Positions 1 through 64,000 of a stretch of 64,000 bases of DNA are shown here, piece by piece. Positions within the stretch are counted from its first letter, which is position 1; each line of letters starts with the position of its first letter. Below the pieces are notes generated by a model. The model was not told where the DNA came from, searched no databases, and saw only the letters and a program-made list of their open reading frames with translations. This DNA is from Bryoerythrophyllum caledonicum (Eukaryota > Streptophyta > Bryopsida > Pottiales > Pottiaceae): the NCBI GenBank assembly GCA_963971425.1, contig OZ020515.1:17686291-17750290 (forward strand). The letters are read 5' to 3'. The position numbers and the translations under genes were made by a program.

Positions 1-764
1 CTTTCAAGATTACTTTATTAAAAAAAAATTGAATTGGTGAAATAATGATCAGCTTAACCCCTAAAGGACCAAGTGTCAAAAATGGGCTTTTAAAAGTTTG
101 ATCAGGTTCCTACCGTGTCAATTTATAACATTTCTCTTTGAAATTCTTCCTATAAATGGACATTACTAAAACCTTAGTGGGAGAACAATTTTTTTCAAAA
201 TTAAATATTCCATAAAAAAGTCATAGGATTTTGAATTTCAATCCGGAGAGCAGGGACGTTGGGCACCTCCAAAAACATTTGTTAGAACACTATTGAATGT
301 GAGATTTTCAATACTAGCAAGTCATATTATTTCCTTTCATATTGTGAAATCAAAGTTTGCTAATCCACTCAATGCATGAAGAAAATGAACCATTTCCTTG
401 TCTTAAAACACTATAATCTTTCAATTGGTTCATTCAAAGTTAATGAGATTTTGTGAGTACTATGTTACTTAACCTTTAAGGCCGATGAGCTTTTCTAGCT
501 TGTGGAAATCTACAAGTGTTCTAGATCATGCAGAATGACATCTAGGCATTGAGTACATTTTAGCCCAAAAATCTACGAACTCATTTCATGGAAATCACTG
601 TAGCTCGCAAATGCTTGGACCGATTGTCGTGGCAATGGTTTCAATAGATGCCAATCTTCCTCCACCTCAAAGACACGGTCTATTTTTTCCTTTGAGGCGG
701 CCAATAGCGCTTGCTACAATGGTTCTTGTGCCAAAACAACTCATATATGATTGTTTGGCCTAAA
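1..764. repeat. Dispersed repeat debris, no gene
   Basis: No coding region is supported. A TTAACCCCTAAAGGACCA end at about 53-70 belongs to the same end family as the elements at 765 and 21608. A second related end, TTAACCTTTAAGGCCGATGAGC in shortened form at about 471-492, recurs at 9155, 22363 and 35045. The stretch appears to be broken MITE ends. Confidence 0.4.
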
Positions 765-1616
765 CCCCTAAAAGACAAAGCCTTGTGCTTCACCAAAACC
801 ACCCCAAAACTGCCACTTTGAAATGAGATTATTAGACTTATTCAAACAATTTTTTACTGATTTCAACCATTGGATCTCCAAGCTAACTACTAAAATAAAA
901 CACACAGTTTTTTTTGTAAACTTTGACCGTCGGATTGAAAGATATATGCATTCGAGGACTAAAAATTGTTTTTTTCTACTGTGCCTAGATAGGTTCAAGT
1001 TTTCAACGCACTTTGATTCAAGAAAATGGAAAATTTTTGCACTACACATGGCATAAACTCAATGGACCTATGTTCTACCTTGTGTTAGGTCATCCCACGC
1101 CAAAAATCACAAGTAATGGAGGTGTTTACAATAAGAAAAATGGACCCGCAATGACTAGGGGTATAGATATTGGCTCTTTACTTAGGAAAGCAATTTTACT
1201 TTTTAAATAGAGAAATAATTGTTGGATCTCAAATCCGAACGGTGAATAGAATCATCATGACTTATTCTAACATTTTTCAATATAATCCTTCATTACTATG
1301 TGTTTTAAAGTGTAAACAATGAAGGTTGCCAAGTACTTTCCTTCACTACTACCCGCCTCAATGCAATTGTCAACTCTATAGTAGCACTATTCATCTCAAT
1401 AGTACCCTGCCCAACTGCCAAAAGAGTCGAGCTTTATATGTTTCAAGCACCATAACTTTTTCCCTACAAGTCCAAAAAAAAAAAAAAATCCCCACAAAGA
1501 AAACTTGTATTCCTATTCTCACTAAACGTTTCAAGAAGTTATCTGCAAAAATGAATTTCTAGGAACTTGCCCAAAATCAATTTGTACCCCACAGGTACAA
1601 AATGGTCATTTAGGGG
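765..1616. mobile_element. Non-autonomous TTAA-type (piggyBac-like) element, copy 1
   Basis: The right end reads TTTAGGGG followed by TTAA, and the left end is CCCCTAAAAGACAAAG preceded by TAAA, a decayed TTAA. Most of the interior is repeated at 21608-22263, so this is one family. Near the right end a hairpin is formed by GTACC and GGTAC. It has no coding capacity. TTAA at the borders and CCC-starting ends are typical of piggyBac-type elements; that class assignment is inference. Confidence 0.6.
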
Positions 1617-1620
1617 TTAA

Positions 1621-1963
1621 AGGGTTAACAAGTCTTGATTGAGATCCTACAGTCAGAACTAAAAATAAAAGATTATTTTCCTCCCATACTCATTGCACTA
1701 GATTCAACAGTTATGAAGTGTTTTGATGTGATTAGGGGTTGAAGACGAAACCTTTTGGGAAGGAGACAAGAATGTGGAATGAAACGAAGTCAGGCTAATG
1801 AAAATTAATTAATGACCAATGTAAGATTGGGGTTGGGTCAACACAAAGAAGTTGTGTCCACCTCCTTCCTGTGCCTAATTAAAATAAGGATCACCAAAGG
1901 ATGATCACTCGTGTGGACAACCTAGTATAACACTCCCATTCTTCTGGGGCGCTGTCAAAATTG
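1621..1963. other. Intergenic, 3' flank of the kinase gene
   Basis: No gene is visible. The stretch lies between the repeat ending at 1620 and the stop codon of the minus-strand kinase gene at 1964, so it should contain that gene's 3' UTR and polyadenylation site. Confidence 0.4.
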
Positions 1964-4900
1964 CTATCTACTAACTGTGGAGCGTTTGAAGGAGGAAAAC
2001 AATCCGCTCAGCTTCTTATCCTTGGGTTGCTTGCTCTCCAGGTCCAACTCCTCATTCACCTGAACAACAACAACAATGGCATGCATCATAACCACTACTT
2101 CAGCACAAACAGTAAACTATAAGAAAAAAACTAGTTTTTCATTCAACTCCTCATTCGCCTAGTTTTTCATTGAAAAGAAAGATACAGATGCGGTAGGTCT
2201 CTTTATTGGAATAGTTGAAAGCGGAAGGGATAAAACTCTCGGTTGTATCAGTACCTCTTTCAGAATCTCTTGTAGCATTAAGGTGGTTTCAGAGAATTCA
2301 GGCCGCTCCGAAGGGTCGGTTTTCCAACAACGTTGAAGAAGATCAACCAGTTTCGGATGAATGTTCTTCGGAATAGTTGGTCGCAAGCCCTGAAGCAGAA
2401 AAAAAAAGAGGCAGTTTTGTTAGCGAATGAAAACTCAAAAACACCATCTTTAAGAAATGAAAAGGAAGTGTATTCCGATGGAAAGAAAAAAGGTTAGCTT
2501 TCCAGCGTGAGATAGTTTTTACAAAGAGTTGTATCTATTTGTTTGCCTTGTGAAATTAGGGGTTGGTATGGGGGGTTAGGACCTAACTGTTGGGAAATGG
2601 GTGTGTTCGTATGATAAAATAGCCAAAAGAAACGTTACCTTCTGTACAACACCAACTGCAGCTTGAAGGGGAGTCATATCTGCATACGGAACCTTGCCCG
2701 TCAAAAGCTCCCACAACACGATCCCAAAGCTGAACATATCCGCCTTCTTATTATACGGCTTGTGCTCAATGATTTCAGGCGCCATCCAGCGGTATGTGCC
2801 TGTCTCCGCCGTCATCACACCAGACTGGGATTGCACTCTTGCCACGCCAAAGTCCGCCACCTTCACCACCTGTGCATCACACACCAGAAAACACACCTCC
2901 TTTAACTTATATGCCAAAGTATAAAAAAAAAAAGTCAATCAGATACCCCTTCTCTTCTCATGATTTTTAACAGTTCTCAATCACCTCAAAGGTGAGGAAG
3001 GCGGCTACTATTATCAGGGTTAAACTCTATGAAAGATGGCTATCATTCAAACTCTGAGAAAGATGGCTACAACTACTTTTAACCCTTAAACGTCAGAAGG
3101 TGCCACTGGTGGCCATAGTATTCTACATGTATGGTGTCGTATTTCAACATGATAAGGTTCACATATTGAAATGACCTCCAAATGAAGGATGTTAGTTAGA
3201 GACTCTTCAATCCAAAGGTGTAAGTCTTGCTAAACTTTCATACAATTTTTGTATTCTATGGAGTAAAATACGTGCCTTTAACTGAATTGAAGGAAGAATC
3301 CACTGAGCACTTCTATTGATCTGACAACTATTTAGAGTGAGAAAAAACACTACTATAAAGAGGGGGTCATCTTATTGGCATTACATGGAACTCCAGACAT
3401 GATTTTTTACCTCATTCTCGTCCAAGAGAAGATTGGCAGCCTTGAGATCCCGGTGAATGATCTTGTTCTGATGCAGGTAATCCATGCCTTTGGACACATC
3501 GATGGCCACTCGCAGCAGCATCGGCATCTTGAGGAGCGCCTTCTGCTTGCGCAGGTAGTCGTACACACTCCCGCCCGACATGTACTCCGTGATGATGCAC
3601 AGGTTGGGCGCCATGGTGCACGCGCCGATGAACTGGACCACGTTCTTGTGCCTCACCTTCCGCATGATGAACACCTCCTGTTGGAACTCCCTCTGCAGGT
3701 TCTCGTTCAACCGCTCCGGCTTCAGAATTTTAATGGCTACGTCTTGGCCACAATACGTTCCGCGGAACCTGAAAAAAATGAGCAACAACAGAGTATCATT
3801 ACAGTTTGACCCAAAGTTTGAAGAACTTAACCCTTCTTTCGGCTACTCTTTCCTCAATCAAGTCAAAAGTAGTTTTAGCCGCGTCTTTCAGAGATCAACC
3901 CTGGTGAATAGCAGCCGCCTTTCTCTCCTTTAATGTGATTTTAAATTAACTGAGAACTATTTAGACGTGATTTTACAAATGACGAGCTCTTGCTAAGCTT
4001 GCTTTTGAGGCAGAAGGCACTTACAAATCTCCGAAAGAGCCACTGGCCACTTTCTTGTTACATTTGAGTTGACTGATGTCGATCTCCCAGTCATCCGAGT
4101 TGGGTTTAGACGAGGCTGGTGTGCCATTCTGTCCGTTGTTTTCCAATGATGGAGATTCTGTCCCGGCAATGTTCTTAACCCAAGCGTTTTTCTGCACAAC
4201 AATCCTTCTGTAAATTCATGTTCTGTCAAGAGTCAAACAATCACTAAAAACTCAGGAAACACTCTGAACACAAAACAATTAAAAGTTGAGACGGTAGCAC
4301 AGTTCTTACATCCATTGCTGACAAGGCGCTCAAAAGTGCTCGTCTGATATTTTGAGTGTCCTGCATTGACAATAACAACTCCTTAGTTGCATGCCCAAGA
4401 GCATAACCAAAAATATAGAGGATTTCATTTTATTATTTTTAAGAAATAGATGGCGTGCTCACCTCAGACGGCCAGCCATCGACCACAAACACATTCAGCG
4501 AAAAACCATCTGTAGTTGAGAATACATGAGCCTCGCGGATGTTGAGCCCCACGTCAGCAAGCAACGCAGACATCTGCACTTCAACAGAGACTTCAAGCCT
4601 CAGAAGCAGTCTTCCAATAAAGCCATTTGCCAAGTCAACCAAAGTTACAATCGGATACCCCCTCTCATTGTTTGAATTGTAATAAGATCAACTGTAAGTA
4701 GTTCTCAAATCAGCTCAAAGAAGAGAAAGGCAGCAACAATTCATCAGGGTTGATCTCAAGCATATTCTTCAAAAAATGGTTACAACTACTTTGCCTTGAG
4801 TTTAGAGACCACCAAGCTCTTCAACTGCAGGATAAAACCACCCAGCTCTTCTATTGAACTATTTAGAGTGAGGAAAGAGTAGCCAAAAGTGGGGGTAACT

Positions 4901-6298
4901 TCAATCACTTCAAAAATAAGCCCCTAAAAGCACTTTCCTTTTAAAAAAAATCCCATAAAGCTGCTAATATACAAACAGGTAATCACTTATGAGTACGCAC
5001 GTGGCTGAGAAGCTTCGGTTTGTCAATCGTGGAAAATGTCACTTCATGCATCGGCAGTTGCAAATGATTCGCACTGTCGAACAGAAACAAACCAAGTAAG
5101 GAAGAAGTTTAAAATCACCATGAGAAACAAGAAGACTTTCCAAATACAAAAACTCTCGTAACATTACCTCTCAGAGTGATGACTGTCGTCGCTCTCTTCA
5201 CCATGGACCACAGATTTGTTATTGAAGTCCATTGCAAGAGCTTCCAAATTCGCTGACGATCCAAAAACAGGAGGTGCCAATCTGTAACACACACCAAAAA
5301 AACTTAATTAATTATTGCTCTTGAAATGTCACATGAAGCTAAGGGTTGAAGAATCGTGATTAAACCTCAATTTTGAAAGTGGGCTATGGCCTCCGGTTGT
5401 TGAAGGGCTAATTGCCTCATCGTGAGATTCAACTGGGAGCACCTGTTGATGCAGCCATTACCATTTCATCATGATGCATTTGTCAGAAGAGTCACTTGTA
5501 AATTCTCAATTAGTCTAGAAATCAGCTCAGTGAAGAAAAGAGCGGCTGAAACTACTTCGAATTGAGTTTTAAAACAACCAAGCTCTTTCATTAAAGTTAA
5601 AGACAACCAAGCTCTTCTAACTATTTAGGGTGGAGGAAGAAAAGTAGAATGAATCAAAAGAGGGCGTATCCTGTTGAAGCTTCACAAATAACTCTCAAAA
5701 GCCGACTAAGAATCTTCCAGTTTGAGGTAGAGCATGATATACTTACCTGAACTGCACGGACATGGAACACAGGCCTCTTCTCCGGAACTTTGGCCTCCTC
5801 TAGAAGCCGTTTGTGCGTAAGCACATCCTCAGCTCTGTCCGTGTGAACATCCAACGCATATCTGCACACATTCACTCACAAAAACCCAATCTCATCAACA
5901 CAACAATCCACAGCACTCGAATTCCTCACACCACACCGTGACTTTCTGACCTGATTATCCGCACTACTGAAAACCTCGCACTACTTATTCATCCACTACA
6001 ACGTAAATCCTGCAACTAGACGGGGAAAATAAAACAATCAAACTCCGAAAAACGAAAAAAAAACGTGTAGGAGCACCCACAGAGATTGCCGTGCCCCTTA
6101 CCTCATCGGCAAGCGGATGAAATGCGCCTGAAGCTCCTCAGCGAACCCCGGCTGCGTGGCCACTAGGTGGCCATCAACCTCAAGCTGACGCAGGATCTTC
6201 GCACACACCTGCTTCTTCTTCTCCTGCTTGGGCGACGTATTCCCGCCGCCGCGACCACCCTTCACCGGCATCTTCGTCAACACGTCCAACTCCTCCAT
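1964..6298 (-). CDS. ACT-domain serine/threonine/tyrosine protein kinase, STY8/STY17/STY46 type
   Basis: This is a 12-exon gene with GT-AG introns and consistent phases. Exons from 5' to 3': 6298-6102, 5861-5747, 5442-5366, 5281-5168, 5073-5001, 4573-4463, 4360-4310, 4191-4025, 3768-3411, 2869-2639, 2389-2255, 2059-1964. They join to 575 codons with a TAG stop. The start is the first ATG of exon 1; the codon before it is GTG. Residues ~176-226 form an ACT domain. The kinase domain begins at ~294 with VASGSFGDL, the first glycine replaced as in Raf-like kinases. The ATP-binding lysine is K315 in VAIK, the catalytic loop is HRDLKAAN (407-414), DFG is 427-429, and [13 protein letters not shown] ends at 453. 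The length is almost that of Arabidopsis STY46 (575 aa). In Arabidopsis these cytosolic kinases phosphorylate chloroplast transit peptides. Everything essential is present, so it is probably functional. Confidence 0.93.
2940..5670. repeat. Repeated intronic element in the kinase gene
   Basis: Copies of a ~200-280 bp repeat lie in several introns. Examples are 4640-4920 and 5490-5660 in one orientation and 3830-3960 in the other, with related fragments at 2960-3080 and 3300-3385. Shared words include CACCAAGCTCTTC, CTATTTAGAGTGAGG and CAGGGTTGATCTC. The same family occurs in both large introns of FBP1 (30955-31145 and 31745-31925). No coding capacity is seen. Confidence 0.7.
3083..3281. repeat. 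Dispersed repeat B, uninterrupted copy in a kinase intron
   Basis: It begins TTAACCCTTAAACGTCAGAAGG (18-20 bases are recognisable elsewhere) and runs through CCAAAGGTGTAAGTCTTGC to AAATACGTGC. Copies occur at 47707-47905 and, split by the 17.9-kb transposon, at 36616-36767 plus 54625-54690. This copy therefore shows the sequence of the empty target. Confidence 0.7.
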
Positions 6299-6760
6299 CA
6301 CTCTCTAGAAGAAAAACACCCCCAAAAAACTCAGGCTCTCCTCTCCTGCTGTCACTCCCTAGTAGCTCAACCCACCAGTGCCACCCCAAGGCCGCGGCGA
6401 CCCAATTCCCCCGCAGCCTCCTCCTGGCACCCGGACGTGCCCCAGCATGGTCACTCCAACTCCCCCGTCGTGTCACCACTCCCCACTCCTCCTCACAACT
6501 CCCCAGTCCTCCTCACAACTCCCAAGTCCTCCTCACAACTCCCCCGTCGTGTCGCCGCTCCCCAGTCTTCCTCGCAACTACCACGTCTCCGATGAACTGA
6601 TCTAGACGAAATGAAGCTTGACCTTCGTGCCGGTGAGGTGCTAGTGTGATATTCAGTGATGATAGTTAGAGAGAGAATTGGAGAGACGCGGAGGGAGGAG
6701 CGTCGCGGGGACTTAAGGGGACGGTGGTGGTGACACAGCGCGTGCGTGGAGCGCCGCTTT
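6299..6760 (-). promoter_or_regulatory. 5' flank and probable 5' UTR of the kinase gene
   Basis: This GC-rich stretch lies upstream of the kinase ATG and contains short tandem words such as CCTCACAACTCCCC near 6480-6545. It includes plus-strand open frames without recognisable protein content. No TATA box can be assigned with confidence. Confidence 0.35.
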
Positions 6761-7036
6761 TGCCTGCCCAGCTTGGGTAAGTTTGCTACATTCGCTGGAG
6801 GTAAAGGGAATGTACCCGGGACCTAGAGGATGCTACTTCGGGTCTATCATTGGTGTAGATGTCTTTTTCTAGGGGGTTTGCTTTTTGGGTGCCATGTCAT
6901 CTGGGGCCCATTTCTAGCCCAGCTAACTCCGCCTTGTCTCACTCGCCAGCCTGGCATTTTGAATTTACAAAGGGGAAAAAAAAATACAGTGTCCTTGAGT
7001 TGACACCCGAAGTTTTGATAAGGTATCGTACACTAA

Positions 7037-7388
7037 GGGGGGTTTCACACTAGGGGCCGAGCTCGAGGGGCCGAGCAATTCTAGCAATTTGATTGGCCTA
7101 GAGTTGAAAATCGGCCCGTGGGCCTTCACACTAGGGGCCAAGGGCCAAGGGCCGAAGGGCACTAAAATGCTTACATGGCAGCACTTTTTGAGAATTTTGG
7201 CGCCAATAGTTCGGCCCCTCGAGGAGAGTTTGGGTCCAACAAGAATAGAAACCCAAACTTTTGCCGAGGGGCCGAACATTTTCTCATTAAAATAATTTTA
7301 ATAATTTTTTACAACTCCAAAACTCGGCCCCTCGGCATAGTTTGGTCTTCAATGGAGTTCGGCCCTTGGGCTTAGTGTGAAACGCCCC
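7037..7388. mobile_element. Tourist-like MITE 1
   Basis: This 352-bp element has inverted ends GGGG(G/C)GTTTCACACTA and is flanked by TAA at 7034-7036 and 7389-7391. A 3-bp TAA duplication with ends of this type is usual for PIF/Harbinger-derived MITEs. No coding capacity. Confidence 0.75.
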
Positions 7389-7391
7389 TAA

Positions 7392-8213
7392 ACATGGTCA
7401 TTACATTAAAATTGGTATTTAGTGTTTGAAACACTAATTACAAACCTTAACAATGTATGTCAACAACGCCAGTGATGTTACAACATTAAATGTCAACATT
7501 GACATTAAATGCAGAGAATTGAACTTTGGAGTTTTACTACCTCTACCTTTAGTGTTATAAAAGACAAAAAAAATTGTAGGAAATTGGGAAATAACAATTT
7601 TAGATTGAAATTTTGAATATGTACCACCACGAGTGACACATTCCAACATGTTACAGCACCGTTGGGACTAGAGAGCACTGCCATGTTCCGCTTCAACTCA
7701 ACGTCTGATTTAAATAACCTGATTGTGCTCCGCTTCCTTGCTCCTGCAAGCTCGTGCTCTACTTCAGCCAGCACCTAATTCAAACATCACTTTCACCATT
7801 AAAACCTTGAAAAACAAAGCCATATAAAATTTGTTCAGTTTCTTTCAAACCTAACGATGCGGGTGGAGCAATGATGCAGCGATGCGAAGTGGAGCGATGA
7901 TGGAGCGATAATGCAACAATGTAAAATGCAGCGACGATTGAACGATGATGCAACAATGCTTGGAGAGAGCGCCACAAGTCAATGTGCATGCAACCACTTT
8001 GTATGGAAATTGTGCAATTTTAGTTTTGGAGTCCAAGAGAAACGATGCCAGAGTGTCGACGTAAGTGCATGTGCGCATATGGGGGGCCGCTCATTAATGA
8101 GTGTTAACACTAATTGTCTAGAAAAATATAATTAGAGTTGGGTGGTAAAGAGATGTTGTAACATTAAATGTAGTGTAACACTAAATATCAATTTTAGTGT
8201 AGTGTAACCAGTC
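7392..8213. mobile_element. Tourist-like MITE 2
   Basis: This 822-bp element shares its left TAA (7389-7391) with MITE 1 and its right TAA (8214-8216) with MITE 3. Its inverted ends share TAAAATTG(G/A)TATTTAGTGTT. The interior has short GATGCAGCGATG-like repeats near 7855-7960. The open frames inside have no recognisable protein. Confidence 0.6.
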
Positions 8214-8216
8214 TAA

Positions 8217-8569
8217 AGGCCGCTTTAGACTATGGTGGAGAAGTGCACCGGTCAGTCAAGAAGTTTTGGCCAAGACATGGTTATTTGAGGCAACCGGTGG
8301 CTAGTTTCTTGTCTGGTGGTTTAGTTTCTTGTCCAAGGGGTTGAGGTTGGACAAGAAACTAAACCACCGGAGAAGAACTCTCGTAGAAAGTGTTTGCCGC
8401 ATAGGCGGCCAAGTCATTTTTTCATCCATCCTTGAAGTTCTCTATCGGAAAAATCTTGGCCATAGTCTAAACCCAATCATGTGGAGAACAAATTTTACTC
8501 CAATCAATTTGCTCCATTTCCTTAGAATTCTTGACTGATTAACTTCTCTACCATAGTCTAAAGCCGCCC
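8217..8569. mobile_element. Tourist-like MITE 3
   Basis: This 353-bp element has inverted ends GGCCGCTTTAGACTATGGT / ACCATAGTCTAAAGCCGCC, with TAA at 8214-8216 and 8570-8572. Similarity of the two arms extends about 45 bp. No coding capacity. Confidence 0.75.
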
Positions 8570-8634
8570 TAATTGTTTTGGAAGTGCTATAAGTTTTACT
8601 TTCAAATAATTTTTAAATTGAGAGCACATCTATC

Positions 8635-8990
8635 AATAGAAGAAGAAGAACTCCAGTCTCCGAAGGAGACAAACGTGAATATAGTGTTTGTTCATTCTCT
8701 TCACTAAGCATATGGCCACGAGACATATGCTAGTGTAATAGAACTACTCCCCCCTCTCGGAGGTAAACACTTTTTTACACTAAGTGCTTTCCTACACTAA
8801 TTTCCTTAGAGACAACCGACATGTCATCTCCCCCAAGGGCTTTGTGGATCCGATACAACGAGGCCTTGGGACCCCCACCATAATTGGGTGGACTATGGTG
8901 GTAGGCACCACGCCGGCAATAGGACTTGAACTCACAACCACCTCACCGGTGTGCCATGATCCAAACCACTACACCAAGGCCGTGGTGCTT
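8635..8990 (-). mobile_element. tRNA-derived SINE
   Basis: This 356-bp insertion is flanked by 8-bp direct repeats CATCTATC (8627-8634 and 8991-8998). Read on the minus strand, the 5' part has RNA polymerase III promoter boxes: a box A like GGTGTAGTGGTT (8964-8975) and a box B like GAGTTCAAGTCC (8932-8943). The 3' part (8641-8765) matches the 3' end of the LINE at 54694-54840. It includes a hairpin with a 6-bp stem and TTC loop (8656-8670) followed by a TTC-rich tail. The surrounding sequence without the insertion recurs near 23870-24020, which supports the boundaries. Confidence 0.8.
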
Positions 8991-8998
8991 CATCTATC

Positions 8999-11463
8999 TA
9001 TACTACTTAAGGAGGGGATCATCGTAAACATAGTTGATAAAAATATTTGTACCGAGTAAAAACTTATAACATTTATAAAAAAATTAGTATAGTTAACACT
9101 AATGACCATCTGTAGTGTAGGGGTGTTTTTATTTATGATGCAACTATTTGTTTACATTTAACCCTGTAAGGCCAATGAGCTAAATTTTTGGCCTGTAGGA
9201 ATCGACGAGAGTTCAAGATCATGGAGAACAATATCTACGCACAGGGTACATTTCATCACAACCTTCATTCACGGAAATCATTGTCGCTTACCAGTGCTTG
9301 CACCAATTTCTGTGGTGATTTCCCCAATAGATGCCCACTTTTCTCCACCCTCTTTCTTATAGTTTGAGTTTTTTATGAAGGTCGCTTGTAGCAATTGCTA
9401 TCGAGATTATTGTGCCGAATGATCCAAGATTGGTCGCTCGTCCTTTAACGATTAATAGCTATTAGACGTGAAAGAGCTTGGTGCTTTCTTGTGTGGAACT
9501 TATTCTATCAATCCCTAAAGGATCAAGTGTCCCTTTAAAGAACAAATCTTTCACTTTGACTACAAGTACTTTTGAGTCCGTTCAATCAAAATTCACAATT
9601 TTTTGTACCACATCATCTTATATATGTTTATTTAGGAGAAAATCCTATAGTTATATTCTCAAAAAGTTCATTGTGGAAATTTTTAATCATTGGAGTAGAA
9701 ATTCTTCTAAAATGTTGTGGTCATTTAGGAGTTAACTACAAAATATTACACATTCTTGTCCCATTTTTAAATATAGATGATTTTTCATCCGCTCTCACAA
9801 AGACAATCACATCGTTTGAGACTTTCTAGCAAAATTAAGATATGATAGTAAGGGTTGCAACAAGGATGCCATTGCAACATATCAAGTTCTTCTCTAGTCT
9901 TTATATTAAGCGACAGTGGAAGAGTTTTGTAGTTTCTAAAATTTACGGGAGAATATCTTACGTCGCCTTCTAAAAGGAAAAAGGAGAGGCCATGTGTTTG
10001 CCATAAATTTGAGCTGCATTGTGTTCTTGAGTATAGAAACGAGGAGGTTTTTATGGCTATTTTTATTTATTGGAAATGAGAAAAGAGGCAATAATTCAAG
10101 GTATCTTTGCCTCTGATACAAATAAGAGCATTGCCATAAAATCCCTCGAACGGGCCGTGGAAGGGGCAAAAATACTATATTGAGTTGAAGATCATGGAAA
10201 CGGCTCCCCACCAACACCCTTAGACACTTCACACGTTCAAAACATAGAGGTCCATTCCATCAGGAGGCTTTTGTGAAGTGCCCTCGTTCTTACACTCATT
10301 GTCAGTGTTCACTCGTTCTTGTCAGTCATTGATACAATGAGAATTGGAGGATGGCATATTGAGGATTGGTGGAGCGAGCACCTGCCACTCCCTCCCGGGA
10401 CCTGAAAAGAGACTTTTCTAAAAGCCCCGTTCTGGGGCCTTGCCACCACAACTATTGAGCATGCTCTTTTGTTTTCCCACAACTACAAAGCGAGAAGGAT
10501 CAATAAGTAAACCTAGAGCACATTAAAACTCATAAATAAACCTAGAGCACGATAAAAGTTTCTTACTATGTGCAAGAACAAATTTGAAGTCATGTTGTTG
10601 TGGTAGGAGATGATTGGCTCTCAAATCCAACACTTCTTTAACCCTAAAGACCCAAAAGACCCCTCTGAAGACTGTAAGAGTTTCCTTGAAGGACTTTTGG
10701 GCCTATATGGATTAATAATGGCATTTTGGAATTTGGGGCATAGTTTGTTTGGAGGGGGGTGGTGCACTGTTGGACTGCTATAGCACCATTGGCTTGGTAT
10801 AGAGTACTGGTATGACTATGGTATTAGATACCATACTGCCTCTAATATAAAGACGGGTTGATACCTGCTCCGTACATGTATTTCACGATTTTGGGTTTCA
10901 ATACCCGCCTTCGATATCTGAGGCATGAGCTGGAGGTCAATACCAACCTCAGCCTTCATATCTATGGACAATTCTGATACCACAATATCCCACTCCGCTT
11001 CAATACTCCACAGATTGATGGCACTGCCAAATTTTTTGTGATTTCATACCAACAAACTCGAGATTCTGGCCTTCAATGAGGCACATTTCTTGATGTTGAT
11101 GAATTGCCTCCTATTGCACGCTTGTTGCAATGTTGTGTGTGTTTTTTGTCTACATTTGAAGCTTGATTTAGGGTTGCAAGATGTCTGATTCACAACCTAG
11201 TTCGATGAAAATTGTTGCAGATCAATCTTTGGATACCTCACTTGGCTTCTATCGATGTGGTAGAATTTCTCAACAAGGAGCATGAGATCCCCAATGACCA
11301 TGAGGATGAGCTAGAGGAGGTAGGATATTTTGAGGATGAGAGCGCATAATAATTGTTGATTTATGGTTTTCCCTTTGTCTATCATGATGTGCATCAAAGA
11401 CACTCTAAACCAAAGGCAATTGTTTGTGAATTCTGTTACACTATTCTCATGACCATGCAGATC
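8999..11463. other. Intergenic DNA with repeat fragments
   Basis: No gene is supported. 8999-9080 resumes the repeat that hosts the SINE. 9155-9454 carries an end of the TTAACCCTTTAAGGCC family. 9510-9737 resembles one arm of the foldback element at 24582-25003. The rest, including 10240-11460, shows nothing recognisable. Confidence 0.4.
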
Positions 11464-12389
11464 ATTCTTGATGGATTGTCCTATCAACCCCGATCGAGTG
11501 TGGGTCCGGCGTGAGGTGTGGTAGAGTAGCTGCTTCGGCCTTTGAGCTTGGCGCTGCTGCCCGCAATCCGTGCCCGTCACGCCACAGTGGTGCCCCACGA
11601 CGTTGTCGCGCTCTACGTCCCTACGTGCCACGGTGGCAGATTCGGTCACTTCGTCGCCGTGCCGAGGTCCCCCACCCGTTTGCCCGCCCTCATCCAGTCC
11701 CCATTCACATCCACCAGACTGACCGTCTTTCTCATCAATCCCACCTCAATGTCCCTAATAGAGGATCGCTCAACTACATCTTTCCTCCATAAATTAATTT
11801 GGATTTAAAATTGGGCACCTCTAATTTGTGGGCTAATGGCAAGGTTTGGGGTGATTAGGGTTTACAATTTTCTCCATGTGTTCCTCCACGTTCTTGGTAT
11901 ATGGTCATATTCATTATTTTGAGACAATTTCAGAGTTTTGAGACTTTCCGCATATAACTTCAGTAGCTATTTTCAGACACGCATGGGCTTACTATGTTTT
12001 GTGAGCGTGGACAGACACGCATGGGCTTGCTTCATTTCCTTGGTATGTTACTAATGCGCTTTTTTTATATGGGCATGGTGACCTATGCATTTCCGATTTC
12101 AATTGAATGTCTGAATGCAGTTTATGGTTGATATTATCATGGTTTAGATGTGCTAGGTGTTCAAGACTTTGTTTTCTCATGCTTTATGGACATGATTAAA
12201 GGGATGTGAAATGGACAAGCTGATAAAGTAATGTAAAGTGGACATGATTTAAGGTTTGAATTTGCCATGTGGGAACTAGGTGTGCAGGATGTTGCATAGA
12301 TTACTGCCAGGATTTGCGATCATTTTAGCTGTCACGCCATGGCCTAGGTTTAGGGTTCACCTGGTTTATGCCAAGATTCACGTAATTAG

Positions 12390-15280
12390 TGTATGGTGGA
12401 TATCATGGATAGACTTATAGCTAGTGCTATAGATCTTGGAGCTAATTATGATGTGCACCCTTGGACATACGACAAAGGCAGCCTTGCAGAAAGTGGCGAG
12501 GTCCTGGCGCACGACTATGAAGTTAACTTCATGTCATCTCCCGCCAATAATGTCATCGGAGTGCTTGGAGACGCTCTGGCGAGCAACCCCTCCAATGATA
12601 TCGTTAGCTTGACGACTTCCTAGATGAAGAGTTGTCGACTTGGCAGTTTCCGTGCACATTTGCTGAAGAAAGTTGCCCTCGATTTTGTAGGAAGGAAGAC
12701 CGCACACAAGTTCGTGCGGAATCTGCAATCCAAGTGATCAAGTAAGTTCCACTGTCCCGCTGCACTTCAATTTACATATTTACAAGTTGAAGCTTTCCAA
12801 TTAACATTCAAAATCCTATGGTGTTCAGGTATTCCTGCCAATACAACTTGGAGGACTACAATAAGTTGTACAAGGCAGAGATTTGGAAGGTTTTTGCGCA
12901 TATCTTGACGAACTGTAAAGGCTCTACTACAAGAAGAAGGCTCTTCAATGAGCCAAAAAGACCATTATCCAAGCTAAGAGAGTTGTTGCTGCCGCGGCAA
13001 CTAGGGCTTCCAAAAAGGCTCCAACCGAATCTGTCGCGGCAATTTGACTGCAATCCAAATGCACAGCCTGTGGAGGAAGATCCTGGAGAGCAAGCCTTCA
13101 TTCAAGAAGCGCAACACATGCTTCTGCAAGCCCATAAGACCATTCATGCACACAAGACAACTACGTGGAAGACACGAATAGGGAAAATAGTTTCTGGTAT
13201 GTCGATTAAGCGTGGCTGCCAATGTTCTTTTGTTCCCAATCAATTTTTGGTTGATCAAGAACTTTGCACCATACATTTCCATTGCATGGACCATGTTAAC
13301 AAAGAAGGATACTTTGCCGCGGCATGAAATTTGCCAAATAGGGGGCTGGGCTATTTAGTAGGCTCTTGCAAGCCACGCAGAGGTGGATTCAATCAGCGCT
13401 CAAGAGTGGGAAGTCCCCTGTATAGGTCATGGCTGATCATAAGTCTGAGGTGATGAGACGTGCAAAGCTGAACCTACCAGCCACCACAGACACATTCATA
13501 CTCCCCCACAATGTTGGAAATATTGCAAAGTCTTTGTCAAAATAGTTGTGGAAAAAAAAGACCGCCAAAATTCCCTTAGCGCGGAAATGTGGACCGTGGC
13601 AAATTGAGAGTTCTAGTATCACTTCAATGAGTACGGGAACATCCAACTGAACGAGCCGCCTCCAAACAACGACCCGTTCTGCTTGTCAATACAAATAGAC
13701 TGACAATTAGAGATGATGGTGCGACATGTGCATCAGCGCGCCTTCTCCGTGGACGCCACATTTGGCACAAACGAGCCAAACGTGAAACTCAAACGCCGTT
13801 CCCTTGTTTGCTACTCACCATTGATGGCAGGAGCTCATGTTCCTTCATTTGTCTGTCGTGTAGTATCCACTTTATAGTGTAATGGTCTTTGACGAGTGGA
13901 AACAAGGAACACTTGTCGCGTTCATCATACAAGGGAAGTCACAGTAGGAAGACATTACGGCAACACCCAACTCAATGCCATTAGGTTTATTCTTCACCCT
14001 GTTAATTGTCATCACCTCTAACCTTGTCATGTCATTGATACAATTCCAGATAGAATGTGTATAAATAGGTGTGACTTCCTTACAAAATATAGTATTCTTC
14101 TCTATAGAGAGGTTTGGCCTGACAAATAAAACGTTAAGATTTTTCTTTGCCTTTGGCATGTCCGGAAAGCGTGGCTACAGAGTGCGACGCAAAAATAAAG
14201 GCGAACTATCTCCGGACGCTGATTTTGCAAGAGTGTAGCAATCTTTTGTATGGATGTGGGATTTTGTAAGGTGATGCAGCTTTCCGAGTGTCCCTCGACA
14301 GGTTTGAGCACATACGAGCAGAGTAACCTGACAAAAAGACGTTTATTAATTACTTTAAAAAGCATTGGATCCTCAAATTGAAGATGTGGGTTACGGGCTA
14401 CCGCAACATACCTTATGCCATCAAGGACACCAATGTTGCCGTTGAGAGCTACAACGGTAACCTCAAGTCCATTCTTTCTACGTCACGACAACGGTTTGAT
14501 AGGCGCCGCGTTGATTGGCTCATTTATCATCTCACAAAGGACGTACTTATACACTATTGGTACGTCATCCAATGCAAATTGTATGACTTCATCAAGAATG
14601 GCAAGGCGGAAGGAATGGTGGAAAGCACCGTCATTCAAGCGCACAACATTTGAGATGAACACATCTATTACGACAGCTCAAAAAACATGACGTATGTTGC
14701 AAGCTAGACCAACTTTTCAACAATCTGGGTTATCACTACTGCAGACACTGACTAGGCGCATTGTTCATGTCCATTGGGTATACGAGGGAACATATGCAAG
14801 CATGGAGTCAAGGTGTTGAAGATGATTCATGGTCATGTCGAAGACTAGTCCATCATTTGTATTGTTGGATCGCTTCGAGGCACGATTGCAAGTGGCGTAA
14901 GTCCAACTGGCTTGGATATTGTCTATGAAATAGGAGACGTTGGCGTACATACCGCGCTGGAGAGACGTTTTAGAGTGCTAGCCGTGGAGAACCCAATAAA
15001 ACAGCTTGCGAATCTGGGCTCACTATGGGCGAAGCTGCAGGATTTGGCGTTAAATAACTCATATTTACTGAATCATGCGTTTGCTGGCGTGCATGAGCTA
15101 AGAGGGAAGCTCCTCAGCATGAAGGCAAAGGTTGATGTTGACGACCTTCACCCGACGTCGCAATCCTCGCTTGAAATAAACAAAGGTGATCGAAGCAAGC
15201 GGCGAATCAATGCATGCAGCGAGAAAGAGGTGCGTAGGAATCGATATTCCAGCCATAAACCTAAATCTAAGGGAAAGTAG
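12390..15280 (+). pseudogene. MULE transposase (MURA-like, SWIM zinc finger), decayed
   Basis: The reading is fragmentary. Around 13740-13790 it encodes FSVDATFGTN, matching the first-aspartate motif of MULE transposases, and after a frame change VMVFDEWKQGTLVAF. From 14378 one frame stays readable to 15280: WVTGYRNIPYAIKDTNVAVESYNG, then a SWIM zinc finger CSC...CKH at 14762-14803, then a C-terminal segment ending in basic residues. In-frame stops interrupt this last frame near 14651, 14704, 14752 and 14840. The conserved order of DDE region and SWIM motif supports the family; the copy cannot be active. Confidence 0.75.
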
Positions 15281-16028
15281 TACTAAGAGATCCTCCCCAG
15301 CTCAGTGTGGGCTAAATGTATGTCAGCATGGTTTTTGACTGCATAGGTTCAATGCTAATTTCATATTCTATACACTATTCTTCTTACTTTAACGCAATCA
15401 CGGTATTACATGTCATGTGCTACAATGTGCAAATGAGTATATCTCTGACACCCTTATATTAATCTAGAGACTCAAAGAAATATAATGAATGATATTGGGT
15501 GAATTGGAGGGGAAGAGATTCAAGATACTGGAAGAATACAAAAAAGATTCAAGTACAATAAAAGAGAAGAACGGTGGAGGGTTTAACTTCACATAACCTT
15601 TGTTTGCAAATGAAAGTAACTTTCATTGAACTAGAATATCGAATGGGATTCACATTGGTTTAGGGTTGTTTTCAACTTTAATGTAACTTTGTTTCAAAAA
15701 ACACAACACAATAAATAAATGATCCAAATTTTTTTTTTAATTTTTTAATTTTCTGAATATTGTCATGAATGAAACATAAGTAGAAACATCATAGTAACCT
15801 GCTGCGCAATACCATAGAAAATTGCGGCCTAAATGAAAACTCTCCTCCAAACCCGTATTTATCCATCTATATCTCGTGATACTCTAACTATACTACTTTA
15901 TTCACTTCTACGAACTACCACCATCAAATTTATTTTTTATAAAATCTCAAGATAGTCATTCATAGCCACCACGCCACACTTTGCTACCTCCGTTGCATCA
16001 TCACATTGAACGCTACCCTCTCCATCAA
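15281..16028. other. AT-rich spacer in the MULE
   Basis: No gene or clear repeat is seen between the transposase remnant and the second gene-like block. Confidence 0.4.
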
Positions 16029-18758
16029 CTACACCCGTGCCGTGGTCGCCATCTCCGCAATTCTCACCATCTTCATTGTTGGATCCCTCTCCATTGTTGT
16101 CGCTGCTACTGTCGGAGCGAGTATCAGATGTAGTTGACTCTTTTGTACCATTGCCAGAATCAGCTCCAATAACAACGCCACATACACCATCACACCTACC
16201 AATGCTAGTTGCACCACCTACGGCACCGACATCGTCGACACCATCACCAACATCACCACCAGAACTTTATCAACCACGTTGGAGTATGCATGGGCATAAG
16301 CCACTTGCCGCCAAACCATGAGTTGGTCCACTAAATCGGAAAGACACTAGTCAAATCCAAAGCAAAACGGAACTGGGCAAAATTGGTTGTGCTAGTGTCC
16401 GTGGTAGGAAAGAAGATACGCCCAAAGCAAATAAGCATCTGCATAGTAAAAATTATTTGCGACCCACGGTTAAATAATATCTTGTCGCGCAAAGCCTTCA
16501 ATGGATACACCATGGGAGCATCACATCCATACTCAAAAATAGTGAAAAGCTTCAATGCCCGAGCCAAAGGCGGCGACGTCCTCCCCAAGGCACCTTGGTG
16601 CTGCTCATCCAACATCCAGGAGATCAAAGTGTTGAACTCCTTGTAAGTATGCTAGAAAGGACGCTCTACACACGCTGGCTGTAGCACTGGCGGAAAGACA
16701 TGAACAACAAAGACCATGGCGAGGCGTCTTTCTCCGCAACAGTGTGGTGAATGACGTCTTATTTTTGCATTGCCATCTTCAAATGTGCCTTGCAAGACTC
16801 CGCGACAACAGCCACCGCGTTCTCATAGTCTTGGAGGCGTGACGGGTAAGTGAAGACAAAGGCGTGGGGTTGCAAAAGCGCCAATCTCCTCTTCGATCCT
16901 CGCTTCATTCCGTGTGGTAAAAATATCCTTGCACTTCGTGGTCGCCTCAAGGTCCCGTGCTCTGAGGGTATCATGGCATGTTTGGAAAAACAATCAAAAA
17001 CAAAGTATGTCCCATGGACTAAACCTTGAAATGGAAAATGACAAATGTAAAGAATGCCACTACAATCTGTCTCTTAAAGTAAAAAAATAGAAGCTAAAAG
17101 TGCTAAGCAAGATGACATTAAGGGCCGGATTCCTACCTTCAGTTCCAGCTTGCACTGAACAACTCCTGGAGGCAAAAGACTCGATCCTTAAGTTATTGGT
17201 CCATCTGCAACGCCCGCAGCTCTAGAATTGCCTTGTCGTAGTGCAGAAGAGGATCCTTTGTTACAATCTTGTACAATGTCACCAACAACTAGAGCCTAGA
17301 AGCAACAAAAGGAAGCGTCGGCAGCAGCGCCATATTGACGTCATGAAACATGTCAGCAGCCTCCACCATGGCCCTTGCGCGCATCAACTTCATTGGATTT
17401 AAGTCCTCTAAAGCCGCGACTGCCACTGAAGTCACTTTGACCTTCTTGGATGTGGAGCTGGGACGTATCGGTACTAGGGGGGCAGACATACGGCGCGACT
17501 CCGACGGGGGAAGCTGGGGACCTTATGGTGGCAACTTTCCACACACGCTTCTAGCTGTGGGAGGGGCCATGATTTGCTGCAAAAGAGGTGCTTCTTTGCT
17601 TCGGAAAGAAGGCGCCAACTACGTCACAAGGGATGGAGAAGACTCAAGCGCAGTCCGGAAAGACTTTGGAACACGTGAAGAGGTTGTAGCAGCCACAGTA
17701 GTTGGCCGTGAAGCCATCAACGTCGTCGTGGAAATTCCCGGAGGGGCCAAAGCTGCCATAGCAAGAGATTGCGAAAGAGCACATCCACTTGCTGTGAGAG
17801 CGGTGGTGGAAATGCATGGCTGCTTCTGCTTAGACCTCGACTTATCGCCCGTCTCTGCCCCACTTGAGGATCCTCGACGCTTGTACACGCCCCCGCCGCT
17901 TTAACTCCCGGCAAATGTTTCCCGCCGGTCTTCAAAGATCTCCAAATTTGCAACAGAAGCTGGCACAGCTAAGGCCAACGCAACTGTTATGCCGGAGTTG
18001 GAGGTCTCACCACCAACTTCTTGGGGCGAACAAGTTGTAGGACGTCTTCCTACTCACTAGTGACCTACATGATGGGGCTGCAAACACGGATGGATTCCTG
18101 CTTCGAGCTCTCAACTCCATCACCCTTCCATCGAGGTGTCCCACGTTGTACATCTAGAAGGTTCATGTAATACTTTGCAAACACAACTCTCACCTCATTG
18201 TTTTCCTCCATGCCGCGCGATGGGAAAATTTTCAAGTTCCTAGTGCGACATTATTGTATGCCAGACACTTCCGCTGTTGCCGATGATAGCCAAATTCCGC
18301 CATGTTGTGGAAGTCCACATTGCAGTACAGGCAGAAGAATGGGACCTTTGCTCGCTTGCCTAGTGGGCCACCCCTCCTCTCTTCACACCCCAAAGGGAGT
18401 TTACATCTATGAGCATGCACTCATACTTACTAATCATGTACGCAACGCGTAGGTGCTGTCTGCACTACATGGAGCAGCTCTGGCACACATTGACATCTTC
18501 GAATTCAAACTTGCCTTGCAAATGCAACTACATGGCGAAGGGAAGAACAAACATAAAAAAATTCAATATTGATTTCCATAAGGAAGGTAAAGAAAGAACA
18601 CGAACTCCATTGATAAATTCTACGGCACTCGTATATATACATAGCTGATCCTTGTCGGAGAGAGAGTTGACATCAAGTATAGTGGCCCTATTGCACAACA
18701 CGGATACTGCTTCTACATACGATAATTTCTCTAGGTTCGGCTGAACTCGAGACTCCAC
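16029..18758 (-). pseudogene. Unrecognised minus-strand gene remnants inside the MULE
   Basis: Minus-strand frames at 16331-16627 and 18232-18420 look protein-like but are interrupted. The second contains FFCLYCNVDFHNMAEFGYHR, a possible C2H2-like finger. The first has ALGRTSPPLARALKLFTIFEYG and matches nothing I know. They may be a second MULE gene or captured host sequence. The plus-strand frame at 17350-17904 is probably a composition shadow. Confidence 0.3.
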
Positions 18759-20109
18759 CTAGAAGATGAGGACAGACAAAAAGAATCAAACACCGGATTT
18801 TTCATAAAGGTGGAAGGAGAAATATAACTTCTTTTTTCATAAATCAAGAAGTGGCAAAATCAGAGGCTACAAAGTCTCTCGCCAGATGCAATAGAGTGCC
18901 AGTCATGTTTGTCGTGAAAATTATTGAAGTACAGTGAACGTCGATGCAACAAGACTCCCCCCACGTTGTGACAGCCCGTGCCAGCGTCACCATAGTCCCT
19001 ACCCACGTCGCAACAGCCCCCGCCTATGATCCAACAGCCTCCGCCTATGACCCAAAAGCCCCTACTCACATCAAAACAGTGGACACCCTGAAGAGAGGTT
19101 TTTGTGCTACTCCGGCAAGGTTGCCAGTCACGCCAGAGTACTCTCCACCCCGCTTGATGGGTGGTCCGCTCTTCCTCTCCTCCATGACGTCTCTCCAGCA
19201 AGCTGTCGGTGCGGTAGAAACGCGGCACAGAACCTCCATTTCGCCTTGCAAATGTTGCCATCTGAAAATGTGAGGGTGGTCTTCCAAAATGCCACACTGT
19301 CGCTCCCCAATCCGACGTCACAGAATCCTAAAACCGTAAATCCTACCCAAGATTTCGACCCACCTCTCCCTCCTAGCCGCAGGACAATGTGCTCTGGATA
19401 GGATCCCATAGTGTCGCCCAGTCAAAAAAATCAGCGCCTACTCCAACAGTCATGCAATCTCCCTAAACCGCAACCCTACTCTCTACGCATTTGCCCATTT
19501 TTCAAAGATGCTTCACTGAATCCGCCCCAAAACAACTGCTCCCTTTCATGCATTCATACACCAATGAATCGCCTTCCAAATTCCTAAAGCTCACAACATG
19601 ATTGCTCACAAAAACACGTTGAAAAAAAAACATGGCCAAGAGCTGTCGATGAGAGAAAATCCCCCAAGGTAGAGGATTTGCCATCTTTAACAATTGCATT
19701 GATAGTGCACTTCATGCGCTATGAGAGGGGCACATTCAAGTGACTTGGACATCTAAGAACATAGGTGGAAGTGATGTCCAAGAAGATTGAAGTGGGGTTG
19801 ATGAGAGAGACGGTTAGTCTGGTGGATGTGAATGGGGGTTGGATGAAGTCGAGCAAACGGGTGGGAGAGCCTAGCGGGGCGACGACCTGGCGGGATCCGC
19901 CACCGTGACGCGCAAAGACGTGAAATGCGACAACGTGGCGGGGCGTCACTGTGGCACGACGGGCACGGATAGTGGGCTGCAGTGCGAGGTTGAGGGCCGA
20001 GGCAACCACTCCACCACACCTCACGCTCGACCGGGTCGATAGGGAGATTTATTCTTGATCAACCATCCGGTTTTCATTTGGATCCTTCTTTGCATACTTC
20101 GTGTATGCA

Positions 20110-20162
20110 ACCGGGATTAAGGTTGATACCGGGATTAAGGTTGATACCGGGATTGTGATTGA
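20110..20162. repeat. Short tandem repeat
   Basis: About 2.8 units of an 18-bp repeat ACCGGGATTAAGGTTGAT lie just outside the right end of the MULE. Confidence 0.8.
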
Positions 20163-20332
20163 AACTAGGCAAAGAGATGGTTGACTTTGTTGGAAGGGTT
20201 TTCTCTATTGCCCACCAGTCCATTGTCATTGCACATGGTTGCGTCAAAAAATGGCACAAAACCCTCTTGTTTTTGCTGCATATTAATGTGGCCCGCTGAG
20301 TAGACGGACCAGTCGTTATGCTGACTATATAA

Positions 20333-20793
20333 GAGCATCGCCACCCGTACCCGGCACCGGTTGATGCTGGGGCGGAGGTTACGAGGAACGGCCCACCGCG
20401 CCGCAGTCTTCGCCGAGCGGCCTCCTAGCCGGTCTCCGTGCACTCCCCTAGTGGGAGCGCAACAGGCGAAGCTGAAAGCCCGATCTTCTGCGATTGAGCA
20501 GAATTGACCTCATTGATGGCGTCTTAATGGCGTATTTCACTCATAAGCTTGCAAATTACGTTTACTACAGCGGATTTATTGTAATTTTTGACCATATTTT
20601 GGTAATTTTTGAGCGCTGCTTTGTGGGTGTTGAAGAGCGCCTCTTCTTGTATGTAGTTCTATTCCTGCGGATTTACCCGGTGTGGCTCAGCTGCCACCGG
20701 GCAGCGGTGGGCGACGCAAAAGGTCATTAATGACCTCCAGTGCAGTCTGGACCGTTTTGGCCACCAGGGGGTTGCGTCCCAGTGGCGATGCTC
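20333..20793. mobile_element. Tourist-like MITE 4 (GAGCATCGCCAC ends)
   Basis: This 461-bp element has inverted ends GAGCATCGCCAC / GTGGCGATGCTC, flanked by TAA (20330-20332 and 20794-20796). GC-rich subterminal parts, no coding capacity. Confidence 0.75.
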
Positions 20794-20811
20794 TAACAGT
20801 TTTGAGGCGCG

Positions 20812-21078
20812 GACAGGACGTCCCCCACGCTCGGACTTACCCGAGGTGGGCCCCCGTCTTAATTGCATGGGTTCATTTTTCTGGCCCTCCCATTTTGGAG
20901 GGGTCAGAGGATTTTTTTGGCTTTTTTTTTTACAAAATTAGGGCCTACGGCCCCAAGTAAGTCTACAAGTCTCCTATTGGCTAAATTTAGGCCCCCATTC
21001 AAAAACAAAATAGGGGCCAGGTTTTGGCCCCACCACCTCATCCCCACCCGGTAAGTCCAAGTGTGGGGATGTCCTGTC
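20812..21078. mobile_element. GACAGGA-type foldback MITE, copy 1
   Basis: The inverted ends share GACAGGAC.TCCCC.AC.CT and GGACTTACC (about 32 bp). The interior is rich in GGCCC words. The copy at 25325-25592 lies in the opposite orientation, and a degraded relative is near 29440-29665. Confidence 0.7.
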
Positions 21079-21602
21079 AAATCGCAGTTTTGAGCGGTGC
21101 ATGTGGTGATCATTTGAGATAAACAAGGTTTGTTGATTTCTCACATGCATTTGGGAGTGAGCATGTGGAATGATTATGTTAGTTGCTGACTTTCAGCATT
21201 AAATGAATGTTGACATGGTAGCCTGTGCAATGCCTGTCCAATAGGGTGGCAGTGGCACCAAGATCTGCTCGCAGCAACTAGATGGTGCATTTCTGCAAAA
21301 TGGATAAGGCTTAGCACATCAGTGGACATCTTTTGTTAGCCCACATCATGACTGTGCATTTGTGCACAGGCATGAGAGCCCAATGTCCTCGTCTCATGAG
21401 GGATCTTGCAACTCCCTTATCAGCATATCCTAGTCTACCATGACTTCATCCCTTATCAAGCTAGCAAAGACCACTTCTCTTTCAAGTTAATAGCAAAAAG
21501 TTATGATTATCCCCTCTCCGCCAAAAATTTCACATCTTGCACCTGGAATGGAATCTTTCATGCTCAACTTCATCCCAATCTTCTATCTGTTTTTAAAAAT
21601 GA
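21079..21602. other. Intergenic, no gene seen
   Basis: No recognisable coding or repeat structure apart from the short frame at 21406, which has no protein-like features. Confidence 0.35.
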
Positions 21603-21607
21603 TTAAA

Positions 21608-22263
21608 CCCCTCAAGGACCGGGCCGTATGCTTCACCTAAATCACCTCAAAACTCCCACTTTGACATGAGATATTATTAGACTAATTAAAACATTCGTTT
21701 AGCTTCAATGGATCTATGTTTTACCTTGTGTTAGTTCATTGCACGCCAAAAATCACAAGTAATTGAGGTGTTTACAATAAGAAAAATGGACATGCAATGA
21801 CTAGGGATATAGAAAGTGGTCCTTTTCTTAGGAAAGCGATTTTATTTTTTAATTAAATAAATAATTGTTGGATCTAAAGTGAATAGAATCATCATGATTT
21901 ATTCTAACAATAAAAAAAATCCTTAGTTTCAACTTTCTATGCATTTTGAAGTGAAAACAATGAATGTTGCCAAGAATTTTCCTTCACTACTACCCACCTC
22001 AAAAAAGTGCAATTGTCAACTCTATAGTGGCACTATCCATCTCTATTGTACCCTGCCCAGTTGCCAAAATGAATTACCTTTTGATGTTTGAAGCACCATA
22101 ACTTTTTTCCTACAAGTCCAGAAAAGAAAGAAATTTTTCTGGCAAAGATAACATGTACTTCTATCCTCACTAAAAATTTCGAGAAGTAACCTTAAAAAAT
22201 GAATTTTTAGGAACATGCCCAAAATCCATTTGTACCCCGCAGGTACAAATGGTCCTTTAGGGG
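21608..22263. mobile_element. Non-autonomous TTAA-type (piggyBac-like) element, copy 2
   Basis: TTAA lies on both sides (21603-21606 and 22264-22267). The ends are CCCCTCAAGGACC and GGTCCTTTAGGGG. It is the same family as 765-1616, to which it aligns over most of its length. No coding capacity. Confidence 0.72.
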
Positions 22264-22267
22264 TTAA

Positions 22268-24578
22268 CTTGTATATAGAAGTGATTCAAATATTTTAGTA
22301 CCTTCCATATATCAAGGTTGGAAGTGCCTGTTCTTGTTTTTAGTATGAAAATTTGGGGTTAACCCTTTAAGGATGACGGGGTGACCACGTCTTGGAAGAA
22401 TCTACAATCGAAATTGATCATGTAGAACATCATCTATAATGGATACATTTTTGTCTTGGCTAGTCACTATAGTTTGCCCATCATACTCCGGTGCACACTC
22501 TTGTTGCATTCATAGAAAGCGCATAGTTCCAAGGAACTAAACTTAGGCGGTGGATCAAACAAAGATGAAGTATTAGTAAAGGTATTTGCAAATTACTCCG
22601 AATGTGACCACCTATGGGCCTCTCAATGTGAGAGGGTTAAACCATCCATTAGCACCTTGAGTTGCTTGACAACACACATGTCTATTCATGTAAAGGTAAA
22701 AATCTATTCAATCCCCTAATGAAAAATGTCCCCAAGTGAGTTTTTGCAAATCTCAAGCATGTTTGCATGGTTGCAGTTTATATCTAAGATTCTTGAAAAC
22801 TTGTACAAAGATGCTAGAAGACAAGAGGTACATCTGGATCCAATTCTTATTCTCGTCAAAGCTATGGAAAAAAGCTATATCATCTTAAAGAAAAACTTCC
22901 CAAGTATGGGCAAATCAGGCAACTCCAAAAACTTTTACTAGGACACTTTATTCAATGTGAGATTTTCAATACCAGAAAGTGATATAATTTCCTTTCATTT
23001 TGTGAGAAAAACATTTATTTCTTAAGTGAAAAATAGCATATTAAACCAAGTCACACGTTTTCACACATCGTCACACATTGTTGGGTAAGGTACCAAAACA
23101 AATTCTTCTTTCCCACACGATACTTAAAGATCTTCATTTTTTTTATTTTTTATTTTCTCCAAAACAACATATGGTGGGTACCTTCTTATTGACCTTTTGG
23201 ATTATCATTCTAGAATATATTAAATTCACAAAAAAACTAAACGTCACTTGACAAGTTTTGAACCTCCACTCCTTGTACAATTAAAAAGATATGATACACC
23301 CTTTTTCTACCTCTAAAAATTGGTGTACAAGGAACTAATACCATGCTTAACATGATGGTAATGAATTTAGACCCTACGTAGTGCAAAAATATGACACCAA
23401 GTGAAGTCAAAGGCTGTTGATCCACTCAACGTAGGGATGAAAATGGACCATTTTTTCAACTTCAATCACTATAATCTTTCAGTTCCTATGGTCAAAGTTG
23501 ATGAAACTCTGTGAGTATGTTACTTAATAGATCTTAATTAAGATACTACGGTTATAATTGGAAATAAAAGTTTTTTTTTCCCTTCCTTTCTCATTGTAGT
23601 AGAATCAGCAGTTCTGAAGTGCTTCTGGTGTGAAATTGTCTAGGAAATTTAGGGGTAATGTGGGCGGCGCCCCTGTTACACGACCACGTTTGTCCACTTG
23701 CAAGCACAACGATGAACAGAGGCCCACTTCAAACCAGAACTGGAGGACAGAAACAAACCAAATGGACTTCAGTTGTTGGGGATGTTCTGATATTCTTAAG
23801 TCGTAGATCTCAATGTTACCCACTTCATACTACACAAAATGGGATGTTTAGTGTATCCACACTATATGATTTGGAAGTGCTGTAGTTTTTCTTTTAATCT
23901 CTGATGAAGATGTTTACCAAGAGCACAACTTTCTATTCTACTCAAAGAGGCGGATCATTGTAGACACAGTTGATAAAAATACTCAGCAAGAGTAAAAACT
24001 ATTAGCGTATATAAATCAATTAGTATAAATACACTAGACATTATTTTAAGATAGCAGCTACACAGTATGAGAATCTACGACACTAGCAGAAAATACAAAA
24101 CCTCATCTAGGTCCTGGGCACAGTTTTGCCAGTCTGAAGTGGGCTTGAGTTTTAGTTTGAGTAAATTGCATTCGACACAATGGAGCGAGTATCGTGCAGC
24201 AAGTGGATACATAGTAGCATGCTCGAGAGAGAACGACCCTGCACGATGCAGATTCTCCGAAACGAAACGATGCAGATAATTATAGTTCCCCACTCGCAGC
24301 GTCGTCTGAAATGCCATGATCCGGATGGATGTTCCAGGCTCCCTCGCTGTCAAACGGCAGCGGGTGTTGCACTGGCAGTTTGCCCTTTGCCGCTGCCGGA
24401 TCGCGACCGAATGTGCACAGAGAATTCGACGTCACCTTCAAGGGCGACCCGAAATGGAGCGGATCGCGACCGAATGTGCACAAAGAATTCGACGTCACCT
24501 TCACGGCCGTCCCGAAATGGAGCACACCTCATCTTTGCTACCACGCCCCAGAAAAGAAAGAGAAGGAAAGAGCAATAC
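22268..24578. other. Intergenic repeat-derived DNA
   Basis: No gene is supported. There is a TTAACCCTTTAAGG end at 22363. 23870-24020 matches the sequence around the SINE insertion at 8575-9080. In 24390-24520, a ~66-bp unit containing GGATCGCGACCGAATGTGCA is repeated twice in tandem. Confidence 0.4.
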
Positions 24579-24581
24579 TTA

Positions 24582-25003
24582 CCCCTCAAGGACCAAGGCA
24601 TTTTAGAGGAATCCTAATCCATTGATAAAAAACTGCCAAGATGAACTTTTTGAGAATGTAACTGTAGGATCTTCTTCTAAACTTATATGAGATGACATGT
24701 TAAAACTTTTGTGAATACTGATCGTATAGATCGAAAGATAATTGCAATAAGAGTGAAGATTTTTGTTCCCTGAACAGATACTTGGCCCCTACGGGTTCAT
24801 GTCTCCTCTCGGAGGACAATTTTATTCACTTTTACTGTAATTATCTATCAATTCCTATGGCCAAAATTCACAAACTTCTTACCATGTCATCTCATATAAG
24901 TTTAGAAGAAGATCCTATGGTTACATTTTCTAAAAGTTCATCTTGACAGTTTTTTTTTATCAATGGAATAGGATTCCTCTAAAATGCCATGGTCCTTTAG
25001 CGG
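24582..25003. mobile_element. Foldback MITE with ~125-bp inverted repeats, TTAA type
   Basis: The left arm (24582-24706) and right arm (24883-25003) are inverted copies sharing GGCATTTTAGAGGAATCCTA and CTTCTTCTAAACTTATATGA. TTA lies on the left and TTAA on the right (25004-25007). The outermost bases CCCCTCAAGGACCA belong to the same end family as 765 and 21608. A relative of one arm lies at 9640-9737. Confidence 0.75.
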
Positions 25004-25324
25004 TTAAAATAAGAGATGAAGAAAGGAGAAGCAATGGCAGGAAAAGGAAAGAGATGAAAAGGAACGGGTCCATTTTGATGTGGGTCCGCTGACCCTGGCA
25101 AGCGATGGCAGGGAGTTGTACTTTTCATACAATGGCGGGGGTGGTTGTCTGGCCGGATAAGTGAGAGCCGCTTTCCTGGCACCACACTCTTCCGTCACTG
25201 AATATTCCTTGTCTGATGCCAGATCTCCGTCACTCTGCTCCATGCTTCACCACTCCACTCTTTTACTTTAACGTTTCTTTATCATTTATTTACTTGTTAC
25301 ATTCTCGGACATTCTTTCCGATTT

Positions 25325-25592
25325 GACAGGAAACCCCCACGCTCAGACTTACCATGTGGGGGAGGAGGTGGTGGGGCCAAAACCTGGCCCCTATTTTGTT
25401 TTTGGATGGGGCCCTAAATTTAGCCAAAGCGGGACCTACAGACTAAATTGGGGCCGTAGGCCCCAATTTCGTAAAAAAGAAAGCCAAAAAAAGCCTCTGA
25501 CCCCCCTAAAATGGGAGGGCCAGAAAAATGAGCCCATGCAATTAAGACAGGGCCCCACCTCGGGTAAGCCCGAGCTTGGGGGGTTTCCTGTC
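25325..25592. mobile_element. GACAGGA-type foldback MITE, copy 2
   Basis: This is the same element as 20812-21078, in inverse orientation. Its ends are GACAGGAAACCCCC and GGGGGTTTCCTGTC. The match extends into the immediate flanks (CGATTT and CGC.CC), so the true element may be a few bases longer on each side. Confidence 0.7.
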
Positions 25593-25850
25593 CGCACCCA
25601 TTCTTTCACTCAAGAGTTAGGAAGTTATGTACACGCATCCCTCCCATAAGTTTTACCTCTGATGAGGTATACTACCACTAACATACAATCTAGTTCTTCA
25701 CAAATTTCATGCATATTGAGATTCAACACAATCAAAAACTACAATGTGGTGTGATCGGCACTAAGGGTTAAATTTGGCACACAACTTTAGACCATCTTGA
25801 CAAACAGAATGGATATATAATTCCCACAAGATCTCAAGCACCTAGTGCAA

Positions 25851-26119
25851 CCATGATGATAAACCTCGCCCTCGTATTAATGACAAGCGGGCCCCCAAGC
25901 GGGCATTCATTAGTGGGGCTAAAAGTACCTTTATTTTGAGATTGTTGATATAAATTAAGAAATTAAGAAATTAAAAAGATGTATAAGTTTAGGGGGTCTT
26001 GGGTTCCAAAAATAAACTCAAAATATCTTAAAAAGTACCTTGGGTCCTCTAAATTAAGGAATTGGGTTTGGAGGAGGGCCCGCCGCTCATGAATGCGAGG
26101 GCGAGGTTTATTGTTAGGG
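25851..26119. mobile_element. Short Mutator-type MITE with 9-bp duplication
   Basis: This 269-bp element has inverted ends sharing ATAAACCTCGCCCTCG and GCGGGCCC. Direct repeats CTAGTGCAA flank it (25842-25850 and 26120-26128). The 9-bp duplication suggests a Mutator-class transposase in trans. Confidence 0.65.
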
Positions 26120-26299
26120 CTAGTGCAATGTGCAGACCACTTGTGGTTGCAAAGTAGTCGACATTTGGGAACATGAGTCCATGACTAAGGTAAGCCCTCC
26201 CATAACCAACCAAACTCCATTGCCGACACCTATAAAATTGAGGTATATCTAACCCTCTTCCTTCCCATTACCACCAACTCAGCTCCAAATGGAGGTTTG

Positions 26300-27970
26300 C
26301 TATTAGTCAAGACCCTTGCTTTTGGTCGTTGGTTATGGGGGTACCTATTGGCCACCCACTAAACATGGCTGCACAGTTTGAAAATTCATAACTAATTCAA
26401 TTTTCATTAGAAAAATATGAAATCACTTGGGTTGGCTATCAACGGTTCTCGCCTATGGAATAGAACCAAGTCTGCATGGCGTATTTTGGTCAACGAAGTG
26501 TCCATTACCCCGGCAAATACCAAAGAGGAATGGATGAGCACTCCACTCTAGGTAGAATCTAGTGCTTTACGAATGGGTTTTGAGTTCTCTAAAAAGCGTG
26601 CTGCTCAACTGGCACGGAGAGGACTTGAGTTCACCTGAGACATGTGGTCCCTTGAGGAGAACAAGATACTTAACTTTGAAGAAGCAACCCCCTAGTTTGG
26701 CTTAGAGGAAGAAGAACTGGAACCATGGGAGAGACTTAAAGTTAGACTTAGGCCAATCCAAAATTATTGGGTCTCGATTGGCACTCACCTTGCGAAGAAC
26801 AATGAATGGTTGGGCATTTTTGACACCAAAAATGACCACACACCTAGTTGCGTGTTCACTGGGGACTTTCTCACTGAGAGGAGAGAAATTGGTAAACAAA
26901 ATGCTTGGGCCCTTAGGGAACAGGAAGGGCTCTTCACGGTGGCCGCCTAAGCTCGAATTCTGCTTCGAAGACCAATCAATGGTAATCCAAGTACCATTTT
27001 ATTCATGGGCGGCTGGAAAGAGTGAGAGTTATCCTGCTTGATAGGGACCGCAAACAAGGTGTTCTCCTCTTCTTTGGGATGACCAACTTGCTCATTTGGG
27101 ACCCCGGTAGGATCACCTAGACTATTGGAGAACCTCTACTCTCTTACACTACCAAGTTTGGTAGACAGCTGCTGCGTGCCAGACGGCCACCCTACAATGT
27201 TGTTACCACTAAATGGAATCAAGTTCTTCCCCCCAATTTCAAACTTAAGTGGAGGAATGTTTGGGACTTTGAGAGAATTGGTAAGGAGGCTGGCCTGCTC
27301 TGGCAACTGAGGCACAAGGCCATTGCAGTTAACCAATTTAGAAGCCAAGTCTCCCGTAACATGGATGCTAGTTGTGGAGTTTGCGATAGAGGTGAGGTGG
27401 AGAGCATTGTGCATAGATTCTGGTCTTGCACGCAGACGCGCTCCATGTGGCTCTATCTTGTTAAAGTCCTCCAGCACATCAGCAGCACCCCCACTCAGAG
27501 GTGGAGACTCCCCACCCTCCAACAAGCCCTCTTTGCCTCTTGGCCTCCCCGTAAGTTTGGAAAACTCAGCAAATTCTGGTTGCTACTTCACGGCATTACC
27601 ATCTCGACTTTGTGGATTGCTCGTAATGACTGGGTGTTTAATCAACACTGTTGGACTCCTTACAAGGTTGAAAGTGTGATGTGGCAAGGCCTCACTGACT
27701 ACGGGAGGATTGCGTGGGACATGATTCGGATGGCAAACTCGGAGATGAACAGGGCCAAAGCGGCGACTAACTTCGAATCCAAGTGGGGCTGCAACAAGGC
27801 TTTGTGCACGAGGGTGGGGAGTCGGGTCGTGTGGGTTAGAGAGTTCCACTAGGGTCCCGGTTCTCTTCGATCTTGCACTGCCGGCCTTGGCGTGCTTGTG
27901 TTTTTTGTATTGGTTCCTCGGTTTCTTTTTGCAATTCAAATTCGTTTTGTTTTTGTGCCAAGAAAAAAAA
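26300..27970 (+). pseudogene. 5'-truncated L1-type LINE, C-terminal RNase-H/zf-RVT end
   Basis: The readable end (about 27150-27850) encodes CGVCDRGEVESIVHRFWSC, the Cys/His finger at the end of plant L1 reverse transcriptases. It is followed by FWLLLHGITISTLWIARNDWVFN, the usual zf-RVT sequence. Weaker frames upstream (26400-27040) have several stops. An A-rich run at 27961-27973 marks the 3' end. The reverse-transcriptase core is absent. Confidence 0.75.
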
Positions 27971-28089
27971 AAGTAATTCTATTGCCTATCACTGAAAAAT
28001 AATAGAATAATTATCTCCCCTCTCCATATATATGCTCATTCCTTAACTTGTCGGTTTTAGGGGGGCATACCTTATGTGATAGTGCAACT

Positions 28090-28735
28090 TCGCAGAAGTG
28101 GCAGCCCTCCGACCTGGTTACGGTCGATAAAACAATCCAGAATGAACCTGGTCCAGATCTCTGGTCAGTCATCGATGAGCAGGTTTAGACAAGTGCAAAA
28201 TCCCTCCACTAGGGCGTCGCTTACTAGGACTTCTGACTCCAAATGTGTCGTTTCTATGCTCACTGAAAACCTGGAAAAGATCACCTTTTTTTTGTGTCTC
28301 TTGCTCACTGAAAACTTCACTCACGCTCTTTGAAAGACCTCAGAATAATAAGTGGGAAAAACGACAGTTTCTCTGCTACAGTAGAGTAGTCGAAATTTCG
28401 GACCAGGAGTCCATGACTACTGTAGTATATGATCGTGGTAAGCCCTCCGACCAGGTTAAGGTCGATAAAAAAAGCCCAGAACGAACCTGGTCCAGATCTC
28501 TGATCGCATTCATCGATGAGCAGTTTTAGACAGGTCAAGGACAATGTACACATACCTCCACTCTTAGATCCTGATTCCATCCCACAACATCCCACTACCA
28601 CCACGCCTAGGGCGTCGCTGATTCCAAATGTGTCGTTTAATGCTCACTGGAACCTGGAAAAGGTCACTTTTTTGGTGTCTAGCGACCAACTTCACTCACA
28701 CTCGATCTCAATACTTGCTAATATCACACTTGTTA
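28090..28735. repeat. Direct duplication of ~200-250 bp
   Basis: 28090-28330 and 28440-28695 are diverged direct copies. They share CCTCCGACC.GGTTA.GGTCGATAAA, GAACCTGGTCCAGATCTCT and CCAAATGTGTCGTTT. No coding content is recognised. Confidence 0.7.
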
Positions 28736-29857
28736 GTAGAACACCTTGATAATGTCACCCAAAACCTTTAAACCAATTTTTCTAGTTCAAAACTCCCTTG
28801 TTAACATCCCTGTCACTTATTTTTTTCAAAATTCGTAGTGTAAGTGTGACAATAACAAGTTGCATAGATGAATAAGTGTCGGATGAATGATATCTCAGTC
28901 ACTTCTCCGGTCGCCTTTAGACTATTGGGCTCAAACCCTCTCCAAGCGCTACCGAGACTGGTCTAGAACAGAATCATAACTTTGGTTAAATATACACATA
29001 ATAGAATCAGGAGTACAAAATCAACAGAATTAGTGGCTCAAAATTGGATAGGCTCTCGCCTTCCTTAGCAAGCTTGCCTTCTTATCCATTGTACAATGGT
29101 TTAAGGTCAAACCCTATTTAGAGCTTGTCCGCCCATGAGCTGGCCCTCGCCCCTTGTCTCAAATCTACATGTCGCACTCCCCCTCTCCATCGCTAAACGC
29201 AAATGTCTCAAAACCCCACGCTCCTGCTGAATCTTGTGCCAAAACTCCCTATTGCCAAATTCAACCCTCGTTTGAACTCAATTTTCTTTGGTCATTATCC
29301 CGTCAAAGCCCCTCAATGTCATGTCAAAGCCCCTCAATGTCTTGTCAGACACCATCAAGAGGTGCCTTTGCAATGCACAACTCTTGTCACACTTTTCAGT
29401 GGAATGGAGGGTGTGATATTATCAAGCTTATACTCTATTGTGGTTGCACGAGGTATTTTGGGGAGGTGGGCCCTCGTCTCAATGGCACCCTTTCAGTTTT
29501 CTGGCCTTCTCATTTTAAGGGTCTATAGGCTTTTTAAGAACCTGGAGGCAAATTTGGGGCTTGCGGCTAAAAATTACTCTCTAATGGTTATTAGTAGATC
29601 CCAATCCAAAAATAAAATAGGGGCCATGTTTTACCCCACCTCCCCAAAACTACCTCATGCCATCTCAATATTGGGATCCATTCACGCCCTTTGCAAAACC
29701 TCAAAATAGTAAATGAAAAAACGGGAGTTTCTCTGCTACAGTAGAGTAGTGATGCAACAAACCAAGCCATTGTTCATGATTAGTGTGACGGAAGTTCCCG
29801 GTTTTTATCCAAATTGAACTTTTTTTTTCTTCATTGCATAGAGAATACCATTACATT

Positions 29858-30382
29858 CATCCCTCCCATAAGTTATAACCAAATGTAGCGCCGATGGATG
29901 GAGGAGGTAAGAACTTAGTAGAGGTTAAACTTAGCTAAGGATTTGGTAAATTAAGCCCAATTTCATCTCATCCAACCGCTGTCACTTCCTAAAAATAAAC
30001 ACCACATCATGCGTTGCAGAAGATTCTATGGTATTCAAACAAACCCATTTGGCAAAAGTGATAGCCTATAGCCCAGGTTTTTTTGGTCACTTCATCTTAT
30101 GGGACATGCCATGATGCTTTGGGCCACAGCCTACCAATTACGTGCTATAGCCATACATCATCCTGACAGCACCTATTACCTACAACAGCCATACATCATC
30201 ATGATTGTAACAACTACATCATTTGCCATGGCAATGCATTGTTTTGCTGAGAATTTGATGTTGGACATATCAAGAGTAATCACATGGTAACAATGGTCAT
30301 TGGTTAGTTGAGGTTGTAGTAAGCTAAGGTTATAAGTTAGTGACATTATAACTTATTAGAGGTATAACTTATGGGAGGGATG
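29858..30382. mobile_element. 525-bp MITE with CATCCCTCCCATAAGTTATA ends
   Basis: The inverted ends are 22-23 bp, CATCCCTCCCATAAGTTATA and its complement at 30361-30382. A single end of the same family lies at 25634-25655. No clear target duplication was found. Confidence 0.65.
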
Positions 30383-30535
30383 AGTGCATCACAGTGCAAT
30401 TGAGTTTTATTTCCCACTCCTGCAGTTTATAAGTTTGAATCCGTTGCGAACAAATTACGGAAGAAGGCTCTTTGCTTCATGTTCTAGTTTACAGCCACAA
30501 TAATTTACAACCTCCAGAGTGATGTCCACAGATCA

Positions 30536-33500
30536 TCAAGCTAAGAAACTCATGACCTTGTCTACCTCTTCTGGACTGCCGAAGTAGAATGGGCATCGTT
30601 GGTGAACCTGTACAGCAATCAACTCGCAATCAATAATTTAGCTTCGTGCTCACATGGAAAGCTAGTCAACCAAAAAGAAACGCACATTCTTTACAACCCT
30701 GTTCCTCACGAAGACCGTCCCTATTCACCAAAACAACGGAAAAAAGGCTAAATTCATCTCATCAAATTAAATATACCAAGTTAAAAAACTGCAATACAGT
30801 TTCCATAAAATACCCCTCTTTTGCTTTTAATGCTCCTGTTTCTTCACTCTGAAGAAATATTGGAGCTTTCTGGTCTCTAAACTAGTTTTAGCCACAACTT
30901 AGGAGAGATCGTGTTATACCATGAATCTTACCCGCCTTAAAGGTTCAAATGTTAAGAGCTATTTGTAAGGTACCTTCTCTGTTGATTTCTAATACTGGTG
31001 TTTCCTCACTCTCAATAGCTATCGGATCAATGGAAGAGCTTGGTGCTCTCTCAACTCAAGTTAGATTTGGTTTTAGCCTCCTTTGAGGAGGAGAAGCCAT
31101 CTTGTACCATGAATTGTAGCGAGCTTTTTCCTCTTTCGACTGCTTAGGAAAATGTGGAGCTTTCTCGGGTTGACTTTAATAATTAGAAATGAGAAAAGAG
31201 GCAAAAATGTTGGCTTAACCATACAAAAAAAAACTCAGTTTCAGGCAAGAGGAGATGTGCAGTAAGTACCTCTTCGGGGCGGATGTCCAAGATCCTGCGC
31301 TGGCCATCGGAGCTCTTGCCGCCTGCTTGCTCAATCAAGTAACTCATGGGAGCACACTCGTACAGCAAGCGGAGCTTGCTGTTGGGACTGTTGGCATCGC
31401 GAGGGTACCCGTAGATCCCCCCGTACAGCATGGTTCTGTGAAAGTCCACCACCAGGCACCCGATGTAGCGGCACGAGTACGTCTCCCCGTCTTCGTCCGG
31501 CACCTTCAAGCTGTCCACGTACCTTTTCACCTTGTCGTCCCACAGCTCGTACCTGCCCCAAGTAGTCCGACAAACTGAGAAGGATTGGTGAAGAGGTGAG
31601 GTGAGTTTTGACCTCTTTTCTAATAACATTAACTATTGCCATATTGGTTGATGTTGTATTGGCCGCTGAAAATATTCTTACTTTCAGTGGCTTTTTTTCT
31701 AAATGCGACTGGCAAGTATAACCAATAGCTCTATGTGTCTATAATCAGCTTAAAGAGGAAAAGAGTGGCTACAATTCATGGTACAAGATAGCGTCTTCTT
31801 CTAGAACCAATTCTAACTTGAGTTGAGAGACCACCAAGCTCTTCCATTCATCCGAAAGCTATTGGTAGTGATGAAATACTAGTATTAGAAACCAACAGAG
31901 AAGGTATCCTACAGATAACTTTTGAAACTAAGTTACAAATATCTTTCCTTTTGAAACTGGATGCAACAATTTTGATGTGACGTCTACAGAAATGCAGGAG
32001 TTTTTGGAGAAGGGGAAGAAAGGAGGAAGAAATCCTGACTGACCGGCCCTCGTTGAAGGAGTAGAGCTTCTTGGTGTTGGTGGGGACTTGGATCCTCTCG
32101 TGGGTGAGCACGAACTCGCCGTAGTGGGGGTCGAGGGTGAAAGCGTAGACGCCGTCGCCTACAGACAGGACGAACACGACGGAGCTGGAGTACATGCAGT
32201 AGCCAGCGGCCAGGAGGTTGCTGCCGGGCTGGCACACGTCCACCACGCAGCTCTGGGCGGTTGCGTCCAACTGCACCTGTACATTCAATCAACGTCGTCA
32301 CTTCCAGTCTTTGCCATTTCACCAGATTGACCGAAAAAACAAGATCAAAGTTGCAAGACGCTCACATAAGTTTAAAAACAGTCATCTTAAGAAGGGCAAG
32401 AACACCAGATTTGGCCATTTCCAAGGGTAACCAAGCGAAACAGTAGGTCAAATGTCAGCACAAGGTACAGCTTCAAGTCTACAATAAGAGTAGCGTGTGC
32501 TAAGTAGGTTTTAGTGGTTTATCTATCCCTCAACCGACTAGTGATACACGTTGGTCATGTTGGCTTCCATGTTCTCCCGGTCCCATATAGTTGAAGAGAA
32601 GATAAGAAAATGAAACCCTTGATTCTAGGTGAAAGGGAGTGCCAAATTCTCAACTTCATCCATGATCGGTAGGTCTCCTCATTGGCTCATATACGACAAC
32701 ATCCAATTAGAGGAAGACAGACTGCTGTTGCTGCTACTTCTTTGGTATTAGTTTTCGTGGAAGTGAAATCTTTGAGCACCGGATCCATCCATCCATGACA
32801 AGAGGCTCTTACATGGAACCTGGAAACCCTAATTCTGTTTATAGATAGATGGTGGTATCATCAAATAGATCTGTTCAAAACTCTGAACATGAACGGTTTT
32901 AAAGTCACTGTAAGTCTACATCGTGTCATATGATTACTCAGAAATGCAAAATAACTGATAGAAACCCTAAAAATGGGGTGGGAACTCTACCGTCGAGCCG
33001 TCGTCTGCTAGATCAGTCAAGCACTCCTCATTTCCGGCGTAGATCCCGAAGATGGACCCCGTCGACACAGCCGCGTCGATGTTAGCCGACCCGTCGAGCG
33101 GATCGAACACCACGATGTAATTCCCGGAGTAGCTCTCCTCCACCGCCACCGGCACGTCCTCCTCCTCACTGGCAATGATGCCTGTTCTCCCATTCGCATG
33201 CAAACAGTTGGAAAACACCTGCAACTCCAAAATGAGAAACTCAACTACTAGTAACCCAACCTTGATGGGTAGGAGGGGGCCCTGATTCTGAATACCTCGT
33301 TGGAGATGACGTCCAGCTTCTTCTGCGCTTCGCCCTGGATGTTGTCCACGCCCTGCAGCCCGGTCAGGTTCGTGATCCCCGCGCGCTGCACCAGCGAGGC
33401 GATCTGCTTGCACGCCAGGGAGATGCTGGACAGCACAATGGCGAGCTCTCCGTCGATGGCGCCTTGCTGCTCCTGCTGCAGAAGCCATGTCGTGAGCGTC

Positions 33501-33721
33501 GTGATGTCATACTGGTTCCGCTTCGTCTTCCGGATCGGCGAAGACTCCACTGTCACGTGAGCCTTAGCTCGAGGAGCTCGGAGGTGGTGGGCAGCTTGAC
33601 GAGTTGGACGTGCGAGACTACAGGCGGGATTGCGCCGGAGAGCTGCGAGGCTCGTCTGTAGCTCGGTCCAGGTGCTGCAACTTCGGAGCTGGTGGACTGC
33701 TGCGGGAGCTACAGTCGCCAT
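30536..33721 (-). CDS. FBP1: Chloroplast fructose-1,6-bisphosphatase, redox-regulated type
   Basis: Five GT-AG exons (33721-33296, 33218-32991, 32276-32044, 31552-31270, 30607-30536) join to 413 aa with a TGA stop. The usual plastid FBPase length is about 410. It hydrolyses fructose-1,6-bisphosphate to fructose-6-phosphate in the Calvin-Benson cycle. Residues 1 to ~55 are rich in A, R, S and T and fit a transit peptide. The metal-binding motif FDPLDGSANID is at 180-190. NEGRYELW and YIGCLVVDFHRT...YGGIYGYPRD contribute to the substrate site. Cysteines at 208, 228 and 233 (spacing 20 and 5) match the thioredoxin-regulated Cys153/173/178 loop of pea. The cytosolic enzyme and cpFBPase-II lack this loop. 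The last exon is only 24 codons (VHQRCPFYFGSPEEVDKVMSFLA). No damage is seen. Confidence 0.95.
30955..31145 (-). repeat. Intronic repeat, inverted arm 1 (FBP1 intron 4)
   Basis: Its reverse complement matches 31745-31925 over ~190 bp. Shared words are CTACAATTCATGGTACAAGAT, CTAACTTGAGTTGAGAGA, CACCAAGCTCTTCCATT and AACAGAGAAGGTA. Exon 4 of FBP1 lies between the two arms. Confidence 0.85.
31745..31925 (+). repeat. Intronic repeat, inverted arm 2 (FBP1 intron 3)
   Basis: This is the partner of 30955-31145 in the opposite orientation. It is also related to the repeat in the kinase introns (for example 4640-4920). Confidence 0.85.
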
Positions 33722-33914
33722 CTCTGCGATCTAGATGTTAAGGAAGCTGCAGCATCGCGGTCGTTGTGTGAGCGTGACGAAGGTTGGTTTGGAATCCTGG
33801 GAAAAGCGTGCAAAAGCGAGTGGTTTTGTGAGCGGCGGAGGAGTTCTGGTAAGGATTGGATAAGTTCCGAAGGCCGAGCCAACAAACCCGTATGAGTCTT
33901 GAGAGGTAGTTGGG

Positions 33915-34446
33915 GGTAAGGTAGAGGCACCCAATTCCGATCACTTAAGCCACTTTGGGACTCAAATGACATTGTATGTCAAAAACTTTTGTGTAGAAAG
34001 ATGCGGAGTTAGGAAAGAATCTCAACAAATATTTTTTCAAATTTAATCACTAAGATTTGTAATTGATAGAGAATTTCAAAGCCCAAAATCACCGTAGCCC
34101 ATAATCAAACTATAGAGTAGGTGAGATTTAGTGCCCTCCTTTGCCCAATGCCAACAAGTGAGAGTGAGTAAAAGAGAGAAGACATGTCATGGATAACCAA
34201 CTCATGGAGGGTACCCAATGCCGATCGGCCTCGTTCGACTTTCTAGGCAATGCCACCAATGAGAGCTCAATTGAGGTGGAGCAACCCAAAATTGCACACT
34301 CCATGGCCCAATGCCGATAATGACTAGTGTTTTCAGATTTTGAATTATCGATTTTGGGTCACTTCATGCACCATTTCATGCATTTGCGATTTTCATGCAC
34401 CATGCCATGCATACTCTATTGATCGGAATTGGGTGCCTCTACCTTA
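33915..34446. mobile_element. 532-bp MITE with 27-bp perfect inverted repeats upstream of FBP1
   Basis: The ends at 33915-33941 and 34420-34446 are perfect inverted copies (TAAGGTAGAGGCACCCAATT and 7 more bases). The element begins 194 bp upstream of the FBP1 start codon, so it lies in the promoter or 5' UTR. Target duplication is not evident. Confidence 0.75.
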
Positions 34447-34767
34447 GTGCAACTAAATATGCCACCAGTACATGTTAAAGGGAGATTGACCTACAAACTC
34501 ACTTTCACATAAACTCTAGAAACCCTAATGAAACCCTGATTTGCTCAAAACTCCTCATAAAACCTCAAATCACGTCGGATTTTATTGGCTAGGTCATAGT
34601 TTTTATATGGCAAAGTCTCTCTAATACAATGTGACCTCAAAACCTCTACCAACTCCTCAAACCCTAACGTGTCTAAGCTCTAACTCTAAGTTCCAAGTTG
34701 CAAGTGAGAGAGAGAGAGAGAGCTCCAAGCTCCCCCTCCATGTGCACCAAACCCTAATGGAAGTCAT

Positions 34768-34950
34768 CCGGCGGATGAACACTGGGCTGGATGGAAGTCA
34801 TCCAGTTGCCCAGGTTCATCCGACTGACGGATGAAAACTGGCCAGGACAGAAATCATCCGCCTGGCCAGGTTTCATCCGGCCAATCCAGTGGATGAAAAG
34901 CTGTCCAAGAAGGAAATCATCCACCTGGTCAGGTTCATCCACTGGAGAGC
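34768..34950. repeat. Minisatellite, ~58-60 bp unit
   Basis: About three diverged units share ATCATCC.CCTGGCCAGGT, TTCATCC and GGATGAAAACTGGCCAGGA. Open frames across it are products of the repeat. Confidence 0.7.
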
Positions 34951-35196
34951 TAAAAAACACAACCGGAGTCAAAAATGAAAAAATACTACCCGGGTCCGCT
35001 AATCCTGGTTCTCCGCTTAACAGTACCTAATTAGTGTATGCAACCCTTAACCCTTTAACGCTGGAGGTCTTCTGAAGGCACATGAGAATCCATGAGAATA
35101 CTAGATCATGCACACCAGCTAGTAGATTATGCACAACAGTATCTACATAGGGGGTACATTTTATGTTGGCCCAACTTCACAAAAATTATTGTAGCT

Positions 35197-36040
35197 TTCT
35201 GTGAGAGCAAAATATTGCTCTCTTGTTTTGTTATTGTTCATTTGTTACTTTTATGAATGTAATGTTAACAAGCAATGTCATCTTGAGGTAATTTGACGAA
35301 ATTTAAGTTAATTAAGTCGTGAATGCAAAATGCATGTTAGAGGATAGTTGTTGCAAGGCCTTGGGTAGGATGTTTGGCACTAATTTAAGCTTTAGATTTG
35401 ATTTAGTGGAGAAGGATTAGAGGAGGAAAGATCCCCCCTAGTGAATCCTAAAATTAGGAATAGGGTTAGTTGCTTAATTTAGAGTTGAGTGTTTTACCAT
35501 GGGCCTTGCGCAATTAGCTTGTAATGTTCATGGTTGTGTTTATGGCTTGATTGTCTTGGTTTTGTTCATTTAACTTCGTGGTGGTGTTTGTGAGTTACAT
35601 TCATTCGTGGAGGTTCGTCAAGAATGGAGCTCCATGGAGGTTGGGAGCAACATTCATCCCTGGAGGCCTTAGGGTTAGGGCCTTAGGGTTAGGGTGAGCC
35701 GCCTCTTTGGCGGCTCCATTTTTTGTACTTAAGAGCTTGTTTTCAAGCTATTCTCAAGCCCTCAAGTTCTCAATCAATCCCTCTCTTTGTATCTTGATTC
35801 ATCTTGTGTCTCTCCCTCTTTCTTTTGTTATGCTTAGTTGTTGAGAGAAGGAAGGCCATGGGCCTCCTTCTCTCTAATATTGATCCCCTCTTCCATTGTG
35901 TTTGTACTTGCATTGTACTCAAGTATAGTGTGGTGTTTTTGCTCATTTCCATGGAGTGTCTCTCAGTCAATTGCTCATCAGTCCTTCAATTGTTGTCCAA
36001 ACAAATCAAGATTTGTGATGGTAGTAGATCTTTTCAGTAG
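35197..36040. mobile_element. LTR-like fragment (tentative)
   Basis: It starts TGTGAGAGCAA...TTGCTCTC, a short inverted repeat often seen at LTR starts. At 35725-35800 it has the CTTGAGAGC/CTCAAGTTCTC-rich text common at plant LTR 3' parts. I found no second LTR, primer site or coding region, so this is a weak call. 36040-36300 contains two related copies of TATGGC(G/A)CG(T/C)CC.AAT.GGAG. Confidence 0.3.
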
Positions 36041-36615
36041 CTTTCCGTTGGTATATGGCGCGTCCAATTCGGAGTTATAGGGAGTGAGATACACCCCTCC
36101 AAAGTTACGGGTGTAGTAAGGGCTTTCCCCGCTGGCAGTAGAAAAGTAGGCCCCAGTCTTTTAGCAATCAGTCCTAGGGTTTTGGTCCTATGCTTCTGAG
36201 ATTTTAGGGGTGGATGCACAATTGGCTTAGCTTTCCAAAAAGCTATGGCACGCCCCAATCGGAGCTACGACAAAGAAATGGCAAGCAAAAAGCTAGAGGT
36301 CACTTCTAAGGTGATCCGGCGGAGCAGTTTCCTACTCAACCCCTTCTTGTTTTTCATCCTCTTCTTGTCTCCTCTTCTTCCTTGATCCTCTCTTCTTGTG
36401 ATTTCTTTCAATTAAACCCTTGTGACCAAAGACCACCTCCATGGTGGTTTTTTGGGCTCACACTTTCCAATGCTTACACCAATGGGCTCCAAAATCGTTC
36501 CACTTGATGCATACGAACTATTGCCACACACATTCCCAACAAAAAAAATGCATCTAACTTGTACAGAGGAAGCTATACCCCGGAAAGCAATAGAATCAAT
36601 CCAAAAACGACCATC

Positions 36616-36767
36616 CCGGCACTAAAGGGTTAAACGTAAGAAGGTGTCTCTAGTGGCTAGATTATGCTATATGTATGGTGTCGTATTTCAATATGACAAG
36701 GTTCACATATCGAAATGATCTCCAAATGAAAGATGTTGGTTGAAGAAATCTCTAATCCAAAGGTGTA
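36616..36767. repeat. Dispersed repeat B, left part interrupted by the giant transposon
   Basis: This half runs GGTTAAACGTAAGAAGGTG to CCAAAGGTGTA and then stops at the transposon border. The remainder (AAGTCTTGCTAAACTTT...) resumes at 54630. The intact copy at 3083-3281 joins the two halves. Confidence 0.8.
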
Positions 36768-36771
36768 TGCG

Positions 36772-36794
36772 ACATTTAAGTAAATGTGGACTTT
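36772..36794 (+). repeat. Left terminal inverted repeat of the giant transposon
   Basis: ACATTTAAGTAAAT followed by GTGGACTTT. A second TGGACTTT follows at about 36807. It pairs with 54597-54619. Confidence 0.82.
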
Positions 36795-37389
36795 AAGATG
36801 AATTATGGACTTTGGATCAATTCTTGATATTGGAAGCAAGATCATGAGATCATACAGTGTTATCATTGGCATCAGGAATATATCAATAAATATAGGATTG
36901 AGCTTAGAGGTTAGGGGTAACTGCAACGTTCACTTAGGGATGAAGTATAAAAAGGCATCAAACAATGTAGTAGGATCTGGCGATCCAAGATATATAGCTT
37001 ACATAGTGGGATCCTACGGTCTAACAAGACATGTAGGGCAATCAATGTAGTACACATGAAACAAATAAGCATTCAATTAGGCGCAGAGAATGGGGGTAAG
37101 AACCACTGACAACTTTACTCATAGAATATATTGAACAAAAGCAAGTCACTGAAGAACTCAATGTACTAGGGAAGCGGCTACATACTTTGTAATAATCGCT
37201 CAAGATACATAGCGTACATAGTAAGATCCTACAGTCTAACAACACATGTAGGGCAATCAATGTAGTACACATCAAAAAAATAAGCAACCAAATAGGCGTG
37301 GAGAATGGGGGTAATGACTATCAAAAAATTTATTCATAGAAAAAACTGGATGAAAACCAACGCCAACAGAACTCAATGTAGGGAACCGA

Positions 37390-38023
37390 CTACGTACTTC
37401 GAAACACTCCCTCAAAGTGCCATGGTTCAAGTAGTCTACGATTAAACTTTACATCCATCGGGTGCCCTCGCAGATATTCCTTCACCGAGGCGTAAGATCG
37501 CAGCGGGAGGATGAACGGAAGCAACGCTGTTCCAATATTAGGTATAACATTGGATGTGTTGGGTAAGGTCATTTCACCATGCCATGACTTCGGAAAGTAG
37601 CAAGCGAGGTCTCCGTTGAAGACATGACGCATTGGCTGGTCATCAACCATCAACATTTTGTCAGGAAGACAGAACTGCTTCGTCTTCCGGTCCGTTGAGA
37701 GTCTCTGAAGAACCTTGTCACAGAAAGGATACAATTGTGGCCTTGAACACTTGTTTCGTCCATAACAAAAAAGAAGTCTTGACCTTATGTCTTCGGGGAG
37801 GAGGACTTCAAGGACCTTCTTCAGGCGCGCAGGGACCATGGACGACCATATACCAACTTGGAAGGACCTCAGAAGTATACTGAAAAACTCTAGGAGACCA
37901 GGCCGAACAATGATGTTGTTCCGATTGAAGCATCGCGGGGAATAATTATCGTATTGCTCGAAACAAAGCAATCCGTTGACAGACAACACGATAACTTTTG
38001 TCAAGTCGTCGCGTCGCTGTGAT
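37390..38023 (-). CDS. FCP1/NIF-like (HAD phosphatase fold) protein 2 of the giant transposon, catalytically eroded
   Basis: An uninterrupted exon follows a 3' splice site (ATCACAG at about 38024) and encodes ~205 aa. VIVLSVNGLLCF sits where FCP1/SCP phosphatases have LVLDLDETL, so both catalytic aspartates are missing. VRPGLLEFFSILLRSFQVGIWSSM and KMLMVDDQPMRHVFNGD match later landmarks of the NLI-interacting-factor domain. It lies 3' of a related gene (38390-39237) and may be a further exon of it. The start is unknown and the stop is at 37390-37392. It is probably a binding or scaffold protein rather than a phosphatase; that role is inference. Confidence 0.55.
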
Positions 38024-38389
38024 CATAGAGAAAGATAGAAGTTATAAACAACATCAAGGATCGTCGGATCCCACCACACTGCCATCCATACTACAAACAA
38101 ATCATCCATACAAGATCCTTAACTACTCCATCCATGAGGGTCGTAGGATCCTACCACACTGCTATCCGGATCACAAAAATCATACAATATCCTTAACTAC
38201 TACATTCCTCAGGGTCGTAGGATCTTACCACCCTAAGGATAATTCATGGGACATATTGCGATTAATAATATCCAAAATAAGATGATAGCCTCAATACTGA
38301 AGAGTGTCTGATAAAGAAGAGGTACATGCTACAAGTATATATTGAAACATAATATACAAAATATACACATCACCGATACGAGTGAGTAG

Positions 38390-39237
38390 TCATTGAAATG
38401 CCCGGACTTTGGAATTCCATTTTCGAGAACACCCAATTATGATGTTCTGAGCCAACGCAGTGGACCTAAATTCTCCAGGAACCGGACATCCGGGAAGGGG
38501 ATGGTTACGGACATATTCGGCCACAGAGAGATTTGAGGAAAACATATTCTCGAGCCATGGAAGCATAGTGTTCATGAGGAACTTGTCCTTCAGGTCACCT
38601 GTCCACGTTTGAAGATGAATCGCACTAAACTCATCGTTGAGGAGGTTCTTCTCCGGGCTGTCGTCAATGAGCAATGTCAGACTGAGGTCTATGTGGTCAA
38701 CATATTTCCTGACGTTTTTGAGGTCCTTGAGCATGTACTTCTTCTCAACGTTGTTCCCCGCTCTCGGAAAGCTCGACTCGGTAACATCAGATTGTGACAT
38801 AACTATTAGGTCCTCTAGCTGTACAGTAGAACTATCCAAAGCCACCTGTAACATGCTATCGACATTTCTCCTCATGGCGCAACTCCATACCACGGCAGTA
38901 GCCTTATTTGTAAGCACCTTCAGAAAATTTGCACACTCAGGCCTAGCGACAGTTTTACGCCCCTTATCGTACGATCTGTGAATCAGAAATCCATTCAAGT
39001 CCAGCACAACAGTGTACCGAGGTTGCCTTACCTTTGCTGATCTAGGGGCTGATTTATTGCCGGGTTCAATGAGTTTTCCTACAGAAAACCAACGGTGCAA
39101 GAATGAGACACGGAATTATCGGAAAACTGATAATAAGCAGTAGAATTGATTAAAATCATACCTTCTCTAGAGGAACGAGAGCCCTTATGTGTCACCGATA
39201 ATGGAACCTTTTCACGACGTTGAGCAGTCCCCGACAT
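38390..39237 (-). CDS. FCP1/NIF-like (HAD phosphatase fold) protein 1 of the giant transposon
   Basis: Two exons (39237-39162, 39078-38390) join in phase to ~254 aa, beginning MSGTAQRREKVPL. The domain opens with YTVVLDLNGFLIH: the first aspartate of DxDx(T/V) is kept and the second is Asn. RPECANFLKVLTNKATAVVWSC and LSLTLLIDDSPEKNLLN follow in the order expected for NIF-type phosphatases. Part of the 38390 tail (SRKWNSKVRAFQ) is unrelated. The first exon resembles the end of the upstream exon at 39541, so the upstream exon could be spliced to 39078 instead, with matching phase. No internal stop is present, unlike the other genes of the element. Confidence 0.6.
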
Positions 39238-39540
39238 CTCCCGTGCCCAAAAAAAAAAGATCATTAGTAAAGAATACACGACCCATAAGCCATTCAAAAT
39301 GCTTATACATTGCGAGCATTCGAGACAGCAGTGCTCGAGGGTAGTAGGATCCTACCATCCCATTGGAATCGTAGGATCCTACCATCCCAATGAGAACGAA
39401 AGTTCCTACCCACTCCAAAGGGATCGTAAGATCCTACCATGGCCATTGAGATCTCCGATCCTGACATCCACTGAGGATAATAGTGTGAATATAGAACATA
39501 GAAGATACACAAAAAACAACAACATGGTAGAATTTAATAG

Positions 39541-40289
39541 CTACATACCTTCTGCAGAGGGTCCTGCATCCGTATGTTGTGCGGATGGAGGATCCTTTTC
39601 AGCAGCATCAGCCTCAACATCAGGTCTTGGGACGATCCTAAAGGTTGTTGGCTGAATTTCTTGATTGAAATTCAAAGGGTCATCCAAGTACTCCTCAACA
39701 GTAGGTGCATTCGAAACATTCCTAGGAGGGCTGAATGCCTGTAGCAACTGACTAGCCTCCTCAAATATGCCTATGGTAAGCTCCTATCGAACGACGCTTC
39801 ACTTACTCGGCGTGAAACAGTCAGATCAGTGTCCTGCAACCTAACAAGTGTATTCGCGGCAGAGTGTTGCTCACGATCCGTTGAAGTGTCCATGTCCTGG
39901 CTGGAGGAAGGATGAGAGGATGGTTCTAACTCCATTGGTGTAGATCCGGATGACGGGGGATGAAGCACGTCCGATCTTCTCGGCTTTACAGGTGGTACAT
40001 TCCTGACGATCATCCTAGTTCCAGGAGCAAGTACCTCTTCCTCCGCGAGCAACGATGCCTCCTCTTCTCTTCTTGTGCTCTACTGATCTGGAATAGAACT
40101 CACCTCCAGAAGTTCACCTCCTCGACAACTCAGGTCCTCATTGCACTCATCGGGCAAGTCGTTAACTAGAGCCAGAAGGCTGCAATCCCCCTCTTCATAA
40201 ATTGAGCTGGCATTGGCATGCTCGATGTCATGCAGAGGTGAATCGCCGTGGGCGTAGACATGCTCCGCCGTTGCTGAAGTAGATGGCAA
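39541..40289 (-). pseudogene. Low-complexity acidic/Ser-Pro protein exon of the giant transposon
   Basis: The frame opens with MPSTSATAEHVYAHGDSP and runs to a splice-donor-like GTATGT at ~39546. It is rich in S, P, D and E. One in-frame TAG lies at ~40080 and one frameshift at ~39770-39790. The final part (AQHTDAGPSAEG) resembles the end of the first FCP1-like exon (VTHKGSRSSREG), which suggests an exon duplication. No domain is recognised. Confidence 0.4.
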
Positions 40290-40633
40290 ATGATCGTCAT
40301 GAGCAATTTAAAGATGCTGCGGCTATGCAATTAGGTTAGTCAGGTTGTTGTCCCAGTCGTAAACTACTGATGAAACACTAAAGATCAAGATGAATGAAAG
40401 GGGATGAAGGATAAAGTGCGTTGTGCACCAAAGCATCTATTCATACCAACAACGACCCGTATCTGGTAAGAATAAATCTCAACAAGGAAAGGCTAGCAAG
40501 GATAGTAGGATCTTACGATCCTAAAGCACTAATCGATTAGTAACTCATGAGTGCATAAAATGGACCCATCGATACATACATTCAAAGTTGTATATACTAC
40601 AGGCAGAGCAATGTAATTCATACCGGCGGCTCA

Positions 40634-40680
40634 GAAGATGAAGTATGCAGATTCCGATCATGAACATCCGTAGTTCCCTG
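40634..40680 (-). CDS. Small possible exon between the two minus-strand blocks
   Basis: It is bounded by CCAGGCAG on its 5' side and a GGTATGAAT donor on its 3' side, and encodes GTTDVHDRNLHTSSSEPP. It could link the large gene ending near 40837 to the exon starting at 40289. Confidence 0.3.
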
Positions 40681-40830
40681 CCTGGAGTTGGGATATGATG
40701 ATGAATACAACGAAAATGAATACAGAAAATTAACCACAGTACATTGCTGATCAGTTCACATGGTTATTGTTATATACAATTGTCCTAGAAATAGTTTGTC
40801 CGTTGACAGAGATAAAATTTAGCGTGTGTA

Positions 40831-43800
40831 TCATACAATGGTGGCCTCTTGGGCACCGGGTTGTGTAGAAGAGGGAGGACTCAGGATGATCTGCTCCTGG
40901 TTTTCCAACTGCAATCCTCGATGAGTGTTGGACCTGCCCTTGCGCTTGTCGTCCAAAGGCTGATCCTCCTCTTCGTTCTCCTCCTCTTCCAAATCAGTGC
41001 CCTTCTCGGAGGGGGCCTTGTCCGAGTCGCTGGAGCAGTCACTCTCGGAGCTGGATACGGGAATAATGACCTTCTTCTTGTCTCTTGCGATACTCTTTTT
41101 CTTCCTCTCGCTCACAGTCAAGGCCGCCATAGCGGGTACCGCTATTGCCAGCGTCTGAGCACTTTCCCAAATATCGTTCGCTGTCTCATCGGCTCTCGTC
41201 ACTTCATCCCTGGAGAAGACGACTTCGATGACTTGTGCTCCTTTAGTCTGCAAAACAGAATAGTAGGTTGTATTAGATGACATAAAACATATTCATATGA
41301 TGTAACGATTGTGTTGAAGAGAGAACTTCAATGAACTCAGGGATGAGGTAAAGAGATCGTAGGATCCTACGGTCATCTTACCAGGCCAATCCAGGTAATC
41401 GAAGGACCCCCACCGATGTTGACAATAACACTGTTTGGAGCCTCCAATGTGCCAAGCAACTTGCTAACCGCGTCAATATTGAAATTGGCGTATGAATGTT
41501 GAGCCCATTGTTTGGGAGCATCCTCGAAATCTGCTGCAAATATCACTGTATGGAATGGCATCTCATTCCCGAAAGCTGATCGAAAGCAAACTGCCTCAGC
41601 CGAACTGAAGTCGTTCCCATACACAAAGTTGAAGTACAAGGGCAACGTTGGTTCAGGAGATGAAGGACTCACGAAGCCCTCCGTCCCCTGGGTAATATAT
41701 AATGTGGGGGTGTGAAACCAGGGTAGCGTTTGTATTGCGATCGCGCCCCTCTCAGCTACAGCGTTCGCAACCTCCACCATTCCAGCCCGGTCTGTGATAA
41801 ACACACCTGGATAACGGACCCTCCTGAATTGGTTATCATCCTTATGCTCTATGGCCTGCAAAGTTTGCAAAACCTGTTCCATGATTGAAAAATCAGGTTT
41901 CCCTTTCTCTTTGCGATTGACAAAGTAGTACACCATAACCACCGTCGCATTCTTTTTCGTCCATTGCAGCATCTGGTCACTGCCCAAATGTAGAATCTTT
42001 GTTAGGTCTCCAGATTTCCTGTTCATCCAAGCGGATTTTTATTTCGCTAAAAGCGACAATCCGGATGACGTTGGAACGCTCTCAGCTCGATTCTCCTTGA
42101 TGGCCTTCTGGTGATCGAAGAGCATCTTCAGAATAGTGGGAAAGTCATCCTCCTTATTTGAGGGGGCTAAGGCGGATCCTTGCTTCAAGAAGAAGCGCTC
42201 TCCAGCAGGGTCCTTAATAACCTTCTCAAACCACGTTTCGATGGTGGCTTCGGTGACCTTGTACTCCGCTGCAGCGTTCAGATAATCATCCTCAGAATAC
42301 GAGGCTTCCTTCAATGTCTTACACCTGACGGGCTTCTTAAAGAAGTAGTGCATGAACTCATTCTTGATGAGTCGATGCTTCTTCTCAGTCTGACACGCCT
42401 TCTCGAGGCCTTGAAGGACGGGTACCTTCTTCGCCGACTTCACCGAGACTTTCTTTGCCATCACCAACTTGGCCATCTTCTCGATGTCACTATCCCACAT
42501 GAAATATAGTGGCATCAAGTCGTTCTGCTTCAGAGCCCTCGCCTGGTATCGCTTCTGCTTCAAACGCTCCTTCCTCGACCTATCCTCGTTGTCCTCGACG
42601 TCATCAGCACAGTCCTCGTCAACAGCTGAGACAAAGCTCGAAGTTACCCCGAATGCATCGGGAAGAAGTCCAAGTACCCAGCTCTCCTGGATCTGTAACC
42701 AAATCTGGAAAATAGGCTCCGAAACAAACAACAATGGATATTTTGGGATTCCTGTGTTGCTATCTTCAACGATTTTTGAATCGGAGTTGGAAAACAATGC
42801 CGGAAGTTTATCAGACCAGGCCTGCAAGAAAATGGGGAGTCAGAAGTTAAACACAGAAATTTGGAGATGGTAGGATCCTACGATCCTGACGACCATGTGG
42901 TTATTTAAGTTGGGATCGTAAGATCCTACTATCCGTCCATACCTTGTATATGAATCAGTAACTCAAACAGTAACGTGATGGATAATGTTTCAGTGAATTA
43001 CCTTGAACTCATTGGAGTGTGCCAATCCATTCTTGGATGGAGCTGGCCTACCGGCTGAAACCCAGCTCTTACGCGCAAGACCCAGCAGGGTGAGATAGTT
43101 GCCCTCTGATCTAACGCCAACAAGATCTTGGTTGAGGACCGTTGAGTAGTATAACATCAAGTTCCACTCCTTGGGATCGTGCCAGATGATTGTTACGATG
43201 AAGCTCTTGGCATCTCTCTCATCTTCTTCCGAGAGACTACCCTCCTCAATGAGGACTCTATGCGCAGCCACCCAGTGTTGCCCACCTATAACCACATAGT
43301 GTGTGTTTGGGCCGATGTCCTGCAATGTTGGTTGGACGTCGAAAAACTTGTACGCATCGTGAGGCACGTCTTGGAAATCCTCTTTCCGAACTGGATAATT
43401 ACCCTTCACTGGCATCACGTACAGATGCTGCAGTGATGCCTGAAATGGCATCGTCCGCTTCTGGTCAATGAGCTGTAAAACTCGCTTCTTATCCAGTGGT
43501 CGATAAACGACAGTACCGGCAGGAGCTCGGTGAAGGCACTCAATGTCGACTACCAGATCAGTGGGGTCCTGTGGGGAAACCTTCATTGGCTTCTTACAAA
43601 AAATATGGAGTTTGGAGAACTCTCTTTCGTACAGAGTCCTCACAAGCTGAAGCTCTTTTGCTATTTTCCCTGCCACGGTCTTGCTCGTCATTCCCACTAC
43701 TTTGGCTAATGTCAGTTTGTCCACCTTGGGGTCCGACTTCTTCTTCTGTGACTTTTATTTTGGCGGCCCCTCATCTGGAAGAAGAGAGGACAGCCGCTTC

Positions 43801-44361
43801 TTCTTAGGAAGTGTAGGCGGAGCGGATTTCTGTCGGTCTCTATTGTACGAAGCATGATTCGCCTACAGCTCCTTCCAGCCTTGGACAATTCTACGAACGT
43901 TGGGATTAAAGTTTGATATTGTGAATCCCCAGTCCTTAACCGACTCGTTTAGTGCAGGGACCAAACCTACTTTGTCAATGACTAAGCCATACACCCTGGC
44001 ATTGCCCGAACTCGCCACAAACTTGGAGATGACAATTACAAAAATGGAGGCGGTCAGGTGCGCTAACTCTAAAATCTCCATGTTCATCGTTGATAACTTG
44101 TATGAAGGACCTCCAGGAGCTGCGGCATTAGTAATAGCCATCACTGGCGCAATCAGAATGTTCTTTTGCTTCCGGTCAAGTGTCCAGTGAAGACCCCATT
44201 CCACAACCTTGTCGGCCATGAAGAAAGCGGTGGGCTGAGGATCACTAACTAGATTACATTCTACGTTCTTCAGCCCACACGAAACAACATCATACAGGTT
44301 CACAGGACACCAGTCGGGGTTCACGTCTTCGAGTTCGATGATGTTTTCCCTGACCATACCA
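40831..44361 (-). pseudogene. Large protein of the giant transposon with ParB/sulfiredoxin-like and possible methyltransferase-like parts
   Basis: Three exons (44361-43002, 42821-41382, 41247 to about 40837) join in phase to more than 1000 codons. They are interrupted only by in-frame stops at about 43863, 43757 and 42039. The middle of exon 1 has an HTH-like LTLAKVVGMTSKTVAGKIAKEL. It is followed by YRPLDKKRVLQLID and VVIGGQHWVAAHRVL (about 43250-43297), which read like the ParB/Srx fold (compare IxxGxxRxxAA). The end of exon 2 (NSVIVNIGGGPSITWIGL), running into exon 3 (VIEVVFSRDEVTRADETA), resembles motif I and the following acidic strand of beta-class DNA methyltransferases. No DPPY catalytic motif is seen. 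Exon 3 ends in an acidic Ser-rich tail. The ParB call is moderate, the methyltransferase call weak. Confidence 0.5.
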
Positions 44362-44440
44362 CTGCATAAATTCAGTACTCATAGAAGAAACTCAGGTGCC
44401 AACGGTTTCCTTCGAAATCACAAGCAACCATCTAACTGAG

Positions 44441-44920
44441 GATCGTAAGATCCTACCATCCAGAAAGGTATGGATAGCTCACACAGACCTTGAGGGGATC
44501 GTAAGATCTTACGATGGAATTCATAAATAGATAGAAAAGAAGATGTGATACCAAGTGTACATTGTGAAAGGGATCGTAGGATCTTACGATCTTCAATGGG
44601 ACCTTAAATTCAAGCAGACAAGAGGGATTGTGAAAGATCATATGATCCCTCAAGTAGACCGTAAGATCTTATGATCCTGAACGTTATCGTGAGATCTATG
44701 GATCTGAAATGGGATCATAGTAAGATCTTACTATCCTTAATGGGATCGTATGATCTTACGATCCAGAGAGGGATCGTAAGATCTTTTGATCCTGAATGGA
44801 ATCGTCAGATCTTACTATCGGCTTGGAGGATCGTATGATCTTACGATCCTCTTGGGGATCATTAGATCCTACCATCCTCATGACGATGGTAGGATCTTAC
44901 GATCCACATGAGGATCGCAT
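44441..44920. repeat. Cluster A of the GATC-rich 20-bp palindrome
   Basis: About 15 copies in 480 bp lie just upstream of the minus-strand gene block. Near-perfect copies of GATCGTAAGATCTTACGATC are at 44497-44516, 44572-44591, 44744-44763 and 44829-44848. The centre base pair and the G/A next to it vary, while the half-site GATCGTA is best kept. Scattered single copies lie elsewhere in the element (37006, 37219, 38143, 38213, 39341, 39370, 39420, 40498, 41350, 42865, 42913). Confidence 0.9.
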
Positions 44921-45189
44921 GAACTTCAGGTGCACTTTAGCACCAATGTACAACTTATATCAACTTCATTTGAAGATATTGAACAGTAGATCTACATTCT
45001 ATCTATCGTGAATAGTTTGCATACCACACACAGTAACCCTAAATTGCATATCATACTGCAAGGGCTAACATACGATTCAGAAAAATTCGATAGGTGTTAT
45101 GACATTCATGACATACAACAAACCTTCTAAACCTGAGTATGAGTTCCAATGCTAGAATACTATTCACAACATTCAATAGAGCTTGTAAA

Positions 45190-45640
45190 CCAGAACATGG
45201 AAAATTTAGTAGAAAATCATGGAAAATTTAGTAGAAAAGCATTCAGAACTTAGTAGAAAATCATTCAGAACATTGTTCAGATTCAGCGAACTCTACCTGA
45301 ATCCTAAAGTCAAATCATTCTCAGCATTGTACAGATCCAACAAACAATACCTGAATCCTAAAGCTGAAAACATTCACAAGATTGTACAGATCCAGCAAAC
45401 TTGACCTGAAATCTAAGGCTGAAAACATTCAGCACCTACTACACACCTTGTAAACCTAACAGGAAAACCTTAACCTGACAATCATTCATAACAAACTAAA
45501 CACCTTGTAAACCTAATACAAACACCTGCATCTGACAGTCATTCATAACATACTACGCAGCTTCTAAAACTAACATAGAAACCAGAATTTGACAATCGTT
45601 CATAACATACTACAATTCATCTAATCCAGAACACGAGAAA
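45190..45640. repeat. Degenerate tandem repeat (~57-60 bp) upstream of the minus-strand block
   Basis: Units share ACATT.ACAGATCCA.CAAA, ACCTGAATCCTAAAG and CACCTTGTAAACCTAA. The open frames here are repeat-derived. A possible 5' exon of the minus-strand gene, with a donor GTAAGT, lies immediately upstream at about 45676-45735. Confidence 0.6.
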
Positions 45641-46439
45641 GAAGAAATTATTAGCATTGAAAGAGAGAAACTTACGGGTCACTCTAGGCGCTTGCATTGC
45701 CGGATGAGCCTGTCATCCTCGTGAATTGGTTGGCCTACACACCAATTAGAACGTAGCAACAACTGAGGCTCGTGAGTCACAGCAACAACACCTATTCAAT
45801 GTCTAGAAAACATCGACAGTTGAAGAACGCCGAACAACTTCATGTACATTATCGACATCCTCAACTCTACAAAGACCTAAAGACACCGAATTTCTAATTC
45901 ATATGAACTAACCAGAGTAGAGAGGAGGAAAATCCTTACCTCGAAGTATTGTTTCCTTCAAGGTGCCGCACCCTTTCGTAACGACGCGTTTGCCAGTCGC
46001 ACCGATTTGGAGTTGAAACGCACTCACAGTCACACTACTTTTACCGCGCTCATAGCGCTCACACTCGCGCATACACTCACGGTAACAACAATGTATATTT
46101 CTACGCACCGCACTCACAACAAACCACAAAAAAAAACTTTTAAAAACACTAAACCAAAGTGAGCGCGAAAACAAGAAGCTGAAGGAAGAGGGCAGAGGGA
46201 GGGGGAGAGACAACGAGAAGTGCAATTGATGGTCGCACAACTCCTCCACGACGGTTGAGTTGCCATCTACATCAAGCACTAATGATGCTTCAAGTCATCA
46301 TCACTATACGGTGAAGACTAAACTGTCTAATCAAGAATTGATTTTTCATTGAAAATTAAATTAAATAACAAGTTCTTTAGACTTCACTTCGTATGATATT
46401 CTTGCACTACACAAGCTCGAAAATCTATTAACATTGTCT

Positions 46440-47165
46440 TAAGCATGAGGTTAGTTCCCTATACACCAATTTATACTTCTATTCAATCTTTCATTCTTTT
46501 TTATTCTACGTACAATTGACATATTCTTTATTCTATTTTTGATTCCACTTACTTCTATTCAATCTTTCATTCTTTTTTATTCTACGTAGATCTATTCAAT
46601 CTTTCATTCTATATGTTTCTTTTTCTTTTTGATTCTACTTATTTCTATTCAATCTTTCATTAGATAGTCTTATTCCTTATTCTATTTTTGATTCCACTTA
46701 CTTCTATTCAATCTTTCATTCTTTTTTATTCTACGTAGATCTATTCAATCTTTCATTCAATTTGTTTCTTTTTCTTTTTGATTCTACTTATTTCTATTCA
46801 ATCTTTGATTAGATAGTCTTATTCTTTATTCTATTTTTGATTCCACTTACTTCTATTCAATCTTTCATTCTTTTTTATTCTACGTACAATTGACATATTC
46901 TTTATTCTATTTTTGATTCCACTTTACTTCTATTCAATCTTTCATTCTTTTTTATTCTACGTAGATCTATTCAATCTTTCATTCTATTTGTTTCTTTTTC
47001 TTTTTGATTCTACTTATTTCTATTCAATCTTTCATTAAACAGTCTTATTCTTTATTCTATATTTTTATTCCACTTATTTCTATTCAATCTTTCATTCTAT
47101 TTCTTTACTCTAATTGTTTATTCTAGGTATTTCTATTCAATCTTTCATTCTATTTCTTTACTATT
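46440..47165. repeat. Pyrimidine-rich minisatellite
   Basis: About 14 occurrences of TCTATTCAATCTTTCATTC are separated by variable TTTTTATTCTACGTA and TTGATTCCACTTACT spacers. It lies inside the giant transposon, between its two divergent transcription units. Confidence 0.9.
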
Positions 47166-47706
47166 TTGAATTTTTCTAGTTATTTCCCTTTACATGGGTG
47201 GCAAATTAGTTACAAAATCATTTGCAATGGAGATTCTATATACTATTTCAATGATTTCACACTAAAGTGATAGTTTCTTCTTAACAAATTACAATTTCTC
47301 TAGACCGAGTAGTAGTAGTAATAATTTTTTTGAAAACATAGACTAGGAATACAAATGATAAAAGTCCTAGGCCTAACGCGTTGAATTTGAGAGAATTCAT
47401 TTTTGTATCATAATCTCCTACTATTGGTACAAATTTTTACCATTGAGCTCCTAATAGCCTTTAAAGTTTCATCAAAAGTACTTGATGAAACAATACATCG
47501 CACTCAAGGAATTGGCAATACATACATTTACTATGTGTTGAAATTCATTTGTTATTGACGGATAAATACAACTTCATCATTATTAATTCAAATTTCACAT
47601 ACAAGGTGTAGGAATTGATGTATACAGTACTTATAATTCCCTATAATTGTGTTGAGCTTGATCCACGGACACATGACAATTTTATTTTAGATCATTAGTG
47701 CACCTA

Positions 47707-47905
47707 GGTTTAGGGTTGAGAAGTTGCAAAATGGTCATGTTATTTACATGTATGGTGTCATATTTAAGCATAATAAGCTTTAGATATTGAAATGACCCCC
47801 AAATAAAAGTTTTCAGTTGAATCTCCAATCCAAAGGGATATGTCTTGCTATATTCTAGTACATTTATTGTATGTTTAGTGTAAAATACGTGAATGTTTTA
47901 ACCAA
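47707..47905. repeat. Dispersed repeat B, copy nested inside the giant transposon
   Basis: It shares ACATGTATGGTGTC, ATTGAAATGACC.CCAAAT and CCAAAGG..TA.GTCTTGCTA with 3083-3281. Confidence 0.65.
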
Positions 47906-47934
47906 GCTCAACGAATCATTTATAAAAGGGTTTC

Positions 47935-48722
47935 AAGGATTACCCTAGACCCTGAATTTTAGTCCAATATCCTAAACCTAGGTGCCCCAGTACTTGAACC
48001 CTAAAACCTAAACCCCCGACTCTCGACCCTCTGAAATCCTAAACCTAGGACCCTAAAAACCCTGAACCTAGGACCCTAATCCTAAAACTTTGGACCCTAA
48101 ACCTAGAAGCAAAAGCCTTGAACTTTGGACCCTAAACCTAGAAGCAAAAGCCTTGAACCTAGGACCCTAAACCAACCACCATGAACCCCAAACCCTGAGG
48201 CTAAAAACCCTGAACCTAGGACCCTAAATCTAAAACCCTAAACCTAGAACCCTAAACCTGGAAGCTTGAGTCTGTAATCTTGTACCCGAAACCATGAACC
48301 CCAAACCCTGAGGCTAAAAACCCTGAACCTAGGGTCCTAAACCTAAAACCCTAAACCTAGAACCCTAAACTTGGAAGCTTCAATCTGTAATCTTGTACCC
48401 TAAATCATGAACCCCAAACCCTGAGGCTAAAACCCCGAATCTAGGACCCTAAACCTAAAACCCTAAACCTAGAACCCTAAACCTGGAAGCTTGACTCTGT
48501 AATCTTGTACCATAAACCATGAACCTCAAACCCTGAGGCTAAATACCCTCAACCTAGGACCCTAAACCTAAGTCTATATTCTTGTACCCTAAACCATGAA
48601 CCCTAAACCCTGAGGCTAAAAACCCTGAACCTAGGACCGTAAACCTAGAACCCTAAACCTGGAAGCTTGAGTGTGTAATCTTGTACCCTAAACCCTGAAC
48701 CTAGAACCCTGAACTTTTAACC
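47935..48722. repeat. Telomere-motif-rich satellite (CCCTAAACCTAG...)
   Basis: Degenerate ~110-130 bp tandem units contain many CCCTAAAC words, the plant telomere heptamer CCCTAAA being the commonest. They are interspersed with GGAAGCTTGA.TCTGTAATCTTGTACC and CATGAACCCCAAACCCTGAGG. It lies in the centre of the giant transposon. Confidence 0.85.
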
Positions 48723-49732
48723 TAGTCTAATATGTTTATGATTGTAACCATGAGGAGTTGTCGTAAGTTCATGATTACTACTGAAATATGTGTGTTCTTC
48801 ATGATCACTGGACGTTCCCATAGTTCAAGAACAATTTCACTTATATAATTTATCTTATCTCCGTTGTTGTCATTTTCCGTCTTGGAAATTATTACATTCG
48901 AAGTGGCACTTGTACAGCTCTCCACGTCCTTGAAAATGATTGTGATTCTAACCCCGCCAAGGATTCAACGTGTTCTTGATCTACTTCCCGCTTTCTTCAG
49001 ATCAAGAAGAGGTTTCTCTCCTTTTTCGTGTTCAAGCATTACGAGTTCATTTCTAGCAGAGTTAGAGTCTGAGAGCGTTGTATTTGCCCAAGAACTGAGA
49101 GCATTGAGTTTGTTTTGAAGACACTTGGAGTATGAGAGTGTAAGTAATGCGGTTTCGTCTTTGTGTTCAGTCGAGCTTGGGTTTCACCTACTTCGTTTCT
49201 TCTTCGTCATGTTCTGTCGAGCTTAGTTAGCGAGCTTTAAGCTGTCAGTTCATCTTATTCTTCACGACAATGTGAGCGTCACATTCACGTCAATCTGAGC
49301 TTCACATTTGCGTCGACCTCAACTTCACCTTCAGGTCAATCTGAGCTTCACCTTCAAGTTGATCGAGCGCTCCATTGCTGCCCCATTGCCAGTATTGATC
49401 CATCTCTCTCCGGTTCCATCACAATCTACGGTACTGTCTCCTTCCTTCACTTTGTATGCATTGGGGTTTTGAAGTATTTTGGGAAATGCAAGTGCCGCGG
49501 TGGTTTTTCAGAGTTGATGCTGTTGTAAGTGAATCAGAATGATAGATTCTAAACTAATTTTGATCGTGAATGTGCTGCGGTGGTTTATCAAGTATTTGCT
49601 GTTTATAATTAGTCTATATCATAATTTGTAAACTACGTATACTTGGTAGAGACAACTGTTGCCATTGCTTAAATCAACTGGTTCAGTAGCTATTACTGTG
49701 TACAGGAATCGTACTTTCCGTACAGTCATGAT
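48723..49732. other. 5' region of the transposase unit
   Basis: No coding region is recognised. 49250-49390 contains tandem CTTCAC.TTC..GTC-type words. It probably includes the promoter and untranslated leader of the plus-strand gene. Confidence 0.35.
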
Positions 49733-50163
49733 GATCGTACGATATTTGATGATCCAATGATAGTATCGGATGATTGTAGGATATTACTATCCTTTAGGAT
49801 CGGTCAGGAGACATGTTTAGATCGTATGATCCTACAATCTTAGTGGTGGTTTATGAAAACAGGCATTGACCGCAGCTGAATAATCTGGAAGATCGTAGGA
49901 TCTTACTATCACCGAGGATCTAACACGGGTTCTGGAATGATCGTAGGATCTTACAATCTCTTTGGTTCGTGATCGAACGAGGACTGTAGATGCTGCATAT
50001 AATCTCGGATGATCGTAGGATCTTACTATCGCCTAGGATCGTTTAGAAGTTACCGAACAATCGTAGGATCTTACGATCGCTTTAGTGATAGTCTGGGTTG
50101 ATTGCAGTACCTGGAAATAGGGGGTGAGCCAAGAACCATCGTTCATCGTAGGATCTTACGATC
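49733..50163. repeat. Cluster B of the GATC-rich palindrome
   Basis: About 8 copies lie in 430 bp immediately upstream of the transposase start codon (50283), mostly in the form ATCGTAGGATCTTAC(G/T)ATC. The last is at 50144-50163. Further single copies occur at 51684, 53748, 53888, 54121, 54350 and 54513. Confidence 0.9.
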
Positions 50164-50282
50164 TAGTGTCATGACGCTTGATCTGGTAGATTGTTGTCTC
50201 TTACGATTTTTACTTCATCAGGAGAACGAAGAGCAGAGCTGATTGAAGGATTATTGGATCCTCTTTTCTCCGGTTCCCTTCG

Positions 50283-53200
50283 ATGTCTTCAAATTGCGGA
50301 CCAGACGATGAGTTCACTAATTCTGCGAGCGTTAACCCTGGTGTTGAAGCCAACGACGAGCGTAACCGATATGTACCGGACATCAGTGCTTTGCTTTGCT
50401 ACCCTGGACATGGCGTTGTCGGACATGCCATTGTCATTGAAGCCGTTCCTACCGGGTGTTGGCTTGGCGTCGACATTGATCTCACCTTCGCCGAATTGAC
50501 TCTACTTCGACCTGTTGAGATACATGCAACGGCCCGAAGTCTACTCATTCATCCAATGCAGGAAGGCATCTCTATCTTGGCTGAATCGATTGCTAGAACA
50601 ATTCTCTGAGAGACAACAAGCCTTGTCCTGACTTCGGACTTAGGAGAAACTTCTGGGTCGACAAATACTCCTCCTTTTGTACCTCAGGCAGAGTGGGTGG
50701 GGAAGGTTGTGAAGCGCTTTAACAATGATGGGGATCTTATGGCCTCTGGTCGTATCAATTGCGTCTGTCCAGATGAGCCGTTCGAAAGGAGTACTCTGGG
50801 GGAGGGGAACATTGGCGTCACAGTATTTGACGTTTTCATCTGAGATCCTAGTGACATCATGAGCCATCGGAGGTGGCCCATTTCCGACTGTGCATTCGAA
50901 GGAGGACATAGTCTTTGCGATAGGCTCGACCATTTCAATCGTCGTCCTGAAGCACCGGACGCGAATGCGCACCTTGGTGGCCGCCCAATAGCACCATACC
51001 GGTTTGTTCGTCGCAAGAAGCAAACTGAGGAGAGGCTCAACGCGTTTGCTAAGAAGACTATGCCGGAAGAGATTCAAGCAGTGAGTTCGCAATCATGTTG
51101 TTCTGACAAATGTGTGTGCTTAATCAGGCCCTAGGATACCCTTTTCATTCGCCAGAAGTTTTGGCTGAAGGACTTTGACGAACGCCGGGATTATGCAAGG
51201 TCTGTGGGTGGACAATTACGCTATATGGGCAACAATCGGAAACGGAAGTATGTCACTTTACTAGGTCAGGATATCTGTGCTACAGTGAGGTACAAAATCC
51301 ATGGCATACCGTAATCAACGTTTCACGAATATATGGACCAGTACAAGAAGGGCATCGTTTCGTCTACGCATGGGAACAAAGACGTCAAACGACCCCGCCT
51401 TGGAACCGTGCAAGCACTTGGTACGATTACGGCTATCATCAATGAGAGTGCTGATCACATGCCCAATCAGATGAGGTTGACAGTACCAGGCCGGATGGAC
51501 ACTCTAAAGTTTCTGCCATCTGGACATAGTTGGAAGAAGATCGAGGCTGACGCCACAGAGGTATCACTCTACATAGTACACCACATGAACCACTAATCTG
51601 CTTTCACGTGTACTTTAAGCACCTCATGGTTATGATAATGTCCTAAAAGACCCCCTCTATCTTTACTCTTTACATTTAGTTCATGGTAGGATCCTACGAT
51701 CGCCAAGGGTATGCTACAATCTTACAGTCCTCCCATTTTGTGGTTATCCTCAATCTGATTAAAGTTGAATTCTCACTGGGCACTCACCTGACGCACTCAA
51801 TGTTTTGATCATTTGCAGACTAATCTACAATGCGGGTTGCCCGCGGTTTCGCAATCCGCTGTTAGCAGAATGAGGAGGGAGCACTTCAACAATGTTGCGG
51901 TTAAACCCGTTGGGAGCTCATTTGCAAAGTGCACCCTCTGTGACACTCTATGCAGTACATCGACAGATCAGTTAAGGGTTCCGCCGAATATAATTTGTTC
52001 GTGAAGCAGAAACAAACCCACTGTAACCTCCAAGCTTCGTGTAGGCGTGTGTACCATACCTGGAGAGAGGAGTCTAAGCGGCAGAAGGGTGATATTCTCT
52101 GTATTATCCACGATAAAATGGATACAGCCAAGACCGCTATTCCTCGTATGCGAGTTTCTACGAAACTTACATCACCCTTGGGTCAGTTTCCAATGAATGT
52201 CACCGGTATGGTCACGCACGGTCATGGAGATGGTGCCTATGCTCACTACTCCACTGACTTGTGGCCAGGAGATTCTAATTACACTAGCTCCTCCCTTGCG
52301 AGATTGCTTCGGCGTCTCGAGGAACCACCCATTCGTGAATCAGGGAGAATTTTTTCCCATGAGCCGGCCAATTCTTTCTTTGAAGCTATGCTCAGAGGGA
52401 AGTCCAGATGTATTCACCTCTTACCTCCGGTAACGAATAACTCGACTGTACCTGTCCCCCTTCCAAAAAAGTTATATTTGCAGCTTGACAACTCTGCAAA
52501 GGACAATAAGAACCAGTTTCTCATGGCGTTTTTATCGATGTTGACTTATCGAAGGGTGTTCCAAGAAATCCAAGTTGGTTTCTTATTAGTCGGGCACACG
52601 CATGAGGATATTGATGCTTACTTTAGCCACTTATCCAAGACCTTGAAGAGCCAGAATACTTATATTGTCGCGGATTTAATGATGTCCTTCATGCAGTCGC
52701 AAGACTTGAGTTTTATGCCCGAGTTTGTTCAAGAGGTTGCTGACTTCAAATCTTTTGTCCATGGTTATATTCGTGATGGTGCTGACCAACTTGTTGGCTT
52801 AGGAGAGATGCACCTCTTTAAATTCTACGTAGATGAAGAAGGGTGGCCCGTCATGCGATTTAAGGAACTTGCAATTCATGCGCACTGGCTACCCAGAGAC
52901 AAGCTTGCTATCCGTCTTTGGAAGGAGGATGCTGACGAAAAACCGATGCTACCTTCCGGGCTCCCAAATCCTGTACCTTTTAGGCGGTTGTGGAGCAATG
53001 AAGTTCCTTCTTTCACAGGCAATCCAGAGAAGGCAAGAGAGAAGGTTTCCAAAGCTCTTGATAAGAGGTCGTTCATCAAGTCTGGAATTCGAGGTTATAT
53101 AGAATTCTGGGAACGCGGGATGCTTGAAAGTTTGGGCTTTCGAAAGGATTTTCCACCTTATATCGAATACTGGAATGGAGTACTTACAGAACTAGAGTAA

Positions 53201-53640
53201 CCTCTTCCTCCTACTCCTGCAGCCTTGGTAGAAGGCTTCTGGCCAATTCATGATTGGAGAGCCACAGATCCAGCTCCATTGTGCCTCATTACTAGTGGAG
53301 ATGTCACACCTGAAGATGACGAACCTGAACTTTATTGTGGCCCAAGGAAAGAGAGACCAAAGGACGCCTTGAATCCATGGCGAGATGTCGGAGCGGGATC
53401 ATGGATCCTACTCCGTCCTTCACACCCCGAAATATATCCCGTCTGGTTAGGGAGAGCATGTTCAGCAGTCAATTGTGAAAGAGGGCATGCAGACTATGGG
53501 AAGTTCATTATCCAATTTTGGGAGCCAAGAAATCAATTCAAAAACCACAAGATTGTTGGGCAGCAACGTGGGTTCCGGAAAAACGACGTCCACTTCAAGT
53601 TCATGTTAATGCCGTTGATTTGCCTCCGCGTCAGGTAGAA
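50283..53640 (+). pseudogene. DUF7869-type DDE transposase of the giant transposon, inactivated
   Basis: The ATG at 50283 opens a frame that runs to 51560, where a GTATCA donor occurs; the acceptor is at 51817-51818 and the next exon starts at 51819. Catalytic-type segments are in the second exon: IIHDKMDTAKTAIPR (about 52100), LQLDNSAKDNKNQF (about 52480) and VGHTHEDIDAYFS (about 52590). This D, D, E/D series with VGHTHEDID is diagnostic for the DUF7869 family, whose RNase-H-like fold is transposase-related. Upstream parts have the family's Cys-rich stretch (about 51095-51120) and VSSTHGN. Damage: in-frame stops at 50607, 50841, 51132, about 51312 and 53198, and one 1-base frameshift at about 51948. 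The single frame of 416 codons around the core is intact. Confidence 0.8.
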
Positions 53641-54596
53641 CGAACCCTAAGACTCGGACGATTCCAAAGAGGGACCGAATTGCAGCATTGGCTAACCTTG
53701 AAGCTGCAAACGTGGCGGACCCTTGATGGTATTAGGGTTCTCCAGCAATATCGTAGGATCTTGCGACCTTGACCTCATCGAAATCCAGCTATGACTTTCC
53801 ACAACACGAGTTATGATGTTGTAGAAGTTTTCCAGCAAGATAGCACAGTTTTCTCATCCCTTGTCTTTTACTTGAACTCTTCCAGCGAGATAGTAGGATC
53901 CTACGATCCTGCTGCTCCTTGCTGTCTATGATAAATGTTTACATCTATTTTAATTATAATGCATATAATTCGGCGTTGTCATTAATTGTCGACAATGTAT
54001 GAGCTCTCTTCAGATACTTTTGATCCTAGCGTTAACTGCTAGTATTGTACGTTATTTTCCTGCCCTTTGATGCAATTTATACAGTACTATTCTCTGGTAA
54101 TTATCTTAAAACTCTTCCAACGAGATAGCAGGATCCTACGGTCCTGCTTCTTCTAGCTGCCTATGTATGATGCACACATGTTTGATAACTTTTATACATC
54201 AACCTGGGCGATGTCATAATTTCTTTATAATGTATTATCCCTCCTCATATACTTCTGTTTCTACTAGAACCGCTTACATGCTATGTTTGTTTCTCACTGT
54301 AGATGCAATAAATACATTATTCTTCTCACTTCTACTACTACTAATAAATGGTGATGGTAGGATCTTCCTATCCTGTGATGCAAGGTCACTTCTACTATGA
54401 TTCTCCTATCCTTGCAAGGTCACTTGCTACATCACACATTCCTACAATTTATCAATTGTTTCTCTTGTGAAGCTTCTAACTTTCAAAATTTATTGACCAT
54501 CTTTGTTAGATCATAGGATCTTACAAAGCACCTCTATATCATATTTTGTTAGATTTTCCTTGAATAAATCTGGACTTTGACCAATCTAGACTTTCA

Positions 54597-54619
54597 AAAG
54601 TCCAGATTTACTTAAATGT
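54597..54619 (-). repeat. Right terminal inverted repeat of the giant transposon
   Basis: Read on the minus strand it is ACATTTAAGTAAAT followed by CTGGACTTT. A further AAAGTCCAGATTTA-like copy lies inside (about 54567-54580, opposite orientation). Confidence 0.82.
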
Positions 54620-54693
54620 GGCATGTGTAAGTCTTGCTAAACTTTGATACATGTTTTGTATTCTACATAGTAAAGTACGTGCATGTATATACG

Positions 54694-55935
54694 GTTCCCA
54701 GAAGAAGAACGCCGGTTTCCGAAGGGGACCGGCGTGAATAAAGTGTTTGTTCGTTCCACTACTAAGACCATGCCCACCGGACAAGGAATTAGTAAGTTGG
54801 AACTACTTCCCCCTTTCGAGGGTAGATACTATGTAGCGGGTAGCCAGAAACCTGCCAAGCAAAACACCCAACCAACTAAACATCCAACTAATCAAGCAAG
54901 TAACCAAAAAACAAACAACCAAGCAAGTAGCCAAGAGCCACAAAACCAACCAATCAAGATAAATCAAAGCGGGGGAAAGCAATTAAGGGGGGTCTTGTGT
55001 ATCGGGAAGGGCTTGGTTATTTTCAATTTTGCGTTTATGTAGTAAAATGGACATGGCATATTGAGTAGCGATGGTGTTAATGTTTTTAAAGGTGTTTTAA
55101 TTTTTTCAATGGATATTTTGAAGGTTTCTTCTAGAGTTTTCATAGATGGGATAAAGGTGGTGGCACGAGCACCGGATGTGATTACAATAAGGGGGTCTAC
55201 ATTCCATTCGAGGGCAATGATGTCGTCAATAAGGGGTTGGTATTTATCTATTTTATTTTGGATTGTTTCCGGGGAAAATCTATCGTTGCAATATGTGAAT
55301 TCAATGAATTGAATGGTGTAGTCTTGGTTGATGTTAACGGGTGGTGGGTCATTATATAGTAAACCTTTAATACAGAGGATGTCCGGTTTGAGCCTAGCGT
55401 TGCAATGACATCTTTGGTTCATACATGAGCATGGGAGTAGCCAAGGGGGGACCGTATTTTCTTGTGGATTGTTATTAAAAGTGTCGGCGTTCATTAGTAT
55501 AAAACATCTCGATTTATTGTAGGGAGGTGATTAGTTTTTGGACTTCCCATACCGCTTTATTATGTCTTTTAACAATTAGAGAGTGTATGTGGTGGTTTTG
55601 GCATTTAAGTAGAACATGAAGCCATGTGTCGGGGTCCGTTGAGTGGCATATGGGGCATGTTATGGATGGGAATCTTTCTATTCCAAAGAAGAATTGTTTA
55701 CGGGCGTTTCATATGTATTGATCGGTACGGAATTTGATAAGGCATGTGATTTGTGAATCGGTTATGATGGGATTTTTCCAAAAATTAGTAGAGAGTTCAT
55801 TGTCTATCTCGTTGTTGTTAGTCCACTTTTCTAGACGATGGGTTGCTAAACGAGCTCCGTTTTTTCTGGTGAGGGGGGAGGAAGGACTTAGTCTCAGAAG
55901 CAAGTTTATGGGCGACACGTGTGGCTGGCCTTGTT
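54694..55935 (-). pseudogene. 3' end of a LINE with zinc finger and second endonuclease-like domain
   Basis: On the minus strand the end of a reverse transcriptase is followed by CPICHSTDPDTWLHVLLKC, a CCHC-type finger (about 55600-55660). After a frameshift come RLKPDILCIKGLLY, IQFIEFTYCNDRF and KIDKYQPL (about 55225-55400). The PD...E...K..KY order resembles the restriction-like endonuclease of R2-type LINEs. One TGA near 55712 and the frameshift near 55500 break it. The 3' UTR ends with a GC-rich hairpin (54711-54733) and GTTCTTCTTC, shared with the SINE at 8635. Confidence 0.65.
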
Positions 55936-58567
55936 GAGAGCCCCCGTAAACTGTAGATCTGAGTAGCAGAGAGGTTCAGGATGCAGTGGATTGTGTTGGG
56001 AAGAGCTCAAAACACCAGATCTGGGGTTAGCTGATTTCGAATCGGACAGGAAGGCTTAATCATTAGCAAAGTAGATCTAAGAGCGAGGGTTTGGTGTTGG
56101 TGCAAAGATCCTTGCCTGGTGGGAGTTAGAAGTCAGATCTAACCTAGATCCGGTGAGGTAACATCAGATCTGCTACCTCTCAAGTCTCTTCCTCCTTCTC
56201 GAACCAGACACTCCACACACAAAATTGAGCGAGAGATTGATGCAACAAGGGTAAACGACAGCAACTTATCACCAAAACAGGTTATACTTTACTCATCTTA
56301 TTGTTCTCGCACATTATTGATCTCTCGTAGTAGATGCTCCACACACACTAGTCATAGCAATAAGCACAGACACCTTGATACTAATCCTTTAACCCATAGG
56401 CACAACACTAGAAAATTTGTAGCTACACGGCGCACGCGGAAGCGCTGGAAAATTTTATGCAGAACTACAGGACGAATAAGAGGAGCACATCAAGACACCA
56501 ACCCGCCTCGCAGACTGGAGACGTGGCATAGGTGCCCACAAGACTGCAACTCCAACCCGGAATCACCCCGCGCGTCTCCACAAACAACCTGCGTCACCAA
56601 CATAATCCCACAATACATCAGCAACAACAACAAGCGACTTGGAAGGGACCTGCGGCAGGCGACCAGTAGCCAAGCTACAACAACGCAGCAGCAAGACCAG
56701 CATGCGCACGAAAAGACAAAACGAACAAAAGAGGTAAGTGTACTTACACAACCATCAATTTATCTCTCCACCCACCTCCAATCTCTCTACATCCTCTCTT
56801 TCCCCGCGACAGGTTCCCCCTCCTCACGGCCCTCCACCCCTCATCCCTCCCTCTCTCTTCCTCCTCCCTCCCCTCTCTCTTCCTCCTTCCTCCCCTCTCT
56901 CTCTTCCCCCCCCATCTCACCAACCTCAACTCATCCCCCTCCCAAGACCCCTCCTACAGCCTCCCTCCCCCAACACCCACCACTGCTCTCCCCTACAAAC
57001 TCACCCCCACTCACACACCATATTCTCTACACACCCCAGCCAGCTCTCCACGCTTCCCACATATCCCAGCCGACCCCCCTCACCCCCGACACCCTCTTGC
57101 AGACCACAAGCAGACCCCAACGTAAACCAAAGCCCACAAAAGAAACAAAATCCCCCCGACTCACCCAGACTTATAAGACTCCCCGGCGCAACATACAGTC
57201 CCCCCCGACCCAGACTCACAAGATTATCAGCAAAAAGACCCCCCCGACCCAGACTCACAGGCACAACAAACAATCCCCCCCGACCCAGACCCACAAAACT
57301 CTCCGACTTAGTGATCAAATCCCCCCGACCCAGACTCACAGGACCCCCCGGCGTAGCAAGCAAATCCCCCCGACTCAAATTCACAGAACTTCCCGGCGTA
57401 GCGGACAGACCCCCCCGACCCAGACACACAAGACTCCCCGACACAACAAACAAACCCCCCCGACCCAAATCAACAAGCTCCTCAGAAACAAGGACCCACA
57501 CCCCTGCTCTAGAACAAGGCCCCCCTGTAAAGAAGACAAGACCTCCAGGCTTACCCAACAAGGTCCTCGCAAAAAAGACACACAAGCTAGACTCCCCGCG
57601 GCGCAGGTGGTGCGAACCAGAAGAAAGAGACCGTTCTCACCAAAAACAGGAGCTCCTCTGCGGCGCACACAAGACAGGCGGACTTTGCAAGGAGCATAGG
57701 TTTGGCATGCTCCTGGAAGCGAACAAAAACAGCACGCTCCACGGCGCGCGCAAGGTCGGCGAACTCCAAGACTCGCATAGAACCTACTCATTCCATGGCG
57801 CGCATAAGCCCGGCGGCCTCCAAGGAGCGTTCGAATTTGGAAAATCCTTCGGCGCCTGCAGAATCCTCGGACTCCACGCGAGAGATTCCTGCAACGGACC
57901 TCCTGTAACCAATAGAATCACAAGAAGTAAACATGACCACCCAACTGGAACACCAACCCGCGTAGCATACGCACAGGCCCACTCTCCACGATCCAAAACG
58001 TGCACAACTGCAGCCTTCCCCCCGACCCCCCTGGCCCGAGTCCCTATTCCCCTCTACTACCTCCCTTCTCTCTCACTCCTTCCCTCTTGCGACCTCCCCC
58101 CTTCCCCCCCTACGACTCCCCCATCCCCCAGCGACCTACCATAGAGACCCTAACTCATTCCTAAATCCTCCTCTATCTAAAGTTGAGACCCTCCTATCCA
58201 TCTATGACCTCCTTCTCCCCCAATTATTTCCCGAACCTACTCCCATTACCCTTTCTTTAACTTCCCTCCTCTTATATCCAACCCATCCTACTTCAAACCC
58301 CACTACCCTATCCCTAACATCTCTCATTCTTTATCTAATCCTTCCCACCACCAATACCAATAGAACCCAGAAAAACCGCATGAGTACTGGAAACCGGTGC
58401 CAATCTAACCCTCGCACAGCTTCTACGAAAAAAATAGCGGAGTAGGAACACATAGAAGGACCAATAGTGTATAGTTCCAAGAAAATCCCAAAAACAACCC
58501 ACGCCCTAGACAAACCAAATCTACCAACACCTTCAGAATAGAAGCCACACCCACCAAAACAAGACCG
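55936..58567 (+). mobile_element. Probable 5' region of the plus-strand LINE: C-rich, tandemly repeated, open in several frames
   Basis: Two long frames overlap here (56317-57699 and 56738-58144), and both owe their length to a C- and A-rich, G-poor strand. 57141-57480 is a minisatellite of ~8 units starting CCCCCCGACCCAGACTCACA, 36-51 bp each. 57655-57890 encodes about four diverged repeats of GAHKxGGLQ type in the second frame. Neither frame has a recognised domain. Whether one of them is translated is open. Confidence 0.4.
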
Positions 58568-61081
58568 GTGACCTCAAAACAATTGGCAACCTCATCTCTA
58601 GAGGGTGATCTCACCCCCAAACCACGAGGTAGGAAGAAGAAGGCAGTGGAAACCAACCCCATCCCACCTCAACAACAACAACCAAAGTCCCCAATCCATC
58701 TCTCAAACGACCAAGAAGACGCCCCTCTCACATTCTCTAGAACGAGCCAAAGGCATAGGATTACTACTTCTCTCCCCCTATCTCCTGACGACACAAATCA
58801 ACCCTCCCCCATCGAACCTTGGAACACTATGGAACAACTCCAGAAGGAGCCCAGTAGTACCACCGAAGCCATGGACATAGAAAATGGAGAAATCATCTCC
58901 AAGATGATCTGCAAGGATAAAACCTCTATCCTCGACTCCCTAGAAGTACAACACCCTGTAAAAAAACAAAGAGGTAGCACCCCAAGCCCAAACCCTAGTA
59001 GTAGCACCTCAGACAAATCCACATTCCATTTCTGGTTGGGCTTCCCCAATATGGAGAAGCTTGCGAAGGACGCAAACCTCGACCCACTATTTAGTGGTAA
59101 GAACGTTTCTGACATGATGATCAGAGGAGTACCCAAGTCTGAGGCAGAGGAAGCCATGAGTGCCACAATATCATACCCAAGGATCCCACAAAAGCTATAT
59201 CCTAAGGTTAGGGAAGATGGTGTTGAGGGGCAACATTATAACCTCACACAACTCCCATTTGATATTGCCACTAGTCCTGATACTGGCCTGTCATATGATT
59301 TTCATATAGCCATCCTGTTCAAACAACCTAAGACCCCTCTATTCCACGATGATGTCAAAAGGCTTGCTAAGGAGAGACTCATTAAGATGGACATTCCCCT
59401 TGGTACTAACCTTTTGGATCCCCTTGCCATCCACTGCAAAGGAGTGAAAAAGGAAGGACAAAAACATGTCTTTTCAGGACTAATCAAGATGCACCTCCTC
59501 AACCCAACAACAGATGCCATCTCTCTACTCAAGGGCACACGTTACTTCATGTTACAACTGGACCCCATGGGACCGTTGTCCTTGGGAAAAGTTTGCAAGA
59601 CATGGCACGTCAAGGTCTATCTGTCAACATCAAGAGCGACAACCTATGTGGTATTCCTGCACATACCTTGTTTCATAATGTGGTTCTTAATGGCTTCACT
59701 CGTAACCTTGAGTTTGAAATCACTGATGTCCGGAAACAGGAGAAGGAGCCCTTCGCATGGATTGTGGCACCCACTTCTACCCAAGCGAAGAAACTAGCGA
59801 CGCACTAGATTACGACCTTCCATGATATCATCCTCGCGAAGCCCAGCAACTCTGGAACCTCTACAATCAATGACAGGGCCAAGAGGGATGCACTTACACT
59901 CACATTATCTCAGCTACCAATCCTGCTGAGCGTGGTTGAAACCACGGAGGCCATCACGAAAGCTTTGGAGGCCAAGAGCATTATCGGGTGAAAGTCCACT
60001 AAGGTGGTATATTTATAGTGTCACAAATGGTTTTGGAAAGAGTCACGAACCTTCTTTTGCTGCATAGTGCAAATGTGGGATCGATCTTGGAATTCTATTG
60101 ATGGAATGTGATAATTGCCTTGATTTAAAGTCTAGGAACCTCAAAAATGTTGAGTTTTGATTTATGATTTGGCCAATATAGGTATATCTTTCATCAATAT
60201 ATACCTGTCATAAGTATGTGACATTTGCCAAATATACTTATTTTGAGAGTTCTAGGAAGTTAAACACTCCAAAAGTTTTGGGACACATTCATGCCATAAT
60301 GTGTTCATATATTATAATTGAAAATTCTAGATCGGAAACTTATTTTCACTTTTATTGCTAAAAAACGAGATATTTCTTCAAGGCTCCTGAAATAGGACTC
60401 AATGTTGATTTTTTCTTTGATTTTTTATCCAATCACATACATCATGCATAGATCCATCTTGAAACATAATTTTTTCTGAAGAAAAACCTTTTTTTTCCAT
60501 TAAATTGGGCAAAATTAAGTTTTTTTGGCCAAAAGTGAGTAACCCTAGCTGACTTCTACCCTATCAACATTTGGTTCCACGGGCAGATTAGTGGCAAACA
60601 CAATGGCTCTGCCAATGTGCAAGTCGCTAATCCTATTGTCTATTGACAATACCTTAACCAAACCTTTAATATTGGTTGTCACCAAGTTGAGATTCGACCC
60701 CACCGCCGTAGTCTTGATGGCATTGACCCCCCCTCCACCACCTTGGTAGAGAAATGGGGATTCAATGACATAAACACCGCCTTGGTGAACACGATAGCCG
60801 CCATCAACCCCACCACCGTTCCCAACACCAACATACGCGAAGAGATGGCCGCTATTGTGGCGGATGGCCACGAAAAACTCCGCTCGGAGTTATCCACTCT
60901 CAAGAAAGACATCATTCGAGAGACTAGAGAATACACAGACGCCCGCAACGCCGAGGTATACTCTAAACTTGATGATGTTGAGAAACTAATCAGCGCCGCT
61001 TTGTCTGTGATGAAGGGTATCAAATCCAACCGAGAGAAGTCATCCCTCCCCTCCTTGGACGACCCGTCAAACGTGGATTGA
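58568..61081 (+). pseudogene. LINE ORF1-like protein, interrupted
   Basis: A frame starting MTSKQLATSSLEG has a basic, Pro/Ser-rich N-terminus. From ~59030 it has globular sequence (STFHFWLGFPNMEKLAKDANLD). The frame shifts by one base near 59590 and continues to about 59990 with a stop at ~59806. A ~550-bp foreign segment (about 59993-60540) follows. The frame resumes (VEKWGFNDINTALVN) and ends in a probable coiled coil of charged heptads before the stop at 61079. It precedes the 2A/endonuclease ORF, which suggests the ORF1 role. Confidence 0.5.
59993..60540. other. AT-rich insertion splitting the LINE ORF1
   Basis: AT-rich, non-coding DNA interrupts two parts of one protein-like frame. I could not identify inverted ends or a target duplication, so its class is unknown. 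Confidence 0.4.
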
Positions 61082-63756
61082 CCAAAGACTGCCCACGAAC
61101 TCTTCAACAACATGGTGCTCACCAAACTCCTACACAACTAGTTACATCTTCCTTATTAGTCACATCTCTTTACAGTACTTCATATATCCACCTCATTACT
61201 CCATTTTCCCCTCTCCACCTCATAGTATTGTTAGTGATATATCTCATTAAAATCACTTCTTATTGCTCTCTCCACACACCTAGTACCCTCATCACTCTCT
61301 CTACACCTTCTACCTCCCTAGAATTTGTAGCTACCTATAGGTATTTCCTTGTATATACATGTCATTGGTATGAGTATAAACCCACGAGAAGGCCACAACC
61401 TCCCTCATGGGCTCCTCTAACTTTTATGACAAAGTTACATGATCAATACCACCACAAAAATATACACACTTCTTGTCATTGCCAATGGCATTGGCATATT
61501 ACCAAAATTTCCACTACCTCACACATACCACACACCAAAAAACACAAAATACCACCACAATCTTGCCAACAACAGAAGCAACTAACCACAAACAACACAT
61601 ATAAACATCCTCACACCTCACTACCAATAGATTACAAAATACTACTATTACCTAACACACTCATTCAATTATTGTGCAAAAACAAACACCAACTGCAAAC
61701 TACGCTACCACATATATTCATCACCCAAAAAGCTAAACCCCTCCCCCACTCACACACTATCACGAACACATACCCTCCAAAATCAATACACCATAAACCA
61801 CAAACATACTACACCAACCCACCACACCACACCAAATATACACACATCCACTACCAAACCCCACCCCCGTTAAACACAGCAACACCCAACCCACAACATA
61901 CTCTAATGACAAAAATCACAACCACGTCAACTCCAAAAAAAAGCCCCACAAGAAAACCAACACAAATAAAAATAAAAAGAGACAATAAAAATAAAATAGA
62001 CACCATAACCACAAGGAAAAACAATATACTACACATTTATACAAAAACAAAAACATCTAATAACATGAATGCTCTCAATACCCCTACATTGACCAAAAAC
62101 ACAAATACTGTGATAACAACACACCCAACCAAAGACCCACATACACACTCAAGCACACATAGTCTCAAAAAAATAATAATAAAGAAACATCCAAAATCCA
62201 CACATAAAACAAAAGCTCTAAATCACAACACCAAAACCAAATACACAAGACTCCTACTACTTCTAGGTGGAGACATAGAAACCAATCCAGGACCAATGCC
62301 TAACATATTAAAAACACACCCCTCATCACATAAGAAAAATGCCAAAATATACTTTATACCAAATACCATAATATTACATCCGGAATACAAACACATCGCC
62401 CAAACATTTGCACCTCTATTAAAAGCAACACATGCACTACATCATTCACACAACACCACACATCCAAATATTGCCCAATACATACAAAAACAAAACATTC
62501 ACCCGCCAACACACATATTATATGCTCTAGTAATAACCACCCATCCAAACATAAACGAATGTAAGCATCTTCTAAACCTACAAAACCCGAATACAACCAC
62601 ATGGACAGACACACTATTACAAGCTTTATCAATCCTACAAAATCCACCGGAAAGACATCCATATCTCACACCCTTTTACAAAATTCCTTGCAGAAAATGA
62701 AAATATCATAAACCATGGAAACTCAATACACAACGAATTATACAACTTCCTACATAGCCAAACAATACCACCCTCAAACAATACAATAAAACAAAAATTC
62801 CCATACCTCCCTATCAACCTAATCAACGAAATACTAAAATGTTTAGATTCCATAACAAAATACACCCACCCACCCCCTCCCCCCTCTTCCTTCCCCCGCA
62901 AAACCAAAACACCAATACAAACAACAACAATACAAACATCATCACATGGAACGCATCATCCCTCAATACCGCTCTCCCTAGCTTAAAAGCTCTGACCACA
63001 TATACAGAAACGCCACCAGCCCTAATAACCATTCAAGAAACAAAAATATCGGCCACAAAATCTATAAAATACAAACTAAACACATTCCAAGACTACAAAC
63101 TTATCTTTAATAACACACACGCACTAACAAGATGTGTCCAACAATGTAGACCATATACACCGGGTCGCGGTGGCCTCCTTACACTAATATACAAAAAATA
63201 TGCCTTTCCGGGCAACATCAAAAAAATCCCTACCCCAATGCACATATCTCCCTACCTACAAATAATAAAAATTTCTAATCAACCACTACAACCTTGGATA
63301 ATCTTTCACATGTATATGCCATCCCACCTAGATGATACTAGATTTATCATAGACATTCAAAACAATATAACATCACAAATAAATTTAAACCCAAACCATA
63401 CTTACTTGATATGTGGAGACTTTAACAGAGACATAGCACTAATTGGTAGACAAAACGGAAATTATACCACCCCCCTCAAATCATAGACTACCAATGGCGA
63501 CACTTTACAGAAAACCTAAACTTTACCTACATAAAAATGGACACCTAATACTCTGGACAAGGAGGCTATAACTATAGTGATTGGAGCCTTATAGACGACT
63601 TCTACATAAACACAAATAATAATACACAATACACCTCTACTACAAACAAAGACATTATTCTAAACTCGGACCACTCACCCATACAACTCCACATCCCCAA
63701 TAACATACTAATAAGTCGTACCCCTATAAACACAAATAATACTACTATACGTATAT
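61078..63756 (+). pseudogene. LINE ORF2 N-terminal part: 2A-like peptide and AP endonuclease
   Basis: The frame from 61078 is low-complexity (T, H, K, P, N) up to TRLLLLLGGDIETNPGP, a 2A-like ribosome-skipping motif whose GDIETNPGP is at 62269-62295. After an uncharacterised linker, with frame changes near 62690 and 62870, an apurinic-type endonuclease follows: IITWNASSLN (about 62937-62966), ITIQETKIS, YLICGDFNRD (about 63400) and LNSDHSPIQL (about 63660-63690). A frameshift at ~63481 and a TAA at ~63547 break the end of the domain. The reverse transcriptase is not reached: the sequence changes character at about 63757. Coding-strand G is scarce throughout. Confidence 0.8.
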
Positions 63757-64000
63757 GTGGGACTCCGTTCCCACATGGTGCCGGACGTTACCCTTATATT
63801 TCGGCCAAAACAAAAAAATTAGTTAAGTAGTTATGCTAGTTCGGTCTAAGGAACAACATATAGTCTTGATGAAAGAATAAAGTCGGAGGAGACGATCCGC
63901 AAACCCTAATTAAGCCTAAAACTGTCAAATACGGAACCGAAGCAGTTACCGGGATTCCGGGTCAGGTAGTTATCCGGAACTGCCACCATCAACCGTCATC
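63757..64000. other. Different DNA abutting the LINE, LTR-like start (tentative)
   Basis: At 63757 the G-poor LINE text ends and balanced sequence starts with TGTGGGACTCCGTTCCCACA, a hairpin-forming TG start. Such starts occur in LTRs, but the window ends before this can be tested. Confidence 0.25.

Follow-up and report, generated by a model that had tools for sequence, protein, structure and literature searches.

A large DUF7869 transposon family of a plant genome carries dispersed 20-bp palindromes that may belong to an element-encoded self-recognition system

The window analysed here is a DNA stretch of 64,000 nucleotides, and all coordinates below are positions within it. Between 36767 and 54624 it contains a transposon of 17,858 bp with the termini ATGC...GCAT and 28-bp inverted repeats that are complementary at 26 of 28 positions. 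On its plus strand lies a gene of a probable DUF7869 transposase; the minus strand holds gene A, whose product (about 1,070 aa) is unclassified, and encodes two FCP1/NIF-like domains. FBPase and kinase exons are also present in the window and point to a plant as the host, and an Rfam search across it gave no matches at gathering thresholds. The features of the element are as follows.

36763..36766, no strand: left copy of the target site duplication, GTGT (from comparison of the copies' flanks)
36767..36794, plus strand: left terminal inverted repeat, 28 bp, starting with ATGC (26/28 complementary)
37390..38022, minus strand: N2, second FCP1/NIF-like domain (PF03031, E 6.5e-08)
38390..39115, minus strand: N1, first FCP1/NIF-like domain (PF03031, E 2.4e-16; motif DLNG)
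40831..41247, minus strand: gene A exon 3 (splice sites inferred)
41382..42821, minus strand: gene A exon 2 (splice sites inferred; one in-frame stop in the window copy)
43002..44357, minus strand: gene A exon 1 (splice sites inferred; two in-frame stops in the window copy)
50283..53740, plus strand: DUF7869 transposase gene (Pfam; stops and a frame change disrupt the window copy)
about 50283-51085, 51138-51559 and 51818-53740, plus strand: transposase exons (inferred)
54597..54624, minus strand: right terminal inverted repeat, 28 bp, ending with GCAT (26/28 complementary)
54625..54628, no strand: right copy of the target site duplication, GTGT (from comparison of the copies' flanks)

The element at this locus is a decayed member of a family of large DNA transposons of the cut-and-paste type with 4-bp target duplications. 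A search with the left 133 bp, similar to a check with the terminal 60 bp proposed in the first-pass annotation of this stretch, gave at least 40 scored matches in the genome, including the window itself, at 92-100% identity (94 first-look candidates). Twenty other copies were selected by a left-end match and a transposase match lying close together on the same strand. Both ends were recovered from the fetched end regions of 18 of them, the right end being not recognisable in two, and in 17 of these 18 an exact 4-bp direct duplication lies immediately outside ATGC...GCAT; copy C1:14.017, with no matching duplication, was scored as a miss. Ten copies were read over their full length (16.2-19.5 kb); they share one set of parts in a common order, internal insertions and deletions aside. 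The large transposon postulated in the first-pass annotation is thus fixed by many copies in both its ends and its target duplication. The inverted ends about 17.8 kb apart that it described are present, but they are 28 bp and not 23 bp long, and the start had been placed one base too late. The letters GTGTA do flank both sides, as it had reported; a 5-bp duplication GTGTA is rejected, since the duplication is 4 bp in other copies. The shared A at the fifth position is accidental: on the left it already belongs to the inverted repeat, as its first base, and on the right it happens to follow GTGT.

The plus-strand gene at about 50.3-53.7 kb, previously proposed to encode a DDE transposase, matches the Pfam family DUF7869 (E 2.6e-43), which Pfam labels as a domain of unknown function. 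The pattern D...D...HTHED recognised by eye in this protein, together with the linkage, suggests a transposase that acts on the 28-bp ends. Queries with single sequences indicated no relatives of the transposase or of gene A among viral contigs.

The block of genes on the opposite strand (37.4-44.4 kb) was likewise placed correctly at the outset. The PF03031 scores of its two FCP1/NIF-like domains, 60.2 and 32.9 bits, exceed the curated cut-off of 21.8. As we take the motif to be, N2 has Ser where the first catalytic Asp is expected, and the catalytic DxD pair is presumably absent from both domains (DLN in N1 and SVN in N2 at the motif), which makes phosphatase activity doubtful. By eye, exon 1 of gene A shows a conserved GGQH...AAH region as well as a stretch resembling a helix-turn-helix. 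The earlier idea that the element encodes its own DNA-binding or DNA-modifying proteins did not gain from database comparisons, as searches of Pfam, PHROG and PDB with gene A brought no match below E 0.05; no Pfam match to a VANC domain (DUF1985/DUF287) was obtained at E up to 10. It is the palindromes described below that point to a possible DNA-binding role of gene A.

The transposase, gene A and the FCP1/NIF-like domains are under purifying selection. In comparisons of the window copy with five young copies, dN/dS was 0.16-0.24 for gene A, 0.34-0.55 for N1, 0.13-0.26 for N2 and 0.19-0.27 for transposase exons 1-2; transposase exon 3 gave 0.16 in a single comparison. Among the young copies the values were higher for gene A (0.37), N2 (0.49) and transposase exons 1-2 (0.61), as is expected if many of these copies are dead, and 0.19 for N1. 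The gene set recurs in relatives, and the minus-strand genes accompany the transposase in the same geometry in diverged subfamilies as well, which bears on the question of their co-travel raised at first pass. Recurrence with the transposase and purifying selection together indicate that these genes are standing working parts of the element and not chance cargo. Their rates of divergence differ: in one exon region each, and among the matches listed, identity in the diverged group is 46-58% for gene A (best 150 of 1328 candidates) vs. 70-79% for the transposase (best 100 of 3903 candidates). The NIF proteins of the diverged group are mostly 47-57% identical among the 150 of 151 matches listed (the best-scored part of 2220 first-look candidates), and the N-terminal part of the transposase shows 55-62% identity between families (three relatives).

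While the window copy is broken, a different copy is open in every exon tested. Several of the in-frame TAA, TAG and TGA codons of the window copy lie within frames that are otherwise open, as might be expected of an element that is recoded or RNA-edited rather than decayed. The corresponding positions of other copies, however, are occupied by various sense codons that do not share one amino acid, and some copies have open frames, so that an alternative genetic code or RNA editing was rejected; we give it practically no chance. The C-to-T rate is 0.0148 at CG, 0.0182 at CHG and 0.0049 at CHH sites, a footprint of host methylation.

A 20-bp palindrome, GATCGTARGATCYTACGATC, which the first-pass annotation does not mention, occurs about 40 times, scattered over 5' regions, introns and flanks of the element:

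36967..37235, no strand: 3 palindromes near the left end
38060..40519, no strand: 7 palindromes in noncoding parts of the NIF block
41356..42932, no strand: 3 palindromes in two gene A introns (41356, 42867 and 42915)
44442..44903, no strand: array of 12 palindromes adjoining gene A upstream, many of them 28-29 bp apart
49773..50207, no strand: array of 8 palindromes upstream of the transposase gene, with three pairs 48 bp apart
51683, no strand: one palindrome in a transposase gene intron
53750..54527, no strand: 5 palindromes near the right end

All 40 matches in the window (up to 4 mismatches) lie inside the element and none outside; the pattern was derived from the element itself, and the informative part of this result is the zero outside. 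The Markov expectation inside the element is 0.55, with a maximum of 2 in 20 simulations. None of the 40 palindromes falls in an exon, though exons make up 47% of the element. In each of the ten fully read copies, 39-41 palindromes are present (up to 4 mismatches), and the genome-wide search with the AAGATCTT form gave 370 sites (up to 1 mismatch) vs. 1 for the reversed pattern.

The palindromes are better conserved than their flanks. Between the window copy and three young copies their identity is 0.935-0.940, compared with 0.846-0.855 for noncoding flanks within 40 bp, and in each comparison none of 2000 position shifts reached this difference; the palindromes included (up to 3 mismatches) had been selected for matching in the window copy, a choice that may bias the result in their favour. 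Their conservation is clear in the interior and small at the end regions, and at the left end it is reversed in one copy.

The pattern changes among relatives of the element. Seven relatives (L069-L075) were picked for their position and few stops from a list of about 100 diverged gene A matches, with 8-10 kb of sequence fetched for four and 2.2 kb for three. An unbiased search revealed a palindrome family of 5-25 members in six of the seven; L072 has degenerate sites only. Two stretches of host DNA yielded no palindrome family (largest 1; Markov maximum 2). Palindromes other than that of the window occur in four of the seven relatives, and overall there are four sequence types, the window's included, all built on a common 20-bp frame, which could reflect shared descent. 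In this small sample of seven relatives the palindrome type follows the clade of gene A.

For proximity to palindromes, 148 of the 150 listed gene A matches were used, two fragment rows (C1:25770xxx) being dropped. A listed gene A lies within 15 kb of 46 of 50 listed sites of the window's own type, in every case 83-100% identical to that of the window; the other four sites have none at this distance. Of the ACCGGAGGATCCTCCGGT sites listed, 31 of 46 are near a listed gene A, always one of 46-55% identity, and 15 have none within 15 kb; for six of the 31 the nearest gene A is 46% identical and may belong to a neighbouring element. The third palindrome, CGGGAGCGCTCCCG, gave 17 sites vs. 2 for the control; three of them have a listed gene A within 15 kb, in each case of 47% identity, and the other 14 are unassigned. 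The gene A clades of the window and of L071/L075 are about 45% identical, yet their palindromes are almost the same, which indicates that a split of gene A does not always come with a new word.

As an explanation of these observations, we consider it somewhat probable that the element encodes a sequence-specific system of self-recognition, similar to VANC anti-silencing but in an unrelated transposon. The palindromes would mark the whole element as 'self', and an element-encoded protein, most likely that of gene A, would bind the palindromes of its own family. Like VANC in the VANDAL elements of Arabidopsis, this protein may counter host silencing, so that the element stays expressed or mobilisable. 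A split between gene A lineages would often bring a change of palindrome, and families with different words would address their own copies only. Both the identity of the binding protein and the purpose of the binding are predictions from sequence, as is the cause of the correlation between word and clade. Since the NIF proteins and the N-terminal part of the transposase also diverge, either could be the binder.

The palindromes may instead be the transposase's own sites, that is, enlarged subterminal repeats whose changes track the transposase, with gene A employed otherwise. Repeated subterminal motifs are commonly read by transposases; 8 of the 40 sites are found no farther than 0.9 kb from an end, and the divergence of the transposase N-terminal part fits this reading. 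Against it, 32 of the 40 sites are interior, of which 20 form clusters 5' of the two divergent genes and 4 are intronic, and the palindrome changes even though the transposase's catalytic part keeps 70-79% identity in the diverged matches listed. We therefore regard recognition by the transposase as unlikely. Less probable still is a dependence on a host protein, or on transcriptional or RNA-structure features, in which the palindromes would have spread by tandem duplication with no element-encoded partner. The regular spacing of the arrays (e.g., 28, 48 and 66 bp) is what tandem growth predicts, but within one host genome the word changes with the transposon lineage and, in our sample, follows the gene A clade, unlike the prediction for a single host factor; we find this explanation very improbable.

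A further possibility is that gene A encodes a fusion of a ParB-like protein and a DNA methyltransferase marking the element's own DNA, with the palindromes as nucleation and methylation sites. By eye, its GGQH...AAH and NIGGG-type stretches resemble what we take to be motifs of ParB/sulfiredoxin proteins and methyltransferases. GATC is more frequent inside the element than outside (7.8 vs. 3.1 per kb), an excess to which the palindromes themselves contribute. The strand arrangement is that described for Sola1-1_Ec32, for whose protein such a role was put forward, and the protein is of similar size (about 1,070 vs. 1,104 aa; PMC12477816, in its accessible part). Profile comparisons, however, gave no support for either homology: hhalign of gene A against a ParB-like set gave a probability of 0.7% and a score of 20.0, with one of 20 column-shuffled controls reaching 20.6, and against a set of DNA adenine methyltransferases a probability of 0.1% (Neff 1.26). 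Given profiles this shallow (Neff 1.3 and 2.1), these results do not disprove the homology; gene A also lacks a ParB or methyltransferase match in Pfam. We judge such a fusion improbable.

VANDAL/VANC is, to our knowledge, the one group in which sequence-specific anti-silencing encoded by a transposon has been described in detail. A text search of open-licence literature found no mention of DUF7869; six 12-base pieces of the palindrome retrieved unrelated papers only, as judged by titles and the beginnings of abstracts, and no report of self-recognition or anti-silencing in Sola1 or DUF7869 elements was found in the searchable parts of this literature. With chances that we set a little short of even, the related giant transposons, with their own 20-bp palindromic words and matching, fast-diverging DNA-binders that are not VANC, could represent an independently evolved anti-silencing code, with at least four address words in use within one plant genome. 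If so, a second system with an unrelated transposase would mean that such address codes evolve repeatedly. The many diverged copies in one genome would provide natural protein-word pairs for learning DNA recognition, the code could be decoded by comparing protein and word across copies, and it could give tools for steering chromatin at chosen sites. For the DUF7869 family, the element described here supplies a transposon whose ends, target duplication and partner genes are defined.

Among known giant elements, the Kyakuja-Dileera-Zisupton (KDZ) group shares the large size and the accessory genes. Its duplications, as given in the accessible text of PMC12730594, are 8 bp in Zisupton and Dileera and 7 bp in Kyakuja, unlike the 4 bp of the present family, whose transposase is DUF7869 in Pfam. 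CACTA/EnSpm elements are defined in the same source by CAC...GTG termini and a 3-bp duplication, in contrast to ATGC...GCAT and 4 bp here. The 4-bp duplication is a likeness to the Sola superfamily, by a criterion taken from Sola2 (PMC3627910, in part), and a table entry lists Sola1 in the land plant Physcomitrella (PMC9033089, in part). Sola1-1_Ec32 of Ectocarpus, an element of 21.5 kb, encodes a 1104-aa protein with proposed ParB and methyltransferase domains, and transposase genes of the giant families in that study are often pseudogenes (PMC12477816); dispersed palindromes are not mentioned in the accessible part of the report. Compared by description, both elements encode a protein of about 1,100 aa opposite the transposase strand, although the domains reported for Sola1-1_Ec32 were not detected in gene A.

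The closest parallels are with VANDAL/VANC. According to the available sections of the relevant papers, VANDAL elements are a Mutator-like group (PMC13317346), and anti-silencing by VANC was shown for those of Arabidopsis (PMC5735166, PMC10398659). VANC proteins, with DUF1985/DUF287 domains, bind noncoding motifs of 8-9 bases, which are often in tandem and differ between related elements, and the VANDAL transposase is more conserved than VANC (PMC5735166). The present element differs in its DUF7869 transposase, 4-bp duplication, 20-bp palindrome and a gene A with no VANC domain match in Pfam, and the anti-silencing demonstrated for VANC is, in its case, our proposal. In both, the transposon encodes an extra protein whose divergence outpaces that of the transposase; introns and upstream regions hold short motifs, which are often arranged in tandem and vary between related families; and the opponent is host DNA methylation.

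The first-pass annotation proposed a large cargo-bearing DNA transposon in this window (C2:17686291-17750290 of the 437-Mb genome), and our analysis leaves next to no doubt that the element is real and belongs to an abundant multi-gene transposon family. Its start had been placed one base too late, and the duplication is of 4 bp, not 5. The element has the following features:

36767-54624: element; ends ATGCGACATTTAAGTAAATGTGGACTTT and the complement of ATGCCACATTTAAGTAAATCTGGACTTT, 26/28 alike; GTGT flanking both sides
Plus strand: transposase gene (Pfam DUF7869)
Minus strand: gene A, encoding a family-unclassified protein (about 1,070 aa) in three exons whose splice sites are consistent
Minus strand: two NIF/FCP1-like domains (Pfam), N1 and N2
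About 39.55-40.33 kb: possible further exons

Genome matches to the left 133 bp (best 40 of 94 candidates scored, window included) show 92-100% identity. End regions were fetched for 20 other copies, chosen for left-end and transposase matches close together on the same strand. Both ends were recovered in 18, of which 17 are flanked by a perfect 4-bp duplication (e.g., TCAT, AAGT, CTCT, TTAT, ATAT, GAAA), and these duplications set the border and the duplication length. Ten of the fetched copies, followed over their full length, are 16.2-19.5 kb long and align collinearly to the window copy, interrupted by internal insertions and deletions; copy C1:16.37 is missing much of gene A exon 1. In aligned segments the young copies are 96-99% identical to each other versus about 90% to the window copy, which places the latter on another, older branch.

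By eye, at 36767-36790 and 54567-54620, the terminal repeat contains an internal near-palindrome, ACATTTAAGTAAATGT, and a second hairpin is possible at the right end with AAATCTGGACTTT. The element middle (47945-48750) holds degenerate CCCTAAA-like repeats, which we take to be plant telomere-like. The rest of the window contains protein kinase gene pieces and pieces of a fructose-1,6-bisphosphatase gene, whose best PDB matches (1d9q, 5iz1, 1dbz, 1spi) are presumably plant enzymes; both genes point to a likely plant host. A zinc-binding reverse transcriptase domain match at 27121-27852 (PF13966, E 5.4e-06, just under the cut-off) marks a retroelement remnant; retroelement-like frames at 60982-63486 (plus strand) include a GDIETNPGP stretch, presumably a 2A-like motif, before an endonuclease/exonuclease/phosphatase match (E 0.00032).

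In the window copy, three in-frame stops interrupt gene A, and several stops and a frame change the transposase, while every exon tested is open in copy C2:28556465 and the frame around the last transposase exon runs for 729 codons without a stop in several copies. A new genetic code is ruled out, since other copies read various sense codons at these positions; the window copy is decayed. Compared with five young copies, the window copy gives dN/dS ratios of 0.16-0.24 (gene A), 0.19-0.27 (transposase exons 1-2), 0.34-0.55 (N1), 0.13-0.26 (N2) and, in a single comparison, 0.16 (transposase exon 3); selection has thus maintained the genes along the lineages joining both branches. The higher values among seven young copies (gene A 0.37, N1 0.19, N2 0.49, transposase exons 1-2 0.61) are expected with many dead copies. 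Across 37390-53740, dS to young copies is mosaic (about 0.08 in N1, 0.11 in N2, 0.26 in gene A, 0.18 in transposase exons 1-2, and 0.13 in exon 3 in one comparison), which suggests exchange between lineages.

Transposase matches in the genome were represented by the best 100 scored of 3903 first-look candidates. Among those listed, 56 lie on contig C1 (65 Mb, 15% of the genome), comprising 41 of the 64 lower-scoring versus 15 of the 36 best-scoring; this contig may represent a sex chromosome or one with little recombination. In broken transposase copies the commonest stop looks like TAG (by eye, uncounted), consistent with a high C-to-T rate at CHG.

Linkage was counted among 148 listed gene A loci, so that all counts are lower bounds. 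At least 96 loci have a NIF match 2-20 kb downstream on the same strand (wrong geometries: 2, 4 and 1), and at least 50 have a transposase match 4-30 kb upstream on the opposite strand (wrong geometries: 0, 1 and 2). Where gene A is at least 75% identical (46 listed), NIF accompanies at least 38, the transposase at least 25 and both at least 23; at 40-60% identity (98 listed) the counts are at least 58, 25 and 18. The four listed loci of in-between identity have neither partner among the matches listed. The first-pass annotation had asked whether the minus-strand genes always travel with the transposase. In the material examined they recur together, and neither of its grounds for rejection (terminal sequences never paired around the same gene set, or the genes at fixed syntenic positions without the ends) was borne out. 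We are highly confident that these genes are standing parts of the element.

The most interesting feature of this element family is its family-specific palindromes. A repeat search revealed many copies of a 20-bp palindromic word: ATCGTARGATCYTACGAT at ≤4 mismatches has 40 matches in the window, all within the element (expected there, 0.55) and none in exons. Of these, 12 occupy the 5' region of gene A, 8 that of the transposase, 7 the NIF block and 4 introns; the left end has 3, the right end 5 and the element middle 1. Ten young copies carry 39-41 palindromes each. When the window copy is compared with three young copies, identity is 8-9 points higher in sites than in flanks, an excess matched by 0 of 2000 position shifts in each comparison; it is clear in the interior, small in both end regions, and reversed at the left end for one copy. 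Genome-wide, the AAGATCTT form at ≤1 mismatch has 370 sites versus 1 for the reversed control.

Seven relatives from the same genome, a small sample picked for position and few stops from about 100 listed diverged gene A matches, were searched without bias for palindromic 18-mers.

Largest palindrome family in each relative
L069: ACCGGAGGATCCTCCGGT, 11 members
L070: ATCGGGAGCGCACCCGAT, 25 members
L073: ATCGGGnGCGCTCCCGAT, 11 members
L071 and L075: ATCGTAGGATCCTACGAT, 16 and 8 members
L074: ATAGGAATATATTCCGAT, 5 members
L072: largest family 2; the window's word occurs at 7 degenerate sites (≤3 mismatches)

The word differs from the window's in four relatives (L069, L070, L073, L074) and is nearly the same in three; in two host DNA stretches (18.0 and 18.7 kb) the same search gave a largest family of 1. 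At ≤3 mismatches the window's word has 17 sites in L071, 7 in L072, 1 in L069 and 0 in L070, and in the window element the L069 word occurs once and the L070 word not at all. Gene A exon 1 sequences form five groups (window and L072; L069; L074; L071 and L075; L070 and L073), with 29-52% identity between groups, and in both close gene A pairs a word is common to both members. Within 15 kb of a listed gene A lie 46 of 50 listed own-type sites, all by genes 83-100% identical, and 31 of 46 listed L069-type sites, by genes 46-55% identical; the leftover sites of both types are near no listed gene A. The L069 type has 118 sites genome-wide at ≤1 mismatch (control 0). For the L070 type there are 17 exact sites against 2 for its control, and a listed gene A is near 3 of those 17.

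A word that lies in 5' regions and introns, is conserved beyond its flanks and is swapped in some sister families would have a reader changing alongside it, and from these sequence patterns we consider its recognition by an element-encoded protein probable. The best candidate is the gene A protein, because it moves as part of the element, evolves under selection and diverges more than the transposase (in diverged matches, 46-58% identity versus 70-79% in the transposase region searched); we lean slightly towards it. Other possible readers are the NIF protein (mostly 47-57%) and the N-terminus of the transposase (55-62%). Among private mutations of young copies, 328 of 493 are C-to-T or G-to-A, and these changes arise at CG and CHG at three to four times the CHH rate. 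The host therefore probably methylates young copies, which would give the element something to counter; that the gene A protein, or another reader, serves anti-silencing is a tentative suggestion, a little short of an even chance.

According to PMC12477816, a 21.5-kb Sola-1 element of Ectocarpus encodes a 1104-aa ParB-methyltransferase protein opposite its transposase. Gene A gave no match better than E 0.05 in Pfam, PHROG or PDB, and hhalign, with shallow profiles, gave a probability of 0.7% for the E. coli YbdM set of ParB-like proteins (1 of 20 shuffled controls higher) and 0.1%, without controls, for the YhdJ set of DNA adenine methyltransferases. For the palindromes, the binding, the protein that reads them and the resulting effect are inferences; the closest parallel described is VANC, the VANDAL anti-silencing protein of Arabidopsis (PMC5735166, PMC10398659).
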